From Deltaproteobacteria bacterium (lineage in GTDB: Bacteria; Desulfobacterota; Desulfarculia; Adiutricales; Adiutricaceae), in the NCBI GenBank assembly GCA_031264145.1, contig JAISEK010000028.1:1-47669 (forward strand): a stretch of DNA of 47,669 nucleotides, written 5' to 3'. The notes under the pieces are model-generated. The model was given only the letters and a program-made list of their open reading frames with translations, was not told the origin of the DNA and did not search any database. Position numbers and translations under genes: made by a program. Shown one piece after another: positions 1-47,669 of this stretch. Every line of letters begins with the position of its first letter. The stretch's first letter is position 1.

Positions 1-282
1 TCGGCCCAGCAGGTTGGCCCGTTCGAGCTTAGGCCGCTGGCCGACTGGTCCGAGGTCACCGGTGCCGGGCTGGCCGACATGGGCCTCCGGGCCGGGGTCG
101 TCGTCCTGGTCACCACTCCACACCACTCAGGCTTTTTGGAGGACTTGCGGAAACACCAGATAGGCTGGCTGGGTCTGGCCGGGGAGGCGGCGGAGGGGGA
201 CGATCCAGGCCTCTTCCCCAACGCCCTGACCCCGGCCCACAAGGCCTTGGGCCTAGTGGCAGCCATCCTGGGGCATCGGTAG
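1..282 (+). CDS. C-terminal fragment of an unrecognised protein (5' end outside window)
   Basis: The reading frame is open from the first base and ends at TAG 280-282, so at least 93 C-terminal residues of a longer protein are present. An internal ATG at 79 is possible, but the upstream 26 codons have the same GC-rich codon use, so I treat the gene as truncated by the window edge. The visible part is hydrophobic in the middle (a GVVVLVTTPHH segment) and ends in a helix-like LGLVAAILGHR tail. I do not recognise a family and assign no function. It is followed by a sharp fall in GC content, which marks the border with the AT-rich methyltransferase island. Confidence 0.5.
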   Translation, partial: SAQQVGPFELRPLADWSEVTGAGLADMGLRAGVVVLVTTPHHSGFLEDLRKHQIGWLGLAGEAAEGDDPGLFPNALTPAHKALGLVAAILGHR

Positions 283-487
283 GCCACAAGAGTATTTTTT
301 GCATTATATTTAGATTAACACTGTCAGTTGTATTTTTGATAGAGATGAAATCAGTGAATAATTACAAAAATATAATATTATATGTAAAACATATTTAAAG
401 ATTATATTTAATATATTGAATTTGTATAAAGTTGCTTCGACTCAGTCTATCCCTGGAATATGAAGCGGCGGAAGGGATAGATAGGGT

Positions 488-2068
488 ATGGGAACACAGA
501 ATAGACGATTTGACTCTATTTGGCCTGTGAATAACCTTGAATCTGATCGGTTAGCCTTACAGGCTAGGTTGGATTCCGCCAATGACATTGAATATCGCAG
601 AAAACTTGGCCAATTTTCGACACCAACTTCATTGGCTAATGATATTATAACGTTTGGTTTATCTCACATAAAAAACATAAATCGTATTAATTTTTTAGAT
701 CCTGCGTTTGGAACTGGCGCATTTTATTCTGCTTTATTAAATAGTACTGATATATATAATATTAATGATGCTGTAGCAATTGAAATTGATAATACATATG
801 CTACTGAAACTGCTAAATTTTGGAATTCATATAATATTAAAATCATCAATGGTGATTTTACTAAATTATATCCATTTAAAACGTTTAATTTAATTATTTC
901 TAATCCACCATATGTGAGACATCACCTTATTGATTTTAAAGAAAAAAAAAGAATTAAAGATAAGACTAAAGCTGTCAGTGGGGTTGAACTTTCTGGTTTA
1001 GCTGGTTTATATTGTCACTTTTTATTGCAATCAATTCAATGGATGAGTGATGATGGTATCGGCGGCTGGCTGATACCTAGTGAGTTCATGGATGTTAACT
1101 ATGGAAAACCATTGAAAAATTATTTACTAAATAATGTAAATTTATTTAGAATACATAGGTTTAGTCCAGATAATATACAATTCAATGATGCCTTAGTGCC
1201 ATCAACTGTTGTTTGGTTTGAAAAAAGTGCACCAAAATCATCTAATATATTATTTTCATATGGTGGTTCTTTGAATTCTCCAGATATAGTTAAGGAAATA
1301 TCAATAAATGCACTTAAAAATGAATATAAATGGACAAGATTTCCATGTTTAAGTCAACGTAATTTTCAAATTTCAATTCCAAAAATAAAAGACTATTTTG
1401 AAGTAAAACGAGGAATTGCTACAGGCGGAAACGATTTTTTTATATTGGATCAAGAACGTATTGCTTACTTAGACTTGCCATTTGATGTTTTTAGACCAGT
1501 ATTACCCAGTGTCAGGTATGTGAAAAACAATGAAATTGAGGCCGATGAAAACGGAAATCCTGTATTGCTCAAACGGCTGTTTTTACTTGACTGCCGTTTG
1601 ACCGTGGAACAAATCAAAGAGCGTTATCCCAATCTCTGGTTATACCTTGAAACTGGCAAAAATACCGTCGCAAAAGGATATCTCTGTAAAAATCGTAAAT
1701 TTTGGTATCTTCAGGAACATAGAGATCCTCCAGTGTTTGTTTGCTCTTATATGGGTAGAATTACAAATAATAATTCAGCTTTTAGATTTATTTTGAATAA
1801 TTCAAATGCAATAATTACTAACTCATACTTAGGACTTTATCCTCATAATGATATTGATAAATTACTGATCTCTAATCCATCATTGAAACGTCTTCTCGGA
1901 AAAATGCTTAATGAATTGACTGCTGGGTCTTTGTTTGAGGAAGGACGCATTTATGGTGGAGGGTTACAAAAAATAGAACCAAAAGAATTATTGAATGTAA
2001 ACGTTCCGTTTATGCCTGATTTATTTGCTATTAAGTCAAATAAAGTTTTAAAAAATAGATTATTTTAA
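488..2068 (+). CDS. N6-adenine DNA methyltransferase (Eco57I/PstI-like class), apparently orphan
   Basis: A 526-residue protein starting at ATG 488 behind a purine-rich GGGATAGATAGGG stretch. It has the S-adenosylmethionine motif FLDPAFGTGAF (about residue 70), the catalytic NPPY motif in IISNPPYVRHH (about residue 140), and an N-terminal motif X-like segment (RRKLGQFSTPTSLA). A TaqI-C-like specificity region includes KRGIATGGNDFFIL. This order is that of gamma-class N6-adenine methylases of type II restriction systems. The expected role is methylating adenine in a short target site. No restriction endonuclease gene is next to it: the downstream DNA is very AT-rich and has no convincing ORF, so it may be an orphan or the remnant of a system. 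Its strongly AT-rich codon use contrasts with the GC-rich pab genes beyond and points to horizontal acquisition. Confidence 0.88.
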   Translation: MGTQNRRFDSIWPVNNLESDRLALQARLDSANDIEYRRKLGQFSTPTSLANDIITFGLSHIKNINRINFLDPAFGTGAFYSALLNSTDIYNINDAVAIEIDNTYATETAKFWNSYNIKIINGDFTKLYPFKTFNLIISNPPYVRHHLIDFKEKKRIKDKTKAVSGVELSGLAGLYCHFLLQSIQWMSDDGIGGWLIPSEFMDVNYGKPLKNYLLNNVNLFRIHRFSPDNIQFNDALVPSTVVWFEKSAPKSSNILFSYGGSLNSPDIVKEISINALKNEYKWTRFPCLSQRNFQISIPKIKDYFEVKRGIATGGNDFFILDQERIAYLDLPFDVFRPVLPSVRYVKNNEIEADENGNPVLLKRLFLLDCRLTVEQIKERYPNLWLYLETGKNTVAKGYLCKNRKFWYLQEHRDPPVFVCSYMGRITNNNSAFRFILNNSNAIITNSYLGLYPHNDIDKLLISNPSLKRLLGKMLNELTAGSLFEEGRIYGGGLQKIEPKELLNVNVPFMPDLFAIKSNKVLKNRLF

Positions 2069-2650
2069 TATTTATTATTTGAATATATTTATAATTCGAT
2101 TATAACTAAAATTATTATTTTATAACTCTTTTTATTTATATAATAAATATATTAATTTATTTATTTAACTATTATATATGTATTATGTAGTTAATTATTG
2201 ATTTTTTAATTTGGTATTATAATATTTTCTTGTATTTTAACGTATAATTTTTATTAAAATTATTAAAATATACTATTTATAATTTTCATAATGGTGATTA
2301 TAAATTAGTTATTTGCTATGTTATTTTTTATCCTAATGGTATTTTGTGGTTTGCTAATTTATATACTTATAAAACAACACCATCAATCTAGTACATTGTT
2401 TTTCTTGGAATGTCGGATAAAGTCAGCTCAATTTCCCCAGTATCAACGTTGGTCTGGTCAGATCAATCCGAGCTATCTACACCCGTCAAATCAAGAAAGA
2501 CAAGGTAATAGATCGAAACGCTGAACGCCGGTTATCGCGGGATCTGGATTAGCGATACCTTGAGGACGGCATCGGTCGCGGTAACTTTTGCCGACAGTGG
2601 CCAATGCCACTTGGGCGTTATCGAGGTATCCTGGGGATGGTAACGGCAAA
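2069..2650. other. AT-rich intergenic stretch containing one inverted-repeat element
   Basis: About 580 bases separate the methyltransferase stop from the pabC stop. The first 320 are extremely AT-rich and show no gene. The part near 2389-2510 is a short element repeated at 33208-33330 (listed separately). From about 2520 on the composition becomes GC-rich, and I see no gene there on either strand other than the end of pabC. Confidence 0.6.
2389..2510 (+). mobile_element. MITE-like element, copy 1 (about 122 bp, terminal inverted repeats)
   Basis: The left end TAGTACATTGTTTTTCTTGG and the inverted right end TATTACCTTGTCTTTCTTGA match at 16 of 20 positions. The whole segment is about 85% identical by eye to the reverse complement of 33208-33330, with a single one-base indel. 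Both copies are too short to encode a transposase, sit in AT-rich DNA, and begin with C-TAG, which suggests insertion at a CTAG/TA target as in IS630/Tc1-type elements (inference). A 68-codon ORF overlapping the element (2318-2524) is probably not a gene. Confidence 0.7.
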
Positions 2651-3310
2651 TCACGCCTTTAGCCCATCGTCCTTTGGGGCTGGCGGCATTAACGCAGGCC
2701 AGCCGTCTTTTGGGCCGATCACGTCGCCAGTCCCGATCCCTACCCGATCCTCCAAATCGATCATGGCGTTTATGAGCCATATCCGGCTGTACTGGCCCAG
2801 ATCCTGGACCCTGATGGCCCTGGCCCGCAGCACCCCCGCCGACATCAGCTTATCCCTCTTTACGCCAGGCAAAAGGCACCTCTCGGGAGTGAACAGTCCT
2901 TCCCCGCTTTCCAGGACCAGATTGGCTATGCTCGTGTCCGTCAGGAGGCCTCCCTGGACGACGATGATGTCGTCGGCCCGGCTTTTGGCCTTGAGCGAGT
3001 CTATGGCCGAGCGGTCCAGGAATTTGTGGCCATAGGCCAGATCCTTTCCCTCCACCAGCTCCAGGCTGTAGACCGCCTTTATGACGTATGGCTTTATCTC
3101 GACCGTTGTCGTCTCAAGCGAGTAGAGAAGCCTGGCCTTGAACAGGCCCGTTTCCGTCGGCGGCACTGGCAGGACAGCCTCCAGGTCGAAGCCCGGAGGT
3201 TGGCCGAAGAAGGCCCTGCAGGTCCTGAGGATCCTTTTCTGGTGCCAGAAAAGGTCCTGGTAGGCTCCGTCCAGGAGCCTGATGGATTCCAAAAAGACCG
3301 GCCCGGCCAT
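2651..3310 (-). CDS. pabC: class IV aminotransferase-like protein, probable aminodeoxychorismate lyase
   Basis: A 219-residue protein of the fold-type IV pyridoxal-phosphate (PLP) family. The likely PLP lysine is in YGHKFLDRSAI. The family landmarks DDIIVVQGG.LTDTSIANLV and the LLPGVKR motif follow in the usual order. Directly behind pabA and pabB, it most likely releases pyruvate from 4-amino-4-deoxychorismate to give p-aminobenzoate for folate synthesis. It is shorter than E. coli PabC (about 269 residues), with a compact N-terminus, as seen in other proteins found in pab clusters. ATG 3310 is preceded by GAAGGGAAGGG. The gap to pabB is 64 bases and holds a hairpin. Because aminotransferase class IV members are hard to tell apart, the substrate is inferred mostly from context. 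Confidence 0.8.
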   Translation of the reverse strand: MAGPVFLESIRLLDGAYQDLFWHQKRILRTCRAFFGQPPGFDLEAVLPVPPTETGLFKARLLYSLETTTVEIKPYVIKAVYSLELVEGKDLAYGHKFLDRSAIDSLKAKSRADDIIVVQGGLLTDTSIANLVLESGEGLFTPERCLLPGVKRDKLMSAGVLRARAIRVQDLGQYSRIWLINAMIDLEDRVGIGTGDVIGPKDGWPALMPPAPKDDGLKA

Positions 3311-3326
3311 CTACGCCCTTCCCTTC

Positions 3327-3348
3327 AAGGCCCGGTCGGGCCTTTTTT
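3327..3348 (+). terminator. hairpin with T-run, plus-strand polarity, inside the pab operon gap
   Basis: AAGGCCC (3327-3333) pairs with GGGCCTT (3338-3344) around a GGTC loop and is followed on the plus strand by six T then CGTTTT. It has the shape of an intrinsic terminator for plus-strand transcripts, although the surrounding genes run on the minus strand. On the pab mRNA it is a stem just upstream of the pabC ribosome site without a U-run. Confidence 0.4.
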
Positions 3349-3374
3349 CGTTTTCCCTGGACAACAGGTGGGCC

Positions 3375-4397
3375 TCAGCCATTCCTGCGGCTGGCCGCTT
3401 CCAGGTCGCCGGGCCGGAAGGGCAGGTATATCTTCTCCAGGGCCTCCAGGTACTCGTCCTCCATGGAACTGTAGGCGGTTATGCCGCCGCCGCTTCGGAA
3501 GAACATCTGGCCGTTTTCCTCCTCTATGTAGCGAATCAGGACCCCGGAGTCGAGCGTCCGGCCGTCATAGAGCCCGAAGACCCCGGTGTAGAAGCCCCTG
3601 GGGCCGTCCTCGGCCCGCCTTATTATGTCCAGGGTCGATTCCTTGGGCGCGCCCGAGACTGACCCGGCAGGCAGCATCCTGAACACGATGTCCCCCAGTC
3701 GGCCCTGGAAGCCGTCGCCCAGCCGGCCCCTTATGTCGGAGCTGACCTGAAGGATCTCCCGCTGGCTGGTCTTGACGCGGTCGATGTAGCGGTAGCGCTT
3801 GACCCTGACCGAGGATGCCGAAAGGCTCAGGTCGTTCCTCAGAAGATCGACCACAGTTGCGTGCTCGGCCGTCTCCTTGAAGTCATCGAGGATGGTCTTC
3901 TCGGCCTCTGGAACGTCGGCGTTTATGGTGCCCTTCATGGGGTAGGTGGAGATGGTCCCGTCGGCCGCTATGGCGACGAACCTCTCAGGCGAGAAGGAGA
4001 CGAAGCGGCCTGGCAGAAACAGCTGGAAGGGGGAATCGGCCAGGGAGAATATTTCCTCAAGCGACAGGTCGCAGGAAATAGGCGTCTTGATGGTCAGGTT
4101 GGCCAGGTATGAGTCCCCCCTGGACAGGCCTGTCTGGACCACCTCGAATTTCCGGCGGTAGGAGTCCAGGCTTTCGGGCTGTGGATCGATCCGCCCCTGT
4201 CCCATGGGAACGGCCAGCCCCTTCCGGGGATGGTTTCCCTGGCCCTGGATGGAGTAGAAGATCTCCCGGCCGCTGGCCGGGTCCTCGACCAACAGGCCGC
4301 AGGAGAGCTCGAAATCCACGGCGAACAGGAAGGGACGCCTTTCACCGCCCAGCAGGTTCATGCCCTGGCGGACTTTTTCGGGGCTTGTCGCGATCAT
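3375..4397 (-). CDS. pabB: aminodeoxychorismate synthase component I
   Basis: A 340-residue chorismate-binding enzyme, shorter than E. coli PabB (about 450) because the N-terminal domain is reduced. The C-terminal catalytic core is complete. It contains the conserved PMKGTI segment, the ETAEHATVVDLLRNDL segment, the GSVSGAPK motif and the final GFYTGVFG...VLIRYIE and GGGI block. It aminates chorismate to 4-amino-4-deoxychorismate using ammonia from PabA. ATG 4397 has a clear GGAGG seven bases upstream. The gene starts 16 bases after the pabA stop, as expected for a complex-forming pair. An anthranilate synthase role cannot be excluded from the family alone, but the PMKGTI-type motif (lysine as in PabB) and the pabC neighbour favour the folate branch. 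Confidence 0.9.
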   Translation of the reverse strand: MIATSPEKVRQGMNLLGGERRPFLFAVDFELSCGLLVEDPASGREIFYSIQGQGNHPRKGLAVPMGQGRIDPQPESLDSYRRKFEVVQTGLSRGDSYLANLTIKTPISCDLSLEEIFSLADSPFQLFLPGRFVSFSPERFVAIAADGTISTYPMKGTINADVPEAEKTILDDFKETAEHATVVDLLRNDLSLSASSVRVKRYRYIDRVKTSQREILQVSSDIRGRLGDGFQGRLGDIVFRMLPAGSVSGAPKESTLDIIRRAEDGPRGFYTGVFGLYDGRTLDSGVLIRYIEEENGQMFFRSGGGITAYSSMEDEYLEALEKIYLPFRPGDLEAASRRNG

Positions 4398-4413
4398 GGC
4401 CTTGCCTCCCTGG

Positions 4414-5058
4414 CTATTGGAGAAAGTTCCGCAATATCCGGGGACCGGCCGGGGTAAGGATCGACTCGGGATGGAACTGCACCCCGTGGACGTCCAGGGA
4501 CCGGTGGCTCAAGCCCATGACGTCGCCCTTCTCGTCCACGGCCGTGACCAGGAGGTCGCCTGGGAGGCCGTTCCCGTCGACCAGCCAGGAATGGTAGCGT
4601 CCGGCGTCGATCTCCGCTGGCAGGCCATCGAAGAGGTAGCTCCTGGCCACTATGCGGACCTTTGATTTGAGGCCGTGGCAGACCCTCTCGAGGTTCAGGA
4701 GCCTGGCCCCAAAGGCCTGGGCTATGGCCTGGTGGCCCAGGCAGACGCCCAGGATAGGCTTCCAGGAGGCGTAGCGCCTGATCAGGGTGGCGAGGTTTTC
4801 CATTTCCCCAGGCAGGCCTGGCCCAGGTGAGAGGATTATGCGGTCGTAGCCGGCCACGGCGTCCAGATCGATCAGGTCGTGCCGCACGACGTCGAGCCTG
4901 ACCATGGGTCCGACAATCTCGCCGATGGCCTGGGCCAGGTTGTGGGTGAAGGAATCCCGGCAGTCCAAAAGGAGGATTCTGGGGCTCCCAGGGCAATGGC
5001 ATGGGCGTAAGGTCTTGGGCGATAGGGGTGCGGCTGGGAATGCGGCTGAATGGACCAT
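4414..5058 (-). CDS. pabA: aminodeoxychorismate synthase component II (glutamine amidotransferase)
   Basis: A class I glutamine amidotransferase of about 214 residues. It opens with ILLLDCRDSFTHNLAQ, carries the oxyanion/loop motif ILSPGPG, the nucleophile cysteine in GVCLGHQAI, and the C-terminal His-Glu pair in VQFHPES. It supplies ammonia to PabB. I choose ATG 5058 (MVHSAAF...) because AAGGAG lies six bases upstream. The longer frame would need a TTG at 5076 that overlaps this ribosome site. It is the first gene of the pabABC operon. A sigma-70-like promoter lies about 170 bases upstream. Confidence 0.92.
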   Translation of the reverse strand: MVHSAAFPAAPLSPKTLRPCHCPGSPRILLLDCRDSFTHNLAQAIGEIVGPMVRLDVVRHDLIDLDAVAGYDRIILSPGPGLPGEMENLATLIRRYASWKPILGVCLGHQAIAQAFGARLLNLERVCHGLKSKVRIVARSYLFDGLPAEIDAGRYHSWLVDGNGLPGDLLVTAVDEKGDVMGLSHRSLDVHGVQFHPESILTPAGPRILRNFLQ

Positions 5059-5483
5059 GGCTGGCTCCTTGGGCAAAAGGAAATGCCCCCGAGCCAGGAA
5101 TGGGTCAACCCTGACGCCGCCAAGCGGGTTTAGCGAGGGCCTAAAAAGACCGCTGAGGCGGGTTTCAGGCTATGTGGTTGGAAACCGGTATTCTGGCCCT
5201 TGACGGGACCGGACCGATTTCCACAATTTATAGCCAATCCGGCCAGGCCTTGTCAAGACCTCCCGGGCGTCTGGATCCAGACACGCTGGCCAGGGTGCCG
5301 GAATAGGCGGCCCCTGTCCGTTGCTCCAGGCTCGGGCCCATAGGCCGGGGGGGGGCCAGCCAGGCCCCAGGTGGCAGATATGTGGGCCAAAATCCGGTAT
5401 TGTGTATAATGGGCTGTCTCATTTTCCTTGTGGCCACCATCAAATGCCCCCGCTTTTTCCGCGGGCGGCCAGAGGCAGCGCTT
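5059..5483. other. divergent intergenic region between pabA and the metallophosphoesterase gene
   Basis: The region holds the pab promoter on the minus strand and the unassigned leader of the plus-strand phosphoesterase gene. No small gene or RNA was recognised on either strand. Confidence 0.5.
5227..5256 (-). promoter_or_regulatory. predicted sigma-70 promoter for pabABC
   Basis: On the minus strand TTGACA (5251-5256) is followed after 18 bases by TATAAA (5227-5232). Transcription would begin near 5220, leaving about 160 bases of leader before pabA. The leader has only weak short hairpins. No attenuator or riboswitch was recognised. Confidence 0.6.
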
Positions 5484-6629
5484 ATGTTCGTCTTTTTTTT
5501 GCTGATTTTGATCTTTTCGGCTCTGTACGAGCCTTTGCTGATCCGAAAGATGCTCGGGCTCAGGAAAAGGATCTGGCCCTTACAGCTCCTGGGTGTCCTT
5601 TTTCTGATAGGCTACTTTGCCGTGATTGCCAGCCGCGTCTTCGTCAGGCCCAACGTGGTCTGGGCCGCGGTCTATGATTTTCTCGGCCTATACTTCATTT
5701 TTCAGGTCTATCTCTTCCTCTATCTCCGCCTGGTCCAGATCCTGGGCCTGATAGGGAGGCTGGCCGCGAGACGCGGCGGCTCGTCTTCACCGGCCAAGCC
5801 GGGGAAACTCCTCAAGGCCGCGGCCGCCATAGGTCTGGCGCTTTGCGCCGGCCTGGTCCTGTATGGCACCGTCAAGGCCAGATTCTTCTGCGTGACCGAG
5901 TTCGAGATTGCCTTACCTCGGCTGGAAAAGGCGGTGACCGTGGTCCACCTGCCTGACCTCCACCTTGGAGACAGCCGAGGTAAGGCCTACCTGGAATCAG
6001 TTTTGGAGAAAGTCAGGGAGATAGGGCCGGATATAGTCCTGTACAACGGCGATCTTGTCGACAGCAGGATGGCCCTCAGGGACGAGGTCTTCGATTTGTT
6101 CAGGGGCCTAGCCGCCGAGCAGTACTTCACCACCGGAAACCACGAGTACTACGTTGGGGCCGATGAGGTCATCGCCATGGTCAGGAAGGCCGGGATCAGG
6201 GTTTTGCGCTCGGAGTCGGTTGAGACCCACGGGATACAGCTAATCGGCCTGGAGTACATGAACGCCGACCGCCAGAGCCGAGACGCCCATCAGGTTAACC
6301 AGCTGATCATGGAGGAGGAGCTGCCAAAAATTCCTAAAAGCGGACACCTTCCCGCCGTGGTGGTCCACCATAGCCCAGTCGGCGTCAAGTACGTCGAGGC
6401 CTATGGGGCGGAGGCCATGCTCTCGGGACATACCCACGGGGGGCAGCTCTTTCCGGGCACGGTCATCATAAAGTCCCGCTTCCCCATGTTCAGGGGCCTC
6501 TACCCTGGAGGCCAGACCAGCGTCCTAGTTTCCCAAGGGGCCGGCACCTTTGGCCCGATGATGCGCCTGGGCACCTTCAACGAGGTCCAGGTGGTCAGGT
6601 TCGTCCCGGCGGCCAATAGCGGCCAATGA
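5484..6629 (+). CDS. membrane-anchored metallophosphoesterase (YkuE/YaeI-like)
   Basis: About 381 residues from ATG 5484, which has AGAGG eight bases upstream. The frame is open to a GTG at 5382, but that start lacks a ribosome site. The N-terminal 140 residues contain several hydrophobic segments (FVFFLLILIFSALY, LGVLFLIGYFAVIAS, FLGLYFIFQVYLFLYL, and AIGLALCAGLVLYG). A calcineurin-like domain follows with DLHLGD, YNGDLVD, TGNHEYY, VVHHSP and SGHTHGGQ in order, so all metal ligands are present. Family members are often lipid-related phosphohydrolases facing the periplasm, but the substrate cannot be told here. The gene stands alone between the divergent pab operon and a convergent methyltransferase gene and ends in a hairpin terminator. 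Confidence 0.85.
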   Translation: MFVFFLLILIFSALYEPLLIRKMLGLRKRIWPLQLLGVLFLIGYFAVIASRVFVRPNVVWAAVYDFLGLYFIFQVYLFLYLRLVQILGLIGRLAARRGGSSSPAKPGKLLKAAAAIGLALCAGLVLYGTVKARFFCVTEFEIALPRLEKAVTVVHLPDLHLGDSRGKAYLESVLEKVREIGPDIVLYNGDLVDSRMALRDEVFDLFRGLAAEQYFTTGNHEYYVGADEVIAMVRKAGIRVLRSESVETHGIQLIGLEYMNADRQSRDAHQVNQLIMEEELPKIPKSGHLPAVVVHHSPVGVKYVEAYGAEAMLSGHTHGGQLFPGTVIIKSRFPMFRGLYPGGQTSVLVSQGAGTFGPMMRLGTFNEVQVVRFVPAANSGQ

Positions 6630-6631
6630 CT

Positions 6632-6657
6632 GAGGCCGGATTTCCGGGCTCTTTTTT
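6632..6657 (+). terminator. intrinsic terminator after the metallophosphoesterase gene
   Basis: GAGGCCGGA and TCCGGGCTC form a stem with one G-G mismatch, followed by TTTTTT at 6652-6657, three bases past the stop codon. Confidence 0.7.
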
Positions 6658-6661
6658 GTTG

Positions 6662-6695
6662 GGCAGAAGCCATGGCCGAGGCCATGGCTTCTGCC
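6662..6695. terminator. 16-bp perfect palindrome between convergent genes
   Basis: GGCAGAAGCCATGGCC (6662-6677) and its exact reverse complement (6680-6695) are separated by GA. Lying between two converging genes, it could act as a bidirectional transcription barrier, for example ahead of the T-run just before it. It has no T-run of its own on the minus strand, so its role is inferred. Confidence 0.5.
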
Positions 6696-6715
6696 GCTGA
6701 TTGTCCCAGGCCAGG

Positions 6716-8014
6716 CTAGCCCCCGTCGGAATCGTGTCCCGGCCCTGGGTCTTCCGTCTGTGGTTGGCCCCCTGCCCACTTGGTCTTCCCGGCATCCCCA
6801 GTCTCCTCCGTTTCTCTGCCCGTACCCTTGCCCATGGCGGCATCCTTCCGTGGCAGGGCTGCCGGGTCCAGGTCCAGGCCCAGGTCTGGGTCAAACCAGG
6901 GTTCCGGCTCATCGGTCTCTTCCAGGCCCAGGTCGCCCAGATCCAACTGGCCGCCGATCGGTCGGCGGCCGTCAAGCCTGTCGGCCTCAGCCAGGGCCTC
7001 CTGGTCTTCCTCGCTCAGGTTGGCCACCCAGTCGCCCGGGCTCCATTCCCAGACTGGGAGACCTGTTTGTCTCCGGCGGACCATGGACAGGATCGTCCAG
7101 TCGCCCTCGGTGGAGGAGGCCAGCAGGGAAAGCCCGCAGCGTGAGGCGGCCTTGATGATCAGGGAGGCCTGGGTGCCGACGTGCAGGCCGGAAAGGAGAA
7201 GGCGGCTGCGGTCAGAGGCCAGAAAGGAACCGGCCGCCTTGAGGAACTTGGTGGCCAGGTAGGGTGAATAGTTGACGACCACGAGATCGAACTTGCCGAC
7301 CCAGGCGGCGGCCAGTCCGCGGGGCCAGGGCGGAATGCCCGCCAGGGTCACCTTTAGCGAGTCTTCCCGGCCATTCAGCCTGGCCAGCTCCTCGGCGGCC
7401 GCGGCCCTGGGGCTTTTGGAGCAGACCGCCTCGACCTGGCCCGAGCCTAGGAGCAGTGACATAACGGCCAGGGGGCCTGGGTCCTCGTCGAAAATCAGGG
7501 TCCGGCCGCCCCTGGTCTCAGGGGCACCAGGCGGCGGGGTCAGATAGTCGGCCATGCCCGAGGCGGCCAGGTTGTTCCAGGCCCTGAGCCTGGGGCTGGG
7601 CCTCAGGGGCCAAGGGGCGAGCAGGCCCGTCTCCCCGCCGCCGGGCTGGTCAGGGCCGCAAACCCGCCAGGGCCCGAGGCTACCGATGGCCGGATGCGCC
7701 TGAGTCTCCCCAGGCCGCCAGTGCAGCTTTATTTTGGCTTCACCATGGCGGCCTCTGGCCAGCTGGGAGACGATTTCTTTGACCTTGGCCAGTTCAGGGC
7801 CAAAGGCGGCCTCGTCCGACCCGAGGCCGCCCCTTGGGTCATGCACGATGGCCAGGCCCAGGCCGGTGATGAAGGGGTCCCACCAGGGCCTGGCGGCCAG
7901 CAGCCTGGCCAGAAGTTCGGGGCGGGCCTCCTGGGGGACAGGTATTTCAAGAGACCAAGGCATCTGGTCCCAGGTCTCTGGCTTGTCTTCGGGGCTTGGG
8001 ACGGAATCAGGCAT
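6716..8014 (-). CDS. divergent PrmA-like (ribosomal protein L11 methyltransferase-like) protein with acidic C-terminal tail
   Basis: About 432 residues from ATG 8014, preceded by GGGAG. The frame stays open to 8233 but those extra codons lack a ribosome site. The N-terminal part (WSLEIPVPQEARPELLARLLA) resembles the start of PrmA. A Rossmann methyltransferase-like core follows (RTLIFDEDPGPLAVMSLLLGSG; KFDLVVVNYSPYLATKFLKAAGSFLASDR), with a final strand LLLSGLHVGT. The normal PrmA SAM loop (GxGSG-type) is replaced by DEDPGPLA, and the NPPY-like catalytic motif by NYSPY, so activity on L11 is doubtful. The last 110 residues are a hydrophilic tail rich in Glu, Asp, Gly and Pro with no recognised domain. 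It is a lone gene converging on the phosphoesterase gene. Confidence 0.6.
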   Translation of the reverse strand: MPDSVPSPEDKPETWDQMPWSLEIPVPQEARPELLARLLAARPWWDPFITGLGLAIVHDPRGGLGSDEAAFGPELAKVKEIVSQLARGRHGEAKIKLHWRPGETQAHPAIGSLGPWRVCGPDQPGGGETGLLAPWPLRPSPRLRAWNNLAASGMADYLTPPPGAPETRGGRTLIFDEDPGPLAVMSLLLGSGQVEAVCSKSPRAAAAEELARLNGREDSLKVTLAGIPPWPRGLAAAWVGKFDLVVVNYSPYLATKFLKAAGSFLASDRSRLLLSGLHVGTQASLIIKAASRCGLSLLASSTEGDWTILSMVRRRQTGLPVWEWSPGDWVANLSEEDQEALAEADRLDGRRPIGGQLDLGDLGLEETDEPEPWFDPDLGLDLDPAALPRKDAAMGKGTGRETEETGDAGKTKWAGGQPQTEDPGPGHDSDGG

Positions 8015-8336
8015 CGACTGCGACTCCCAGAAGTCATGCGGAATGCGGCCCCGACCAGCCGGCCAGTTGGGCGGGGCACAGGGAAATGGTGGCCGGCCTG
8101 AGAATTCTACCACTTTTCGTCCCAGGGTTTCAGGGATGGCTCCCGAGAGACGCCGCCAGCAACTTGGGACATGTCCATTCGCCGGGCATGCGGGAAGGCC
8201 CCAGGCCCAAAGGCGCGGGGCAGGCTTTTCCATGGAGGGGGAAGACGGGGCTGGGGGAGGGGAGAAAAGTGGCCCGGTCCCAGTTGGCCGGGGGCCAGGC
8301 CACGTCTGAGTGGAATCTTCGGTCAGGGTGCCGGTG
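8015..8336. other. GC-rich intergenic gap, nothing recognised
   Basis: About 320 bases between two minus-strand genes. It should carry the promoter of the PrmA-like gene and the end of the HAD phosphatase transcript. I see no clear hairpin with T-run or gene. Confidence 0.4.
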
Positions 8337-9410
8337 CTATTGGATCTGATCCGGCTCGACGACGATCCAGTTCTTGTCGGCCGTTACGTTTTGGCGGAGA
8401 GACTTTTGGTTGGCTGCGGATTCCTTCCACCATTTCTCCATGGCTTCCATTGAGGAGGCGCGGCGGTTGACCCATACCCTGACTCCGCCCTTGCCGACGT
8501 CAACGCCGTTTAGGAGCATGTAGCCATCGGAGATGGGGGTGTCGCCGCCGGCCAGGACCGGCTTCTTCCACTGGTCTATCCAGCCCACGATGGTGCCGTA
8601 TTTTCCCTCGTACCAGGTCATGGGGTTGACCAGGTAGGGCGTCAGCAACAGCTCCTGGTTGGCTTCCTGGCTGTAGGTCCCTTCCTTGATCTGGAACCTT
8701 GAGTTGACCAGCTCGCCGGTCCTGCGGTTCTTGAGAAGCATGTTCACGCCCAAAACGTTTTCTGGCTTGACGTTGTAGCCATATTTGGGGTCAGAGGCCA
8801 CCATGCGGACCAATTCCTCGGCCGCCGCTGAAATGACGTAAACATCGATGCCATTTTCCATCAGAACGTTGTAGAGTTCGGTCATGCCGGTGAAAATCTT
8901 GGGTGGGTTGACCTCGCCCGTCTTGACCTCGTCGCCGCTCCAATACTTTATGGGCACCGGCTGGCCGTAGGCCATCAGCTCATCCACGTAGCCCTTCAGC
9001 TGGGCCAGGGTAAAGCCGGAGAAGACTTGGGCCACCCAGGGGTAGCAGATCAGGTCCTCAATCTCGCAGATGCGCCAGTAGTAGCTCTGGAGTGTTTCCT
9101 TGTAGCCGCGCGTGTCTTTGAAGGGGATGAGCTTCAAGGAGGGGTCAAGCTTGTTGCGGTTGATGTAGCCCTTCATTTCCATGAACGGGAGCAAGGACTC
9201 TTCGAGGTCATAGCGGTAACTGGTGTTATCCATGTCAAAGACGGCAAAGGCGCCTTTGTTGGCGTTCGCCTTGATCATCTTCATCAGCTTGGCCTTGGCC
9301 TCCGGTGGCCAATGGTCCAGCTCGGTGGCTGAGGCTGGGAGGACCGTCAGGGCTGCGAAGGCCACGGCCACGGCAAATATGCCCAAGAAACGAATAGCTG
9401 CTTTCCGCAT
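8337..9410 (-). CDS. exported HAD-superfamily phosphatase (phosphorylcholine phosphatase-like)
   Basis: A 357-residue protein from ATG 9410, with AGGAG six bases upstream. Residues 1-29 are a signal peptide ([10 protein letters not shown], hydrophobic core, cleavage near PASATE), so it acts in the periplasm or outside. The mature part has the HAD nucleophile motif FDMDNT (about residues 58-63), the second motif VISAAAEE (serine in motif II) and a late acidic segment [10 protein letters not shown] (motif IV). These features and its size suit the secreted PchP-like phosphatases, which cleave small phosphoesters such as phosphorylcholine. The exact substrate is not determined. The ORF can be read up to 9536, but the signal peptide fixes the start. 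It stands alone. Confidence 0.8.
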
Positions 9411-10073
9411 AAGTTCTCCTCGTGGTTGGTCCCGAAGGTTAGGGCCTGGCCATGCGGGCAGGTCTCCGGGGAAGTGGTTTTTGAGACCTTCGAATAAATT
9501 GATATATATGAATGTCATATGTAGCGATGATATCAAAAGAGTTTTCGGCTGTCAATCGTTTTTGGCTTGACTCCAGGCCTGCGCGCAAACAGCTGTCGGC
9601 CGAGCGGGTCATGGCCGGTCTCGGGCAAATTGCTGACGTGATGACGGGAATAACGAGCGTCAGGCTAAAAATCACGACAAGTCAACTTGTCACCTGAAGT
9701 GTCATATTTGTCTGGGAAAATAACCCAGCCTGGCCGTCACCCGGCCTTGTCCGGCGGTCACTGGGCCAGGCCGATTGGTCATTGATTTTGGCCCTGGCAA
9801 CTGCTAAACTGTGTCCCATCAGAAGCGACGCTTTTCTCTTTAAGAGTGGGTCTCTGGGACAGCCTCTGGTCCAGTTGGCGGCTTCAAAGCCAAGGTCTTT
9901 CTCGATTCGGGAATTTGAGGCGAGATATTTCCCTGGCAGATGCTCCAAGTTTATGCATGTAAATTCCCTATATGGTTTTTAAACAATTGATTTTAATTAA
10001 AAAATGTCGCTATAAAAAGTAATATTTTTACTTTAAAACTAATTTCATCCTTGTTCGTAGATTAGGAGATGTT
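9411..10073. other. intergenic region upstream of the Ter-type cluster
   Basis: A 660-base divergent region without a convincing gene. The last 120 bases are AT-rich and carry the probable promoter of the first terY gene (9987-10016). Confidence 0.5.
9987..10016 (+). promoter_or_regulatory. possible sigma-70 promoter for the first terY-like gene
   Basis: TTGATT (9987-9992), an 18-base spacer, and TATAAA (10011-10016), 58 bases before the ATG. The surroundings are AT-rich, so chance matches are likely. Confidence 0.35.
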
Positions 10074-10715
10074 ATGCGGAGACTTCCAGTCTATTTGCTG
10101 ATTGACACGTCCGGCTCCATGTCGGGAGAGCCCATCGAGGCCGTGAAAAATGGCCTGCAGCTGCTGCATTCGGCCCTGAGGAAGGATCCCCAGGCCATGG
10201 AGACGGCTTTCCTGAGCGTCATAACGTTCAGCTCCAATGCCTCCCAGGTCATGCCCCTGACCGAGGTGGCCAGCTTCAGGCCCCCGAACGTCACCGCCTC
10301 CGGCGGCACCTCTCTGGGCGCGGCCCTCAAGCTGGTGGTAGATTGCGCCGACAAGGAGGTCAACAAGGGCACCTCAAGCGAGAAGGGCGACTGGAAGCCT
10401 TTGGTTTTTTTGATGACCGACGGCATGCCCACTGACAGTATCGATTCGGGCCTCAAGAAGTTCAAGGCGGCCAAGTGGGGCCTGGTCGTGGCCTGCGCTG
10501 CCGGCCATAGCGCCGACACCGCCGTGCTCCAGAAGATTGCCGGCGAGAACGTCCTCCTCCTTGACACCTGCGACTCGGCCAGCATCGCCGCCTACTTCAA
10601 GTTCGTTTCCTCCAGCATAGTCACCACCAGCCAGAAGATCGACTCCGGCGGTGGCGTTGACTCCATGTCAGAGCTTCCCCCGCCGCCCCCTGAAATCTCT
10701 TTGCTGAAGCCCTAG
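10074..10715 (+). CDS. terY: TerY-like vWA protein 1 (short form)
   Basis: A 213-residue von Willebrand A domain protein. ATG 10074 has GGAG five bases upstream. The metal-ion-dependent adhesion site is complete: DTSGS (residues 11-15), Thr79 in GGTSLGAAL, and Asp116 in LMTDGMPTD. The protein has no signal peptide or membrane segment, so it should be cytoplasmic. TerY proteins are scaffold-like partners of a PP2C phosphatase and a kinase in tellurite/stress-type gene clusters, and both occur downstream here. The protein ends in a Pro-rich tail ELPPPPPEISLLKP that recurs, slightly changed, in the next two vWA proteins. It is the most divergent of the three short copies. The 160-base gap to the next gene is AT-rich and may hold a separate promoter. 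Confidence 0.88.
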   Translation: MRRLPVYLLIDTSGSMSGEPIEAVKNGLQLLHSALRKDPQAMETAFLSVITFSSNASQVMPLTEVASFRPPNVTASGGTSLGAALKLVVDCADKEVNKGTSSEKGDWKPLVFLMTDGMPTDSIDSGLKKFKAAKWGLVVACAAGHSADTAVLQKIAGENVLLLDTCDSASIAAYFKFVSSSIVTTSQKIDSGGGVDSMSELPPPPPEISLLKP

Positions 10716-10875
10716 CCGTCATTATTTGAGTTGTTTTGGTTTGCCGCTGTGTTGTCCTGATATTCTGCGTTTTTGGTTGTTTGATTTATTCGAAATGCTA
10801 AGTTTGAAAAATAAATTTTTTGTTGTTTTGTCTTTAGTTTGCTTGATTCTTGTCTTTTCTTAAGAAGATAATCCC
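10716..10875 (+). other. AT-rich gap between terY copies 1 and 2
   Basis: T-rich sequence with no gene. It could carry a terminator or promoter, but no clear hairpin or -35/-10 pair stands out. Confidence 0.3.
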
Positions 10876-11520
10876 ATGAGAAAACTGCCCATCTATATAT
10901 TGATCGATACTTCCGGTTCCATGCGCGGCGAACCCATAGAGGCGGTCAAGGCGGGCCTGCAGTCGCTTTTCTCAGGGCTCAAGCGTGACCCCCATGCCTT
11001 GGAGTCGGTCCAGATCTGCGTCATCACCTTCGATCGCGAGGCCAAGGTCATTTTGCCCATGTCCGAACTGGACAACCTGAGGATGCCCGTGATCCCGCCC
11101 CTGGAGTCCTCGCCCACCAACATGGGCGAGGCCCTGGAGCTGATGTGCCAGCTCTATTCCAAGGATGTCGTCAAGACGTCGCCCACTGCCAAGGGCGACT
11201 GGCTGCCACTGGCCGTGGTCATGACCGACGGGAGCCCTTCCGATACCGGTCTTTTCAACGTCATGTGCGAGAAGCTCTCCTCCCCTTCCTCCATCTACCG
11301 CTTTGCCCGCATAATCGGCTGCGCCGCTGGCCCCAAGGCCAAGACCGAGCCTCTCAAGAGGTTCTCCACCGACGTTGTTTCCCTGGAAACCATGGACAGC
11401 AACAGTTTTGCCAAATTTTGGGCCTGGGTCTCCCAATCCTTCACCAAGCACAGCCAGGGCACCGACATGGCCATGGATGAGCTGCCCCCGCCGCCTGTTG
11501 AAATCAAGATAGCCATTTGA
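10876..11520 (+). CDS. terY: TerY-like vWA protein 2 (short form)
   Basis: A 214-residue vWA protein with MIDAS residues DTSGS near the start, Thr in SSPTNMGEAL, and Asp in VMTDGSPSD. Over its full length it is very similar to the protein that follows at 11552, with long stretches of near-identical DNA, so the two look like a recent tandem duplication. It ends in DELPPPPVEIKIAI, the shared Pro-rich tail. A cysteine sits in RIIGCAAGPKAKTEPL. No export signal is present. It probably works as a binding partner in the kinase/phosphatase module downstream. ATG 10876 lies after AAGAAGATAATCCC, so the ribosome site is weak. Confidence 0.88.
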   Translation: MRKLPIYILIDTSGSMRGEPIEAVKAGLQSLFSGLKRDPHALESVQICVITFDREAKVILPMSELDNLRMPVIPPLESSPTNMGEALELMCQLYSKDVVKTSPTAKGDWLPLAVVMTDGSPSDTGLFNVMCEKLSSPSSIYRFARIIGCAAGPKAKTEPLKRFSTDVVSLETMDSNSFAKFWAWVSQSFTKHSQGTDMAMDELPPPPVEIKIAI

Positions 11521-11551
11521 TTAGCCCATTACACGTCAGCCATAATTTTTA

Positions 11552-12190
11552 ATGAGAAAACTGCCCATATACATATTGATCGACACTTCCGGCTCCATGC
11601 GCGGCGAGCCAATAGAGGCCGTCAAGACGGGCCTGCGCTCGCTCTTCTCCAGCCTTCGTCGCGACCCCCAGGCCATGGAGTCGGTGCACATCTGCGTCAT
11701 CACCTTTGACCGGGAGGCCAGGATCATCTTGCCGTTGACCAGGCTCGATCGGCTCAAGCTGCCCGAGATTCCTCCCCTGGAGTCATCCCCGACCAACATG
11801 GGCGAGGCCTTGGAGCTGATGCTGAGGTGCTACGGCAAGGAGGTCGTGGTTTCCCCGGACGGGCAGGAGGGCGACTGGCTGCCCCTGGCCGTGGTCATGA
11901 CCGACGGGAGCCCTTCCGATACCGATCTGTTCAACAGGATGTGCGTCCTCCTGTCTGGCCCGGCATATCCCTTTGCCCGCATCATCGGCTGCGCCGCCGG
12001 CCCCAAGGCCAAAACCGAGCCCCTCAAGAGGTTCTCGTCCGATGTCGTCATTTTGGAGACGATGGACAGCAACGGTTTCCTGAGATTCTGGGAGTGGGTC
12101 TCCCAGTCTTTGGCCCAACAAAGCCATGATTCGAGCGATTCTCTTGACGAGATGCCTCCGCCACCGATGGAAATCAAGATTGCCTTTTAA
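11552..12190 (+). CDS. terY: TerY-like vWA protein 3 (short form)
   Basis: A 212-residue vWA protein, tandem paralogue of the preceding gene, only 31 bases after it. The MIDAS residues are intact (DTSGS; Thr in SSPTNMGEAL; Asp in VMTDGSPSD). It ends with DEMPPPPMEIKIAF, again the Pro-rich tail. No recognisable Shine-Dalgarno sequence precedes ATG 11552, so translation may depend on the upstream gene. The spread of differences relative to copy 2 (middle region around YGKEVVVSPDGQEG) suggests specialisation of one surface while the metal site and the tail stay fixed (inference). Confidence 0.88.
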   Translation: MRKLPIYILIDTSGSMRGEPIEAVKTGLRSLFSSLRRDPQAMESVHICVITFDREARIILPLTRLDRLKLPEIPPLESSPTNMGEALELMLRCYGKEVVVSPDGQEGDWLPLAVVMTDGSPSDTDLFNRMCVLLSGPAYPFARIIGCAAGPKAKTEPLKRFSSDVVILETMDSNGFLRFWEWVSQSLAQQSHDSSDSLDEMPPPPMEIKIAF

Positions 12191-12247
12191 TATTTTTATT
12201 CTAGTAATATATTTTAATTTTTTTTACATGATAAAATATGGTGTGTA

Positions 12248-15229
12248 ATGACAATAGAGATAAATAATTCAAATTTTTCTGATTTAAAAGATATAATATT
12301 ATTCTGTAGCAAATTTTTATCGACTGATTCTGATATTAATGCTAAAATAAAAAATATAGTTAGCCAAGATTTTTTAAATATATATAATAAATCTACTATT
12401 TTTATAAATAATGTTAATAATAATGATTGCCTTGATGATTATAGAAATTTTATAGATGAGCATAATTTGAATAGTTTTTCTGGTGCTACATTGACTGATG
12501 AAGTAATTATTACTATTATATCTAATTATTTTTACAAAAATTTGCTAAAATATAAAATAAAATATTCGAATTTAATTCAAAATAGTGTGCTAAAATTTCA
12601 ATCACAATCGCAATCTATTGATGATACTTTAGTAATTAATAATATTGATTCTAATACTAAAAATAAATTTAATTCTACCTTTTCAATGGAAGATTCTACA
12701 TCTGCAAGCGAAATGAGGAAAGTGCATTGTCCTGAAACTACGGATACCGTTGACCAGGACAGCATGACAGGATCCGACCCCCTGTCTTCCGTAAGCGTTA
12801 CCAATAAAGTCCAACACGCCCAGCCAGATTCATCTTCTCAGGCTGCCTCCATGACTCAAAGCCAATTTGATAGACCCTTGGCTGCCTCTTCTGGCCTCGT
12901 TGTTCCAGAGACAAAACCGTCTTTAAGAGAATCTGGCCAGTTTGACTCAGCCGATCCTGTTACTCTGGAAAACAAAAGCGACCAGCTGGCGGCCGTGCCT
13001 CAGGCCCTTGGCGGGCCATTCCTCCCGGTTGGCCAGATCCAGGCGGATACGGGCACCATGGGGGACCTACCGGCGGCGGGTCCACCGGCCCTGGGCGAGG
13101 CATCCTTCCCGGTTACCCAGTCGGATACGGGCACCATGGGGGATCAGCCGGCGGCCGGTCCTCAGGCCCTGGGCGAGCCATCCTTCCCGGTTGGCCAGAA
13201 CCAGTCGGATACGCGCACCAAGGGGGACCAGCCGGCGGCCGGTCCTCAGGCCCTGGGCGAGCTATCCTTCCCTGTTGGCCAGACCCAGTCGGATACTGGC
13301 ACCATGGGGGACCAGCCGGCGGCCGGTCCTCAGGCCCTAGGCGAGCCATCCCTCCCGGTTGTCCAGACCCTGCCGGAGAATGGCTCCCTTGGGGACCAAC
13401 CTGGGGCCTGGCCTCAGGCACGTGGTGAGCCATCCCTCCCGGTTGGCCAGACCATGCCAGGGAATGGCCCCCTTGGGGACCAACTTGGGGCCGGGCCTCA
13501 GGACTCGGGCAACAAATCCATCCAAGGAGGCCAACCAGATCCTAGGACGGACCCCATTGAGGACCAGCCGGCGAGCGGCCCTCAGGCTTCGGGCGGCGGC
13601 CAATCCATCCAAGTAGGCCACCCAGATCCTAGTACTGACCCCATTGGGGACCAGCCGGTGGCCGGTCCTCAGATTGCAAGCGAACAATTCCTGCCAGTAG
13701 TTGATCAGAACGTCGCAGAGACTGCCCCCCTGGGGGACAGGCAGCTTGTTTTTGAGTCTGGTATCCCTGGACCAAACGTGGTTCTGGCAGATTTTGATAT
13801 AAATAGAAAAAACCAGATAGTCAATTTAGAAAATGATGAAAAATTCAATATTGATACTCCTGTTATTTATTTGGATGCTTTGTGTTTTCCGCAAAATAAT
13901 TCTCAAAAATTATATACAAAAGATATAAATGAGATATTTAAAACGTTTGATGATATTTTTGTGCAACGTCTTGGAGATAATATTGATCTGACTTATAAAT
14001 TTCCTAATCATTTTTTTATATTAAAATCAATTCCTAATAAATTTTTAAAAGATATATTAATGTTAGATATTAATGCTAATAAGCATGATTTATTTTTAAA
14101 TGGTGTGACAACTAGAGATTATGATGGAAATATAATTTTTAGGTTAAAAATAAATGATATGGCGGAATTTTATGAAATTGCAAAAACAATGTATATTCCT
14201 CCAGACCCCAAAACTTTATGGAAAGACTTAAAGGTAGATGATTTTGAAGGTTACGAATATCTTGATGAGGCTTATGACCATATTGACCTGAAAGATATTG
14301 AAAAAACCTTGATCGTGGCCAGTTGCCGGGGGCGCAGTCACGCCCATGTCGGCAAGCCCAGGGACGACAACTACAGATTCGCCTGCAATCTCGAGTCTGG
14401 TTGGAATATTTGCGCTGTCGCCGATGGGGCCGGTAGCGGCAGGTTTTCGCGGAAGGGCTCCGATCTGGCCTGTGCCACGGCGATAGACACGTGTAAGGCT
14501 CTTTTTGAAAAAGAGGATTTGGCCCCTCAAATCTCTGCTGACATTAAGAGGCTATATGATTTTAGAGCCAATGTCTCTTCTCATCCATCTAACAGAAGCA
14601 GTGAAGAAGAATTAAAATTTAGAAATGAACTTATTTTAGATAAATTATTTCATCGTATGGTATATGACACATATAATAAAATTCATGATGAATATAAACT
14701 TAAGAAGCAAGAGCCCAAATATGATAAACTAGAATTGTCAGCCTATCATTCGACCCTTCTCTTTTTGGCCTTCAAGAAGTTTGATTTTGGATATTTCTTC
14801 GGCTCATATTGGATTGGCGATGGGGCCATGCTCATATACAATGTGGAAGGCAAAGGCCAGGTTGAGATCTTGGGCGTCCCTGATTCCGGCGATTACGCCG
14901 GCCAGACCAGATTTTTGACCATGATCTCTGAGATTGAGGCGGAAAAGATCAAAAAGAGGACGCGCTTTACTTTCGCCAGGTCCTTTGAGTCAATCATTAT
15001 GGCCACGGACGGCATAACCGATGCCTTTTTCCCCTCCGAGGAAAGTACCCTCTCTGGGGAGAATTGGATCGAGTTCTGGACCAAGACCCTCAGGGAAGGG
15101 GAGTATGCGTGCCCTGTACTTTTTGATCCCAGCGTTGCCCCTGGCGAACAGGCCAAGGCCCTCCGCGGGTGGCTTGATTTTTGGTCCAAAGGCAACCATG
15201 ACGATAGGACTATACTGTTAATAAAGTAA
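12248..15229 (+). CDS. large PP2C-type Ser/Thr phosphatase with long N-terminal extension and internal repeats
   Basis: A 993-residue protein. The C-terminal third, from about residue 680, is a PP2C domain with the family motifs in order: RDDN, VADGAGSGRFS, a STLLFLAF strand, WIGDGAMLIY, IIMATDGITDAF and HDDRTILLI. All metal-binding aspartates appear present. This is the phosphatase of a TerY-P triad and should oppose the kinase encoded next. The N-terminal 160 residues are Asn/Ile/Lys-rich and unrecognised. Residues about 250-500 are about nine Pro/Gly-rich repeats of roughly 26-29 residues. Residues about 510-680 form a further unrecognised, AT-coded domain. Base composition switches several times along the gene. 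No membrane segment was seen. ATG 12248 follows the weak GGTGTGTA. Typical PP2Cs have about 250 residues, so roughly 680 are extra. Confidence 0.85.
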   Translation: MTIEINNSNFSDLKDIILFCSKFLSTDSDINAKIKNIVSQDFLNIYNKSTIFINNVNNNDCLDDYRNFIDEHNLNSFSGATLTDEVIITIISNYFYKNLLKYKIKYSNLIQNSVLKFQSQSQSIDDTLVINNIDSNTKNKFNSTFSMEDSTSASEMRKVHCPETTDTVDQDSMTGSDPLSSVSVTNKVQHAQPDSSSQAASMTQSQFDRPLAASSGLVVPETKPSLRESGQFDSADPVTLENKSDQLAAVPQALGGPFLPVGQIQADTGTMGDLPAAGPPALGEASFPVTQSDTGTMGDQPAAGPQALGEPSFPVGQNQSDTRTKGDQPAAGPQALGELSFPVGQTQSDTGTMGDQPAAGPQALGEPSLPVVQTLPENGSLGDQPGAWPQARGEPSLPVGQTMPGNGPLGDQLGAGPQDSGNKSIQGGQPDPRTDPIEDQPASGPQASGGGQSIQVGHPDPSTDPIGDQPVAGPQIASEQFLPVVDQNVAETAPLGDRQLVFESGIPGPNVVLADFDINRKNQIVNLENDEKFNIDTPVIYLDALCFPQNNSQKLYTKDINEIFKTFDDIFVQRLGDNIDLTYKFPNHFFILKSIPNKFLKDILMLDINANKHDLFLNGVTTRDYDGNIIFRLKINDMAEFYEIAKTMYIPPDPKTLWKDLKVDDFEGYEYLDEAYDHIDLKDIEKTLIVASCRGRSHAHVGKPRDDNYRFACNLESGWNICAVADGAGSGRFSRKGSDLACATAIDTCKALFEKEDLAPQISADIKRLYDFRANVSSHPSNRSSEEELKFRNELILDKLFHRMVYDTYNKIHDEYKLKKQEPKYDKLELSAYHSTLLFLAFKKFDFGYFFGSYWIGDGAMLIYNVEGKGQVEILGVPDSGDYAGQTRFLTMISEIEAEKIKKRTRFTFARSFESIIMATDGITDAFFPSEESTLSGENWIEFWTKTLREGEYACPVLFDPSVAPGEQAKALRGWLDFWSKGNHDDRTILLIK
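12990..13746 (+). repeat. about nine tandem coding repeats (roughly 78-87 bp) inside the PP2C gene
   Basis: The encoded unit is close to QSDTGTMGDQPAAGPQALGE followed by PSFPVGQ. The first five or so copies are nearly identical, and the later ones drift (e.g. TDPIGDQP). Units are 26 to 29 residues. The DNA is GC-rich and near-identical between copies, so copy number probably varies among strains. Confidence 0.85.
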
Positions 15230-15273
15230 TTTTTTTTGATATTGGATGATTATTAATATACGTTAAGAGGCTA

Positions 15274-16761
15274 ATGATGACTTTAATTTCCGCAACTGCC
15301 GTCGATGGGTCTAGCGTGCAGTTCATAAAAAAAGATCCCATGCAAGGCGGGGTCAAGGATGTCTATTTTTCACCCAAAAAGGATTACGTCGTCGCCTTCT
15401 TCCGAAAGAAGCTGGATATCCAGGGCAAAGAACGCTTGGAACGACTCGTCGGGAAGTACCGCGAGGGCATTTTTGGGCAGCAGGGTTCAGATTTTTGGCG
15501 GGATCTCTACCGTTGGCCCGAGAAGATAGTCGAGCATGGCGGCTTGACAGGGATCGTGGTCCCGACTTACCAGTCAAAATTCTTCTTTGGTCGCGACACG
15601 GATCGCGACGGGGCCGAGAAAGAGGGAAAATGGTTTGCCTCGGCCAAGAATTTCAACAAATACGTCCCGCCAGGCGACAAGGGCGACCTCTTGGGCTTCA
15701 TCAGGATCTGCATCAACCTCAGCCGGGCCGTCCGAAGGCTCCATGCGGCCGGTCTGGCCCATTCGGATCTTTCCTACAAGAACTGCCTGGTAGATCCGGC
15801 TTCCGGTTCAGCCTGCATCATCGATATTGACGGCCTGGTCGTGCCCAATCTTTTCCCCCCTGATGTCTTGGGTACCCCTGACTTCATAGCCCCCGAGGTC
15901 GTGGCCACCTCCAGGCTCAACAAGACCGATCCTGGCCGCAAGTTTCCTTGCCGTGAAACTGACCAGCATGCCTTGGCCGTCCTGATTTACCAGTATCTCT
16001 TCCATCGCCATCCACTGCGGGGCAAAAAGGTCCACAGCCAGGACAGCGTCGAGCAGGAGTTTTTGGAAATGGGGGAGCGGGCCCTCTTCATCGAGCACCC
16101 GACCGACCATTCCAACCGCTTCGTTATACAGCCCAACGACAAGGATTTCCTGCCCTGGGTTGACACCCAAAAGCTCCCGTTCACCCTTATGGGGCCGTAT
16201 CTCAAGGAACTTTTCCTACAGTCCTTCGTCAATGGCCTGCACTCTCCACAAGAGCGTCCCAGCGCGGACGACTGGGAGGAGGCCTTGGTCAAGACCTCCG
16301 ATTTGCTCCAGCTCTGTCCAAACTCCTCCTGCGTCAAGGGCTGGTATATCTTCGATCCTATTGCCAAGACTTCAAAATGCCCTTACTGCGGCACTTCCGT
16401 CAAGGGCCAGGTCCCGGTTTTGGACTTCTATTCCAGCCATGACGGCACGAACTTCCGTCGGGAAAACCGCCGTCTGGTCGTCTTTTCCGGCCAATACCTT
16501 TATCTTTGGCATGTCATGAGAAACATGTTTCCCAATGAGAAGCTCACTGAGGCCGATAAAAAGGCGGTCGGGTACTTCTCGTTCTTCAAGAATAAGTGGG
16601 TCTTCGTCAATCAAACCCTCAACAGCCTTTTTCTCATCCAAAACGACAACAGAAAGCCGATCCAGATTGGTTCCTCCGTGGATCTGATTGATGGCTCCCA
16701 GCTTCTTCTCTCGACCGAAAAGGATGGCCGGATCGCCAGCGTCTCGCTGGTCAATGTCTAG
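15274..16761 (+). CDS. protein-kinase-like protein with zinc ribbon and FHA-like tail (TerY-P triad kinase)
   Basis: A 495-residue protein. The kinase part shows the catalytic loop HSDLSYKN (residues 163-170, a variant of HRDxKxxN with Asp165 and Asn170), the metal-binding IIDIDG (Asp184 or Asp186, replacing DFG) and a PDFIAPEV activation-segment end near 203-209. The glycine loop is not canonical. A four-cysteine zinc ribbon follows (Cys348, Cys353, Cys369, Cys372). The last 100 residues (GYFSFFKNKWVFVNQTLNSL... GSSVDLIDGSQLLLS) look like an FHA-type beta fold that could bind phosphothreonine. The neighbours (PP2C 44 bases upstream, TerY genes on both sides) make it the kinase of the triad. 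Start: ATG 15274 or the adjacent ATG 15277. AAGAGG lies close upstream, better spaced for the second. Confidence 0.8.
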   Translation: MMTLISATAVDGSSVQFIKKDPMQGGVKDVYFSPKKDYVVAFFRKKLDIQGKERLERLVGKYREGIFGQQGSDFWRDLYRWPEKIVEHGGLTGIVVPTYQSKFFFGRDTDRDGAEKEGKWFASAKNFNKYVPPGDKGDLLGFIRICINLSRAVRRLHAAGLAHSDLSYKNCLVDPASGSACIIDIDGLVVPNLFPPDVLGTPDFIAPEVVATSRLNKTDPGRKFPCRETDQHALAVLIYQYLFHRHPLRGKKVHSQDSVEQEFLEMGERALFIEHPTDHSNRFVIQPNDKDFLPWVDTQKLPFTLMGPYLKELFLQSFVNGLHSPQERPSADDWEEALVKTSDLLQLCPNSSCVKGWYIFDPIAKTSKCPYCGTSVKGQVPVLDFYSSHDGTNFRRENRRLVVFSGQYLYLWHVMRNMFPNEKLTEADKKAVGYFSFFKNKWVFVNQTLNSLFLIQNDNRKPIQIGSSVDLIDGSQLLLSTEKDGRIASVSLVNV

Positions 16762-16852
16762 GAGACGGTTGGCCTCTAAGATCTTTGCTAAAGTGTCAAT
16801 TAGACTCTAAGAAATTAATTCGTCTTTTTGGGTCAATTGGAGCGCTTATTTT

Positions 16853-17863
16853 ATGAGACGGCTTCCAGTATATCTGCTTTTGGATTGTTCCGAGTCGATG
16901 ATTGGCGAGCCTCTGGATGCGGTTGAAGACGGCGTCCGTTCACTTTTGTCCGCGCTCAGGCGCAATCCCTATGCCCTGGAGTCGGTTTCCATAAGCGTAA
17001 TCACCTTTGACGTCAAGGCCAGGGTGGCCATTCCCTTGACCGAGGTAGGCATGTTCAGGCCGCCGAGCCTCTCGGTCAAGCCAGGGACATCGCTGGGGGC
17101 GGCCTTGGGCCTGCTTCGCGATTCCATCGAGAGGGATCTGGTCAAGACCACGTCGGAGACCAAGGGTGACTTCAAGCCCTTGGTCTTCATTCTCACCGAC
17201 GGCCAGCCAACCGACGACTGGAAAAGGCAGGCCACGCTAATCCGGACGACCAGGCCCAGCATGGCCAATATTTATTCCATTGGCTGCGGTGAGGAGGTCA
17301 ATTTTGAGATCATGGGCCAGATAGCCGATGTCTGCCTCCGCGCCAGCGACTTGTCGGCCGATGCCATATCCAAGGTTTTCGTCTGGCTAAGTGCCTCGGT
17401 GGGCTCATCAAGTGCCAAGGCCGACGACGAGCCGATGCTCCTGGCCAACGTCCCAATGGCCGATGGCCTAGAGGTGGTCGACCTGGCCAAGCCGCCCAAT
17501 TTCGCCGAGAAGGCCTGGGTTTATTTCCACACAGTCTGCACTTCCTCCAAGAAGTTCTTTCTCGCCCGCTACCGCCTGGATCCCAAGACCAAGTCCTACG
17601 TCGCCGCGGATGCCTTTCCCCTGCCCGAGGATTTTTTTTCCGAGGGTACCCCACAGGCACCGACCATATCCTCCAGCAAGATTGATGGCCAGGTCCCTTG
17701 CCCATTTTGCGGGGCCCGCTATTCTTTCATGTGCGACAAGTGCAAGACCCTGAATTGTTTTAGCGGTAAATCTTCCAGCAAAACTGTTACTTGCGCCAAA
17801 TGTGGCACTGTGCTGAGGCTTAACTTCGTCGACGCCATGGATATCGGTGGTTCAGCCGGTTAG
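16853..17863 (+). CDS. terY: TerY-like vWA protein 4 with C-terminal Cys-rich metal-binding tail
   Basis: A 336-residue protein. The N-terminal vWA domain has DCSES in place of DTSGS (the DxSxS metal pattern is kept), Thr in PGTSLGAAL and Asp in LTDGQPTDD. After a spacer rich in Ala and Ser, residues about 225-275 form a beta-rich segment (VYFHTVCTSSKKFFLARYRL). The tail carries paired cysteines CPFC...CDKC...C...CAKC, expected to bind zinc or another metal. This two-domain form corresponds to the longer TerY type in Ter systems. The gene lies 91 bases after the kinase gene, and TTGGAG precedes ATG 16853. It is paralogous to the following gene. Confidence 0.87.
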   Translation: MRRLPVYLLLDCSESMIGEPLDAVEDGVRSLLSALRRNPYALESVSISVITFDVKARVAIPLTEVGMFRPPSLSVKPGTSLGAALGLLRDSIERDLVKTTSETKGDFKPLVFILTDGQPTDDWKRQATLIRTTRPSMANIYSIGCGEEVNFEIMGQIADVCLRASDLSADAISKVFVWLSASVGSSSAKADDEPMLLANVPMADGLEVVDLAKPPNFAEKAWVYFHTVCTSSKKFFLARYRLDPKTKSYVAADAFPLPEDFFSEGTPQAPTISSSKIDGQVPCPFCGARYSFMCDKCKTLNCFSGKSSSKTVTCAKCGTVLRLNFVDAMDIGGSAG

Positions 17864-17937
17864 TTTTCATATTTTGGAAGCTATATCTTCAAATAATTAA
17901 TTTGTATCGCATTTTCATATGCTTATTGGGTTCCATC

Positions 17938-18954
17938 ATGACACGACGCCTTCCCGTATATCTTTTGCTGGATTGTTCCGAATCCATGGTCGGCGAGCCG
18001 CTGGACCTGGTCGAGGCAGGGGTCCACACCATGATAAGTGGCCTGAAGCGCAATCCCTACGCCCTGGAAACCGTCCACATGTCTATAATCGGCTTCGACG
18101 CCAAGGCCAGGGTCATCATGCCCCTGACCGAGGTCAACAAGGTCAGGCCGCCGGTCCTGTCAATCCGTCCAGGCACGGCCTTGGGGGCGGCCATGGATCT
18201 TCTGGCCCAATCCATAGGCAGCGACCTGGTCAAGTCCACCAAGGAATCCAAGGGTGACTACCGCCCCCTGGTCTTTATCCTTACCGATGGCCAGCCGACC
18301 GACGATTGGGCGGAGGCCGTCAATCGGATACGAGGCATAAAGCCCCAGGTGGCCAACATTTACGCCATAGGCTGCGGCGGGGATGTTGATTTTGAGACTT
18401 TGGCCAAGATTGGCGACGTTTGCATCCACGTCAAGGACATGAACACCGAGAGCATCGGCAAGCTGTTCGTCTGGCTCACGGCCAGCGTCCAATCCAACAG
18501 CATGGCCCCGGATGAGCCGGTCAACCTGGCCAAGGCCATCCCCATGGAGCCAGGGATGGAGATCGTGGACAAGCCTCCCAAGTTTACCGACCAGAAGTCG
18601 CGTCTGTTCGTCCACGTCACCTGTCGCAAGACCCGCAAGCCCTATATGATTGTCTACAGGCGCTCGCCCCACGGAGGCGACTATCACAGCCAGATGACAG
18701 TGCCCCTGCCGGCTGATTTTTTTAGCGATGGGGCCAGAAAATCTTCCCCGATAAACGAACAGGACCTGAATGACATCCCTCCGTGCCCCTTTTGCCAGTC
18801 CGATGGGTTCGGCAAGTGCGGGTTCTGCCACCATCTGTTTTGCATTGACGAGGAATCGGCCGAGGAACCATTCCTCGTCTGCCCTGTCTGTGAGACCAGG
18901 CTCACGGCCAGCGACTCGGGAGCTGCCTTCAGTTTTGACGGCTCCGTGGGGTAA
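17938..18954 (+). CDS. terY: TerY-like vWA protein 5 with C-terminal Cys-rich metal-binding tail
   Basis: A 338-residue paralogue of the preceding protein, with the same DCSES, PGTALGAAM and LTDGQPTDD metal-site segments. The tail has CPFC...CGFC...C...CPVC. I take ATG 17938 (MTRRLPVYLLLDCSES) because it lines up with the other TerY starts. The frame extends to a TTG at 17902 without a ribosome site. The presence of two adjacent long TerY proteins, with three short ones on the other side of the phosphatase-kinase pair, suggests a multi-component assembly (inference). Confidence 0.87.
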   Translation: MTRRLPVYLLLDCSESMVGEPLDLVEAGVHTMISGLKRNPYALETVHMSIIGFDAKARVIMPLTEVNKVRPPVLSIRPGTALGAAMDLLAQSIGSDLVKSTKESKGDYRPLVFILTDGQPTDDWAEAVNRIRGIKPQVANIYAIGCGGDVDFETLAKIGDVCIHVKDMNTESIGKLFVWLTASVQSNSMAPDEPVNLAKAIPMEPGMEIVDKPPKFTDQKSRLFVHVTCRKTRKPYMIVYRRSPHGGDYHSQMTVPLPADFFSDGARKSSPINEQDLNDIPPCPFCQSDGFGKCGFCHHLFCIDEESAEEPFLVCPVCETRLTASDSGAAFSFDGSVG

Positions 18955-19185
18955 TCCCAGGCCGCCGTCAATTTTTCTTTCGGCTTGATTATTTTCTCTC
19001 TTAGATTACAATAAATCGCTTGCTGCCAATGGAAGCTTTTTTGAGTCTATCGTTTGTCGGGACCCACAAACCTTCAATTGCTTCCCGGCGGCTGGCGCAT
19101 AATTCCCTGGCCATCCGATTATTATTATCCATCCAAGAGTTTTACCACTCGACAAATAGCCACAAATCAATCGAGGTGTTTTGGC

Positions 19186-22100
19186 ATGACCACCGGCAAC
19201 CCCACAGAACCACGACGCGACAAGCCAGAAGTAGTCGGCCTTACGGCCGACGAGGTTTTGGAGAGCAGGCGACTCCATGGGGCCAACGTCCTTACCCCGC
19301 CGCCAAGGGACCCTTGGTGGAAACTGTATCTTGAGAAATTTGAGGATCCCATCATCAGGATTCTGTTGGTGGCCGCGGTCATAGCCATCCTGGCCGGGAT
19401 TATCGAGGGCCAGTTCGCCGAGGGAATTGGCATAATCATTGCCGTCTTTCTTGCCACCACCTTGGGTTTCATCAACGAGTACAAGGCCGGGCAGGAGTTC
19501 GACATATTGAACAAGGTTTCGGACGATGACCCTGTAAAGGTCATCCGGGATGGGGCCTATCGGTCAGTCCCCAAGAAAGACCTTGTGGTCGGCGACGTGG
19601 TGGCCCTGGAGCAGGGCGAGGAGATTCCGGCCGATGCCGAGATCGTCACTGCCGTGGCCTTCCAGGTCAACGAGGCCTCGCTGACGGGTGAGTCGCTCCC
19701 GGTGACCAAGAAGCCCAAGTCCGACGTGCCCGAGGCCCTGACCCTGGCCTACCCCCGCCATCAGGTGCTGAGGGGCACGTTTGTTTCCGATGGCCGGGCC
19801 CTGGCCAGGGTCTCCACGGTAGGGGACGACTCCGAGATAGGGAAGACCGCCAGGGCCGCTGCCGAGGAGACTGAGACCGTGACCCCCCTCAACCGCCAGC
19901 TGGCCCGCCTGGGGCAACTGATCGGGGTCTTTGGCTTTGCCATAGCCTTTTTGATCTTTTCCGCGTTGACCATCCGCTCCGCCATCAACGGCGACCTGGA
20001 TGAACACGTGACTATCCCGACCACGGCCACGGCGGCCGCCCCGACCCTGGAGGAGCAGGACCAGGCCTTGCAGGAGCGGGGCATTGTCCCTTCCCAGGCC
20101 ACAGGCATGTATCAGCTCAAGTGGCGTGACGGCAAGTGGGAATTCATTTTCCCCTTGTCTGGCGGGCAGGTCTATTTCATGATTGTCGCCTTTCTCTCTT
20201 TGGCCGTGGCCTTGGTCCGTATCTGGGTGCCAGTGGTTTTTGACGCCTGTGAGCTCGCGGGCCGAAAAAGGCCAGAGAACGAGTGGCTCGACTCAGAGGG
20301 CCTAAAACCTTGGCTCCAGGCCATTATAGCGGGCGGTGCCCTTTTTGCCGTGGCCTTGACCGCCGGTCTGGGCCTGGGGATCCTCCATGGCGGTCCCTCG
20401 ACCTGGCTGCCGCTGGCCACCTCCCTTTCCCTGCTTCGTTTCTTTATGGTGGCAGTGACCATAATCGTCGTGGCCGTGCCCGAGGGCCTCCCGATGAGCG
20501 TCACCCTCTCCCTGGCCTACTCCATGCGCAAGATGACCGCCGCCAACAATTTGGTCAGGCGCATGCATGCCTGCGAGACGATCGGGGCCGCCACGGTCAT
20601 CTGTTCCGACAAGACCGGCACTCTGACAATGAACCAGATGAAGGTTTCTTCTTTTGTCTACTCGACTCTTCCCAAGGACCAGATGCCCACTGGCCTGGAG
20701 CTTGAGTTGGCGTCGGAGGCCCTGGCCGCCAATTCCACGGCCAACCTGATGCCGGACGAGCGGGGACTCCTGAACAAGCCACTCGGCAATCCAACCGAGT
20801 CCGCCCTTTTGATGTGGCTCGAGGAGAATGGCCAGGGCTACCTGGACATCAGGACAGGCTTCGGACTCAAGGGGCAGCTGACCTTTTCCACCGAGCGCAA
20901 GTACATGGGCACAGTCGGCCAAGGTGTCCTGAAGGACGGCCTGACGCTGCACGTCAAGGGTGCCCCTGAGATTGTCCTCTCCAAGTCGGCCTTCAGGCGT
21001 TTGCCTGACGGCCAGGCCGAGCCCTTGACCCAGGCCGTCAGGGACGGGATAATCGGAGCCCTCAAGGCCGAGCAGGAACGCGGCATGCGGACCCTGGGAC
21101 TGGCCATGAAGATTGTCCCCACCAACGCGAGCGAGCTTAGCCAGGACGAGATCATAGGCCTGGTCAACGAGAGCCAGCTTATCTTCCTCGGGTTCTTCTC
21201 CATCGCCGATCCCGTCAGGCCCGAGGTTCCCCCGGCCATCAGGACCTGCTCCGGGGCCGGGGTCAGGGTCAAGATGGTCACCGGCGACAACCAGGCCACC
21301 GCCTGCGAGATTGGCGCGCAAATCGGCATCCTCCAGCCCGGAGAGCCCATTGCCGGCCAAATTGTCACCGGCGACGAGTTCATGGCCATGGATGACGAGG
21401 CGGCCCTCAAGGCGGTAAAGGACCTGTCGATCATGAGCCGGGCCAGGCCTTTGGCCAAGCAGCGCCTGGTTACCCTTCTCCAGAAGTCCGGGGAGGTGGT
21501 GGCCGTGACCGGTGACGGCTCCAACGACGCCCCGGCCCTGAACCACGCCGACGTGGGCCTGGCCATGGGAATTACGGGCACCTCAGTGGCCAAGGAGGCG
21601 GCGGACATCATCCTCTTGGACGACTCCTTCGCCAGCATCGTCCAGGCGGTAATGTGGGGCCGCTCCATCTACGCCAACATCCAAAAGTTCATCCTGTTCC
21701 AGCTGACAATCAACGTGTTGGCCCTGGGAGTGGCCCTGCTGGGGCCTTTCCTGGGTATCCAGCTTCCGCTGACGGTGACCCAGATGCTGTGGGTCAACCT
21801 TATCATGGACACCTTCGCCGCCCTGGCCCTGGCCAGCGAGCCGCCTGACTGGGGGCTGATGAGAAAGCCGCCCAGGGACCCGGAGGCCTTTATCGTCACC
21901 CCGTCCATGGCCAAGTTCATCTTTTCCGTTGGCGGCGTTTTCCTGTTCATGTTCCTGGTGCTTGTCCTCTGCTTCAGGGAGTCATTCCCCATGAACGTGG
22001 AAACTCCCGTTGGCCTCCACAATCTTTCGGTGTTCTTCACGACCTTTGTCTTTCTCCAGTTCTGGAACCTCTTCAACGCCAGGATGCTGGGGCGGTCTAC

Positions 22101-22320
22101 CTCGGCCATCGCGGGGCTCGGCCAAAGCAAGATGTTCCTTCTGATAGTCCTGGTCATCGCCATCGGCCAGATACTGATGACCCAGATAGGCGGCCAGGTG
22201 TTCAGGACCATGCCCTTGACCTGGAAGGAATGGCTGGCTATTATCGTCCTTACCTCGCCAGTGCTTTGGATCGGCGAGCTGGTCCGTTGGCGCCAGCGGA
22301 CCGGCCTGGCCGCCGGCTAG
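19186..22320 (+). CDS. PMCA-type Ca2+-transporting P-type ATPase with extra membrane insertion
   Basis: 1044 residues from ATG 19186, with GAGGTG eight bases upstream. The frame is open to 19054 but the extra part has no coding character. Family motifs: TGES (167-170), PEGLP in M4 (432-436), DKTGTLT with phospho-Asp475, TGDGSNDAPAL, and WVNLIMDTFAALALASEPP in M6. These mark the P2B (plasma-membrane Ca2+ ATPase) subgroup, which pumps Ca2+ out of the cytosol. Ten usual membrane helices are visible. Between M3 (about 243-263) and M4 (about 417-440) lie some 150 residues with two additional hydrophobic segments (about 329-352 and 379-400), which is longer than normal. It follows the terY genes and precedes terD, an association reported for Ter systems, and fits a Ca2+-linked stress role. 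No eukaryotic-style calmodulin tail is seen. Confidence 0.9.
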   Translation: MTTGNPTEPRRDKPEVVGLTADEVLESRRLHGANVLTPPPRDPWWKLYLEKFEDPIIRILLVAAVIAILAGIIEGQFAEGIGIIIAVFLATTLGFINEYKAGQEFDILNKVSDDDPVKVIRDGAYRSVPKKDLVVGDVVALEQGEEIPADAEIVTAVAFQVNEASLTGESLPVTKKPKSDVPEALTLAYPRHQVLRGTFVSDGRALARVSTVGDDSEIGKTARAAAEETETVTPLNRQLARLGQLIGVFGFAIAFLIFSALTIRSAINGDLDEHVTIPTTATAAAPTLEEQDQALQERGIVPSQATGMYQLKWRDGKWEFIFPLSGGQVYFMIVAFLSLAVALVRIWVPVVFDACELAGRKRPENEWLDSEGLKPWLQAIIAGGALFAVALTAGLGLGILHGGPSTWLPLATSLSLLRFFMVAVTIIVVAVPEGLPMSVTLSLAYSMRKMTAANNLVRRMHACETIGAATVICSDKTGTLTMNQMKVSSFVYSTLPKDQMPTGLELELASEALAANSTANLMPDERGLLNKPLGNPTESALLMWLEENGQGYLDIRTGFGLKGQLTFSTERKYMGTVGQGVLKDGLTLHVKGAPEIVLSKSAFRRLPDGQAEPLTQAVRDGIIGALKAEQERGMRTLGLAMKIVPTNASELSQDEIIGLVNESQLIFLGFFSIADPVRPEVPPAIRTCSGAGVRVKMVTGDNQATACEIGAQIGILQPGEPIAGQIVTGDEFMAMDDEAALKAVKDLSIMSRARPLAKQRLVTLLQKSGEVVAVTGDGSNDAPALNHADVGLAMGITGTSVAKEAADIILLDDSFASIVQAVMWGRSIYANIQKFILFQLTINVLALGVALLGPFLGIQLPLTVTQMLWVNLIMDTFAALALASEPPDWGLMRKPPRDPEAFIVTPSMAKFIFSVGGVFLFMFLVLVLCFRESFPMNVETPVGLHNLSVFFTTFVFLQFWNLFNARMLGRSTSAIAGLGQSKMFLLIVLVIAIGQILMTQIGGQVFRTMPLTWKEWLAIIVLTSPVLWIGELVRWRQRTGLAAG

Positions 22321-22544
22321 GCGGGATCGCTCAACGCGGCCATAGCCAGGCATTGGCCTGGCTGCCTTGGGAGAATGGCCGAGGAATCGCAAAGGGGAAG
22401 TTCTGGGCCTGTCCTGCTGCTTGCGAGAAGAGGCCAAAAGTTTCGGAGGCTGCCTGAAGCCCGGCAGGGCTTCCCCTGATTTCCATCCCAAACCGCTTTC
22501 CTCTTTGAGGTAAAGACCGGCAATCATTTCGGAGGGCTGCGACC

Positions 22545-23123
22545 ATGGCTGTGACGTTGGTTAAGGGTGGCAACATATCCCTGAGCGGGGAGGTGCCCGG
22601 TCTGAAGTCGGTTTTCGTCGGCTTGGGCTGGGATTCCAGGGAGACTGAAGGAGATGATTTCGACCTGGACGCCTCGGCCTTTCTTCTAAAGGCCGATGGC
22701 AAGGTCAGGGGCGATGAGGATTTCATATTCTACAATAATCTCACTTCCAGTGACGGCTCGGTCGAGCACACGGGGGACAATCTTGTCGGCGGCAGCGAGG
22801 GCGACGACGAGGTTATCAAGGTAAATCTTGAGGCCGTGCCTGATGTCATCCAAAAAATATCTTTTACCGTCTCTATCTACGATGCCGAGGCCAGAAGACA
22901 AAATTTTGGCATGGTTTCCAATGCTTTTATCCGTATTGTTAATCAATTGGATAATAAAGAGATAGTAAAATTTGACCTTTCTGAAGACATGAGCACGGAA
23001 ACAGCCATGATATTTGGCGAGATATACCGCCACAAAGGCGAGTGGAAGTTTAAGGCCGTGGGACAGGGCTACGTTGGCGGTCTGGGTGCCTTGGCCCAAC
23101 GTTTTAATGTTGATATCGAATGA
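22545..23123 (+). CDS. terD: TerD-family Ca2+-binding stress protein
   Basis: A 192-residue TerD/CABP protein, the usual full length. It starts with MAVTLVKGGNISL, then the hallmark VGLGWD and DDFDLDASAFLL, FYNNLTSSDGSVEHTGDN, and GDDEVIKVNLEAVP. The acidic clusters are the Ca2+ sites known from this family. GGAGG nine bases before ATG 22545 is a good ribosome site. The last half turns AT-rich (22890-23000) while keeping the family sequence. TerD proteins are cytoplasmic, and genetic work in other bacteria ties them to tellurite and envelope stress tolerance, though the mechanism is unknown. The neighbouring Ca2+ ATPase and TerY modules support a joint role. No terB or terC gene is in the window. 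Confidence 0.93.
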   Translation: MAVTLVKGGNISLSGEVPGLKSVFVGLGWDSRETEGDDFDLDASAFLLKADGKVRGDEDFIFYNNLTSSDGSVEHTGDNLVGGSEGDDEVIKVNLEAVPDVIQKISFTVSIYDAEARRQNFGMVSNAFIRIVNQLDNKEIVKFDLSEDMSTETAMIFGEIYRHKGEWKFKAVGQGYVGGLGALAQRFNVDIE

Positions 23124-23155
23124 TATCTTTTTTTATAATGTAATCATGAATTTAT

Positions 23156-23209
23156 ATATTATAAAATGCAATAAACCGCCAAAAGGCGGTTTATTGCATT
23201 TTATAATAT
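23156..23209. terminator. 25-bp palindrome, bidirectional terminator between terD and a DUF805 gene
   Basis: The arms 23156-23180 and 23185-23209 are perfectly complementary around AAAA, with a GC core (ACCGCC/GGCGGT) and A/T-rich flanks that give U-runs on both strands. It sits between two convergent genes. Confidence 0.85.
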
Positions 23210-23263
23210 GTTTTAATTGTTAAGATAATGTAATGTCGCTAGAAAATAACTGCTTTAAGGATG

Positions 23264-23926
23264 TTAATTCTGGTCTTTTTTATCCAGATTAACCGAATTG
23301 GAGGTTGTTTGCCCAGGCTGGTTGCTTGAAGGCTGAGACATCGGTCTAGGCGGGCTTCCAGGATAAGGTTGGGCCGGCGGCGGGCCATACTGTCCTGGCT
23401 GGCCCTGGGGCTGTTGGCCATACTGCCCTGGCCCCTGGGACTGCGGCTGGCCATATGGTCCGCGCTGAAACGGGGTTTGTTGGGGATTATAGGGGGGCTG
23501 TTGGACTCCGGGCTGGAAACCAGGATAAGGGTTATCCAGAGGATAATTCGAGTCAGGGTCGTCTGGCTGGTATCCGTAATTATTTGGACCTGGGGTTCCT
23601 GGGATACAGCCAAAAATAATATGCGCTATCCAACCAACAAAAGGTATGAGCACAAGCAAAAGCAAAAAACCAGTACAGTTAAAATCATGAATTCTGCGAA
23701 TACTTAAACATATTGATGGCATTATAACAGCAATAGCATATAAAATAAGAATAATAATAAATACAACTGAAATACGGCTAGCTGAAATGGCAAGAAAATA
23801 GGCAATTAATGATAAAATTGTTGTTACAATCGTATTTGCAATATAAAAAAACCAATATTCTTTTCTATTGGCCCGATCTCTATAGTTGGCATAATTCGTC
23901 GTGAAGGCTTCTTTGACTGTACCCAT
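23264..23926 (-). CDS. DUF805 membrane protein with Pro/Gln/Gly-rich tail
   Basis: A 220-residue protein. The N-terminal 115 residues match the DUF805 pattern: an amphipathic start (KEAFTTNYANYRDRANRKEYWFF), several hydrophobic helices, RRIHDFNCTG between helices, and GxxGTPGPNNYG at the end. The function of DUF805 is unknown. After about residue 120 comes a 100-residue low-complexity tail rich in Pro, Gln, Gly and Tyr (QQPPYNPQQ, GQYGQQPQGQPGQYG), probably cytoplasmic and disordered. ATG 23926 has GGAG seven bases upstream. The membrane part is AT-rich, the tail GC-rich. It is convergent with terD. Confidence 0.82.
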   Translation of the reverse strand: MGTVKEAFTTNYANYRDRANRKEYWFFYIANTIVTTILSLIAYFLAISASRISVVFIIILILYAIAVIMPSICLSIRRIHDFNCTGFLLLLVLIPFVGWIAHIIFGCIPGTPGPNNYGYQPDDPDSNYPLDNPYPGFQPGVQQPPYNPQQTPFQRGPYGQPQSQGPGQYGQQPQGQPGQYGPPPAQPYPGSPPRPMSQPSSNQPGQTTSNSVNLDKKDQN

Positions 23927-24051
23927 GACAGTTCTCCTTTGGGTAGGGATATGCTTGGGATTGGCTGGCTGACCGGAGAGGAGTTATCCATCAGGGAATG
24001 TTTTTGACTGGTTAGCCATGGCCAGTAAGTAGCTTTTAAGAAATGACATTG

Positions 24052-24089
24052 AACGCAAAAAAATAGAAGCCGCCAGTTTCTTGGCGGCT
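24052..24089 (-). terminator. intrinsic terminator downstream of the second DUF805 gene
   Basis: On the minus strand AGCCGCCA and TGGCGGCT pair (24082-24089 with 24068-24075) around a six-base loop, followed by TTCTATTTTTTTG. It lies about 40 bases past the stop codon. Confidence 0.8.
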
Positions 24090-24129
24090 GTGGAACCGCA
24101 GGATCGCCCAGACCAGACGGCCCAGGGGG

Positions 24130-24531
24130 CTAATGATGGGCCCTGGGTCGGGGCGGGACTGGCGAGGAGGCCGGGTATCCGTATTTGTTGGGCCCCGATG
24201 TCCCGGGGACGCAGCCTATGGCAATATGGGCCAGAAACCCGAGATAGGGGATCAGGGCCAACATATACCACCATCTCGAGCGATCTATGTCATGCAGCCG
24301 GCGAACCGACACCGCCAGCCCGGGAATGAAAAGGTGCAGACAGGCTAAGCCGGGAAGCAGGTATGCGAAATCCGTGTTTATTTCAAAAGCGGCGCAAAGG
24401 CACGTTGAAATTAGGAATAGAGCCGTTATCACGGATACGTTGATAATGGTAACAAACCAATATTCTTTTCTACTAGAACGACTGGTAAAATTACCAAAAT
24501 TAATAGTATAGGCTTCTTTAATTGTTCCCAT
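24130..24531 (-). CDS. DUF805 membrane protein, short form
   Basis: A 133-residue paralogue of the preceding protein, with the same start (MGTIKEAYTINFGNF...RKEYWF), the central RRLHDIDRSRWW loop and the GCVPGTSGPNKYGY end. It lacks the long Pro/Gln tail and stops after a short SSPVPPRPRAHH segment. Four hydrophobic helices are visible. AGGA stands about nine bases before ATG 24531. The tandem pair suggests duplication. The role is unknown; DUF805 proteins are often found near envelope or stress genes, but that is weak evidence. Confidence 0.8.
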   Translation of the reverse strand: MGTIKEAYTINFGNFTSRSSRKEYWFVTIINVSVITALFLISTCLCAAFEINTDFAYLLPGLACLHLFIPGLAVSVRRLHDIDRSRWWYMLALIPYLGFLAHIAIGCVPGTSGPNKYGYPASSPVPPRPRAHH

Positions 24532-24893
24532 GTTGTTGTGTCCTTTAGTTTATTTATGGATAAAATATTTAGTATAAGCGTGATTAAAACTAATAAATAA
24601 CCATAGCACATGATAAAAAATATTTATAAATAATTACAATAATGAAAGATATTGTAAAATGTTATGCATTTTTTTAGTATTAAAATAGTTTATTGTTAAT
24701 AATATAAGACAGATAATTTATAATTCAAATTTAAATAAGTTACTTGCAGTGCAAATTATTGTCTATTAAATAGTTGGCTTAAGTAATTATAGAATATCTG
24801 TAATTTTAAACTATTCGTATAGTGTTTATGGTGCAATTAATTGTGTGTATTGAAAGTTGTGTGGGCGAATAGATCCAAGTTTGCGAGTTAATT
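24532..24893. other. AT-rich gap, nothing recognised
   Basis: About 360 very AT-rich bases between two minus-strand membrane-protein genes. It must hold the promoter for the DUF805 gene, but the composition makes -10 matches meaningless. Confidence 0.4.
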
Positions 24894-25148
24894 TCAATGG
24901 GAGATGTTCTGGGTGTTCTCGGCAGCAAGTCCTGGAGTTTTAGAGTCAAACAGGTCTGGCGATTGCTGGCCGGCCTGGGGGGAAGAGGGTGGATCAAGGT
25001 CGGGGCGAAATAAGAATCTGTTTTGCTTGCGGGCATACGGGTTACAGCCGGCGATAATGAGCGTCAGAAAGTTAAGAAAAGCGACAAATGAGGCCAGGTA
25101 GACCAGGCCTGACAGGAAGAAGCTGATATAATTCATGCTATTTGACAT
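24894..25148 (-). CDS. small single- or two-helix membrane protein, unknown function
   Basis: An 84-residue protein from ATG 25148, with GAGGG eight bases upstream. The longer frame starting with TTG 25154 is less likely. It has a 30-residue hydrophobic stretch (FFLSGLVYLASFVAF and LNFLTLIIAGC), then a basic NPYARKQNRF segment and a Pro/Ser-rich hydrophilic tail. It resembles the layout of the DUF805 neighbours (helices, then a Pro-rich tail) without detectable DUF805 motifs. I do not recognise a family. The good ribosome site and plausible membrane topology support it being real. Confidence 0.5.
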   Translation of the reverse strand: MSNSMNYISFFLSGLVYLASFVAFLNFLTLIIAGCNPYARKQNRFLFRPDLDPPSSPQAGQQSPDLFDSKTPGLAAENTQNISH

Positions 25149-25378
25149 ATACAAACCCTCAAAAAAAAGATAGGCGACGCAGTATTTGTTAAGATAATTA
25201 TGGTTTCTTTAGCTGCGGTCGTGGTGATTATTATGCCTTAGGAACAGGGACAACTACCAGTGGTTCCACCGCATCTGTCAATCTCAGTATGTTGAATAGT
25301 CCGCACGGGTATTTCAAGGGTTCGAGGGCAGGCTGGGTCGGCCGGCAAATGAAAAGCCGGCCAGCGAGAGGCCCCGGC

Positions 25379-26449
25379 CTAGTCGATGAACTCTATCCAG
25401 CCCCGCGTGTCCGGGGCGTGGCCATACTGGATGCCGACCAGCTCATCGTAGAGCTTCTGGGTGATCGGCCCTACCCGGCCGTCGGCCACGACAAACTCAA
25501 CATCGTCGTGGCAAAGCGTCCCCACCGGGGAGATGACGGCGGCCGTTCCGGAGCCGAAGGCCTCGGTCAGTCGCCCCGAGTCCTTGGCGTCGGTGATCTC
25601 CTTGATGTCCAGGAGCCGCTCCTCGACCTCAAGGCCCAGATCCCTGGCCACGGTCAGGACGGAGGACCTGGTCACTCCTGGAAGAACCGTGCCGGTCAAG
25701 AGTGAGGTGACTATTTTGCCGTCGATGACGAAGAACATGTTCATGCTCCCCACTTCCTCGACGTAGCGGTGCTCGACCGAGTCGAGCCACAGAAGCTGGG
25801 AGAAGCCTTTCCTGGCGGCCTTCTCCGTGGCCAGAAGACTGGCGGCGTAGCTGGGGCCGGCCTTGACAGCCCCCAGGCCGCCTGGGGCCGATCTGGTGTA
25901 GAAGCTCTCGACATAGATCTTTATGGGGGAAAAGCCACCCTTGTAGTAGGCTCCCACCGGGCCCAGGATGATGAACAGCAGATACTCCTTGGCCGGCCTG
26001 ACGCCTAGGTGGGGCTCGGTCGCGATTATGGTGGGTCTTATGTAAAGAGATGATCCCGGCACTGAGGGGGTCCAGCCGCCTTCAATCCTCAAGAGTTCCT
26101 TCAGGGCCTCTAGCAGGAATTTCTCGTCGACCAGGGGAATGGCCATGCGCTCGGCGGATTGGTTGAGGCGCCGGAAGTTGTCGCGGGGGCGGAAGAGGGC
26201 CAAACGGCCATCGGGATGGCGGTAGCATTTTAGCCCCTCGAATATTGTCTGGCTGTAGTGGAGAACCATCGCCGCCGGAGAAAGGCACAGGGGCGAGAGG
26301 GGCTCGATTCTTGGTTGGCACCAGGACCCGTCATAGTAATCCATCTTGAAGATGTGATCGGTTAATATGTCGCCGAAACCAAGCTTCGTCTCATCAGACG
26401 GGTGTTCCTTGAGGTGGCTTTGGGGCAAGAGCCGTTTTGAGATTTCCAT
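25379..26449 (-). CDS. ilvE: branched-chain amino acid aminotransferase
   Basis: A fold-type IV PLP enzyme of 356 residues, the size of group II (eukaryote-like) BCATs. Landmarks: HYSQTIFEGLKCYR, FRPRDNFRRLN, YIRPTIIATEPHLGV, the PLP lysine in GLGAVKAGPSYAAS, VEEVGSMNMFFV, and the phosphate-cup region GTVLPGVTRSS with AFGSGTAAVISPVG. It transfers the amino group between glutamate and branched-chain 2-oxo acids, the last step of Ile/Leu/Val synthesis. ATG 26449 has GGAG six bases upstream; the upstream GTG at 26470 is less likely. It follows coaD by 75 bases on the same strand. Confidence 0.93.
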   Translation of the reverse strand: MEISKRLLPQSHLKEHPSDETKLGFGDILTDHIFKMDYYDGSWCQPRIEPLSPLCLSPAAMVLHYSQTIFEGLKCYRHPDGRLALFRPRDNFRRLNQSAERMAIPLVDEKFLLEALKELLRIEGGWTPSVPGSSLYIRPTIIATEPHLGVRPAKEYLLFIILGPVGAYYKGGFSPIKIYVESFYTRSAPGGLGAVKAGPSYAASLLATEKAARKGFSQLLWLDSVEHRYVEEVGSMNMFFVIDGKIVTSLLTGTVLPGVTRSSVLTVARDLGLEVEERLLDIKEITDAKDSGRLTEAFGSGTAAVISPVGTLCHDDVEFVVADGRVGPITQKLYDELVGIQYGHAPDTRGWIEFID

Positions 26450-26524
26450 GTTGGCTCCACGATTGGGCACTGTCAGTCTGCCCGAGGCTGCTGATGGGTC
26501 TTTCGTGCGTTGCCCAAAAGGCCC

Positions 26525-27010
26525 CTATCCTCCGTATTTGCCCTTAAGGCTCCTGGCGACGGCGGGAGGCACCAGACCCGAGATGGAGGCCCCCAGGGAA
26601 GCGGCCTCCTTGACGGTGGAGGAACTTATGAAAAACCATTGGTAGTCGGCCATCAGGAAGACCGTCTGGACCTCATGGTCCAGGTGGCGGTTGATGACGG
26701 CCAGCTGGTACTCATATTCAAAGTCGGCCGAGCCCCTGAGTCCCCGCAGGATGGCCGTGGCCCCGACCGATCTCGCATACTCGACGGTGAGCCCGGAGAA
26801 GCTGGTGACCTCTACCCGGCCGGGGGGCAGGTGGGACAGACACTCGACAAGAAGGGCCAGCCTCTCCTCCAGGGTAAAAAGGGTGGTCTTGCCAGGGTTG
26901 ATGGCCACCGAGACGATGACCCTGTCAAACACGTCCAGACTCCTCTCCACCAGGCTTAAGTGCCCGTTGGTGGGTGGATCGAAGGAGCCTGGATAAAGAG
27001 CGTGGGCCAA
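26525..27010 (-). CDS. coaD: phosphopantetheine adenylyltransferase
   Basis: A 161-residue enzyme of the usual length, forming dephospho-CoA from 4'-phosphopantetheine and ATP. It has the nucleotidylyltransferase motif PGSFDPPTNGH at the start, AILRGLRGSADFEYE in the middle, and the ISSSTVKE motif near the C-terminus. The start must be TTG 27010, because family alignment requires MxHALYPGSFDP, and the preceding codons are ACT and then the TAG stop of tig in the same frame. Thus tig and coaD are separated by only three bases and share the frame. Translation of coaD probably depends on ribosomes ending at tig (inference). Confidence 0.93.
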   Translation of the reverse strand: MAHALYPGSFDPPTNGHLSLVERSLDVFDRVIVSVAINPGKTTLFTLEERLALLVECLSHLPPGRVEVTSFSGLTVEYARSVGATAILRGLRGSADFEYEYQLAVINRHLDHEVQTVFLMADYQWFFISSSTVKEAASLGASISGLVPPAVARSLKGKYGG

Positions 27011-27013
27011 AGT

Positions 27014-28531
27014 CTACTCAGTCTGGCCAGCGTCGGCGTCGTTGGAGGGCGGGCCGGCCGGGCTCGGTGCCGCGCCGGAGCTTTCCGGTTGGCCGTCTGG
27101 GCCGAGGGCCATGGGTTCGTTTACCCTCTCTTGCTGCAAACTGGCGGCATAAGGCCGTCCGTCCGGGCCGAGGATGACTGATTCGCCGTCCTGGCCATCA
27201 TTGGCCTGGGGAGGCAGATCCGTGGTCTGCTCGACATATTTTATCTTGCATTTTGAGAGAATGAACTTATAAATTTTATCAGATAAGATAGAGTTTTTAT
27301 AAATATCAAATACCTTTTTAGACTTAAGGGTAGCTATTCTTGTATCGTTTGGAGGATATTCAGCGCATAAAAGTTTAATGACGTTATCAACCTCTTCATC
27401 TCTGACTTTTATGTCATATACTTCAGATATTTTGTTTAATAATATTGATGACTTTAAGTTGCGGATAGCTTTTCCCTTGAGTCTGTTTCTTAAGTCTTCA
27501 TTTTTAAACCAAGTCTCCGGTGGTTCCTTAATTTGGACTATGTTTTTATCTTGGTACTTATCCAGGAGGTCCATGATCATCCTGTCAACCTCGTTGTCGA
27601 CCAGTGAGTCCGGCATCCTAAAATCAAGGGGCTCGACCAGTTTCTCCATGACCTGCGAGCGGAGCATTTCCGTGGAGTAGTTTTCCTGCGAGGCCATCAG
27701 GTTGTCGTGGATTAGCTTTTTCAAGTCCCCGAGATTCTCGACCTCCGCGACGTTGATGTCCTTGGCCAACTCATCGTTGATCTCCGGTATTTCCCTGCTG
27801 TAGACGGAGTCAACCGTTATCTCGAAGACGACCTCTTGGCCGGCCAGCCGAGTGTTCCCATAATTCTCGGGCAAGACCATGGTCAATCTGAAGAGATCGC
27901 CGGTCTTGTGGCCGATCAGGGCCGTCTCGATGTCCGGAAGCAGATTGGAGTCGCCCAGATCAAAGGAAGCTGGCTCGTCGGCATCCTCCTGGGACACCAG
28001 TTCCTGGTCCTTGAAGAGCTTGGAGTGGATGACGACCCGGTCGCCCATCACTATTGCGTGATCGGGCTCGGTGGCTTTGATGACGGCCACGCTTTTGGCC
28101 AGCAGGCGGAGCTCGTTTTCGATCATCTTGTCGGTCACCTTTGGCTTAACCGCAGACAGCTCGAAATGATCGAAGGCGGGCAACGAGATTTTCGGGATAT
28201 AGTCAAAGCTGACGGTGAACTGGAGCGGTTGGCCATCCTTGATCTCGAAGGGCATGATAACCGGGGTGGTCACCGGGTTCACGGAAAGCTCGTCCAGGGT
28301 CTTTTCGATGGCAGGGTTCAGGACCAATCTGGTCAGGTGCTCCACGATGTGGCTATTGTACTGTTTCGAGACCACGGCCCTGGGGGCTTTCCCGGGCCTG
28401 AATCCCTTTATGTGGGCCTGGAAGGTCAGCCTGTCGATAAGCTCGTTGTATTCGGTGGCGTACTCCGCGACGGGGATTTCTATGGTTATCTTTTTTCTGG
28501 TTGGGTTGGTGTCTTCGACGGTGGTCTGCAT
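27014..28531 (-). CDS. tig: trigger factor (ribosome-bound chaperone and peptidyl-prolyl isomerase)
   Basis: About 505 residues, longer than the usual 430-450. It has an N-terminal ribosome-binding domain with the GFRPGKAP signature, a central FKBP-like isomerase domain (GDRVVIHSKLF... LAGQEVVFEITVDSV) and a helical C-terminal domain. GGAG five bases upstream favours ATG 28531 (MQTTVEDT); the adjacent ATG 28534 is possible. The C-terminal domain from 27240 to 27560 is strikingly AT-rich although the family sequence continues. The last 65 residues are an extra hydrophilic tail containing LGPDGRP and LGPDGQP, not part of a normal trigger factor. It is first in a tig-coaD-ilvE group just after tRNA-Leu. 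Confidence 0.93.
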   Translation of the reverse strand: MQTTVEDTNPTRKKITIEIPVAEYATEYNELIDRLTFQAHIKGFRPGKAPRAVVSKQYNSHIVEHLTRLVLNPAIEKTLDELSVNPVTTPVIMPFEIKDGQPLQFTVSFDYIPKISLPAFDHFELSAVKPKVTDKMIENELRLLAKSVAVIKATEPDHAIVMGDRVVIHSKLFKDQELVSQEDADEPASFDLGDSNLLPDIETALIGHKTGDLFRLTMVLPENYGNTRLAGQEVVFEITVDSVYSREIPEINDELAKDINVAEVENLGDLKKLIHDNLMASQENYSTEMLRSQVMEKLVEPLDFRMPDSLVDNEVDRMIMDLLDKYQDKNIVQIKEPPETWFKNEDLRNRLKGKAIRNLKSSILLNKISEVYDIKVRDEEVDNVIKLLCAEYPPNDTRIATLKSKKVFDIYKNSILSDKIYKFILSKCKIKYVEQTTDLPPQANDGQDGESVILGPDGRPYAASLQQERVNEPMALGPDGQPESSGAAPSPAGPPSNDADAGQTE

Positions 28532-28576
28532 CATGGCTCCGGGGAACTGGAGGAGCGCTCCAATTTTTAGATGGGG

Positions 28577-28661
28577 TGGTGCGAGAGAGGGGATTTGAAC
28601 CCCTACAGCCAAAGCCGCCGGCTCCTAAGGCCGGTGCGTCTACCAATTCCGCCACTCTCGC
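28577..28661 (-). tRNA. tRNA-Leu (anticodon TAG)
   Basis: Read on the minus strand, acceptor arms GCGAGAG and CTCTCGC pair, the 3' CCA is encoded, the D-loop has GGTAGACGC, and the T-arm reads GGGGTTCAAATCCCC. The anticodon loop CTTAGGA gives TAG, closed by CCGGC/GCCGG. A long variable arm (about 13 bases) marks it as class II, fitting leucine. It lies 45 bases upstream of the tig start, so the two may share a transcript. Confidence 0.95.
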
Positions 28662-29107
28662 TGAAGACTCGACCGCGGGATAAGTAGGTTCTGTTTCGTT
28701 AGCCCTGGGTTAAAGACGACAATCGCAACCCAGTCATAGGTTGGTGAGACAAAAAATTTATTTGTGTTTTATTTGGTGCTTTATGGTTATGGCTGTTTTC
28801 AAGTTGGATGATTGACCAATAAGATATGTTAAATTATCAGGGAATAATTTTTTATATATAAAAAGGGCAATACCGCAAATTAACTAAAATATATGTATTG
28901 ATAGTTGAGATAGTAAAACCGTACTAATTATGTGGAGAATAGATATAGCCAGTTGCCTGGTTGGCTGGGCTAGTTTCCTGGACAAAGGCCCAGGACTGCC
29001 TTCGCTAGGCGAATAAGGAATGTACCCTAATATTGGGAAAAAGGCAAGAAATTATTGAGGCCCATTGGGGCCCGGACAGCCGGCCCCGCGAAAAGACCAG
29101 GAAGACC
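28662..29107. other. AT-rich gap between tRNA-Leu and rpoN
   Basis: About 445 bases. It should hold the tRNA promoter. Near 29065-29095 a GC-rich inverted repeat (GGGGCC/GGCCCC) could end the rpoN transcript, but the nearest T-run is about 30 bases away. No gene was recognised. Confidence 0.4.
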
Positions 29108-30586
29108 TCAGAACATCTGCCTGCGCTCGGCGGAAGAGCCGAACCCAAGAAGCTCCCGGTACTTGGCCACGGTGCGGCGGGCGATGTTGATGTTGGAGCC
29201 CTGGAGTATCTCCACGATTCGCTGATCGCTCAGGGGCTTGGTCGGATCCTCGCCGCCAATGATCTGCTTGATTCGGTTCTTGACGCTTTCTGACGACAGT
29301 GAGTCGCCCTGGAACCGGCTTATGGAATTGTCGAAGAAATACTTCAGCTCAAAGACGCCCCTGGGCGTTCCCACGTACTTGTTTGTGGTCACCCGGCTGA
29401 TGGTCGACTCGTGGCAGCCGAGTTCCTCGGCCACGTCCCGCAGGACCAGGGGCTTTAGGTAATCCACGCCCTTGTCGAGGAAGTCCTCTTGGAACTTGAA
29501 TATTGACTCAGTTACGCGATAAATTGTTCTTTGTCTCTGGTTGATGCTCTTTATTAAGTTTTGGGCACCTTTTAGCTTTTCCTTGAGGTATTTGCGAGTC
29601 TCATCCGAGGCCGATCTGTCGCTGAGCAGGCGGCGGTAGGCCTTGTTGAACTTCAGCCTCGGCAGGCCGTCCTCGTTTAGGGTGATGACGTAATCAGCGC
29701 CGATTTTGGAGATAAACACGTCAGGGGTAACGTAAATGGGATCGTTTAGGGCGTAGGCCCTGGCCGGCCTGGGATCCAGGGACCGGAGCGTCTCAATGGC
29801 CGCCGTGGCCTGCTCTTTTTCGCACTGCAGGGCCTTGCAGAGGCCCGGGAGATCCTTTTTTTCCAGAAGCCTCAGGTGGTGCCTGCATATCTCGGCGGCC
29901 AGGCCGTTCTCCAGGTCCAGGCGCCTCAGCTGGAGGATCAGGCACTCCGAGAGGTCCCGCGCGGCCACGCCGGCCGGGTCCAGCTCCTGGATCCTGGACA
30001 GGGTTTCCTCGATCTCGCTGACGGTCGAGCCGCACAGTGCCGCCAGCTCCTCAAGCGAGGCCACCAGATAGCCGTCGTCGTCGATGTTGCCGATGATTTC
30101 CTGCCCCCGCTTGTAGTCCTCTGGCGAGATGGCCGAAAAGCCCCACTGCCAGGTCAGGTGGTCCGTCAGCGAGGTCCTCGAGGCGGTGAAGGTGTCGAAG
30201 CTGGGCTGATCCTCCGGGCTCTCGTGGCTGCCAGTGCCCAGGGTGGTAGAGGGGGAGCTTGAATACTCGCCAAAATAGTTCTCCCAGTCAAACTCTTCCC
30301 GGATGTTCTCCTCCGAGCTGCCCGAGGCCTCGGCGAACTGATCCGGCTCCGGGGGCGTCTCCGGGGACTGGTCGTAGCCGGGATCGGGCATGGCCGTCTG
30401 GCCGGCCGCCTCGGCGCTGTCGCCCGGGGGGGTAAGATCCAGGAGGGGATTCTCCATCATTTCCTGGTAAATTTCCTCGGTCAACTCCATCTGGTTGAGC
30501 TGCAAAAGCTTGATGGCGTATTGCAGCTGCGGAGTCATGATCATAACTTGGGATTGTTTCTGACTTATATTCAGTTCCATAGCCAT
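29108..30586 (-). CDS. rpoN: RNA polymerase sigma-54 factor
   Basis: 492 residues with the three sigma-54 regions. The N-terminal Gln/Leu-rich activator-interacting region is present (QKQSQVMIMTPQLQYAIKLLQ). An acidic region II spans about residues 50-120 (PETPPEPDQFAEASGSSEENI). The core- and DNA-binding region III has the RpoN box ARRTVAKYR near the C-terminus. It recognises -24/-12 promoters and needs enhancer-binding ATPases. ATG 30586 is preceded by GGAG at ten bases. Sitting 56 bases behind lptB is a common proteobacterial arrangement. Confidence 0.96.
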   Translation of the reverse strand: MAMELNISQKQSQVMIMTPQLQYAIKLLQLNQMELTEEIYQEMMENPLLDLTPPGDSAEAAGQTAMPDPGYDQSPETPPEPDQFAEASGSSEENIREEFDWENYFGEYSSSPSTTLGTGSHESPEDQPSFDTFTASRTSLTDHLTWQWGFSAISPEDYKRGQEIIGNIDDDGYLVASLEELAALCGSTVSEIEETLSRIQELDPAGVAARDLSECLILQLRRLDLENGLAAEICRHHLRLLEKKDLPGLCKALQCEKEQATAAIETLRSLDPRPARAYALNDPIYVTPDVFISKIGADYVITLNEDGLPRLKFNKAYRRLLSDRSASDETRKYLKEKLKGAQNLIKSINQRQRTIYRVTESIFKFQEDFLDKGVDYLKPLVLRDVAEELGCHESTISRVTTNKYVGTPRGVFELKYFFDNSISRFQGDSLSSESVKNRIKQIIGGEDPTKPLSDQRIVEILQGSNINIARRTVAKYRELLGFGSSAERRQMF

Positions 30587-30642
30587 AATCGGTCAACTCC
30601 AGATATGGGGGAGGGCCCCGGGGGCGGCGCGGCCGGGAGTGG

Positions 30643-31374
30643 TCAAAGCGAGAAGCCCTGGCCCAGGTAAATTCGCCTGACGACCTCGTCGTCGGCGAGT
30701 TCTCGGGGCAGGCCCTCCTTCAGGACCCGGCCCTCGTTGATGATGTAGGCCTTGTCGCAGACATGGAGGGTTTCCCGGACGTTGTGGTCGGAGATCAGGA
30801 TGCCCATGCCCTTGGCCTTCAAAAGGCGGATGAGCTGCTGGATGTCGCCCACGGCGATGGGATCGATCCCGGCGAATGGTTCGTCGAAAAGAAGGAAGAC
30901 CGGGTTCATGGCCAGGGCCCTGGTTATCTCCAGCCGGCGCCGCTCGCCGCCGGACAGGGACACGGCCTTGTTGTTGGCCAGGTGGGTCAGCCCGAGCTCG
31001 CTCAGGAGCACCCTCAGTCGGTCCTGCCTGGCCTTGCGGTCAAGATCAAGGGTCTCCAGGATGGCCATGACGTTGTCGGCTACGGTCAGGCGCCTGAAGA
31101 TGGATGGCTCCTGGGGGAGGTAGGTCAGGCCCATCCTGGCCCTTTTGTACATGGGCCACTCCGTCAGATCGTGGTCGTCCAGGAGGACCACGCCGGCGTC
31201 GGGGGGGATCAGGCCCACCAGCATGTAGAAGGTCGTGGTCTTGCCGGCCCCGTTGGGGCCAAGCAGGCCGCAAATCTCGCCCACGCCCAGGGAGATGTCG
31301 ACCCCGTCGACCACCCGTCTGGCCCCATAGCCCTTGACCAGGCCGGAGGCGGCTAGATGCCTGGGGGAACTCAC
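30643..31374 (-). CDS. lptB: LPS export ABC transporter ATP-binding protein
   Basis: A 243-residue ATPase with Walker [11 protein letters not shown]-loop LPQEPSIF, signature LSGGERRR, Walker B VFLLFDEP and switch ISDHN, all typical of LptB. It powers lipopolysaccharide transport from the inner membrane with LptFG. It starts with GTG 31374, whose GTGA overlaps the lptA stop codon by four bases, so the two are translationally coupled. Genes for LptF and LptG are not in the window. Confidence 0.96.
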
Positions 31375-32036
31375 CGTGGCCGGCCGTTCTCGTCGTAGAA
31401 GGCCCTTACCCTCTGGTTTTCCCTGCTTTCTACCTGGCTGCGGTTCTGATCCAGGTAGTATATGACCTGATGGCCGGTCACCGAGTTGCCGGCCTCCCAG
31501 ACCCGTGCGTCCCCGGTCAGAATCAGGCGGCGCGGCTCAGACTTGGCCAGATACAGGGCCTTCTGGCCCACGGCCAGCCGATCGCGCTGCTGGATCTTGA
31601 CCGATCCCTCGCAGTCGATCCTGTAGATCTCCTGCCCGCCGTCCAGGGGGGTGGTGCCAGGGTTGCCGCCATGGGTAGCGGGGGAGGGGTCGGCGGAGGC
31701 CGTTTGGGCGGCAAGGGGCGCCAGGGGCGGCGCCTGGGCCGCGTCGGTCCCGGCGGCCGGGGCCTGGCCGCCGGTGTCGCCTGGCTGGCCGCCAGCAGGC
31801 TGGTAGTGGACCCTCATCAGGTCGCAGGTGATTATGAGATCGTCCTGCCTTGTGATTACCCGGCCGCTGAAGGTGACGATGCGGCTGTTGTCGTCCGAGG
31901 TCATCCTGTCGGCCGAGATGGATATGGGCCCGCTGCTGTTGCCCAAGGGGGTGTCGACGGCCAGGGCCAGGCCAGGGAGGCCCGTCAGCGACAAGGCCAG
32001 ACAGAGCATTCCAAGAATTGTTTTCCGAGATATCAT
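31371..32036 (-). CDS. lptA: LPS transport periplasmic protein LptA with low-complexity insertion
   Basis: About 221 residues from ATG 32036. The first 26 residues are a signal peptide ([20 protein letters not shown], cleavage after ALA). The OstA/LptA fold strands follow ([23 protein letters not shown] and later [28 protein letters not shown]). Between them is a 60-residue Gly/Pro/Ala-rich insertion that normal LptA lacks, probably a loop out of the beta-jellyroll. It forms the periplasmic bridge carrying LPS to LptDE. A weak AGGT precedes the start. The gene begins 16 bases after lptC. Confidence 0.88.
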
Positions 32037-32052
32037 AACGATATACCTGAAG

Positions 32053-32715
32053 CTAGCTGGCTTGGCCAGGCCCGCGTTCTGGCCCCTGGGTCCGGCCGGT
32101 CGGGCCATCCTGGGTAATCAGCATGAAGACGCGGCCCTCGACCTCCAGCTGGCCTGAGGAGGTGTTGTACTGGAAGCTCTTGCCCGAGAGGCTGAGGCCG
32201 GGATCCTCGAGACAGAAGGCCTCCGGGCTGGAGAAGGTCCCTGAGTCCATGTCGAGCTCCATCCTGGGGCTGGTGATGATCCGCCCCAGGTTATCGGAAG
32301 TCTTGACCGATCCGGTTAGGAGGACCAATTTTTGCGTGGGCTCGTAACGACCCGTCTCCGCCGAGATCCTGTAACTGCTGCCATTGGATTCTATGTCGGC
32401 CTTGACCTCTGAGAGCAGAAAATAATCGTCGTCCTTGTAGTAGTGGGCGTTGGCCGCCTGGACCGACATGGTCCGCCCGTTGGCCCCCGTCTCGCTCAGG
32501 ACGAGGTTGCCGAGGCGCATGTCCACGTTGGCCGGCAACATGTCCTGGAGACTACCGAGCTTGAAGCCGCTTAGGTTCTTGGCGTTCCACAGGAGCACCC
32601 CCAACATGATGACCAGGACGGCTATGGAGCATAGGGTGAGGAATCTGACTCTGGACACGGCTCGTGGACCAAACTTTTGACTATTGGAACGTGGCGATTG
32701 GCAGCTTGGGTTCAT
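32053..32715 (-). CDS. lptC: LPS export system protein LptC
   Basis: About 220 residues from ATG 32715, with one N-terminal membrane anchor (LTLCSIAVLVIMLGVLLW) after a basic stretch, then an LptC beta-jellyroll (YYKDDDYFLLSEVKADIESNG... LTGSVKTSDNLGRIITSPRMELD). It hands LPS from LptFGB to LptA. The frame is open to ATG 32820, but a perfect promoter lies inside that upstream stretch, so 32715 is preferred. A Shine-Dalgarno sequence is not evident. Confidence 0.88.
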   Translation of the reverse strand: MNPSCQSPRSNSQKFGPRAVSRVRFLTLCSIAVLVIMLGVLLWNAKNLSGFKLGSLQDMLPANVDMRLGNLVLSETGANGRTMSVQAANAHYYKDDDYFLLSEVKADIESNGSSYRISAETGRYEPTQKLVLLTGSVKTSDNLGRIITSPRMELDMDSGTFSSPEAFCLEDPGLSLSGKSFQYNTSSGQLEVEGRVFMLITQDGPTGRTQGPERGPGQAS

Positions 32716-32776
32716 CGCTAGCCGACATGGCCCCCTGGCCCGTCTAGGCCCAAGATCAACTGCCGGATATGTCCAG

Positions 32777-32805
32777 ATTATACAACTTGGGTTGGGCCGT
32801 GTCAA
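32777..32805 (-). promoter_or_regulatory. consensus sigma-70 promoter of the lptCAB-rpoN operon
   Basis: On the minus strand TTGACA (32800-32805), exactly 17 bases, then TATAAT (32777-32782): both hexamers match consensus. Transcription would start near 32770, about 55 bases before the lptC ATG. Confidence 0.85.
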
Positions 32806-33207
32806 AAAAGTTCTTTGCATTTTTTGTGCCTGAAGCTAAATATGGTTAACGTCAGGACATCACTTGCAAAATTGTTATTTTGGGTCCGCCTAGGCGGATG
32901 GGGATGGAGTGCCGATCCGGGCCAGGGGCCGGCTTTCCGCAAGGGGGCACGGCGGTTTGGGCTTGAATATGATGTCCTGTTAAGATAATAAAATATCTTT
33001 TCTACGCTTTACTTTAATTATTTCTAAATAAAGTAAATATTTGTGTTTATTGTGGCTATTGTGGTCAGCGTTGGTTTTCCCGGCGGCCCTGCCGCCGGGG
33101 CCTGGGTTTCGGGAGGGGAGGCGGCCAGGGGATGGTTTGGGATAATCTCGTTCTGGGTTTAGCGATCACTTGGGTAAAAATATTCCACCCGTGCAAATGA
33201 AAACAGC

Positions 33208-33330
33208 TAGTACTTTGTTTTTCTTGATTTGACGGGTTGTAGATGCCTCGGATTAATCTGACCAGGCCTACGTCGATACTGAGTAAATTGAGCCGTTATT
33301 ATCCGATATTCCAAGAAAAACAAGGTACTA
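33208..33330 (-). mobile_element. MITE-like element, copy 2 (123 bp, terminal inverted repeats)
   Basis: The left end TAGTACTTTGTTTTTCTTGA and the inverted right end TAGTACCTTGTTTTTCTTGG match at 18 of 20 positions; with one flanking base on each side the ends read CTAG...CTAG. The body is about 85% identical by eye to 2389-2510 in reverse orientation. It is too short to code for a transposase. Confidence 0.75.
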
Positions 33331-33426
33331 GGCTGCCCGATCCAGAACCGGAATTGGCCTGAATGTAATAGTGCCATTCCAGACCCACGATTCAATCTCA
33401 CCGTTAAGACTGGCAGACGAGACGGA

Positions 33427-33522
33427 GGCCAGACCCACCGAGCCTTCTTTTTACCAAGCCATCATCTTTGCGACGATGAGTTGCTTTGCTACAATGTAGC
33501 CTTGCTACTTTTGGGTCTGGCC
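33427..33522. repeat. 11-bp inverted repeat flanking a 74-bp segment
   Basis: GGCCAGACCCA (33427-33437) and TGGGTCTGGCC (33512-33522) are perfect inverted copies. A further CCAGACCCA lies at 33379-33387. It may be the remnant of another short element near the MITE. Confidence 0.4.
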
Positions 33523-33868
33523 CTATTTTAGCAATATCGGAGGTAGGTAAGCCCAATAAGCATTTTTTTGGTTTTGACAATATTTAATATATTGTAAAGT
33601 AGAAATTGGTATGATTTATACAGTATTAATCACCATAACAAACTAGAAATATATAAATTTTATATATAATAATGGTAACTATAATTTTTATATCGACAAT
33701 AAATCAAGCAATGATTGCCTAAAAATGTATATGGCATCACGCCCAACGGAGACATGGACATGAAAATCAAGTTCTCGCCATTAAAGCCCAGGCTGATTTC
33801 GGCTTTCATATTCATTCCCACCTCCAGACGAGCCATCCATTGTCATTGGACAATCCTGGCTCTCATCC

Positions 33869-34900
33869 TTACATTTCCGACATTTCGATTGCCTTCCTCA
33901 CCGGTTCATGGCCCTGCCCATCGGCCAGGCGGAACAGCCTCTCGGCCTCGGCCTTGTCCTGCGGAACGCCGTCGCCCTCAAGACACATGCGGCCAAGGCA
34001 GCGCTGGGCCTTGGCATGGCCCTGGACGGCGGCCAGGCGGAACAGCCTCGCGGCCTCGGCCTTGTCCTGGGCAACGCCTTCGCCATCCAGATACATTCGG
34101 CCAAGCTCATACTGGCCCTCGGCCAGGTTCTGGCCGGCGGCAAGAAGGAACCACCTCGCGGCCTCGGCCATGTCCCGCGGAACGCCGTCGCCCTCAAGAC
34201 ACATGCGGCCAAGGTAGAGCTGGGCCGTGGCATGGCCCTGGGCGGCCGCCAGGCGGAACAGCCTCTCGCCCTCGGCCTTGTCCATCGGGACGCCCTCGCC
34301 CACCATGTGCAGGTGGGCTATGTTGACCTGGGCCTCGGCCAGGCCATTGTCGGCGGCCCGGCGGAACCATCCCGCGGCCTCGGCCTTGTCCATCGGGACG
34401 CCATCGCCCAGAAGATACAGGCAGGCAAGGTTATGCTGCGCCGCCGCGTGGCCGTTCTCGGCGGCCTTCCTGAAAAACCGCGAGGCCCTGGCCTTGTCCT
34501 GTGGCACCCCCAGGCCATCCATGTACATGCCCCCGACCTGGAACTGCGCGGCCGCGTGGCCAAGGAGGGCGGCTTGCCGGAACCACTTGAGTGCCTTGCC
34601 CAGGTCCAGGCCGAGGCCTTCCCCGGAAAAGTACATGGCGGCCAGGCGGAATTGGGCCTCGGGCATGCCCTGCCTGGCTGCCTTTAGCATCCATTTCGCG
34701 GCCATCCCGGTGTCCTTGGGGATCGGGCCTTCACCCGCCTCGAGCGCGTCGCCAAGGATGAACTGGGCGATGGCGTCGCCTTCCGCAGCTTGCTGGCGGA
34801 TCCTGCCCAATAATTCCTTCTGGACCGAGGCGGGTACCTCGCTGTTGAGGTATTCTTGTAAATTTTTATTTATATTGTCTTTAAATTTATTTTTAGTCAT
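33869..34900 (-). CDS. Sel1-like repeat protein
   Basis: A 343-residue protein. After a Lys/Asn-rich AT-coded start (about 25 residues) it consists of about eight Sel1 repeats of 36 residues with the pattern AAQxxLGxMYxxGxGVPxDxxxAxxWFRxAAxxGHA. Such alpha-helical solenoids act as scaffolds in signalling and stress pathways. No partner is evident here. No signal peptide is seen, so it is probably cytoplasmic. AGG lies seven bases before ATG 34900. The repeat DNA is GC-rich and internally near-repetitive, so copy number may vary. It is not in an obvious operon. Confidence 0.88.
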   Translation of the reverse strand: MTKNKFKDNINKNLQEYLNSEVPASVQKELLGRIRQQAAEGDAIAQFILGDALEAGEGPIPKDTGMAAKWMLKAARQGMPEAQFRLAAMYFSGEGLGLDLGKALKWFRQAALLGHAAAQFQVGGMYMDGLGVPQDKARASRFFRKAAENGHAAAQHNLACLYLLGDGVPMDKAEAAGWFRRAADNGLAEAQVNIAHLHMVGEGVPMDKAEGERLFRLAAAQGHATAQLYLGRMCLEGDGVPRDMAEAARWFLLAAGQNLAEGQYELGRMYLDGEGVAQDKAEAARLFRLAAVQGHAKAQRCLGRMCLEGDGVPQDKAEAERLFRLADGQGHEPVRKAIEMSEM

Positions 34901-35143
34901 ATATTAGCCTTATAAAATTAATTTAGAATATAATATCAAATATTAAAAAATTATAAATTTAAATCAATATAACTTTTTTCGTTATGGGGATATTGATGAA
35001 AATTGGGTTGCGTTAAGGCAAATGGGATGGAGAATCACGGGAGGGTACTGTGGGCCGAGGGCGAAACCCTCGGTCCGGCCCCGTGGCCGAGGGTCTTCCC
35101 GAACAGGCGCCCGGCGCCAGCTCGGGAAGACCGGCCCCATGGC

Positions 35144-36298
35144 TCAGGCCCCCGCTGGTTGGCTGGCCAGCGCGGCCACCTTTTCGAGTTCCCCGGGGAT
35201 GACGATGCTCTGGGGGCAATGGCCCACGCACTCCTCGCAGGAGACGCAGTTGGCGGCCGTCTCGCTCTCCTTGAGGGCCCTGTACTCGTTGTCGAAGACC
35301 AACCTCGCCACTTCTTGGTTTTCCAGGGACAAGGTGCTGTAGTGGTTGTAGATTGCCAGGTTGACCGGGATGTTGACCCCGGAGGGGCAGTCCATGCAGT
35401 ACCCGCAGCCGGTGCAGGGGATGGGGTTGGCCAGCCTGAAGCTGACGGCGGCCTTGCCGAGGACCTCGATCTCTTCCTGGTCCAGGGGCTTGAAATCATT
35501 GAACGTGGCCAGGTTGTCCTCAAGCTGGGGCGGCAGGGTCATGCCGCTCAGGACGGTCATGACCCCTGGGAGGGAGGCGGCATAGCGGAGGGCCCAGGAG
35601 GCCTGGCTGGCCGCCGGGTCGTGGGCCCTGAGGATACCGGCGGCCTCGGCCGGCAGCTGGGCCAGGGCACCGCCTCTGACCGGCTCCATGATGACCACGG
35701 GGACGCCATTGTCGGACAGCCTTTGGTAAAGCTGGCCGCTCTTGAGTGACTCCCAGTCTATGTAGTTGAGCTGGATCTGGGCGAAGTCCCACTGGAACCG
35801 CCCCAAGAGCATCTCCAGATGCTCGGGGCCGTCGTGCATGGAGAAGCCCAGGCGGGCAATCACCCCCTCCTCCTTCCTTTTCCTGAGGAAGTCGTACAGG
35901 CCGATCCTCTCGAGGATGCGGAAGTTGTCCTGGGTAAGGTTGTGGACCAGGTAAAAGTCGATGTGGTCGGTCCGGAGGAAGGACAGCTGCTGGTCCAGGA
36001 TCTCCTTGGCCCGATCCAGGCCGCCCAGGAGCCAGGTGGGCATCTTGGTGGCCAGGTTGTAGGAGTCCCTGGGATGGCGGGACAGGGCCTTTCCGGCGAA
36101 GGGCTCGCTGTGGCCGTCGTGATAGATGTAGGCGGTGTCGAAATAGTTTATGCCGGAGGCCAGGGCCAGGTCGACCATCTTCTCTGCTGTCTCGTGGTCA
36201 ATGGACCTGGGATCGCCATTCAGGGTCGGAAGGCGCATCAGGCCGAACCCCAAAAGCGAGATCTCCTTTCCTATGGAAGGGAAAAAACGTCTCTCCAT
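35144..36298 (-). CDS. aldo/keto reductase with C-terminal 4Fe-4S ferredoxin domain
   Basis: 384 residues. The N-terminal barrel has the reductase tetrad Asp54 (YFDTAY), Tyr59, Lys85 (ATKM) and His119 (LVHN). The last 100 residues contain two cysteine sets, CTGCGYCMDC and CVSCEECVGHC, that should bind iron-sulfur clusters. This architecture is common in anaerobes, where it may link NAD(P)H or ferredoxin to reduction of an unknown carbonyl. ATG 36298 is preceded by GGGAGAG. The gene is isolated. Confidence 0.92.
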   Translation of the reverse strand: MERRFFPSIGKEISLLGFGLMRLPTLNGDPRSIDHETAEKMVDLALASGINYFDTAYIYHDGHSEPFAGKALSRHPRDSYNLATKMPTWLLGGLDRAKEILDQQLSFLRTDHIDFYLVHNLTQDNFRILERIGLYDFLRKRKEEGVIARLGFSMHDGPEHLEMLLGRFQWDFAQIQLNYIDWESLKSGQLYQRLSDNGVPVVIMEPVRGGALAQLPAEAAGILRAHDPAASQASWALRYAASLPGVMTVLSGMTLPPQLEDNLATFNDFKPLDQEEIEVLGKAAVSFRLANPIPCTGCGYCMDCPSGVNIPVNLAIYNHYSTLSLENQEVARLVFDNEYRALKESETAANCVSCEECVGHCPQSIVIPGELEKVAALASQPAGA

Positions 36299-36462
36299 TT
36301 TCTCTCCCGCGCGGTCGTCCGCTTAGGTTTGGCCCAGAATCCCCATCCCCGGGGCTGTGGAGGTCTGGGCGTTGGTTAGGGTGCCGTTCGGTCGGCCTCT
36401 CGCGGGGCGGTCCAGGAAAGGCCGCGGCGAGGGAGGGGCCGGCGGCCAGCCTGCGCTGGATG

Positions 36463-36807
36463 CTACTCGTCCCGGTCCGGCTGCCTCAGGCGTGTCCCGT
36501 AGGTCAGCGAGAGATGGATCTCGCTGGCCGACAGGTCTCTGGGGAACAGGCAGCCGCTTATGTGGGCGTTTTTGATGCTCGCGCCGTCAAGGTTGGCCCC
36601 GGAGAGGTCCAATCCGGACAGGTTGGCCCCCCGCATGTAGCAGCCGGAAAGGTCTGCTGTGGACAGGTTGAAGGCCCGCAGGTCCAGATCGCTCAGGTTC
36701 TTGCCCGCCGTGTCGGGGTGGGTGCCGGAAGCTACGAGCTTGTTGAATTGCTGGGCGTTCTCCTCCAGCATTATTTCCGGTTTAAGGGTTCTCTTGATTT
36801 CAGCCAT
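36463..36807 (-). CDS. small pentapeptide-repeat protein
   Basis: A 114-residue protein from ATG 36807, with GGAGG ten bases upstream; a TTG at 36816 is less likely. The middle (about residues 42-90) holds roughly eight A(D/N)LxG-type pentapeptides (LSDLDLRAFNLSTADLSG, NLSGLDLSGANLDGASIKN) that would form one short right-handed beta-helix. The N-terminus is helical and the C-terminus hydrophilic. The role is unknown. It is oriented like the reductase, 164 bases upstream of it. Confidence 0.82.
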   Translation of the reverse strand: MAEIKRTLKPEIMLEENAQQFNKLVASGTHPDTAGKNLSDLDLRAFNLSTADLSGCYMRGANLSGLDLSGANLDGASIKNAHISGCLFPRDLSASEIHLSLTYGTRLRQPDRDE

Positions 36808-37562
36808 CGTCTTCAAACCTCCCTGAGGGCCGCTGGGGCGTGATGGTCGTCAGGCGCTTGGGGCCGGGCGAGTGCGTCTTGAACTGGCTGAGGGCGGCCT
36901 GGCCAACATGGCTGATGGCGGTCCGCTGGCCTGGTTCGGGACAATTATAGTTCATCGGTTGGGCCATGTCTAATATTGTTTGAAAAAATTGACGTTATTG
37001 GCTCAAAACCGGGGCCTGCCTGCCCACTGGAGGAAATTAACATCGACTGAAAAGGACAGGATATAACCCAAAAGTAATGCTTGGTGACTGTTACCAGGAT
37101 CATTGACATTGTAAGTGTATCTGTTATTCTGTCCATTGGCGTGGACAAGGCTATAAACACCTAGGACAGGGTGCCGTTCGACGGTGGCCCATGCATCGTC
37201 TCTCTTGTCAGTGTCTTTCCGGCGGTTGGCCGCAGCGGCCATAGACGCGCGTAGGCGGGTCTCTTGTCAATCGCGGCCTTATTCGCTAAAATGGGGCAAA
37301 GCCAAGCCCCGTGCCGCATGCCATAGCCCCAGCCCCGGTAACGAAATCCAGGTGCCCGAGATCCTTGGTCGGGACCTAAAGGCAATTTTTTTCCCAAAGA
37401 TTTGCCGCCGCATGGCTTTGCGACACCCTGACTTTTCGCGCCGGCCATCGTCGCTTTGGCGACCATCCTTAGGTTATCCCGGGCCACGGCCCATATTTTT
37501 TCCGGGTCGTTGCCGAGGGGCCGTCGCCCCCGGCCCAGGACCCTGGTGACGGAAAGACTGCC
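36808..37562. other. long gap before cobU, no confident gene or riboswitch
   Basis: 755 bases. I looked for a cobalamin riboswitch ahead of cobU and found no recognisable B12 box. A minus-strand frame (37003-37242) has a plausible composition but no ribosome site and no known family, so it may be a vestige. Promoter elements for cobU are not evident. Confidence 0.4.
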
Positions 37563-38087
37563 ATGGGCGAAATAGTGTTGTATCTGGGAGGTGCCAAGAG
37601 CGGCAAGACCAAGGCCGCCCTGGCCCACGCCGAGGGTTTTCCCCCGCCCCGTTTCTATCTGGCCACGGCCCAGTCCCTGGACGGCGAGATGGCCTCCAGG
37701 ATCCGCTGCCACCAGGCCGAACGCGGCAAGGACTGGCGGACCATCGAGGAACCGCTGGATCCAGCCGGGGCCATGGCCAGGGCCATGCCCGAGGCCCCGG
37801 TCCTGGTGGACTGCCTGACCCTGTGGCTGTCCAACTTGCTGGCCATCGGCCAGGGCGAGGACCGGACCGGGCCCATCGTCGCCAGGGTGGAGGCCCTGGT
37901 CCAGGCGGCCATGGCCCGGCCGGGCCCGGTCATCATAGTCTCCAACGAGGTCGGCGGGGGCCTGGTGCCCATGGAGGCCCTTGGCCGCCTGTTCAGGGAT
38001 CTCTCGGGCCTGGCCCACCAGCTGATCGCCAGGGAGGCGGGCCAGGTCTTCCTGGTCACCGCCGGCCTGGCCCAGAGGCTGAAGTAG
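37563..38087 (+). CDS. cobU: adenosylcobinamide kinase/guanylyltransferase
   Basis: 174 residues, the normal size of CobU/CobP. It has the P-loop GGAKSGKT (residues 9-16), YLATAQSLDGEMASRI, the histidine region RCHQAERGKDWRTIEEP (the His is the GMP acceptor in the family), LVDCLTLWLSNLL, and VSNEVGGGLVP. It phosphorylates adenosylcobinamide and transfers GMP to it in the nucleotide-loop part of B12 synthesis. ATG 37563 follows GGAAAG. Next on the same strand is hemW, so tetrapyrrole-related genes are adjacent. Confidence 0.95.
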   Translation: MGEIVLYLGGAKSGKTKAALAHAEGFPPPRFYLATAQSLDGEMASRIRCHQAERGKDWRTIEEPLDPAGAMARAMPEAPVLVDCLTLWLSNLLAIGQGEDRTGPIVARVEALVQAAMARPGPVIIVSNEVGGGLVPMEALGRLFRDLSGLAHQLIAREAGQVFLVTAGLAQRLK

Positions 38088-38136
38088 GCCCCCTCTGGCC
38101 ACCGTCTCCGGCCCCAAACCATGGCAGGGATCCGAC

Positions 38137-39231
38137 ATGCTCCCAGGACTGTACGTTCACGTCCCTTTTTGCGCCCGCAAGTGCCCCTACTGCGATTTCT
38201 ACTCGATCTCGGCCCTGGACCTGATCCCGGCCTGGCTCGGGGCCCTGGAGCGGGAGGTGGGCCTTCTGGCCCCCTCCTTCCCCGGCCCCTTCGAGACGCT
38301 GTTCCTCGGGGGGGGGAGCCCCAGCCTGTTGACCGCCGACGATCTCGGGACCCTCTTCGAGATCCTGGGGAGGCTCCCCCTGGCCCCCGGCGCGGAGGCC
38401 ACCATCGAGGCCAACCCCGAGGACGTGACGGAGGGGAAGGCCAGGTCCTGGAAAGGCGTCGGCCTTAGCCGGGTCTCCCTGGGGGTCCAGTCGTTCAATG
38501 CCCGCTGGCTCAACGACAGCCTGTCCCGCAACCATACGCCGGCCGACAACCGGGAGGCCATCGCCGCCGTGGCCGCCGCGGGCCTGGAACTGAGCCTCGA
38601 TCTCATCTTCGCCCATGCCGGCCAGACCCCCCAGGAATGGGCCGCCGATCTCGACCAGGCCGCCGCCTCCTGGGCCAGCCACGTCTCGGCCTACGTCCTG
38701 AGCCCCGCCCCCGGCACCCCGCTGGGGAGGGCCCTGGCCGCCGGCCTGGCGCCCAGGCTGCCGGGCGAGGAGGCGACCTCGGAGCTGTTCCTCCTGACGG
38801 GGGAGGCCCTGGCCATGAGGGGCTTCGAGCGCTACGAGGTCTCCAATTTCGCCAGGGGCGGGGCCGTCTGCCGCCACAACCTGAAATACTGGCGCCGGGA
38901 GCCCTATCTGGGCCTGGGCCCCTCGGCCCATTCCTTCGACGGCCGAAGGCGCTGGGCCAACCAGGCCTCGGTCAGGCGCTGGGCCGCGGCCCTGGGCGCC
39001 GGCCGCCGGCCCCTGGAGTTCATGGAGGAGCTGTCGCCAGGGCAGATCCGCCTCGAGGAGATCATGCTGGGCCTGCGGCTGTCCGAGGGCCTGGCCGCCG
39101 GCCTGGTCCAACCCTCGGGGGCCTTGGACGACTTGATCGCCAACGGCCTTCTGGTAAGCGACGGCCCTAGGCTCAGGCCCACGCCCAGGGGCCTCCTGGC
39201 CGCCGACGCCATGGCCAGGCTGCTGGCCTGA
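38137..39231 (+). CDS. hemW: HemW-like radical SAM protein (heme chaperone, formerly coproporphyrinogen oxidase-like)
   Basis: 364 residues. The radical SAM cluster motif is CARKCPYC (Cys12, Cys16, Cys19), so it has the CxxxCxxC pattern. FLGGGSPSLL, EANPED, and GVQSFN follow, then the HemW-specific CRHNLKYW and GLGPSAHSF. HemW inserts or carries heme and is often misannotated as anaerobic coproporphyrinogen oxidase HemN. The CRHNxxYW motif supports HemW. It lies 49 bases after cobU, so they are probably co-transcribed. Confidence 0.92.
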   Translation: MLPGLYVHVPFCARKCPYCDFYSISALDLIPAWLGALEREVGLLAPSFPGPFETLFLGGGSPSLLTADDLGTLFEILGRLPLAPGAEATIEANPEDVTEGKARSWKGVGLSRVSLGVQSFNARWLNDSLSRNHTPADNREAIAAVAAAGLELSLDLIFAHAGQTPQEWAADLDQAAASWASHVSAYVLSPAPGTPLGRALAAGLAPRLPGEEATSELFLLTGEALAMRGFERYEVSNFARGGAVCRHNLKYWRREPYLGLGPSAHSFDGRRRWANQASVRRWAAALGAGRRPLEFMEELSPGQIRLEEIMLGLRLSEGLAAGLVQPSGALDDLIANGLLVSDGPRLRPTPRGLLAADAMARLLA

Positions 39232-39401
39232 GCATTCCGGGGACGCGTCCCTCCTGGCTTTGGCCCCTTGTTCCCGGCCTTGGCCCGGATAGGCGTGTCC
39301 GTGTTGATTTAATCATGATGTACTGCTTCGGACTTTATTTTAAAGTCAATGCGTGACATTGTTTTTAAAATGAGGTCTTGAAACCAAAAGGGAGGCTTGG
39401 T

Positions 39402-40511
39402 TTGGCCAAATCAGAAGTTTTTTTTACCGACATGCGCTGCGGGCTTGGCGATAGCCTGCTCAACAAGCTGGGCCGGGTCCTGGACAAGGCCCGCCTTGGC
39501 TCCCTGGGCCTGGACAGGAAGTTCGTGGCCATCAAGATCCATTTCGGCGAGCCGGGCAACCTGGCCTTCCTGCGGCCCAACTTCGCCAAGGCCGTGGCCG
39601 ACAGGATCAGGGGCCTGGGAGGGCTGCCGTTTCTGACCGACTGCGGGACCCTGTACGTGGGCCGCCGGACCCATGCCCTGGCCCATCTCGAGGCTGCCCA
39701 GGAAAACGGCTTCTGGCCGGCCTCGGCCGGCTGCCAGGTCATCATCGGCGACGGGCTCAAGGGCACCGACGACGTGGAGGTGCCCATAGAGGGCGGCCTC
39801 ATCCTCAAGACCGCCCTCATAGGCCGGGCCATAATGGACGCCGACGCCGTGGTCTCGCTGAACCACTTCAAGGGCCACGAGCTGACCGGCTTCGGCGGGG
39901 CCATCAAGAACCTGGGCATGGGCAGCGGCAGCCGGGCCGGCAAGATGGCCATGCACAACGACGGCAAGCCCAAGGTTGACCCCTCGCTCTGCGTCGGTTG
40001 CCGCGTCTGCGCCAAATTCTGCGCCCAGAAGGCCATCTCGTTCCAGAAGAGGAAGGCCTCAATCGACCAGGGGCTCTGCGCCGGCTGCGGCCGTTGCCTG
40101 GGGACATGCAACAACAACGCCATCGTCATCGACTGGGACAGCGCCAACGACGGCCTGAACCGCAAGATGGCCGAGTACGCCAAGGCCGTGGTGCAGGGCC
40201 GGCCCTGTTTCCACGTGAACGTGGTCAACCAGGTCTCCCCCTTCTGCGACTGCCACTCGGAGAACGACGCCGCCGTGGTCCCGGACCTGGGCATCTTCGC
40301 CGGCCCCGACCCCGTGGCCGTCGACGCGGCCTCCATCGAGGCCGTCAACCGGGCCGTGGCCCTGGCGGGCTCCATCGTCGATGAGCGGCCGGGCGGCGGG
40401 GGGGACCTCTTCAAAAGGATCCACCCCGGCACCGACTGGCGATCCCAGCTCGAGCATGCCGAAAAGATCGGCCTGGGCCGGCGGGATTACAGGCTGGTCA
40501 CGGTAAGGTAG
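39402..40511 (+). CDS. DUF362 protein with two 4Fe-4S ferredoxin clusters
   Basis: About 369 residues. I choose the TTG start at 39402 (MAKSEVFFTDMR) because GGGAGG is six bases upstream and the sequence matches usual DUF362 starts; the upstream TTG 39378 has no such site. DUF362 signatures include FVAIKIHFGEPGNLAFLRP and VVSLNHFKGHELTGFGGAIKNLGMG. Two 4Fe-4S sets follow (CVGCRVCAKFC and CAGCGRCLGTC), then CDCHSENDA and DPVAVDAAS. The function is unknown; such proteins are frequent in strict anaerobes and probably handle electrons. It is convergent with a DUF554 gene 27 bases away. Confidence 0.9.
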   Translation: MAKSEVFFTDMRCGLGDSLLNKLGRVLDKARLGSLGLDRKFVAIKIHFGEPGNLAFLRPNFAKAVADRIRGLGGLPFLTDCGTLYVGRRTHALAHLEAAQENGFWPASAGCQVIIGDGLKGTDDVEVPIEGGLILKTALIGRAIMDADAVVSLNHFKGHELTGFGGAIKNLGMGSGSRAGKMAMHNDGKPKVDPSLCVGCRVCAKFCAQKAISFQKRKASIDQGLCAGCGRCLGTCNNNAIVIDWDSANDGLNRKMAEYAKAVVQGRPCFHVNVVNQVSPFCDCHSENDAAVVPDLGIFAGPDPVAVDAASIEAVNRAVALAGSIVDERPGGGGDLFKRIHPGTDWRSQLEHAEKIGLGRRDYRLVTVR

Positions 40512-40538
40512 GGGAGATTCGGGCCAGCTGGCGGGCGG

Positions 40539-41228
40539 CTAGCCGAGGATGGCGGGCAGGACCAGGGCCAGGGCCAGGGCCGGCAGGACGCTGGAGATGG
40601 GGACGGGCGGCCTCAGGCCCAGCATGTTGACGCCAATCCCCATGACCATGATCCCGCCAGTGGCCGACAGGCAGGCCTCGATGGGCCCCGTCAGGAACGG
40701 CTGCAGGGCACCGGCGGCCATGGTCACGAGGCCCTGGTAGACGAGGAGGGGCACGGAGCTCAGGATGACCCCGGCCCCAAGGCGGGAGGCCAGCACGGCC
40801 ACGGCGAAGAAGTCGATCAGGGTCTTGGTGTAGACCGTGGTCCGGCCCTGTCCCAGGCCCTCCTCCAGCGAGCCCACGATGGCCATTGCCCCGACGCAGA
40901 CCATGATGGAGCTGGAGATCAGGCCGTCGGTGAAGTGGGGGTTCTTCGAGCCCAGGGCCCTCTTGAGCCGGTCGCCCAGCCCCTCCAGCCTCTGCCCCAG
41001 ACGCAGGGCCTCGCCCAGGCCCCCGCCCAGAATGGCGCACATCATGGCCAGAATGAGGTTGGGGCTCTTCCCTATCATGCCCAGGCTGATGGGCACCAGG
41101 AACAGGCCGAAGAGCTGGAAGACGACCCGGCGCACCCGCTCGGGGATCAGCCCGCCCAGACACAACCCCATCGTCCCGCCCGCCACTATGGCCCCGGCGT
41201 TGACCAGGGAACCCCAGGGAATGACCAC
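40539..41228 (-). CDS. DUF554 family membrane protein (YdfK-like)
   Basis: About 229 residues from GTG 41228, with AAGGAG nine bases upstream; the upstream frame to 41333 is unsupported. It is almost all hydrophobic, with some seven helices and conserved Gly-rich turns (GAIVAGGTMGLCLGG, IGKSPNLILAMMCAILGG). DUF554 members are of unknown function, possibly small-molecule transporters. It is convergent with the DUF362 gene. Confidence 0.85.
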   Translation of the reverse strand: MVIPWGSLVNAGAIVAGGTMGLCLGGLIPERVRRVVFQLFGLFLVPISLGMIGKSPNLILAMMCAILGGGLGEALRLGQRLEGLGDRLKRALGSKNPHFTDGLISSSIMVCVGAMAIVGSLEEGLGQGRTTVYTKTLIDFFAVAVLASRLGAGVILSSVPLLVYQGLVTMAAGALQPFLTGPIEACLSATGGIMVMGIGVNMLGLRPPVPISSVLPALALALVLPAILG

Positions 41229-41711
41229 TTTGCATGGCTCCTTTAGTTTGTTGGCTGGCGTCCCAGCCGGTGGAGAGGTGATTTTACGCCGTTGGGAGCA
41301 GATTTTCAACGGAAAGTGGACCAGCGCCCTCACCGGGGAGGGCCGGATCCCCCAGGATCGCGCCCCAGGCCAGTTGTAATTAGTGATTATGAGGACTACC
41401 CATTAGCCTAGTTCGAGAAACTATGATATTATGATGGTACAAATAGACAATCATAGTGTCATAATAGGCAAGTTCATCAAATAAATGTTGATATTCTTTA
41501 ATATTACTAAAATAATTAAATATCATATATATTTTATTGTTTATATCTTCTGATAAGCGTGTTTAGCATCATTCTATTTTAAACATTTTGATATAGTCCA
41601 TAATAGAACAGCAAAATATTAAGTTAGATCATTGTATCTGGTAAGGTGTCAGGCGTCAAATTTTATTAATAGAGCTATATATTCCCTTAATTTCCCAAGT
41701 GGAAATGAGAA
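41229..41711. other. AT-rich region upstream of decayed genes
   Basis: Low-GC DNA starting at about 41380 with no recognised gene. It forms one block with the pseudogene that follows, suggesting a transferred AT-rich island that has decayed. Confidence 0.4.
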
Positions 41712-42379
41712 ATGACTTTTAAAATTATCATAACAACTTTGAATATATGGATGGCAATTTTGATTTGCCATCGAGACTTTAGTCGCTATCATGAAAAGGC
41801 ATTTAATTATAATAAATACTAGACTGATTTAATTAAACCGGCTGAAGTCAATGAACCGTTTACAATTTGGTATTTAGGAGAAATAAGTTTTAAAGTGCCT
41901 AATTATATGTTTCTTACTGCGCCTATATCAATTCTTATTTTCCCAGAACAGCTAACAAATGATATTTCCATTGATTTTACAGAACGATTTGTTGATAAAT
42001 CAGCAGATAGTAAAAAAAATTGGCACATAATAGCCCACTCCCTAGAAAAGGAAGAGGATCAATTAGCTGGGAAATTACAAAAAGGTCTAATCAAGATATA
42101 AGCCAGATTATTGGCTCAGCTGCCGATATGAGCATGTTTTACGGCTATGACAGACATAAAAAAATGGTCTTCGGGTTGGATATAATAATCAAATCTGAGC
42201 ATGGGTTTCTTGGACTTGCGTTTACAGAAGTGTTACCAGAAACCGTATCTTTTGATGATCCTGAAGAATATCTTCTTGAAAAGAAAGATTATTATCTTGA
42301 TTGGGCCTCCGTATTCTTGTCAGCTTATACTTGGACCGGGTATAATCAGCAACCTGAACCAACTCAATTTGCCACGTAA
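41712..42379 (+). pseudogene. decayed AT-rich gene with in-frame stop and frameshift
   Basis: From ATG 41712 a coherent frame encodes an N-terminal hydrophobic segment (IIITTLNIWMAILICH), then meets TAG at 41820-41822. The same frame continues with EPFTIWYLGEISFKVPNYM and onward to TAA/TGA near 42101. After a frameshift the text resumes as IIGSAADMSMFYGYDRHKK and continues to 42379. Two lesions and AT-rich codons mark it as a pseudogene. It was probably an anchored or exported protein of about 220 residues. The layout faintly resembles type VI secretion immunity proteins (Tli4-like), which is only a guess. Confidence 0.55.
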
Positions 42380-43101
42380 TTTGGCTATTTATGCTTAATG
42401 ATATTATATTATCTTCTGATATTGAAATTTCAGCAATTTTTTGTTTTTAGATAGCGCAAATATTAATCATAGTTCGTATATTGGTTTTTTAGCAAATATT
42501 GCTACTAAATATACCAACAAAAAATGTTAAAACACCATTTTAAGAAGCTATTTTTTTCTTTATCCTGATATCGATGGAGTTTCAATATGGAAAGACTACA
42601 TAAAATATTTAGATTCAGCAATAACATGACTTATATGTATTTATATGGATATAATTGGAGTAATTAAACATAATGATGACTCCAAATCATATATTATGGG
42701 CTTGTCGCAAAAGATCTGGGAGTCAATTATCACTGTCAACAATAAATAGCCATGGACACTCGGGCCAATGTCAACAACTTAAGGTGCCCCGCTCTCAGAT
42801 ATGAAAAAAATGGTGTTCGTTCCTGGTGCCTGTTTACGGGGCAGCAAGACGTTTGATCACTCGTCATGCGTGCTGAGACTGCCTCAAGTCGTTGGCATTG
42901 AGTTGAGCTTTGTAGGTCATAAAATGTCCCAGGCCCACGGGTCGGGAATTCAGGATTTGGAATTTCCGCATTCGCCGCCCAGGTTGACAGCCCGCCTGGC
43001 GATGATTAGAATTTAGACGGGCCCGCAAGGTGCCCAAAATCGTTATCCCGGTCACCGAAAGGGATGCGCTTTGGCCATCCCCTTCCCGCCCAGGAGGCCA
43101 C
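42380..43101. other. AT-rich remnants, including a short coding-like fragment
   Basis: No intact gene. Bases 42549-42629 read as YFFLYPDIDGVSIWKDYIK followed by a stop, which looks like a leftover of a protein-coding gene. The GC-rich DNA near 42780-43101 precedes asnS. Confidence 0.4.
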
Positions 43102-44481
43102 TTGAGCAACTACAATGCCTCGGACAGGCCCTCTATAAAGGAACTTTTGGCCAGCCAGGGCCCCCTGGCCGACGTGTCCACGCAGGGTTGGGTAAGGACC
43201 AGGCGGGATGCCAAGGGTCTTTCCTTTCTGGAGCTCAACGACGGCTCCTGTCTCAGGAACCTCCAGGTGGTCATCCTGGATGGTGCCGGACTGGCGGAGA
43301 AGGCCAGGGAGGCCGCCACCGGGTCGGCGGTCCGCGTCAGGGGCGATCTTTCCCCCAGCCAGGGCCAGGGCCAGGCGTGGGAACTGGTGGCCAGGGATCT
43401 GGAGGTGGTCGGTCCATCCGGGCCGGACTACCCGCTTCAGAAAAAACGCCACACCGATGAATATTTGAGGGAAATTGCCCATCTCAGGCCCAGGACCAAC
43501 AAATATGGGGCCATCATGCGCCTTCGCGGCGAGATGGCCTGGGCGGTGCATGATTTTTTCCGCGGTCGCGGCTTCCTGCACGTCCACACCCCAATCATTA
43601 CGGGGAACGACTGCGAGGGCGCTGGGGCCCTTTTCAGGGTCACCACCCTGCCGGAGGGCCCGGCGTCCCCGGCAGACGAGGATTTTTTCGGCCGCCCCGC
43701 CTCCCTGACCGTCTCGGGCCAGCTGGAGGGGGAACTCCTGGCCCTGGCCCTGGGACGGATCTATGCCTTCGGGCCGACCTTCAGGGCCGAGAACTCCAAC
43801 ACCGCTAGGCACTCCGCCGAGTTCTGGATGATCGAGCCGGAGGCGGCCTTCTTCGATCTGGCCGACGACATGGCCCTGGCCGAGGACCTGGTCAAGTTTC
43901 TGGTGGCCTACGCCCTTGACCGCTGCCTGCCCGACCTGGAGCTTTTCGACCGCTTCGTCGAGAAAGGCCTCCTCGGCCGCCTTGAGGCCCTGGCCAAGGC
44001 CGACTATGTCCGGATGCCCTACGCCGAGGCCATCGACCGGCTCTCTGGGAGCGGCGATGGCTTCGCCTTCCGGCCTTTTTACGGCTGCGACCTGGCCAGC
44101 GAGCACGAGCGATTCCTTTGCGAGGCCGTGGGGGCCCCGGTCATCGTCCACGACTACCCCAGCTCGATCAAGCCCTTCTACATGCGCCTTTCCGATGACG
44201 GCCGGACCGTGGCGGCCATGGACATGCTGGTGCCCAGGGTCGGGGAGCTGGTAGGCGGCAGCCAGCGGGAGGAGAGGCTCGACGTCCTCTCCCGGCGTCT
44301 CGACGAACTTGGCCTGTCGAGGGAAGCCTATTGGTGGTACCTGGACACCAGGCGCTGGGGCGGCGCCCCCCACTCGGGCTTCGGCCTGGGCTTTGACCGT
44401 TTCCTGATGCTCCTTACGGGGGTCAACAACATAAGGGACGTGCAGCCCTTCCCCCGGACCCCCAGAAACCTGGAGTTCTAG
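43102..44481 (+). CDS. asnS: asparaginyl-tRNA synthetase
   Basis: A class II synthetase of about 459 residues, near the E. coli size (466). It has an N-terminal anticodon-binding OB fold (QGWVRTRRDAKGLSFLELNDGS), the catalytic motif 2 FGPTFRAENSNTARHSAEFWM and motif 3 GFGLGFDRFLMLLTG, and it ends IRDVQPFPRTPRNLEF as AsnRS proteins do. I favour TTG 43102 (MSNYNASDRPSIKELL) because GGAGG lies four bases upstream. A GTG at 43030 would add 24 residues with no counterpart. It attaches asparagine to tRNA-Asn. Confidence 0.93.
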   Translation: MSNYNASDRPSIKELLASQGPLADVSTQGWVRTRRDAKGLSFLELNDGSCLRNLQVVILDGAGLAEKAREAATGSAVRVRGDLSPSQGQGQAWELVARDLEVVGPSGPDYPLQKKRHTDEYLREIAHLRPRTNKYGAIMRLRGEMAWAVHDFFRGRGFLHVHTPIITGNDCEGAGALFRVTTLPEGPASPADEDFFGRPASLTVSGQLEGELLALALGRIYAFGPTFRAENSNTARHSAEFWMIEPEAAFFDLADDMALAEDLVKFLVAYALDRCLPDLELFDRFVEKGLLGRLEALAKADYVRMPYAEAIDRLSGSGDGFAFRPFYGCDLASEHERFLCEAVGAPVIVHDYPSSIKPFYMRLSDDGRTVAAMDMLVPRVGELVGGSQREERLDVLSRRLDELGLSREAYWWYLDTRRWGGAPHSGFGLGFDRFLMLLTGVNNIRDVQPFPRTPRNLEF

Positions 44482-44565
44482 GGGCCGTGGGCCCCGTCGG
44501 CCGGCCCTGGATGGCCCGCGCCGTTTCCGAAAACCCTGAACGCGATTAGATGGATGGAGATAAAA

Positions 44566-45318
44566 ATGTCCCTTATAATTGGCATGGCCGGCAAAGGCGG
44601 CACTGGAAAGACCACCCTGGCCGGCATGGCCGTCCGATATCTGGCCCGGAAGGGCAAGGTGCCCATCCTGGCCGTCGACGCCGACTCCAACGCCAACCTG
44701 GCCGATGTCCTGGGCATGACCTACGACCGTACCCTGAGCGACGCCAGGGAGGAGATGAAGGGCTCGGTCGGCGACGTCTCGATAACCAAGGATACCCTCA
44801 TCGAGATGAGGACCCAGGAGGCCATCGTCGAGGGCGACGACTTCGACCTGGTGGTCATGGGCCAGCCGGAGGGCTCGGGCTGCTACTGCGCCGCCAACGC
44901 CGTCCTCTCCGGGGTCCTGGACAAGACCTTCAAGAACTACCCCTACCAGGTCATCGACAACGAGGCCGGCATGGAGCACATCTCCCGCCTCACGGCCAAG
45001 TACATGGACATCTTCTACGTCGTCTCCGACGCCTCCCGCAGGGGCCTGACGGCCGCCCTGCGCATCTGGCGCCTGGTGGACGAGCTCAAGATAACCATCA
45101 AGCACAAGTACCTGATCCTCAACCGCAACCGGGGCCAGGTCCCGGCCGAGGTCATGGCCATCATCGAGAGCGAGCCGATGGTCCTGGCCGGGGTCATCCC
45201 CGACGATCCGGCGATCTACGACACCGACCAGGCCGGCCGGCCGACCTCGGTGCTGGCCGAGACCAACCCGGCCGTGGCGGCGGCCATGGAGATATTCTCC
45301 AAGACCCTGGTGGAGTAG
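44566..45318 (+). CDS. cooC: CooC-type nickel-insertion ATPase
   Basis: 250 residues from ATG 44566, with GGAG six bases upstream; ATG 44554 is less likely. It is a MinD/ParA-like P-loop ATPase with a deviant Walker A GKGGTGKTT (residues 8-16), VDADSNANLADVLG and the CxC motif in GCYCAANA that binds nickel or zinc in CooC. CooC proteins load nickel into carbon monoxide dehydrogenase. No CODH genes are in the window, so the target is outside it, or this is another CooC-family member. It is followed 34 bases later by an unrecognised gene on the same strand. Confidence 0.88.
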   Translation: MSLIIGMAGKGGTGKTTLAGMAVRYLARKGKVPILAVDADSNANLADVLGMTYDRTLSDAREEMKGSVGDVSITKDTLIEMRTQEAIVEGDDFDLVVMGQPEGSGCYCAANAVLSGVLDKTFKNYPYQVIDNEAGMEHISRLTAKYMDIFYVVSDASRRGLTAALRIWRLVDELKITIKHKYLILNRNRGQVPAEVMAIIESEPMVLAGVIPDDPAIYDTDQAGRPTSVLAETNPAVAAAMEIFSKTLVE

Positions 45319-45352
45319 CCCCTAAAAAACCTCTGCCGGGAGCCCAATCCTG

Positions 45353-46636
45353 ATGCCCCTCATCAGACCAGACAATCCCAGGCTTTACCTGGAAAGCTGC
45401 CTGAGGCTGGCCAACGAGGTCCTGGCCGACTACGGGAGCCCGGCCGAGGTGGCCGAGGCCGCGGACGACCTGAACGTCTACCCCGGCCTGGAGAGCCTGG
45501 GGCCCCCCGAGTCCATAAGGGAGCTGGAAAGCCACGCCAGCCAGAGGGAGATGGGCCGCCGGGCCGTCCTCGAGGGCCGCGTCCTGTGGGAGCATCCGGC
45601 CGCCGGCGAGGCCACCCGCCTGGACCTGGGCCCCAAGTTTTTCCTTAAGCCCGCCGACCTGGCCGCCAGCTTTGGGCAGTCCGGCTCCTGGGCCGGCCTG
45701 AGGCCGGTCTCCCTGGGCCTGAGGCACGTCATCCAGCTGGTCCTCGAGATCCAGGACCTGGCCCGGGAGTCGGGCCTGGACCCGGCCAAGGTCCTGCAGC
45801 GGCAGACCTTCCTCCTCATCGCCTCCGAGGACGGCATCCAGAGGATGTCCTCCCAGGTGGCCAGGGCCCTGTCGTCCATCGTGCCCCTGGGGAACATCTG
45901 GTTCATGGCCCAGTCGTCCTTCCCGGGCCTGGGGAGGGCCCCAGGGGGCGGGTGGTCCTTTGACCCGACGTCGCCCCGCCGCCTCCACAACCACGGGCAC
46001 ATGGCCATGCAGAAGACCATGGATCGGCAGATCTTCCGCCTCGACGGCGGCGGCCGGCCCTCCTTCATGGGTCGGGCCGATTTCCTTTCCCGCCTCTCAG
46101 AGTACTGGGACCTGGCCTCCGCCAACGTCGAGGACCTGGACTACCTGTCCGGGGCCCTTGACCTCGACGGCCTGGGCCTGGCCGTCCGCCTGGGACGATC
46201 GGGCTACGGCATGATGATGGAGATCTCCCGGAACTGCCGGGACCGGCCCATCAAGGGCGGCATGTGCGCCCATGACCCGTCCCTGGGCCGGGACGTCGTG
46301 GTGGAGAGCTTCAGGCTCCGCAACGTCCTCCCCAAGGACATCAGGTTCCTCAACAAGAACATGAACCATTTCCTGAACCCGGCCAAGGCCATGGGCGAAC
46401 TGGCCGACAAGGGCCTTTTCATGCCCGTGGTGGTCTTCGGCCGATGGGTCTACTTCCAGCCAGTCCAGGGGGACCTCAACTTCCTGGTCAAGACGGCCTT
46501 CTTCACCCGGGGCCAGGCCAGGGAGATCAATTCCCTCAAGACCCAGGCCGACATCCCGGCCGCCCTGCGGGCCATGGAGGCCCAGGACGCGCGGCCTGGC
46601 TTCGCGGCCCTGGCCAGCAAGGCCATCGGCCTTTGA
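45353..46636 (+). CDS. conserved-looking protein of unknown function, downstream of cooC
   Basis: A 427-residue cytoplasmic protein, ATG 45353 with GGGAG about ten bases upstream. It has no signal peptide or membrane segments. Segments such as NIWFMAQSSFPGLG, RRLHNHGHMAMQKTMDRQ, IRFLNKNMNHFLNPAKAMGE and VVVFGRWVYFQP look structured and rich in aromatic and His residues. I do not recognise the family. The His/Gln-rich LHNHGHMAMQK pattern recalls nucleotidyltransferase-like sugar pyrophosphorylases, but this is not enough for a call. The short gap to cooC suggests co-transcription. GC content and codon use match the genome. Confidence 0.75.
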   Translation: MPLIRPDNPRLYLESCLRLANEVLADYGSPAEVAEAADDLNVYPGLESLGPPESIRELESHASQREMGRRAVLEGRVLWEHPAAGEATRLDLGPKFFLKPADLAASFGQSGSWAGLRPVSLGLRHVIQLVLEIQDLARESGLDPAKVLQRQTFLLIASEDGIQRMSSQVARALSSIVPLGNIWFMAQSSFPGLGRAPGGGWSFDPTSPRRLHNHGHMAMQKTMDRQIFRLDGGGRPSFMGRADFLSRLSEYWDLASANVEDLDYLSGALDLDGLGLAVRLGRSGYGMMMEISRNCRDRPIKGGMCAHDPSLGRDVVVESFRLRNVLPKDIRFLNKNMNHFLNPAKAMGELADKGLFMPVVVFGRWVYFQPVQGDLNFLVKTAFFTRGQAREINSLKTQADIPAALRAMEAQDARPGFAALASKAIGL

Positions 46637-47061
46637 CCTGCCGGGCCAGTGCCTGGATCCCTGGGCTGGCCTGGCGGCCAGTTTCCGCTTAACTCGGGGG
46701 CCTGGACATCTTCCCCAGATGCCGGGTCCGCTTCCGGGCGACGGTGCCCGTAAGAGCCCGCCTCAGGCCAATACCTTTCCCGCTCCTCCTCCCTGCGTCA
46801 AGAATATCCTGAACCTGAAGCCCCATTTCTTGGCTATCTCCCAATGTCTATAACCCATGACGAAGGGGAGCTTGTTCTGGACAAAAGATGATGCTCATGT
46901 AAAATGCCTGCTTTGTTGAGATCTGCTAAAATAAAGGCTTGATAATAGGTCTTAAACCTGGTCGTTTTCAGGCTTTCCAGGGGGTTTTTTACATGGGCAC
47001 AATAAATTCCTAGAACGGAATTGAAAGGCGGTCATGCTCATAGCAAGCGGAGGGAAACTAA
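46637..47061. other. gap without recognised gene
   Basis: The first part is GC-rich, and the composition becomes more even from about 46790. A minus-strand reading near 46794-46880 gives a plausible short peptide (PFVMGYRHWEIAKKWGF), possibly a vestige. No confident feature. Confidence 0.35.
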
Positions 47062-47562
47062 ATGAAGCGACGCGAAACTATAGAACAACTGCTGAATGCG
47101 CCAGAAGGCGAGCATTAGCAGTTCAAAGAATGGAAGACCAAGGACAGTCTCAAAGACGCGTTGGAAGTCTGCTGTGCGCTGGCAAACTGCGGAGGAGGGA
47201 AACTTGTTCTTGGTGTGACGGATAAACGTCCGCGCAAAGTGGTCGGTTCATCCGCATTTCCGCAGCCAGAGCGCACCCGCGCATGCTTGAAAGACAAACT
47301 GCGTGTCGGGGTGGATTTTGAGCTTTATGGCGATAATGGCAAGCGTGTGCTCGCCATTGAAGTTGCGAGCAGGCCCTTGGGGCTGCCGATACAGGTTGAC
47401 GGCATTGCGTGGTGGTATATCGGCGACAGCCTTGTTTCCATGCCGGAAGATGTCCGCAGAAGGATTTACGCCGAAAGAGGCCACGATTTCTCTGCAGAGA
47501 TTCGTGATGGCGTAAGGGCCCGGGCAAAAATAACTGTACACAATCATGGAAAAAAGGTGTAG
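47062..47562 (+). pseudogene. broken AlbA_2/Schlafen-type (divergent AAA-4) gene
   Basis: GGAGG lies eight bases before ATG 47062. The frame MKRRETIEQLLNAPEGEH is stopped by TAG at 47116-47118, then continues in the same frame as QFKEWKTKDSLKDALEV and ANCGGGKLVLGVTDKRP, which is the AlbA_2 pattern (E-F-K motif, then GGxLxxGV). A second part has ASRPLGLPIQVDG and WWYIGDSLVSM. The frame ends at 47562 inside the end of a transposon, so the C-terminal winged-helix part is missing. Intact relatives are putative DNA-binding regulators or defence proteins. Codon use is less GC-rich than the neighbours, so it was probably acquired and then disrupted. Confidence 0.75.
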
Positions 47563-47669
47563 TTCCATTCTCCATGAAATTTTGCATTTTTGATGTTTAA
47601 GCTTTCGAGCTCTTTGTCAGATACTTTGATTCCATTCAAGTATTCGTTTTCATCAAGTTCACATTGAAC
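47544..47669 (-). CDS. C-terminal end of ISAzo13-like transposase (5' part beyond window)
   Basis: On the minus strand an open frame enters from the window edge and ends at TGA 47544-47546, giving 41 residues. They read ELDENEYLNGIKVSDKELES and finish HGEWNYTFFP. The pattern GIKVSDxEL...HGEWNYT is the typical C-terminus of ISAzo13 (DDE_Tnp_ISAZ013) transposases as I remember the family. The insertion abuts and truncates the AlbA-type gene on the other strand. Confidence 0.7.
   Translation of the reverse strand, partial: VQCELDENEYLNGIKVSDKELESLNIKNAKFHGEWNYTFFP

Follow-up and report, generated by a model that had tools for sequence, protein, structure and literature searches.

A probable TerY-P type PP2C phosphatase with an unusually elaborate head and repeat linker in a bacterial Ter operon

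Results

A PP2C gene lies among vWA, kinase and TerD genes

The window, by which we mean the whole stretch of 47,669 nucleotides that was analysed, carries a PP2C phosphatase gene that consists of a single unbroken 993-codon frame (Table 1). The only Pfam match within this frame is PP2C_2 (residues 694-948, E=5.9e-34). Three vWA genes are located directly upstream, and two genes that combine vWA and TerY_C are located downstream. The zinc ribbon of the adjoining kinase is represented by the Cys4 motif only, with no Pfam match above cut-off, and an OB-fold sought by Pfam in this kinase was not matched. Two of the adjacent vWA genes (10876-12190) have near-identical starts and similar lengths, and look like a tandem duplication.

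Table 1. Features of the PP2C gene and the surrounding operon (positions in the window).
Feature	Position	Strand	Basis
Three vWA (TerY-like) genes (span 10074..12190)	10074-10715, 10876-11520, 11552-12190	+	Pfam
TerY-P type PP2C phosphatase gene (probable), 993 aa	12248..15229	+	ORF, Pfam, context of relatives
AT-coded orphan head at the N terminus, about residues 1-150	12248..12697	+	GC at fourfold-degenerate sites 0.14; open frame compared with shuffles
Non-repeated Ser/Thr/Gln-rich linker, residues 151-244	12698..12979	+	Sequence, fourfold-site GC
Nine tandem repeats, 26-29 aa, 84-nt period	12980..13735	+	Disordered-type composition, 79% P/G/A/S/T/Q/D/E
Predicted Ig-like (He_PIG/cadherin-like) beta domain, residues 539-650	13862..14197	+	AF2 model with seven strands; profile matches
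Family signature PPDPKTLWKDLK after the Ig-like domain	14198..14233	+	Across 90 sequences, one P and the W do not vary
PP2C catalytic domain	14318..15229	+	Pfam, fold match, conserved acidic positions
AT-coded segment within the PP2C domain, residues 766-830	14543..14737	+	Fourfold-site GC 0.21; GC3 comparison in family genes
Partner Ser/Thr kinase, C-terminal Cys4 zinc-ribbon-like motif (CPNSSC...CPYC)	15274..16761	+	Pkinase 2.1e-8; motif by reading
Two vWA + TerY_C metal-binding genes	16853..18954	+	TerY_C 5.6e-10 and 2.6e-7
P-type cation ATPase of Ter operon	19054..22320	+	Pfam match, context of relatives
TerD	22545..23123	+	7.6e-85

The TerY-P triad was reportedly named in a 2012 analysis. 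As published, it comprises a vWA protein, a PP2C and a zinc-ribbon kinase (PMC11090510; PMC4978471). The locus examined here presents an adjacent TerY-like vWA gene, a PP2C-like enzyme and a Ser/Thr kinase with a zinc-ribbon-like Cys4 motif, and the same cluster includes the TerD-family and TerY_C genes expected of a Ter operon. Similar kinds of genes surround relatives of this PP2C in Deltaproteobacteria, Planctomycetes, Bacteroidetes and others, as judged from 80 environmental loci, and kinase and vWA genes adjoin the PP2C gene in almost every locus long enough to judge. Because the operon holds the complete triad along with genes for TerD, TerY_C and the ATPase, and because the loci of relatives do likewise, the best explanation as a whole, and one that we hold to be quite probable, is that the gene encodes the phosphatase member of a TerY-P triad and that this triad is part of a Ter operon for stress response. 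The preliminary description had overlooked this context. PADLOC yielded no match to the PP2C, NCBIfam offered no model for it, and the phages searched in following up this gene gave no match. Many of the nearest relatives are metagenome bins labelled Deltaproteobacteria, and some others in the list are insect-gut symbionts such as Azobacteroides; we infer that the host is a termite-gut bacterium.

An Ig-like domain and the PP2C domain form the core of the family

Alignment of the PP2C relatives reveals a common core that extends from about residue 530 to the end of the protein. Within the catalytic part, the metal-binding acidic residues of PP2C (PPM) enzymes are present, and positions D706, D707, D726, D858, D879, D921, D985 and D986 are each invariant in 69 sequences, the window's included. 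The predicted model matches solved PP2C structures with E-values down to 1e-8 (foldseek). PP2C activity is therefore likely, as judged from the fit of the model and the invariance of the acidic positions.

A second PP2C gene of one relative (G021; L030, ORF 1501-3609, minus strand) carries CRGRGTS in place of DGAGS and TEGAA in place of TDGI, with an intact copy (L015) nearby on the same contig; from its sequence, this paralogue is probably an inactive pseudophosphatase. Another relative's gene (L107/L028/L023, 349-1004) is split over two frames, and is probably either a broken gene or an assembly error. Two relatives also have tandem repeats in a C-terminal extension past the PP2C domain, at 587-696 aa (L016) and 900-959 aa (L019) of their PP2C ORFs.

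The preliminary description had raised the possibility that the region following the repeats is a new domain, and this suggestion was rejected. The region is an ordinary part of the family core, found in all PP2C relatives whose upstream sequence is long enough to judge (90 genes from several phyla, including the window's), and even in Chryseobacterium proteins of 450 residues that have no repeat linker. An AlphaFold model built from 69 sequences (mean pLDDT 90.9) places seven strands at residues 539-650, ahead of the PP2C domain. With the full model, the best 50 foldseek matches listed are PP2C chains; the beta fold of the Ig-like domain is a predicted one. Profile comparisons point to He_PIG and cadherin-like Ig domains: in hhalign, this region pairs with true He_PIG domains of the host's bacterial family at a probability of 81% (E 1.3e-5), and an Ig profile searched against the PDB recovers SraP cadherin-like domains (5e-6 across two repeats, with a weak best single-domain i-Evalue of 0.039). 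A sequence search of the PDB with a further profile, A1, gave no chain. Pfam He_PIG does not rise above cut-off in the window's protein, and reaches a sub-threshold E<1 in 5/90 relatives (best 0.0017). For this reason we term the predicted beta domain Ig-like, by resemblance, rather than a member of He_PIG. This part of the family core is called by neither Pfam nor NCBIfam.

The N-terminal head is an open, AT-coded orphan

Of the two domains portrayed earlier as unrecognised, the one after the repeats resembles a common fold; for the N-terminal head, the portrayal was borne out. The head has no Pfam match, and a search of 37 genomes of the host's family gave no homologue at E<0.001. A single-sequence AF2 prediction of the head alone was uninformative (pLDDT 37). 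Neither a signal peptide nor a transmembrane stretch is apparent in its sequence. We considered whether the AT-rich head might be a frame artefact, and rejected this on the basis of the stop count and dinucleotide shuffles: the frame contains 0 in-frame stops against 16 expected, and 0/2000 shuffles remain open, which shows that the segment is truly coding.

Several relatives carry heads at the same place that are likewise AT-coded and open (0 of 500-2000 shuffles open per gene tested). Even where the PP2C parts of two genes share 57-65% identity, their heads are not securely alignable (best E 0.003). In Bacteroidetes relatives, the head and linker are shorter but retained. In two Planctomycetes relatives, the position of the head is taken by a strongly hydrophobic, membrane-like stretch, which fits an anchoring role.

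The linker keeps its position and composition, but not its sequence

The nine repeat units (residues 245-496) have lengths of 28, 26, 28, 28, 28, 28, 28, 29 and 29 residues. The flexible Pro/Gly repeat linker proposed previously is supported, and its composition is of the disordered type. The near-identity ascribed to the repeats holds for units 1-5, which are 79-92% identical in DNA sequence, but not for units 6-9, which mostly share 56-83% identity with other units. Because dN and dS between pairs of units are often similar, constraint on the repeat sequence appears to be weak. The array was found nowhere else in the genome and is thus single copy.

Tandem arrays occupy the linker in nine genes of the host's family, the window's included, with periods of 33, 42, 45, 60, 69, 84, 84, 108 and 132 nt, all multiples of three. 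No similarity was detected between these arrays, and so it is the repeat unit itself that is replaced between species. The earlier proposal of repeat gain and loss is supported by these signs. As read from the sequences, the linker keeps its position and composition, not its sequence. Elsewhere in the window, a Sel1-repeat protein (33869-34900) carries a 108-nt tandem array.

Base composition at synonymous sites probably follows protein conservation

The alternation of AT-rich and GC-rich stretches along the gene, as first described, extends to synonymous sites. Fourfold-degenerate positions have a GC of 0.14 for residues 1-150, 0.40 for 151-243, 0.67 for the repeats, 0.29 for 512-690, 0.74 for 691-765, 0.21 for 766-830 and 0.75 for 831-993. 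Since the mosaic is present at synonymous sites, it is more than an effect of amino-acid content. Adjacent operon genes have an even fourfold-site GC of 0.75-0.85 (TerD 0.64), with no comparable mosaic. As background we took 130 ORFs of 300 aa or longer, sampled from 20 stretches of this genome (285 kb) and from the window; the internal GC3 range of the PP2C gene, 0.72, is the third-largest among them (median 0.225; two ORFs wider). A mosaic of this size is therefore rare within the genome, but not unique.

The strongest mosaic in this sample belongs to a double-AAA protein (L128, 3685-5937), in which an AT-coded N-terminal part (GC3 about 0.1) precedes GC-rich AAA domains in a pattern that resembles that of the PP2C gene. 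In a HipA gene (L127, 17806-19335, minus strand), the first third is GC-rich and the HipA_C part is AT-rich, such that the conserved domain is the AT-rich one, opposite to the trend.

Within the family, the first PP2C segment exceeds the Ig domain in GC3 in 20/21 genes, and exceeds the PP2C insert in 19/21. In the window's gene, GC3 is 0.18 in windows of low conservation versus 0.65 in those of high conservation. The nearest relatives show less of this contrast and distant ones almost none, and the corresponding link is weak in the other operon genes (r 0.04-0.14 over windows). The most likely explanation is that the mosaic tracks protein conservation and is not a recent patchwork. Catalytic segments would retain the GC-ending codons of the genome, and the fast-diverging head, Ig domain and insert would drift to AT. 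Codon selection, and gene conversion restricted to conserved stretches, are established ideas, and the mosaic is as expected of either one. The repeats, which are GC-rich and poorly conserved, are an exception to this explanation; their Pro/Gly/Ala content may account for this in part, and self-recombination is possible.

Discussion

Proposed function and alternative explanations

The gene belongs to a known system, with an unusually elaborate head and linker. Judging by its sequence and neighbours, the protein is most likely a cytoplasmic Ser/Thr phosphatase that opposes the adjacent kinase, with the head and linker serving as a tether. The metal-dependent phosphatase would reverse phosphorylation by the zinc-ribbon kinase, with vWA/TerY proteins, TerD complexes or the kinase itself as candidate targets, and the pair would switch the Ter machinery on and off. 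The Ig-like domain would dock the phosphatase to its partners, and the head would act as a tether or docking module joined through the intrinsically disordered linker. The length and composition of the linker, rather than its sequence, would matter, and its repeats would arise and be replaced via slippage or unequal recombination.

The abrupt steps at synonymous sites, which a few other genes of the genome also show (e.g. those for HipA and an AAA protein), could also be read as marks of a recent chimera, in which a native, GC-rich phosphatase acquired foreign AT-rich pieces, namely the head, the Ig domain and the PP2C insert. However, relatives in different phyla have homologues of the Ig domain and of the PP2C part, and both the Ig domain and the insert fall below the catalytic part in GC3 in 19-20 of 21 family genes. 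The mosaic is therefore old or recurrent, and recent chimerism was rejected as the source of the whole pattern; we regard this scenario as improbable. The head is the only part that could still be foreign.

For the head and linker, two explanations other than a tether deserve consideration. The head might serve to recognise a phage or stress cue and evolve quickly under diversifying selection, with the triad acting against phages at this locus. Heads that defy secure alignment next to well-conserved PP2C parts would agree with this proposal, as would the anti-phage activity of a TerY-P system in Pseudomonas (PMC10889362). However, an unconstrained tether would change just as fast, the locus is of the TerD/ATPase stress type, and PADLOC has no match to this PP2C, and so we consider the proposal unlikely. 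Its extended form, wherein AT-coded heads are arms-race recognition modules on a linker tuned by copy number, rendering the TerY-P switch cue-specific in close relatives, appears no less doubtful. Slightly less plausible still is that the head and linker are non-functional padding kept by drift. The linker sequence is indeed not conserved, and dN is near dS between many repeat units, but in all genes tested the heads keep their frames open against a strong AT bias, and Bacteroidetes relatives retain both elements in shorter form.

Comparison with known systems

PP2C members of the TerY-P triad in Ter operons have the same neighbours as the gene examined here (TerY-like vWA, zinc-ribbon kinase, TerY_C, TerD and P-type ATPase). 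The window's protein differs by its head and repeat linker, which add about 500 residues, whereas Chryseobacterium members comprise about 450 residues in total. A PP2C from enterobacterial plasmids (Klebsiella, Escherichia, Salmonella, Enterobacter) is 28% identical over 98% of residues 503-993 (E 3e-35), a query that includes the Ig-like part. The plasmid gene, Ig-like region included, is present on many plasmids (thousands).

The Ig-like domain has in common with He_PIG (PF05345) and the cadherin-like Ig domains of SraP (PDB 4m03) the core motif GLxFD...I.GTP...G and a predicted beta fold. Unlike these domains, it is below the Pfam cut-off, resides in an apparently cytoplasmic enzyme, and is followed by PDPKxLW. 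CoCoNuT-associated and stand-alone anti-phage TerY-P modules (PMC11090510; PMC10889362) possess the same vWA, PP2C and kinase triad. However, the locus described here has a TerD-type neighbourhood, and no McrBC/CoCoNuT genes were recognised within the window. Its kinase carries a zinc-ribbon-like Cys4 motif instead of the kinase-OB-fold fusion of the stand-alone, Gao-type systems.

These findings place the gene in a signalling set that is known but poorly understood biochemically, and define the family core as Ig-like plus PP2C. The linker offers a natural series in which nine genes from a single bacterial family have unrelated repeat units at one spot, flanked on one side by conserved folded parts. 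Models that explain bacterial GC content by gene conversion or codon selection could be tested on the synonymous mosaic that follows conservation. At the start of the window, an Eco57I-type DNA methyltransferase gene (488-2068) is AT-rich (GC 0.31) and foreign-looking against its GC-rich surroundings.
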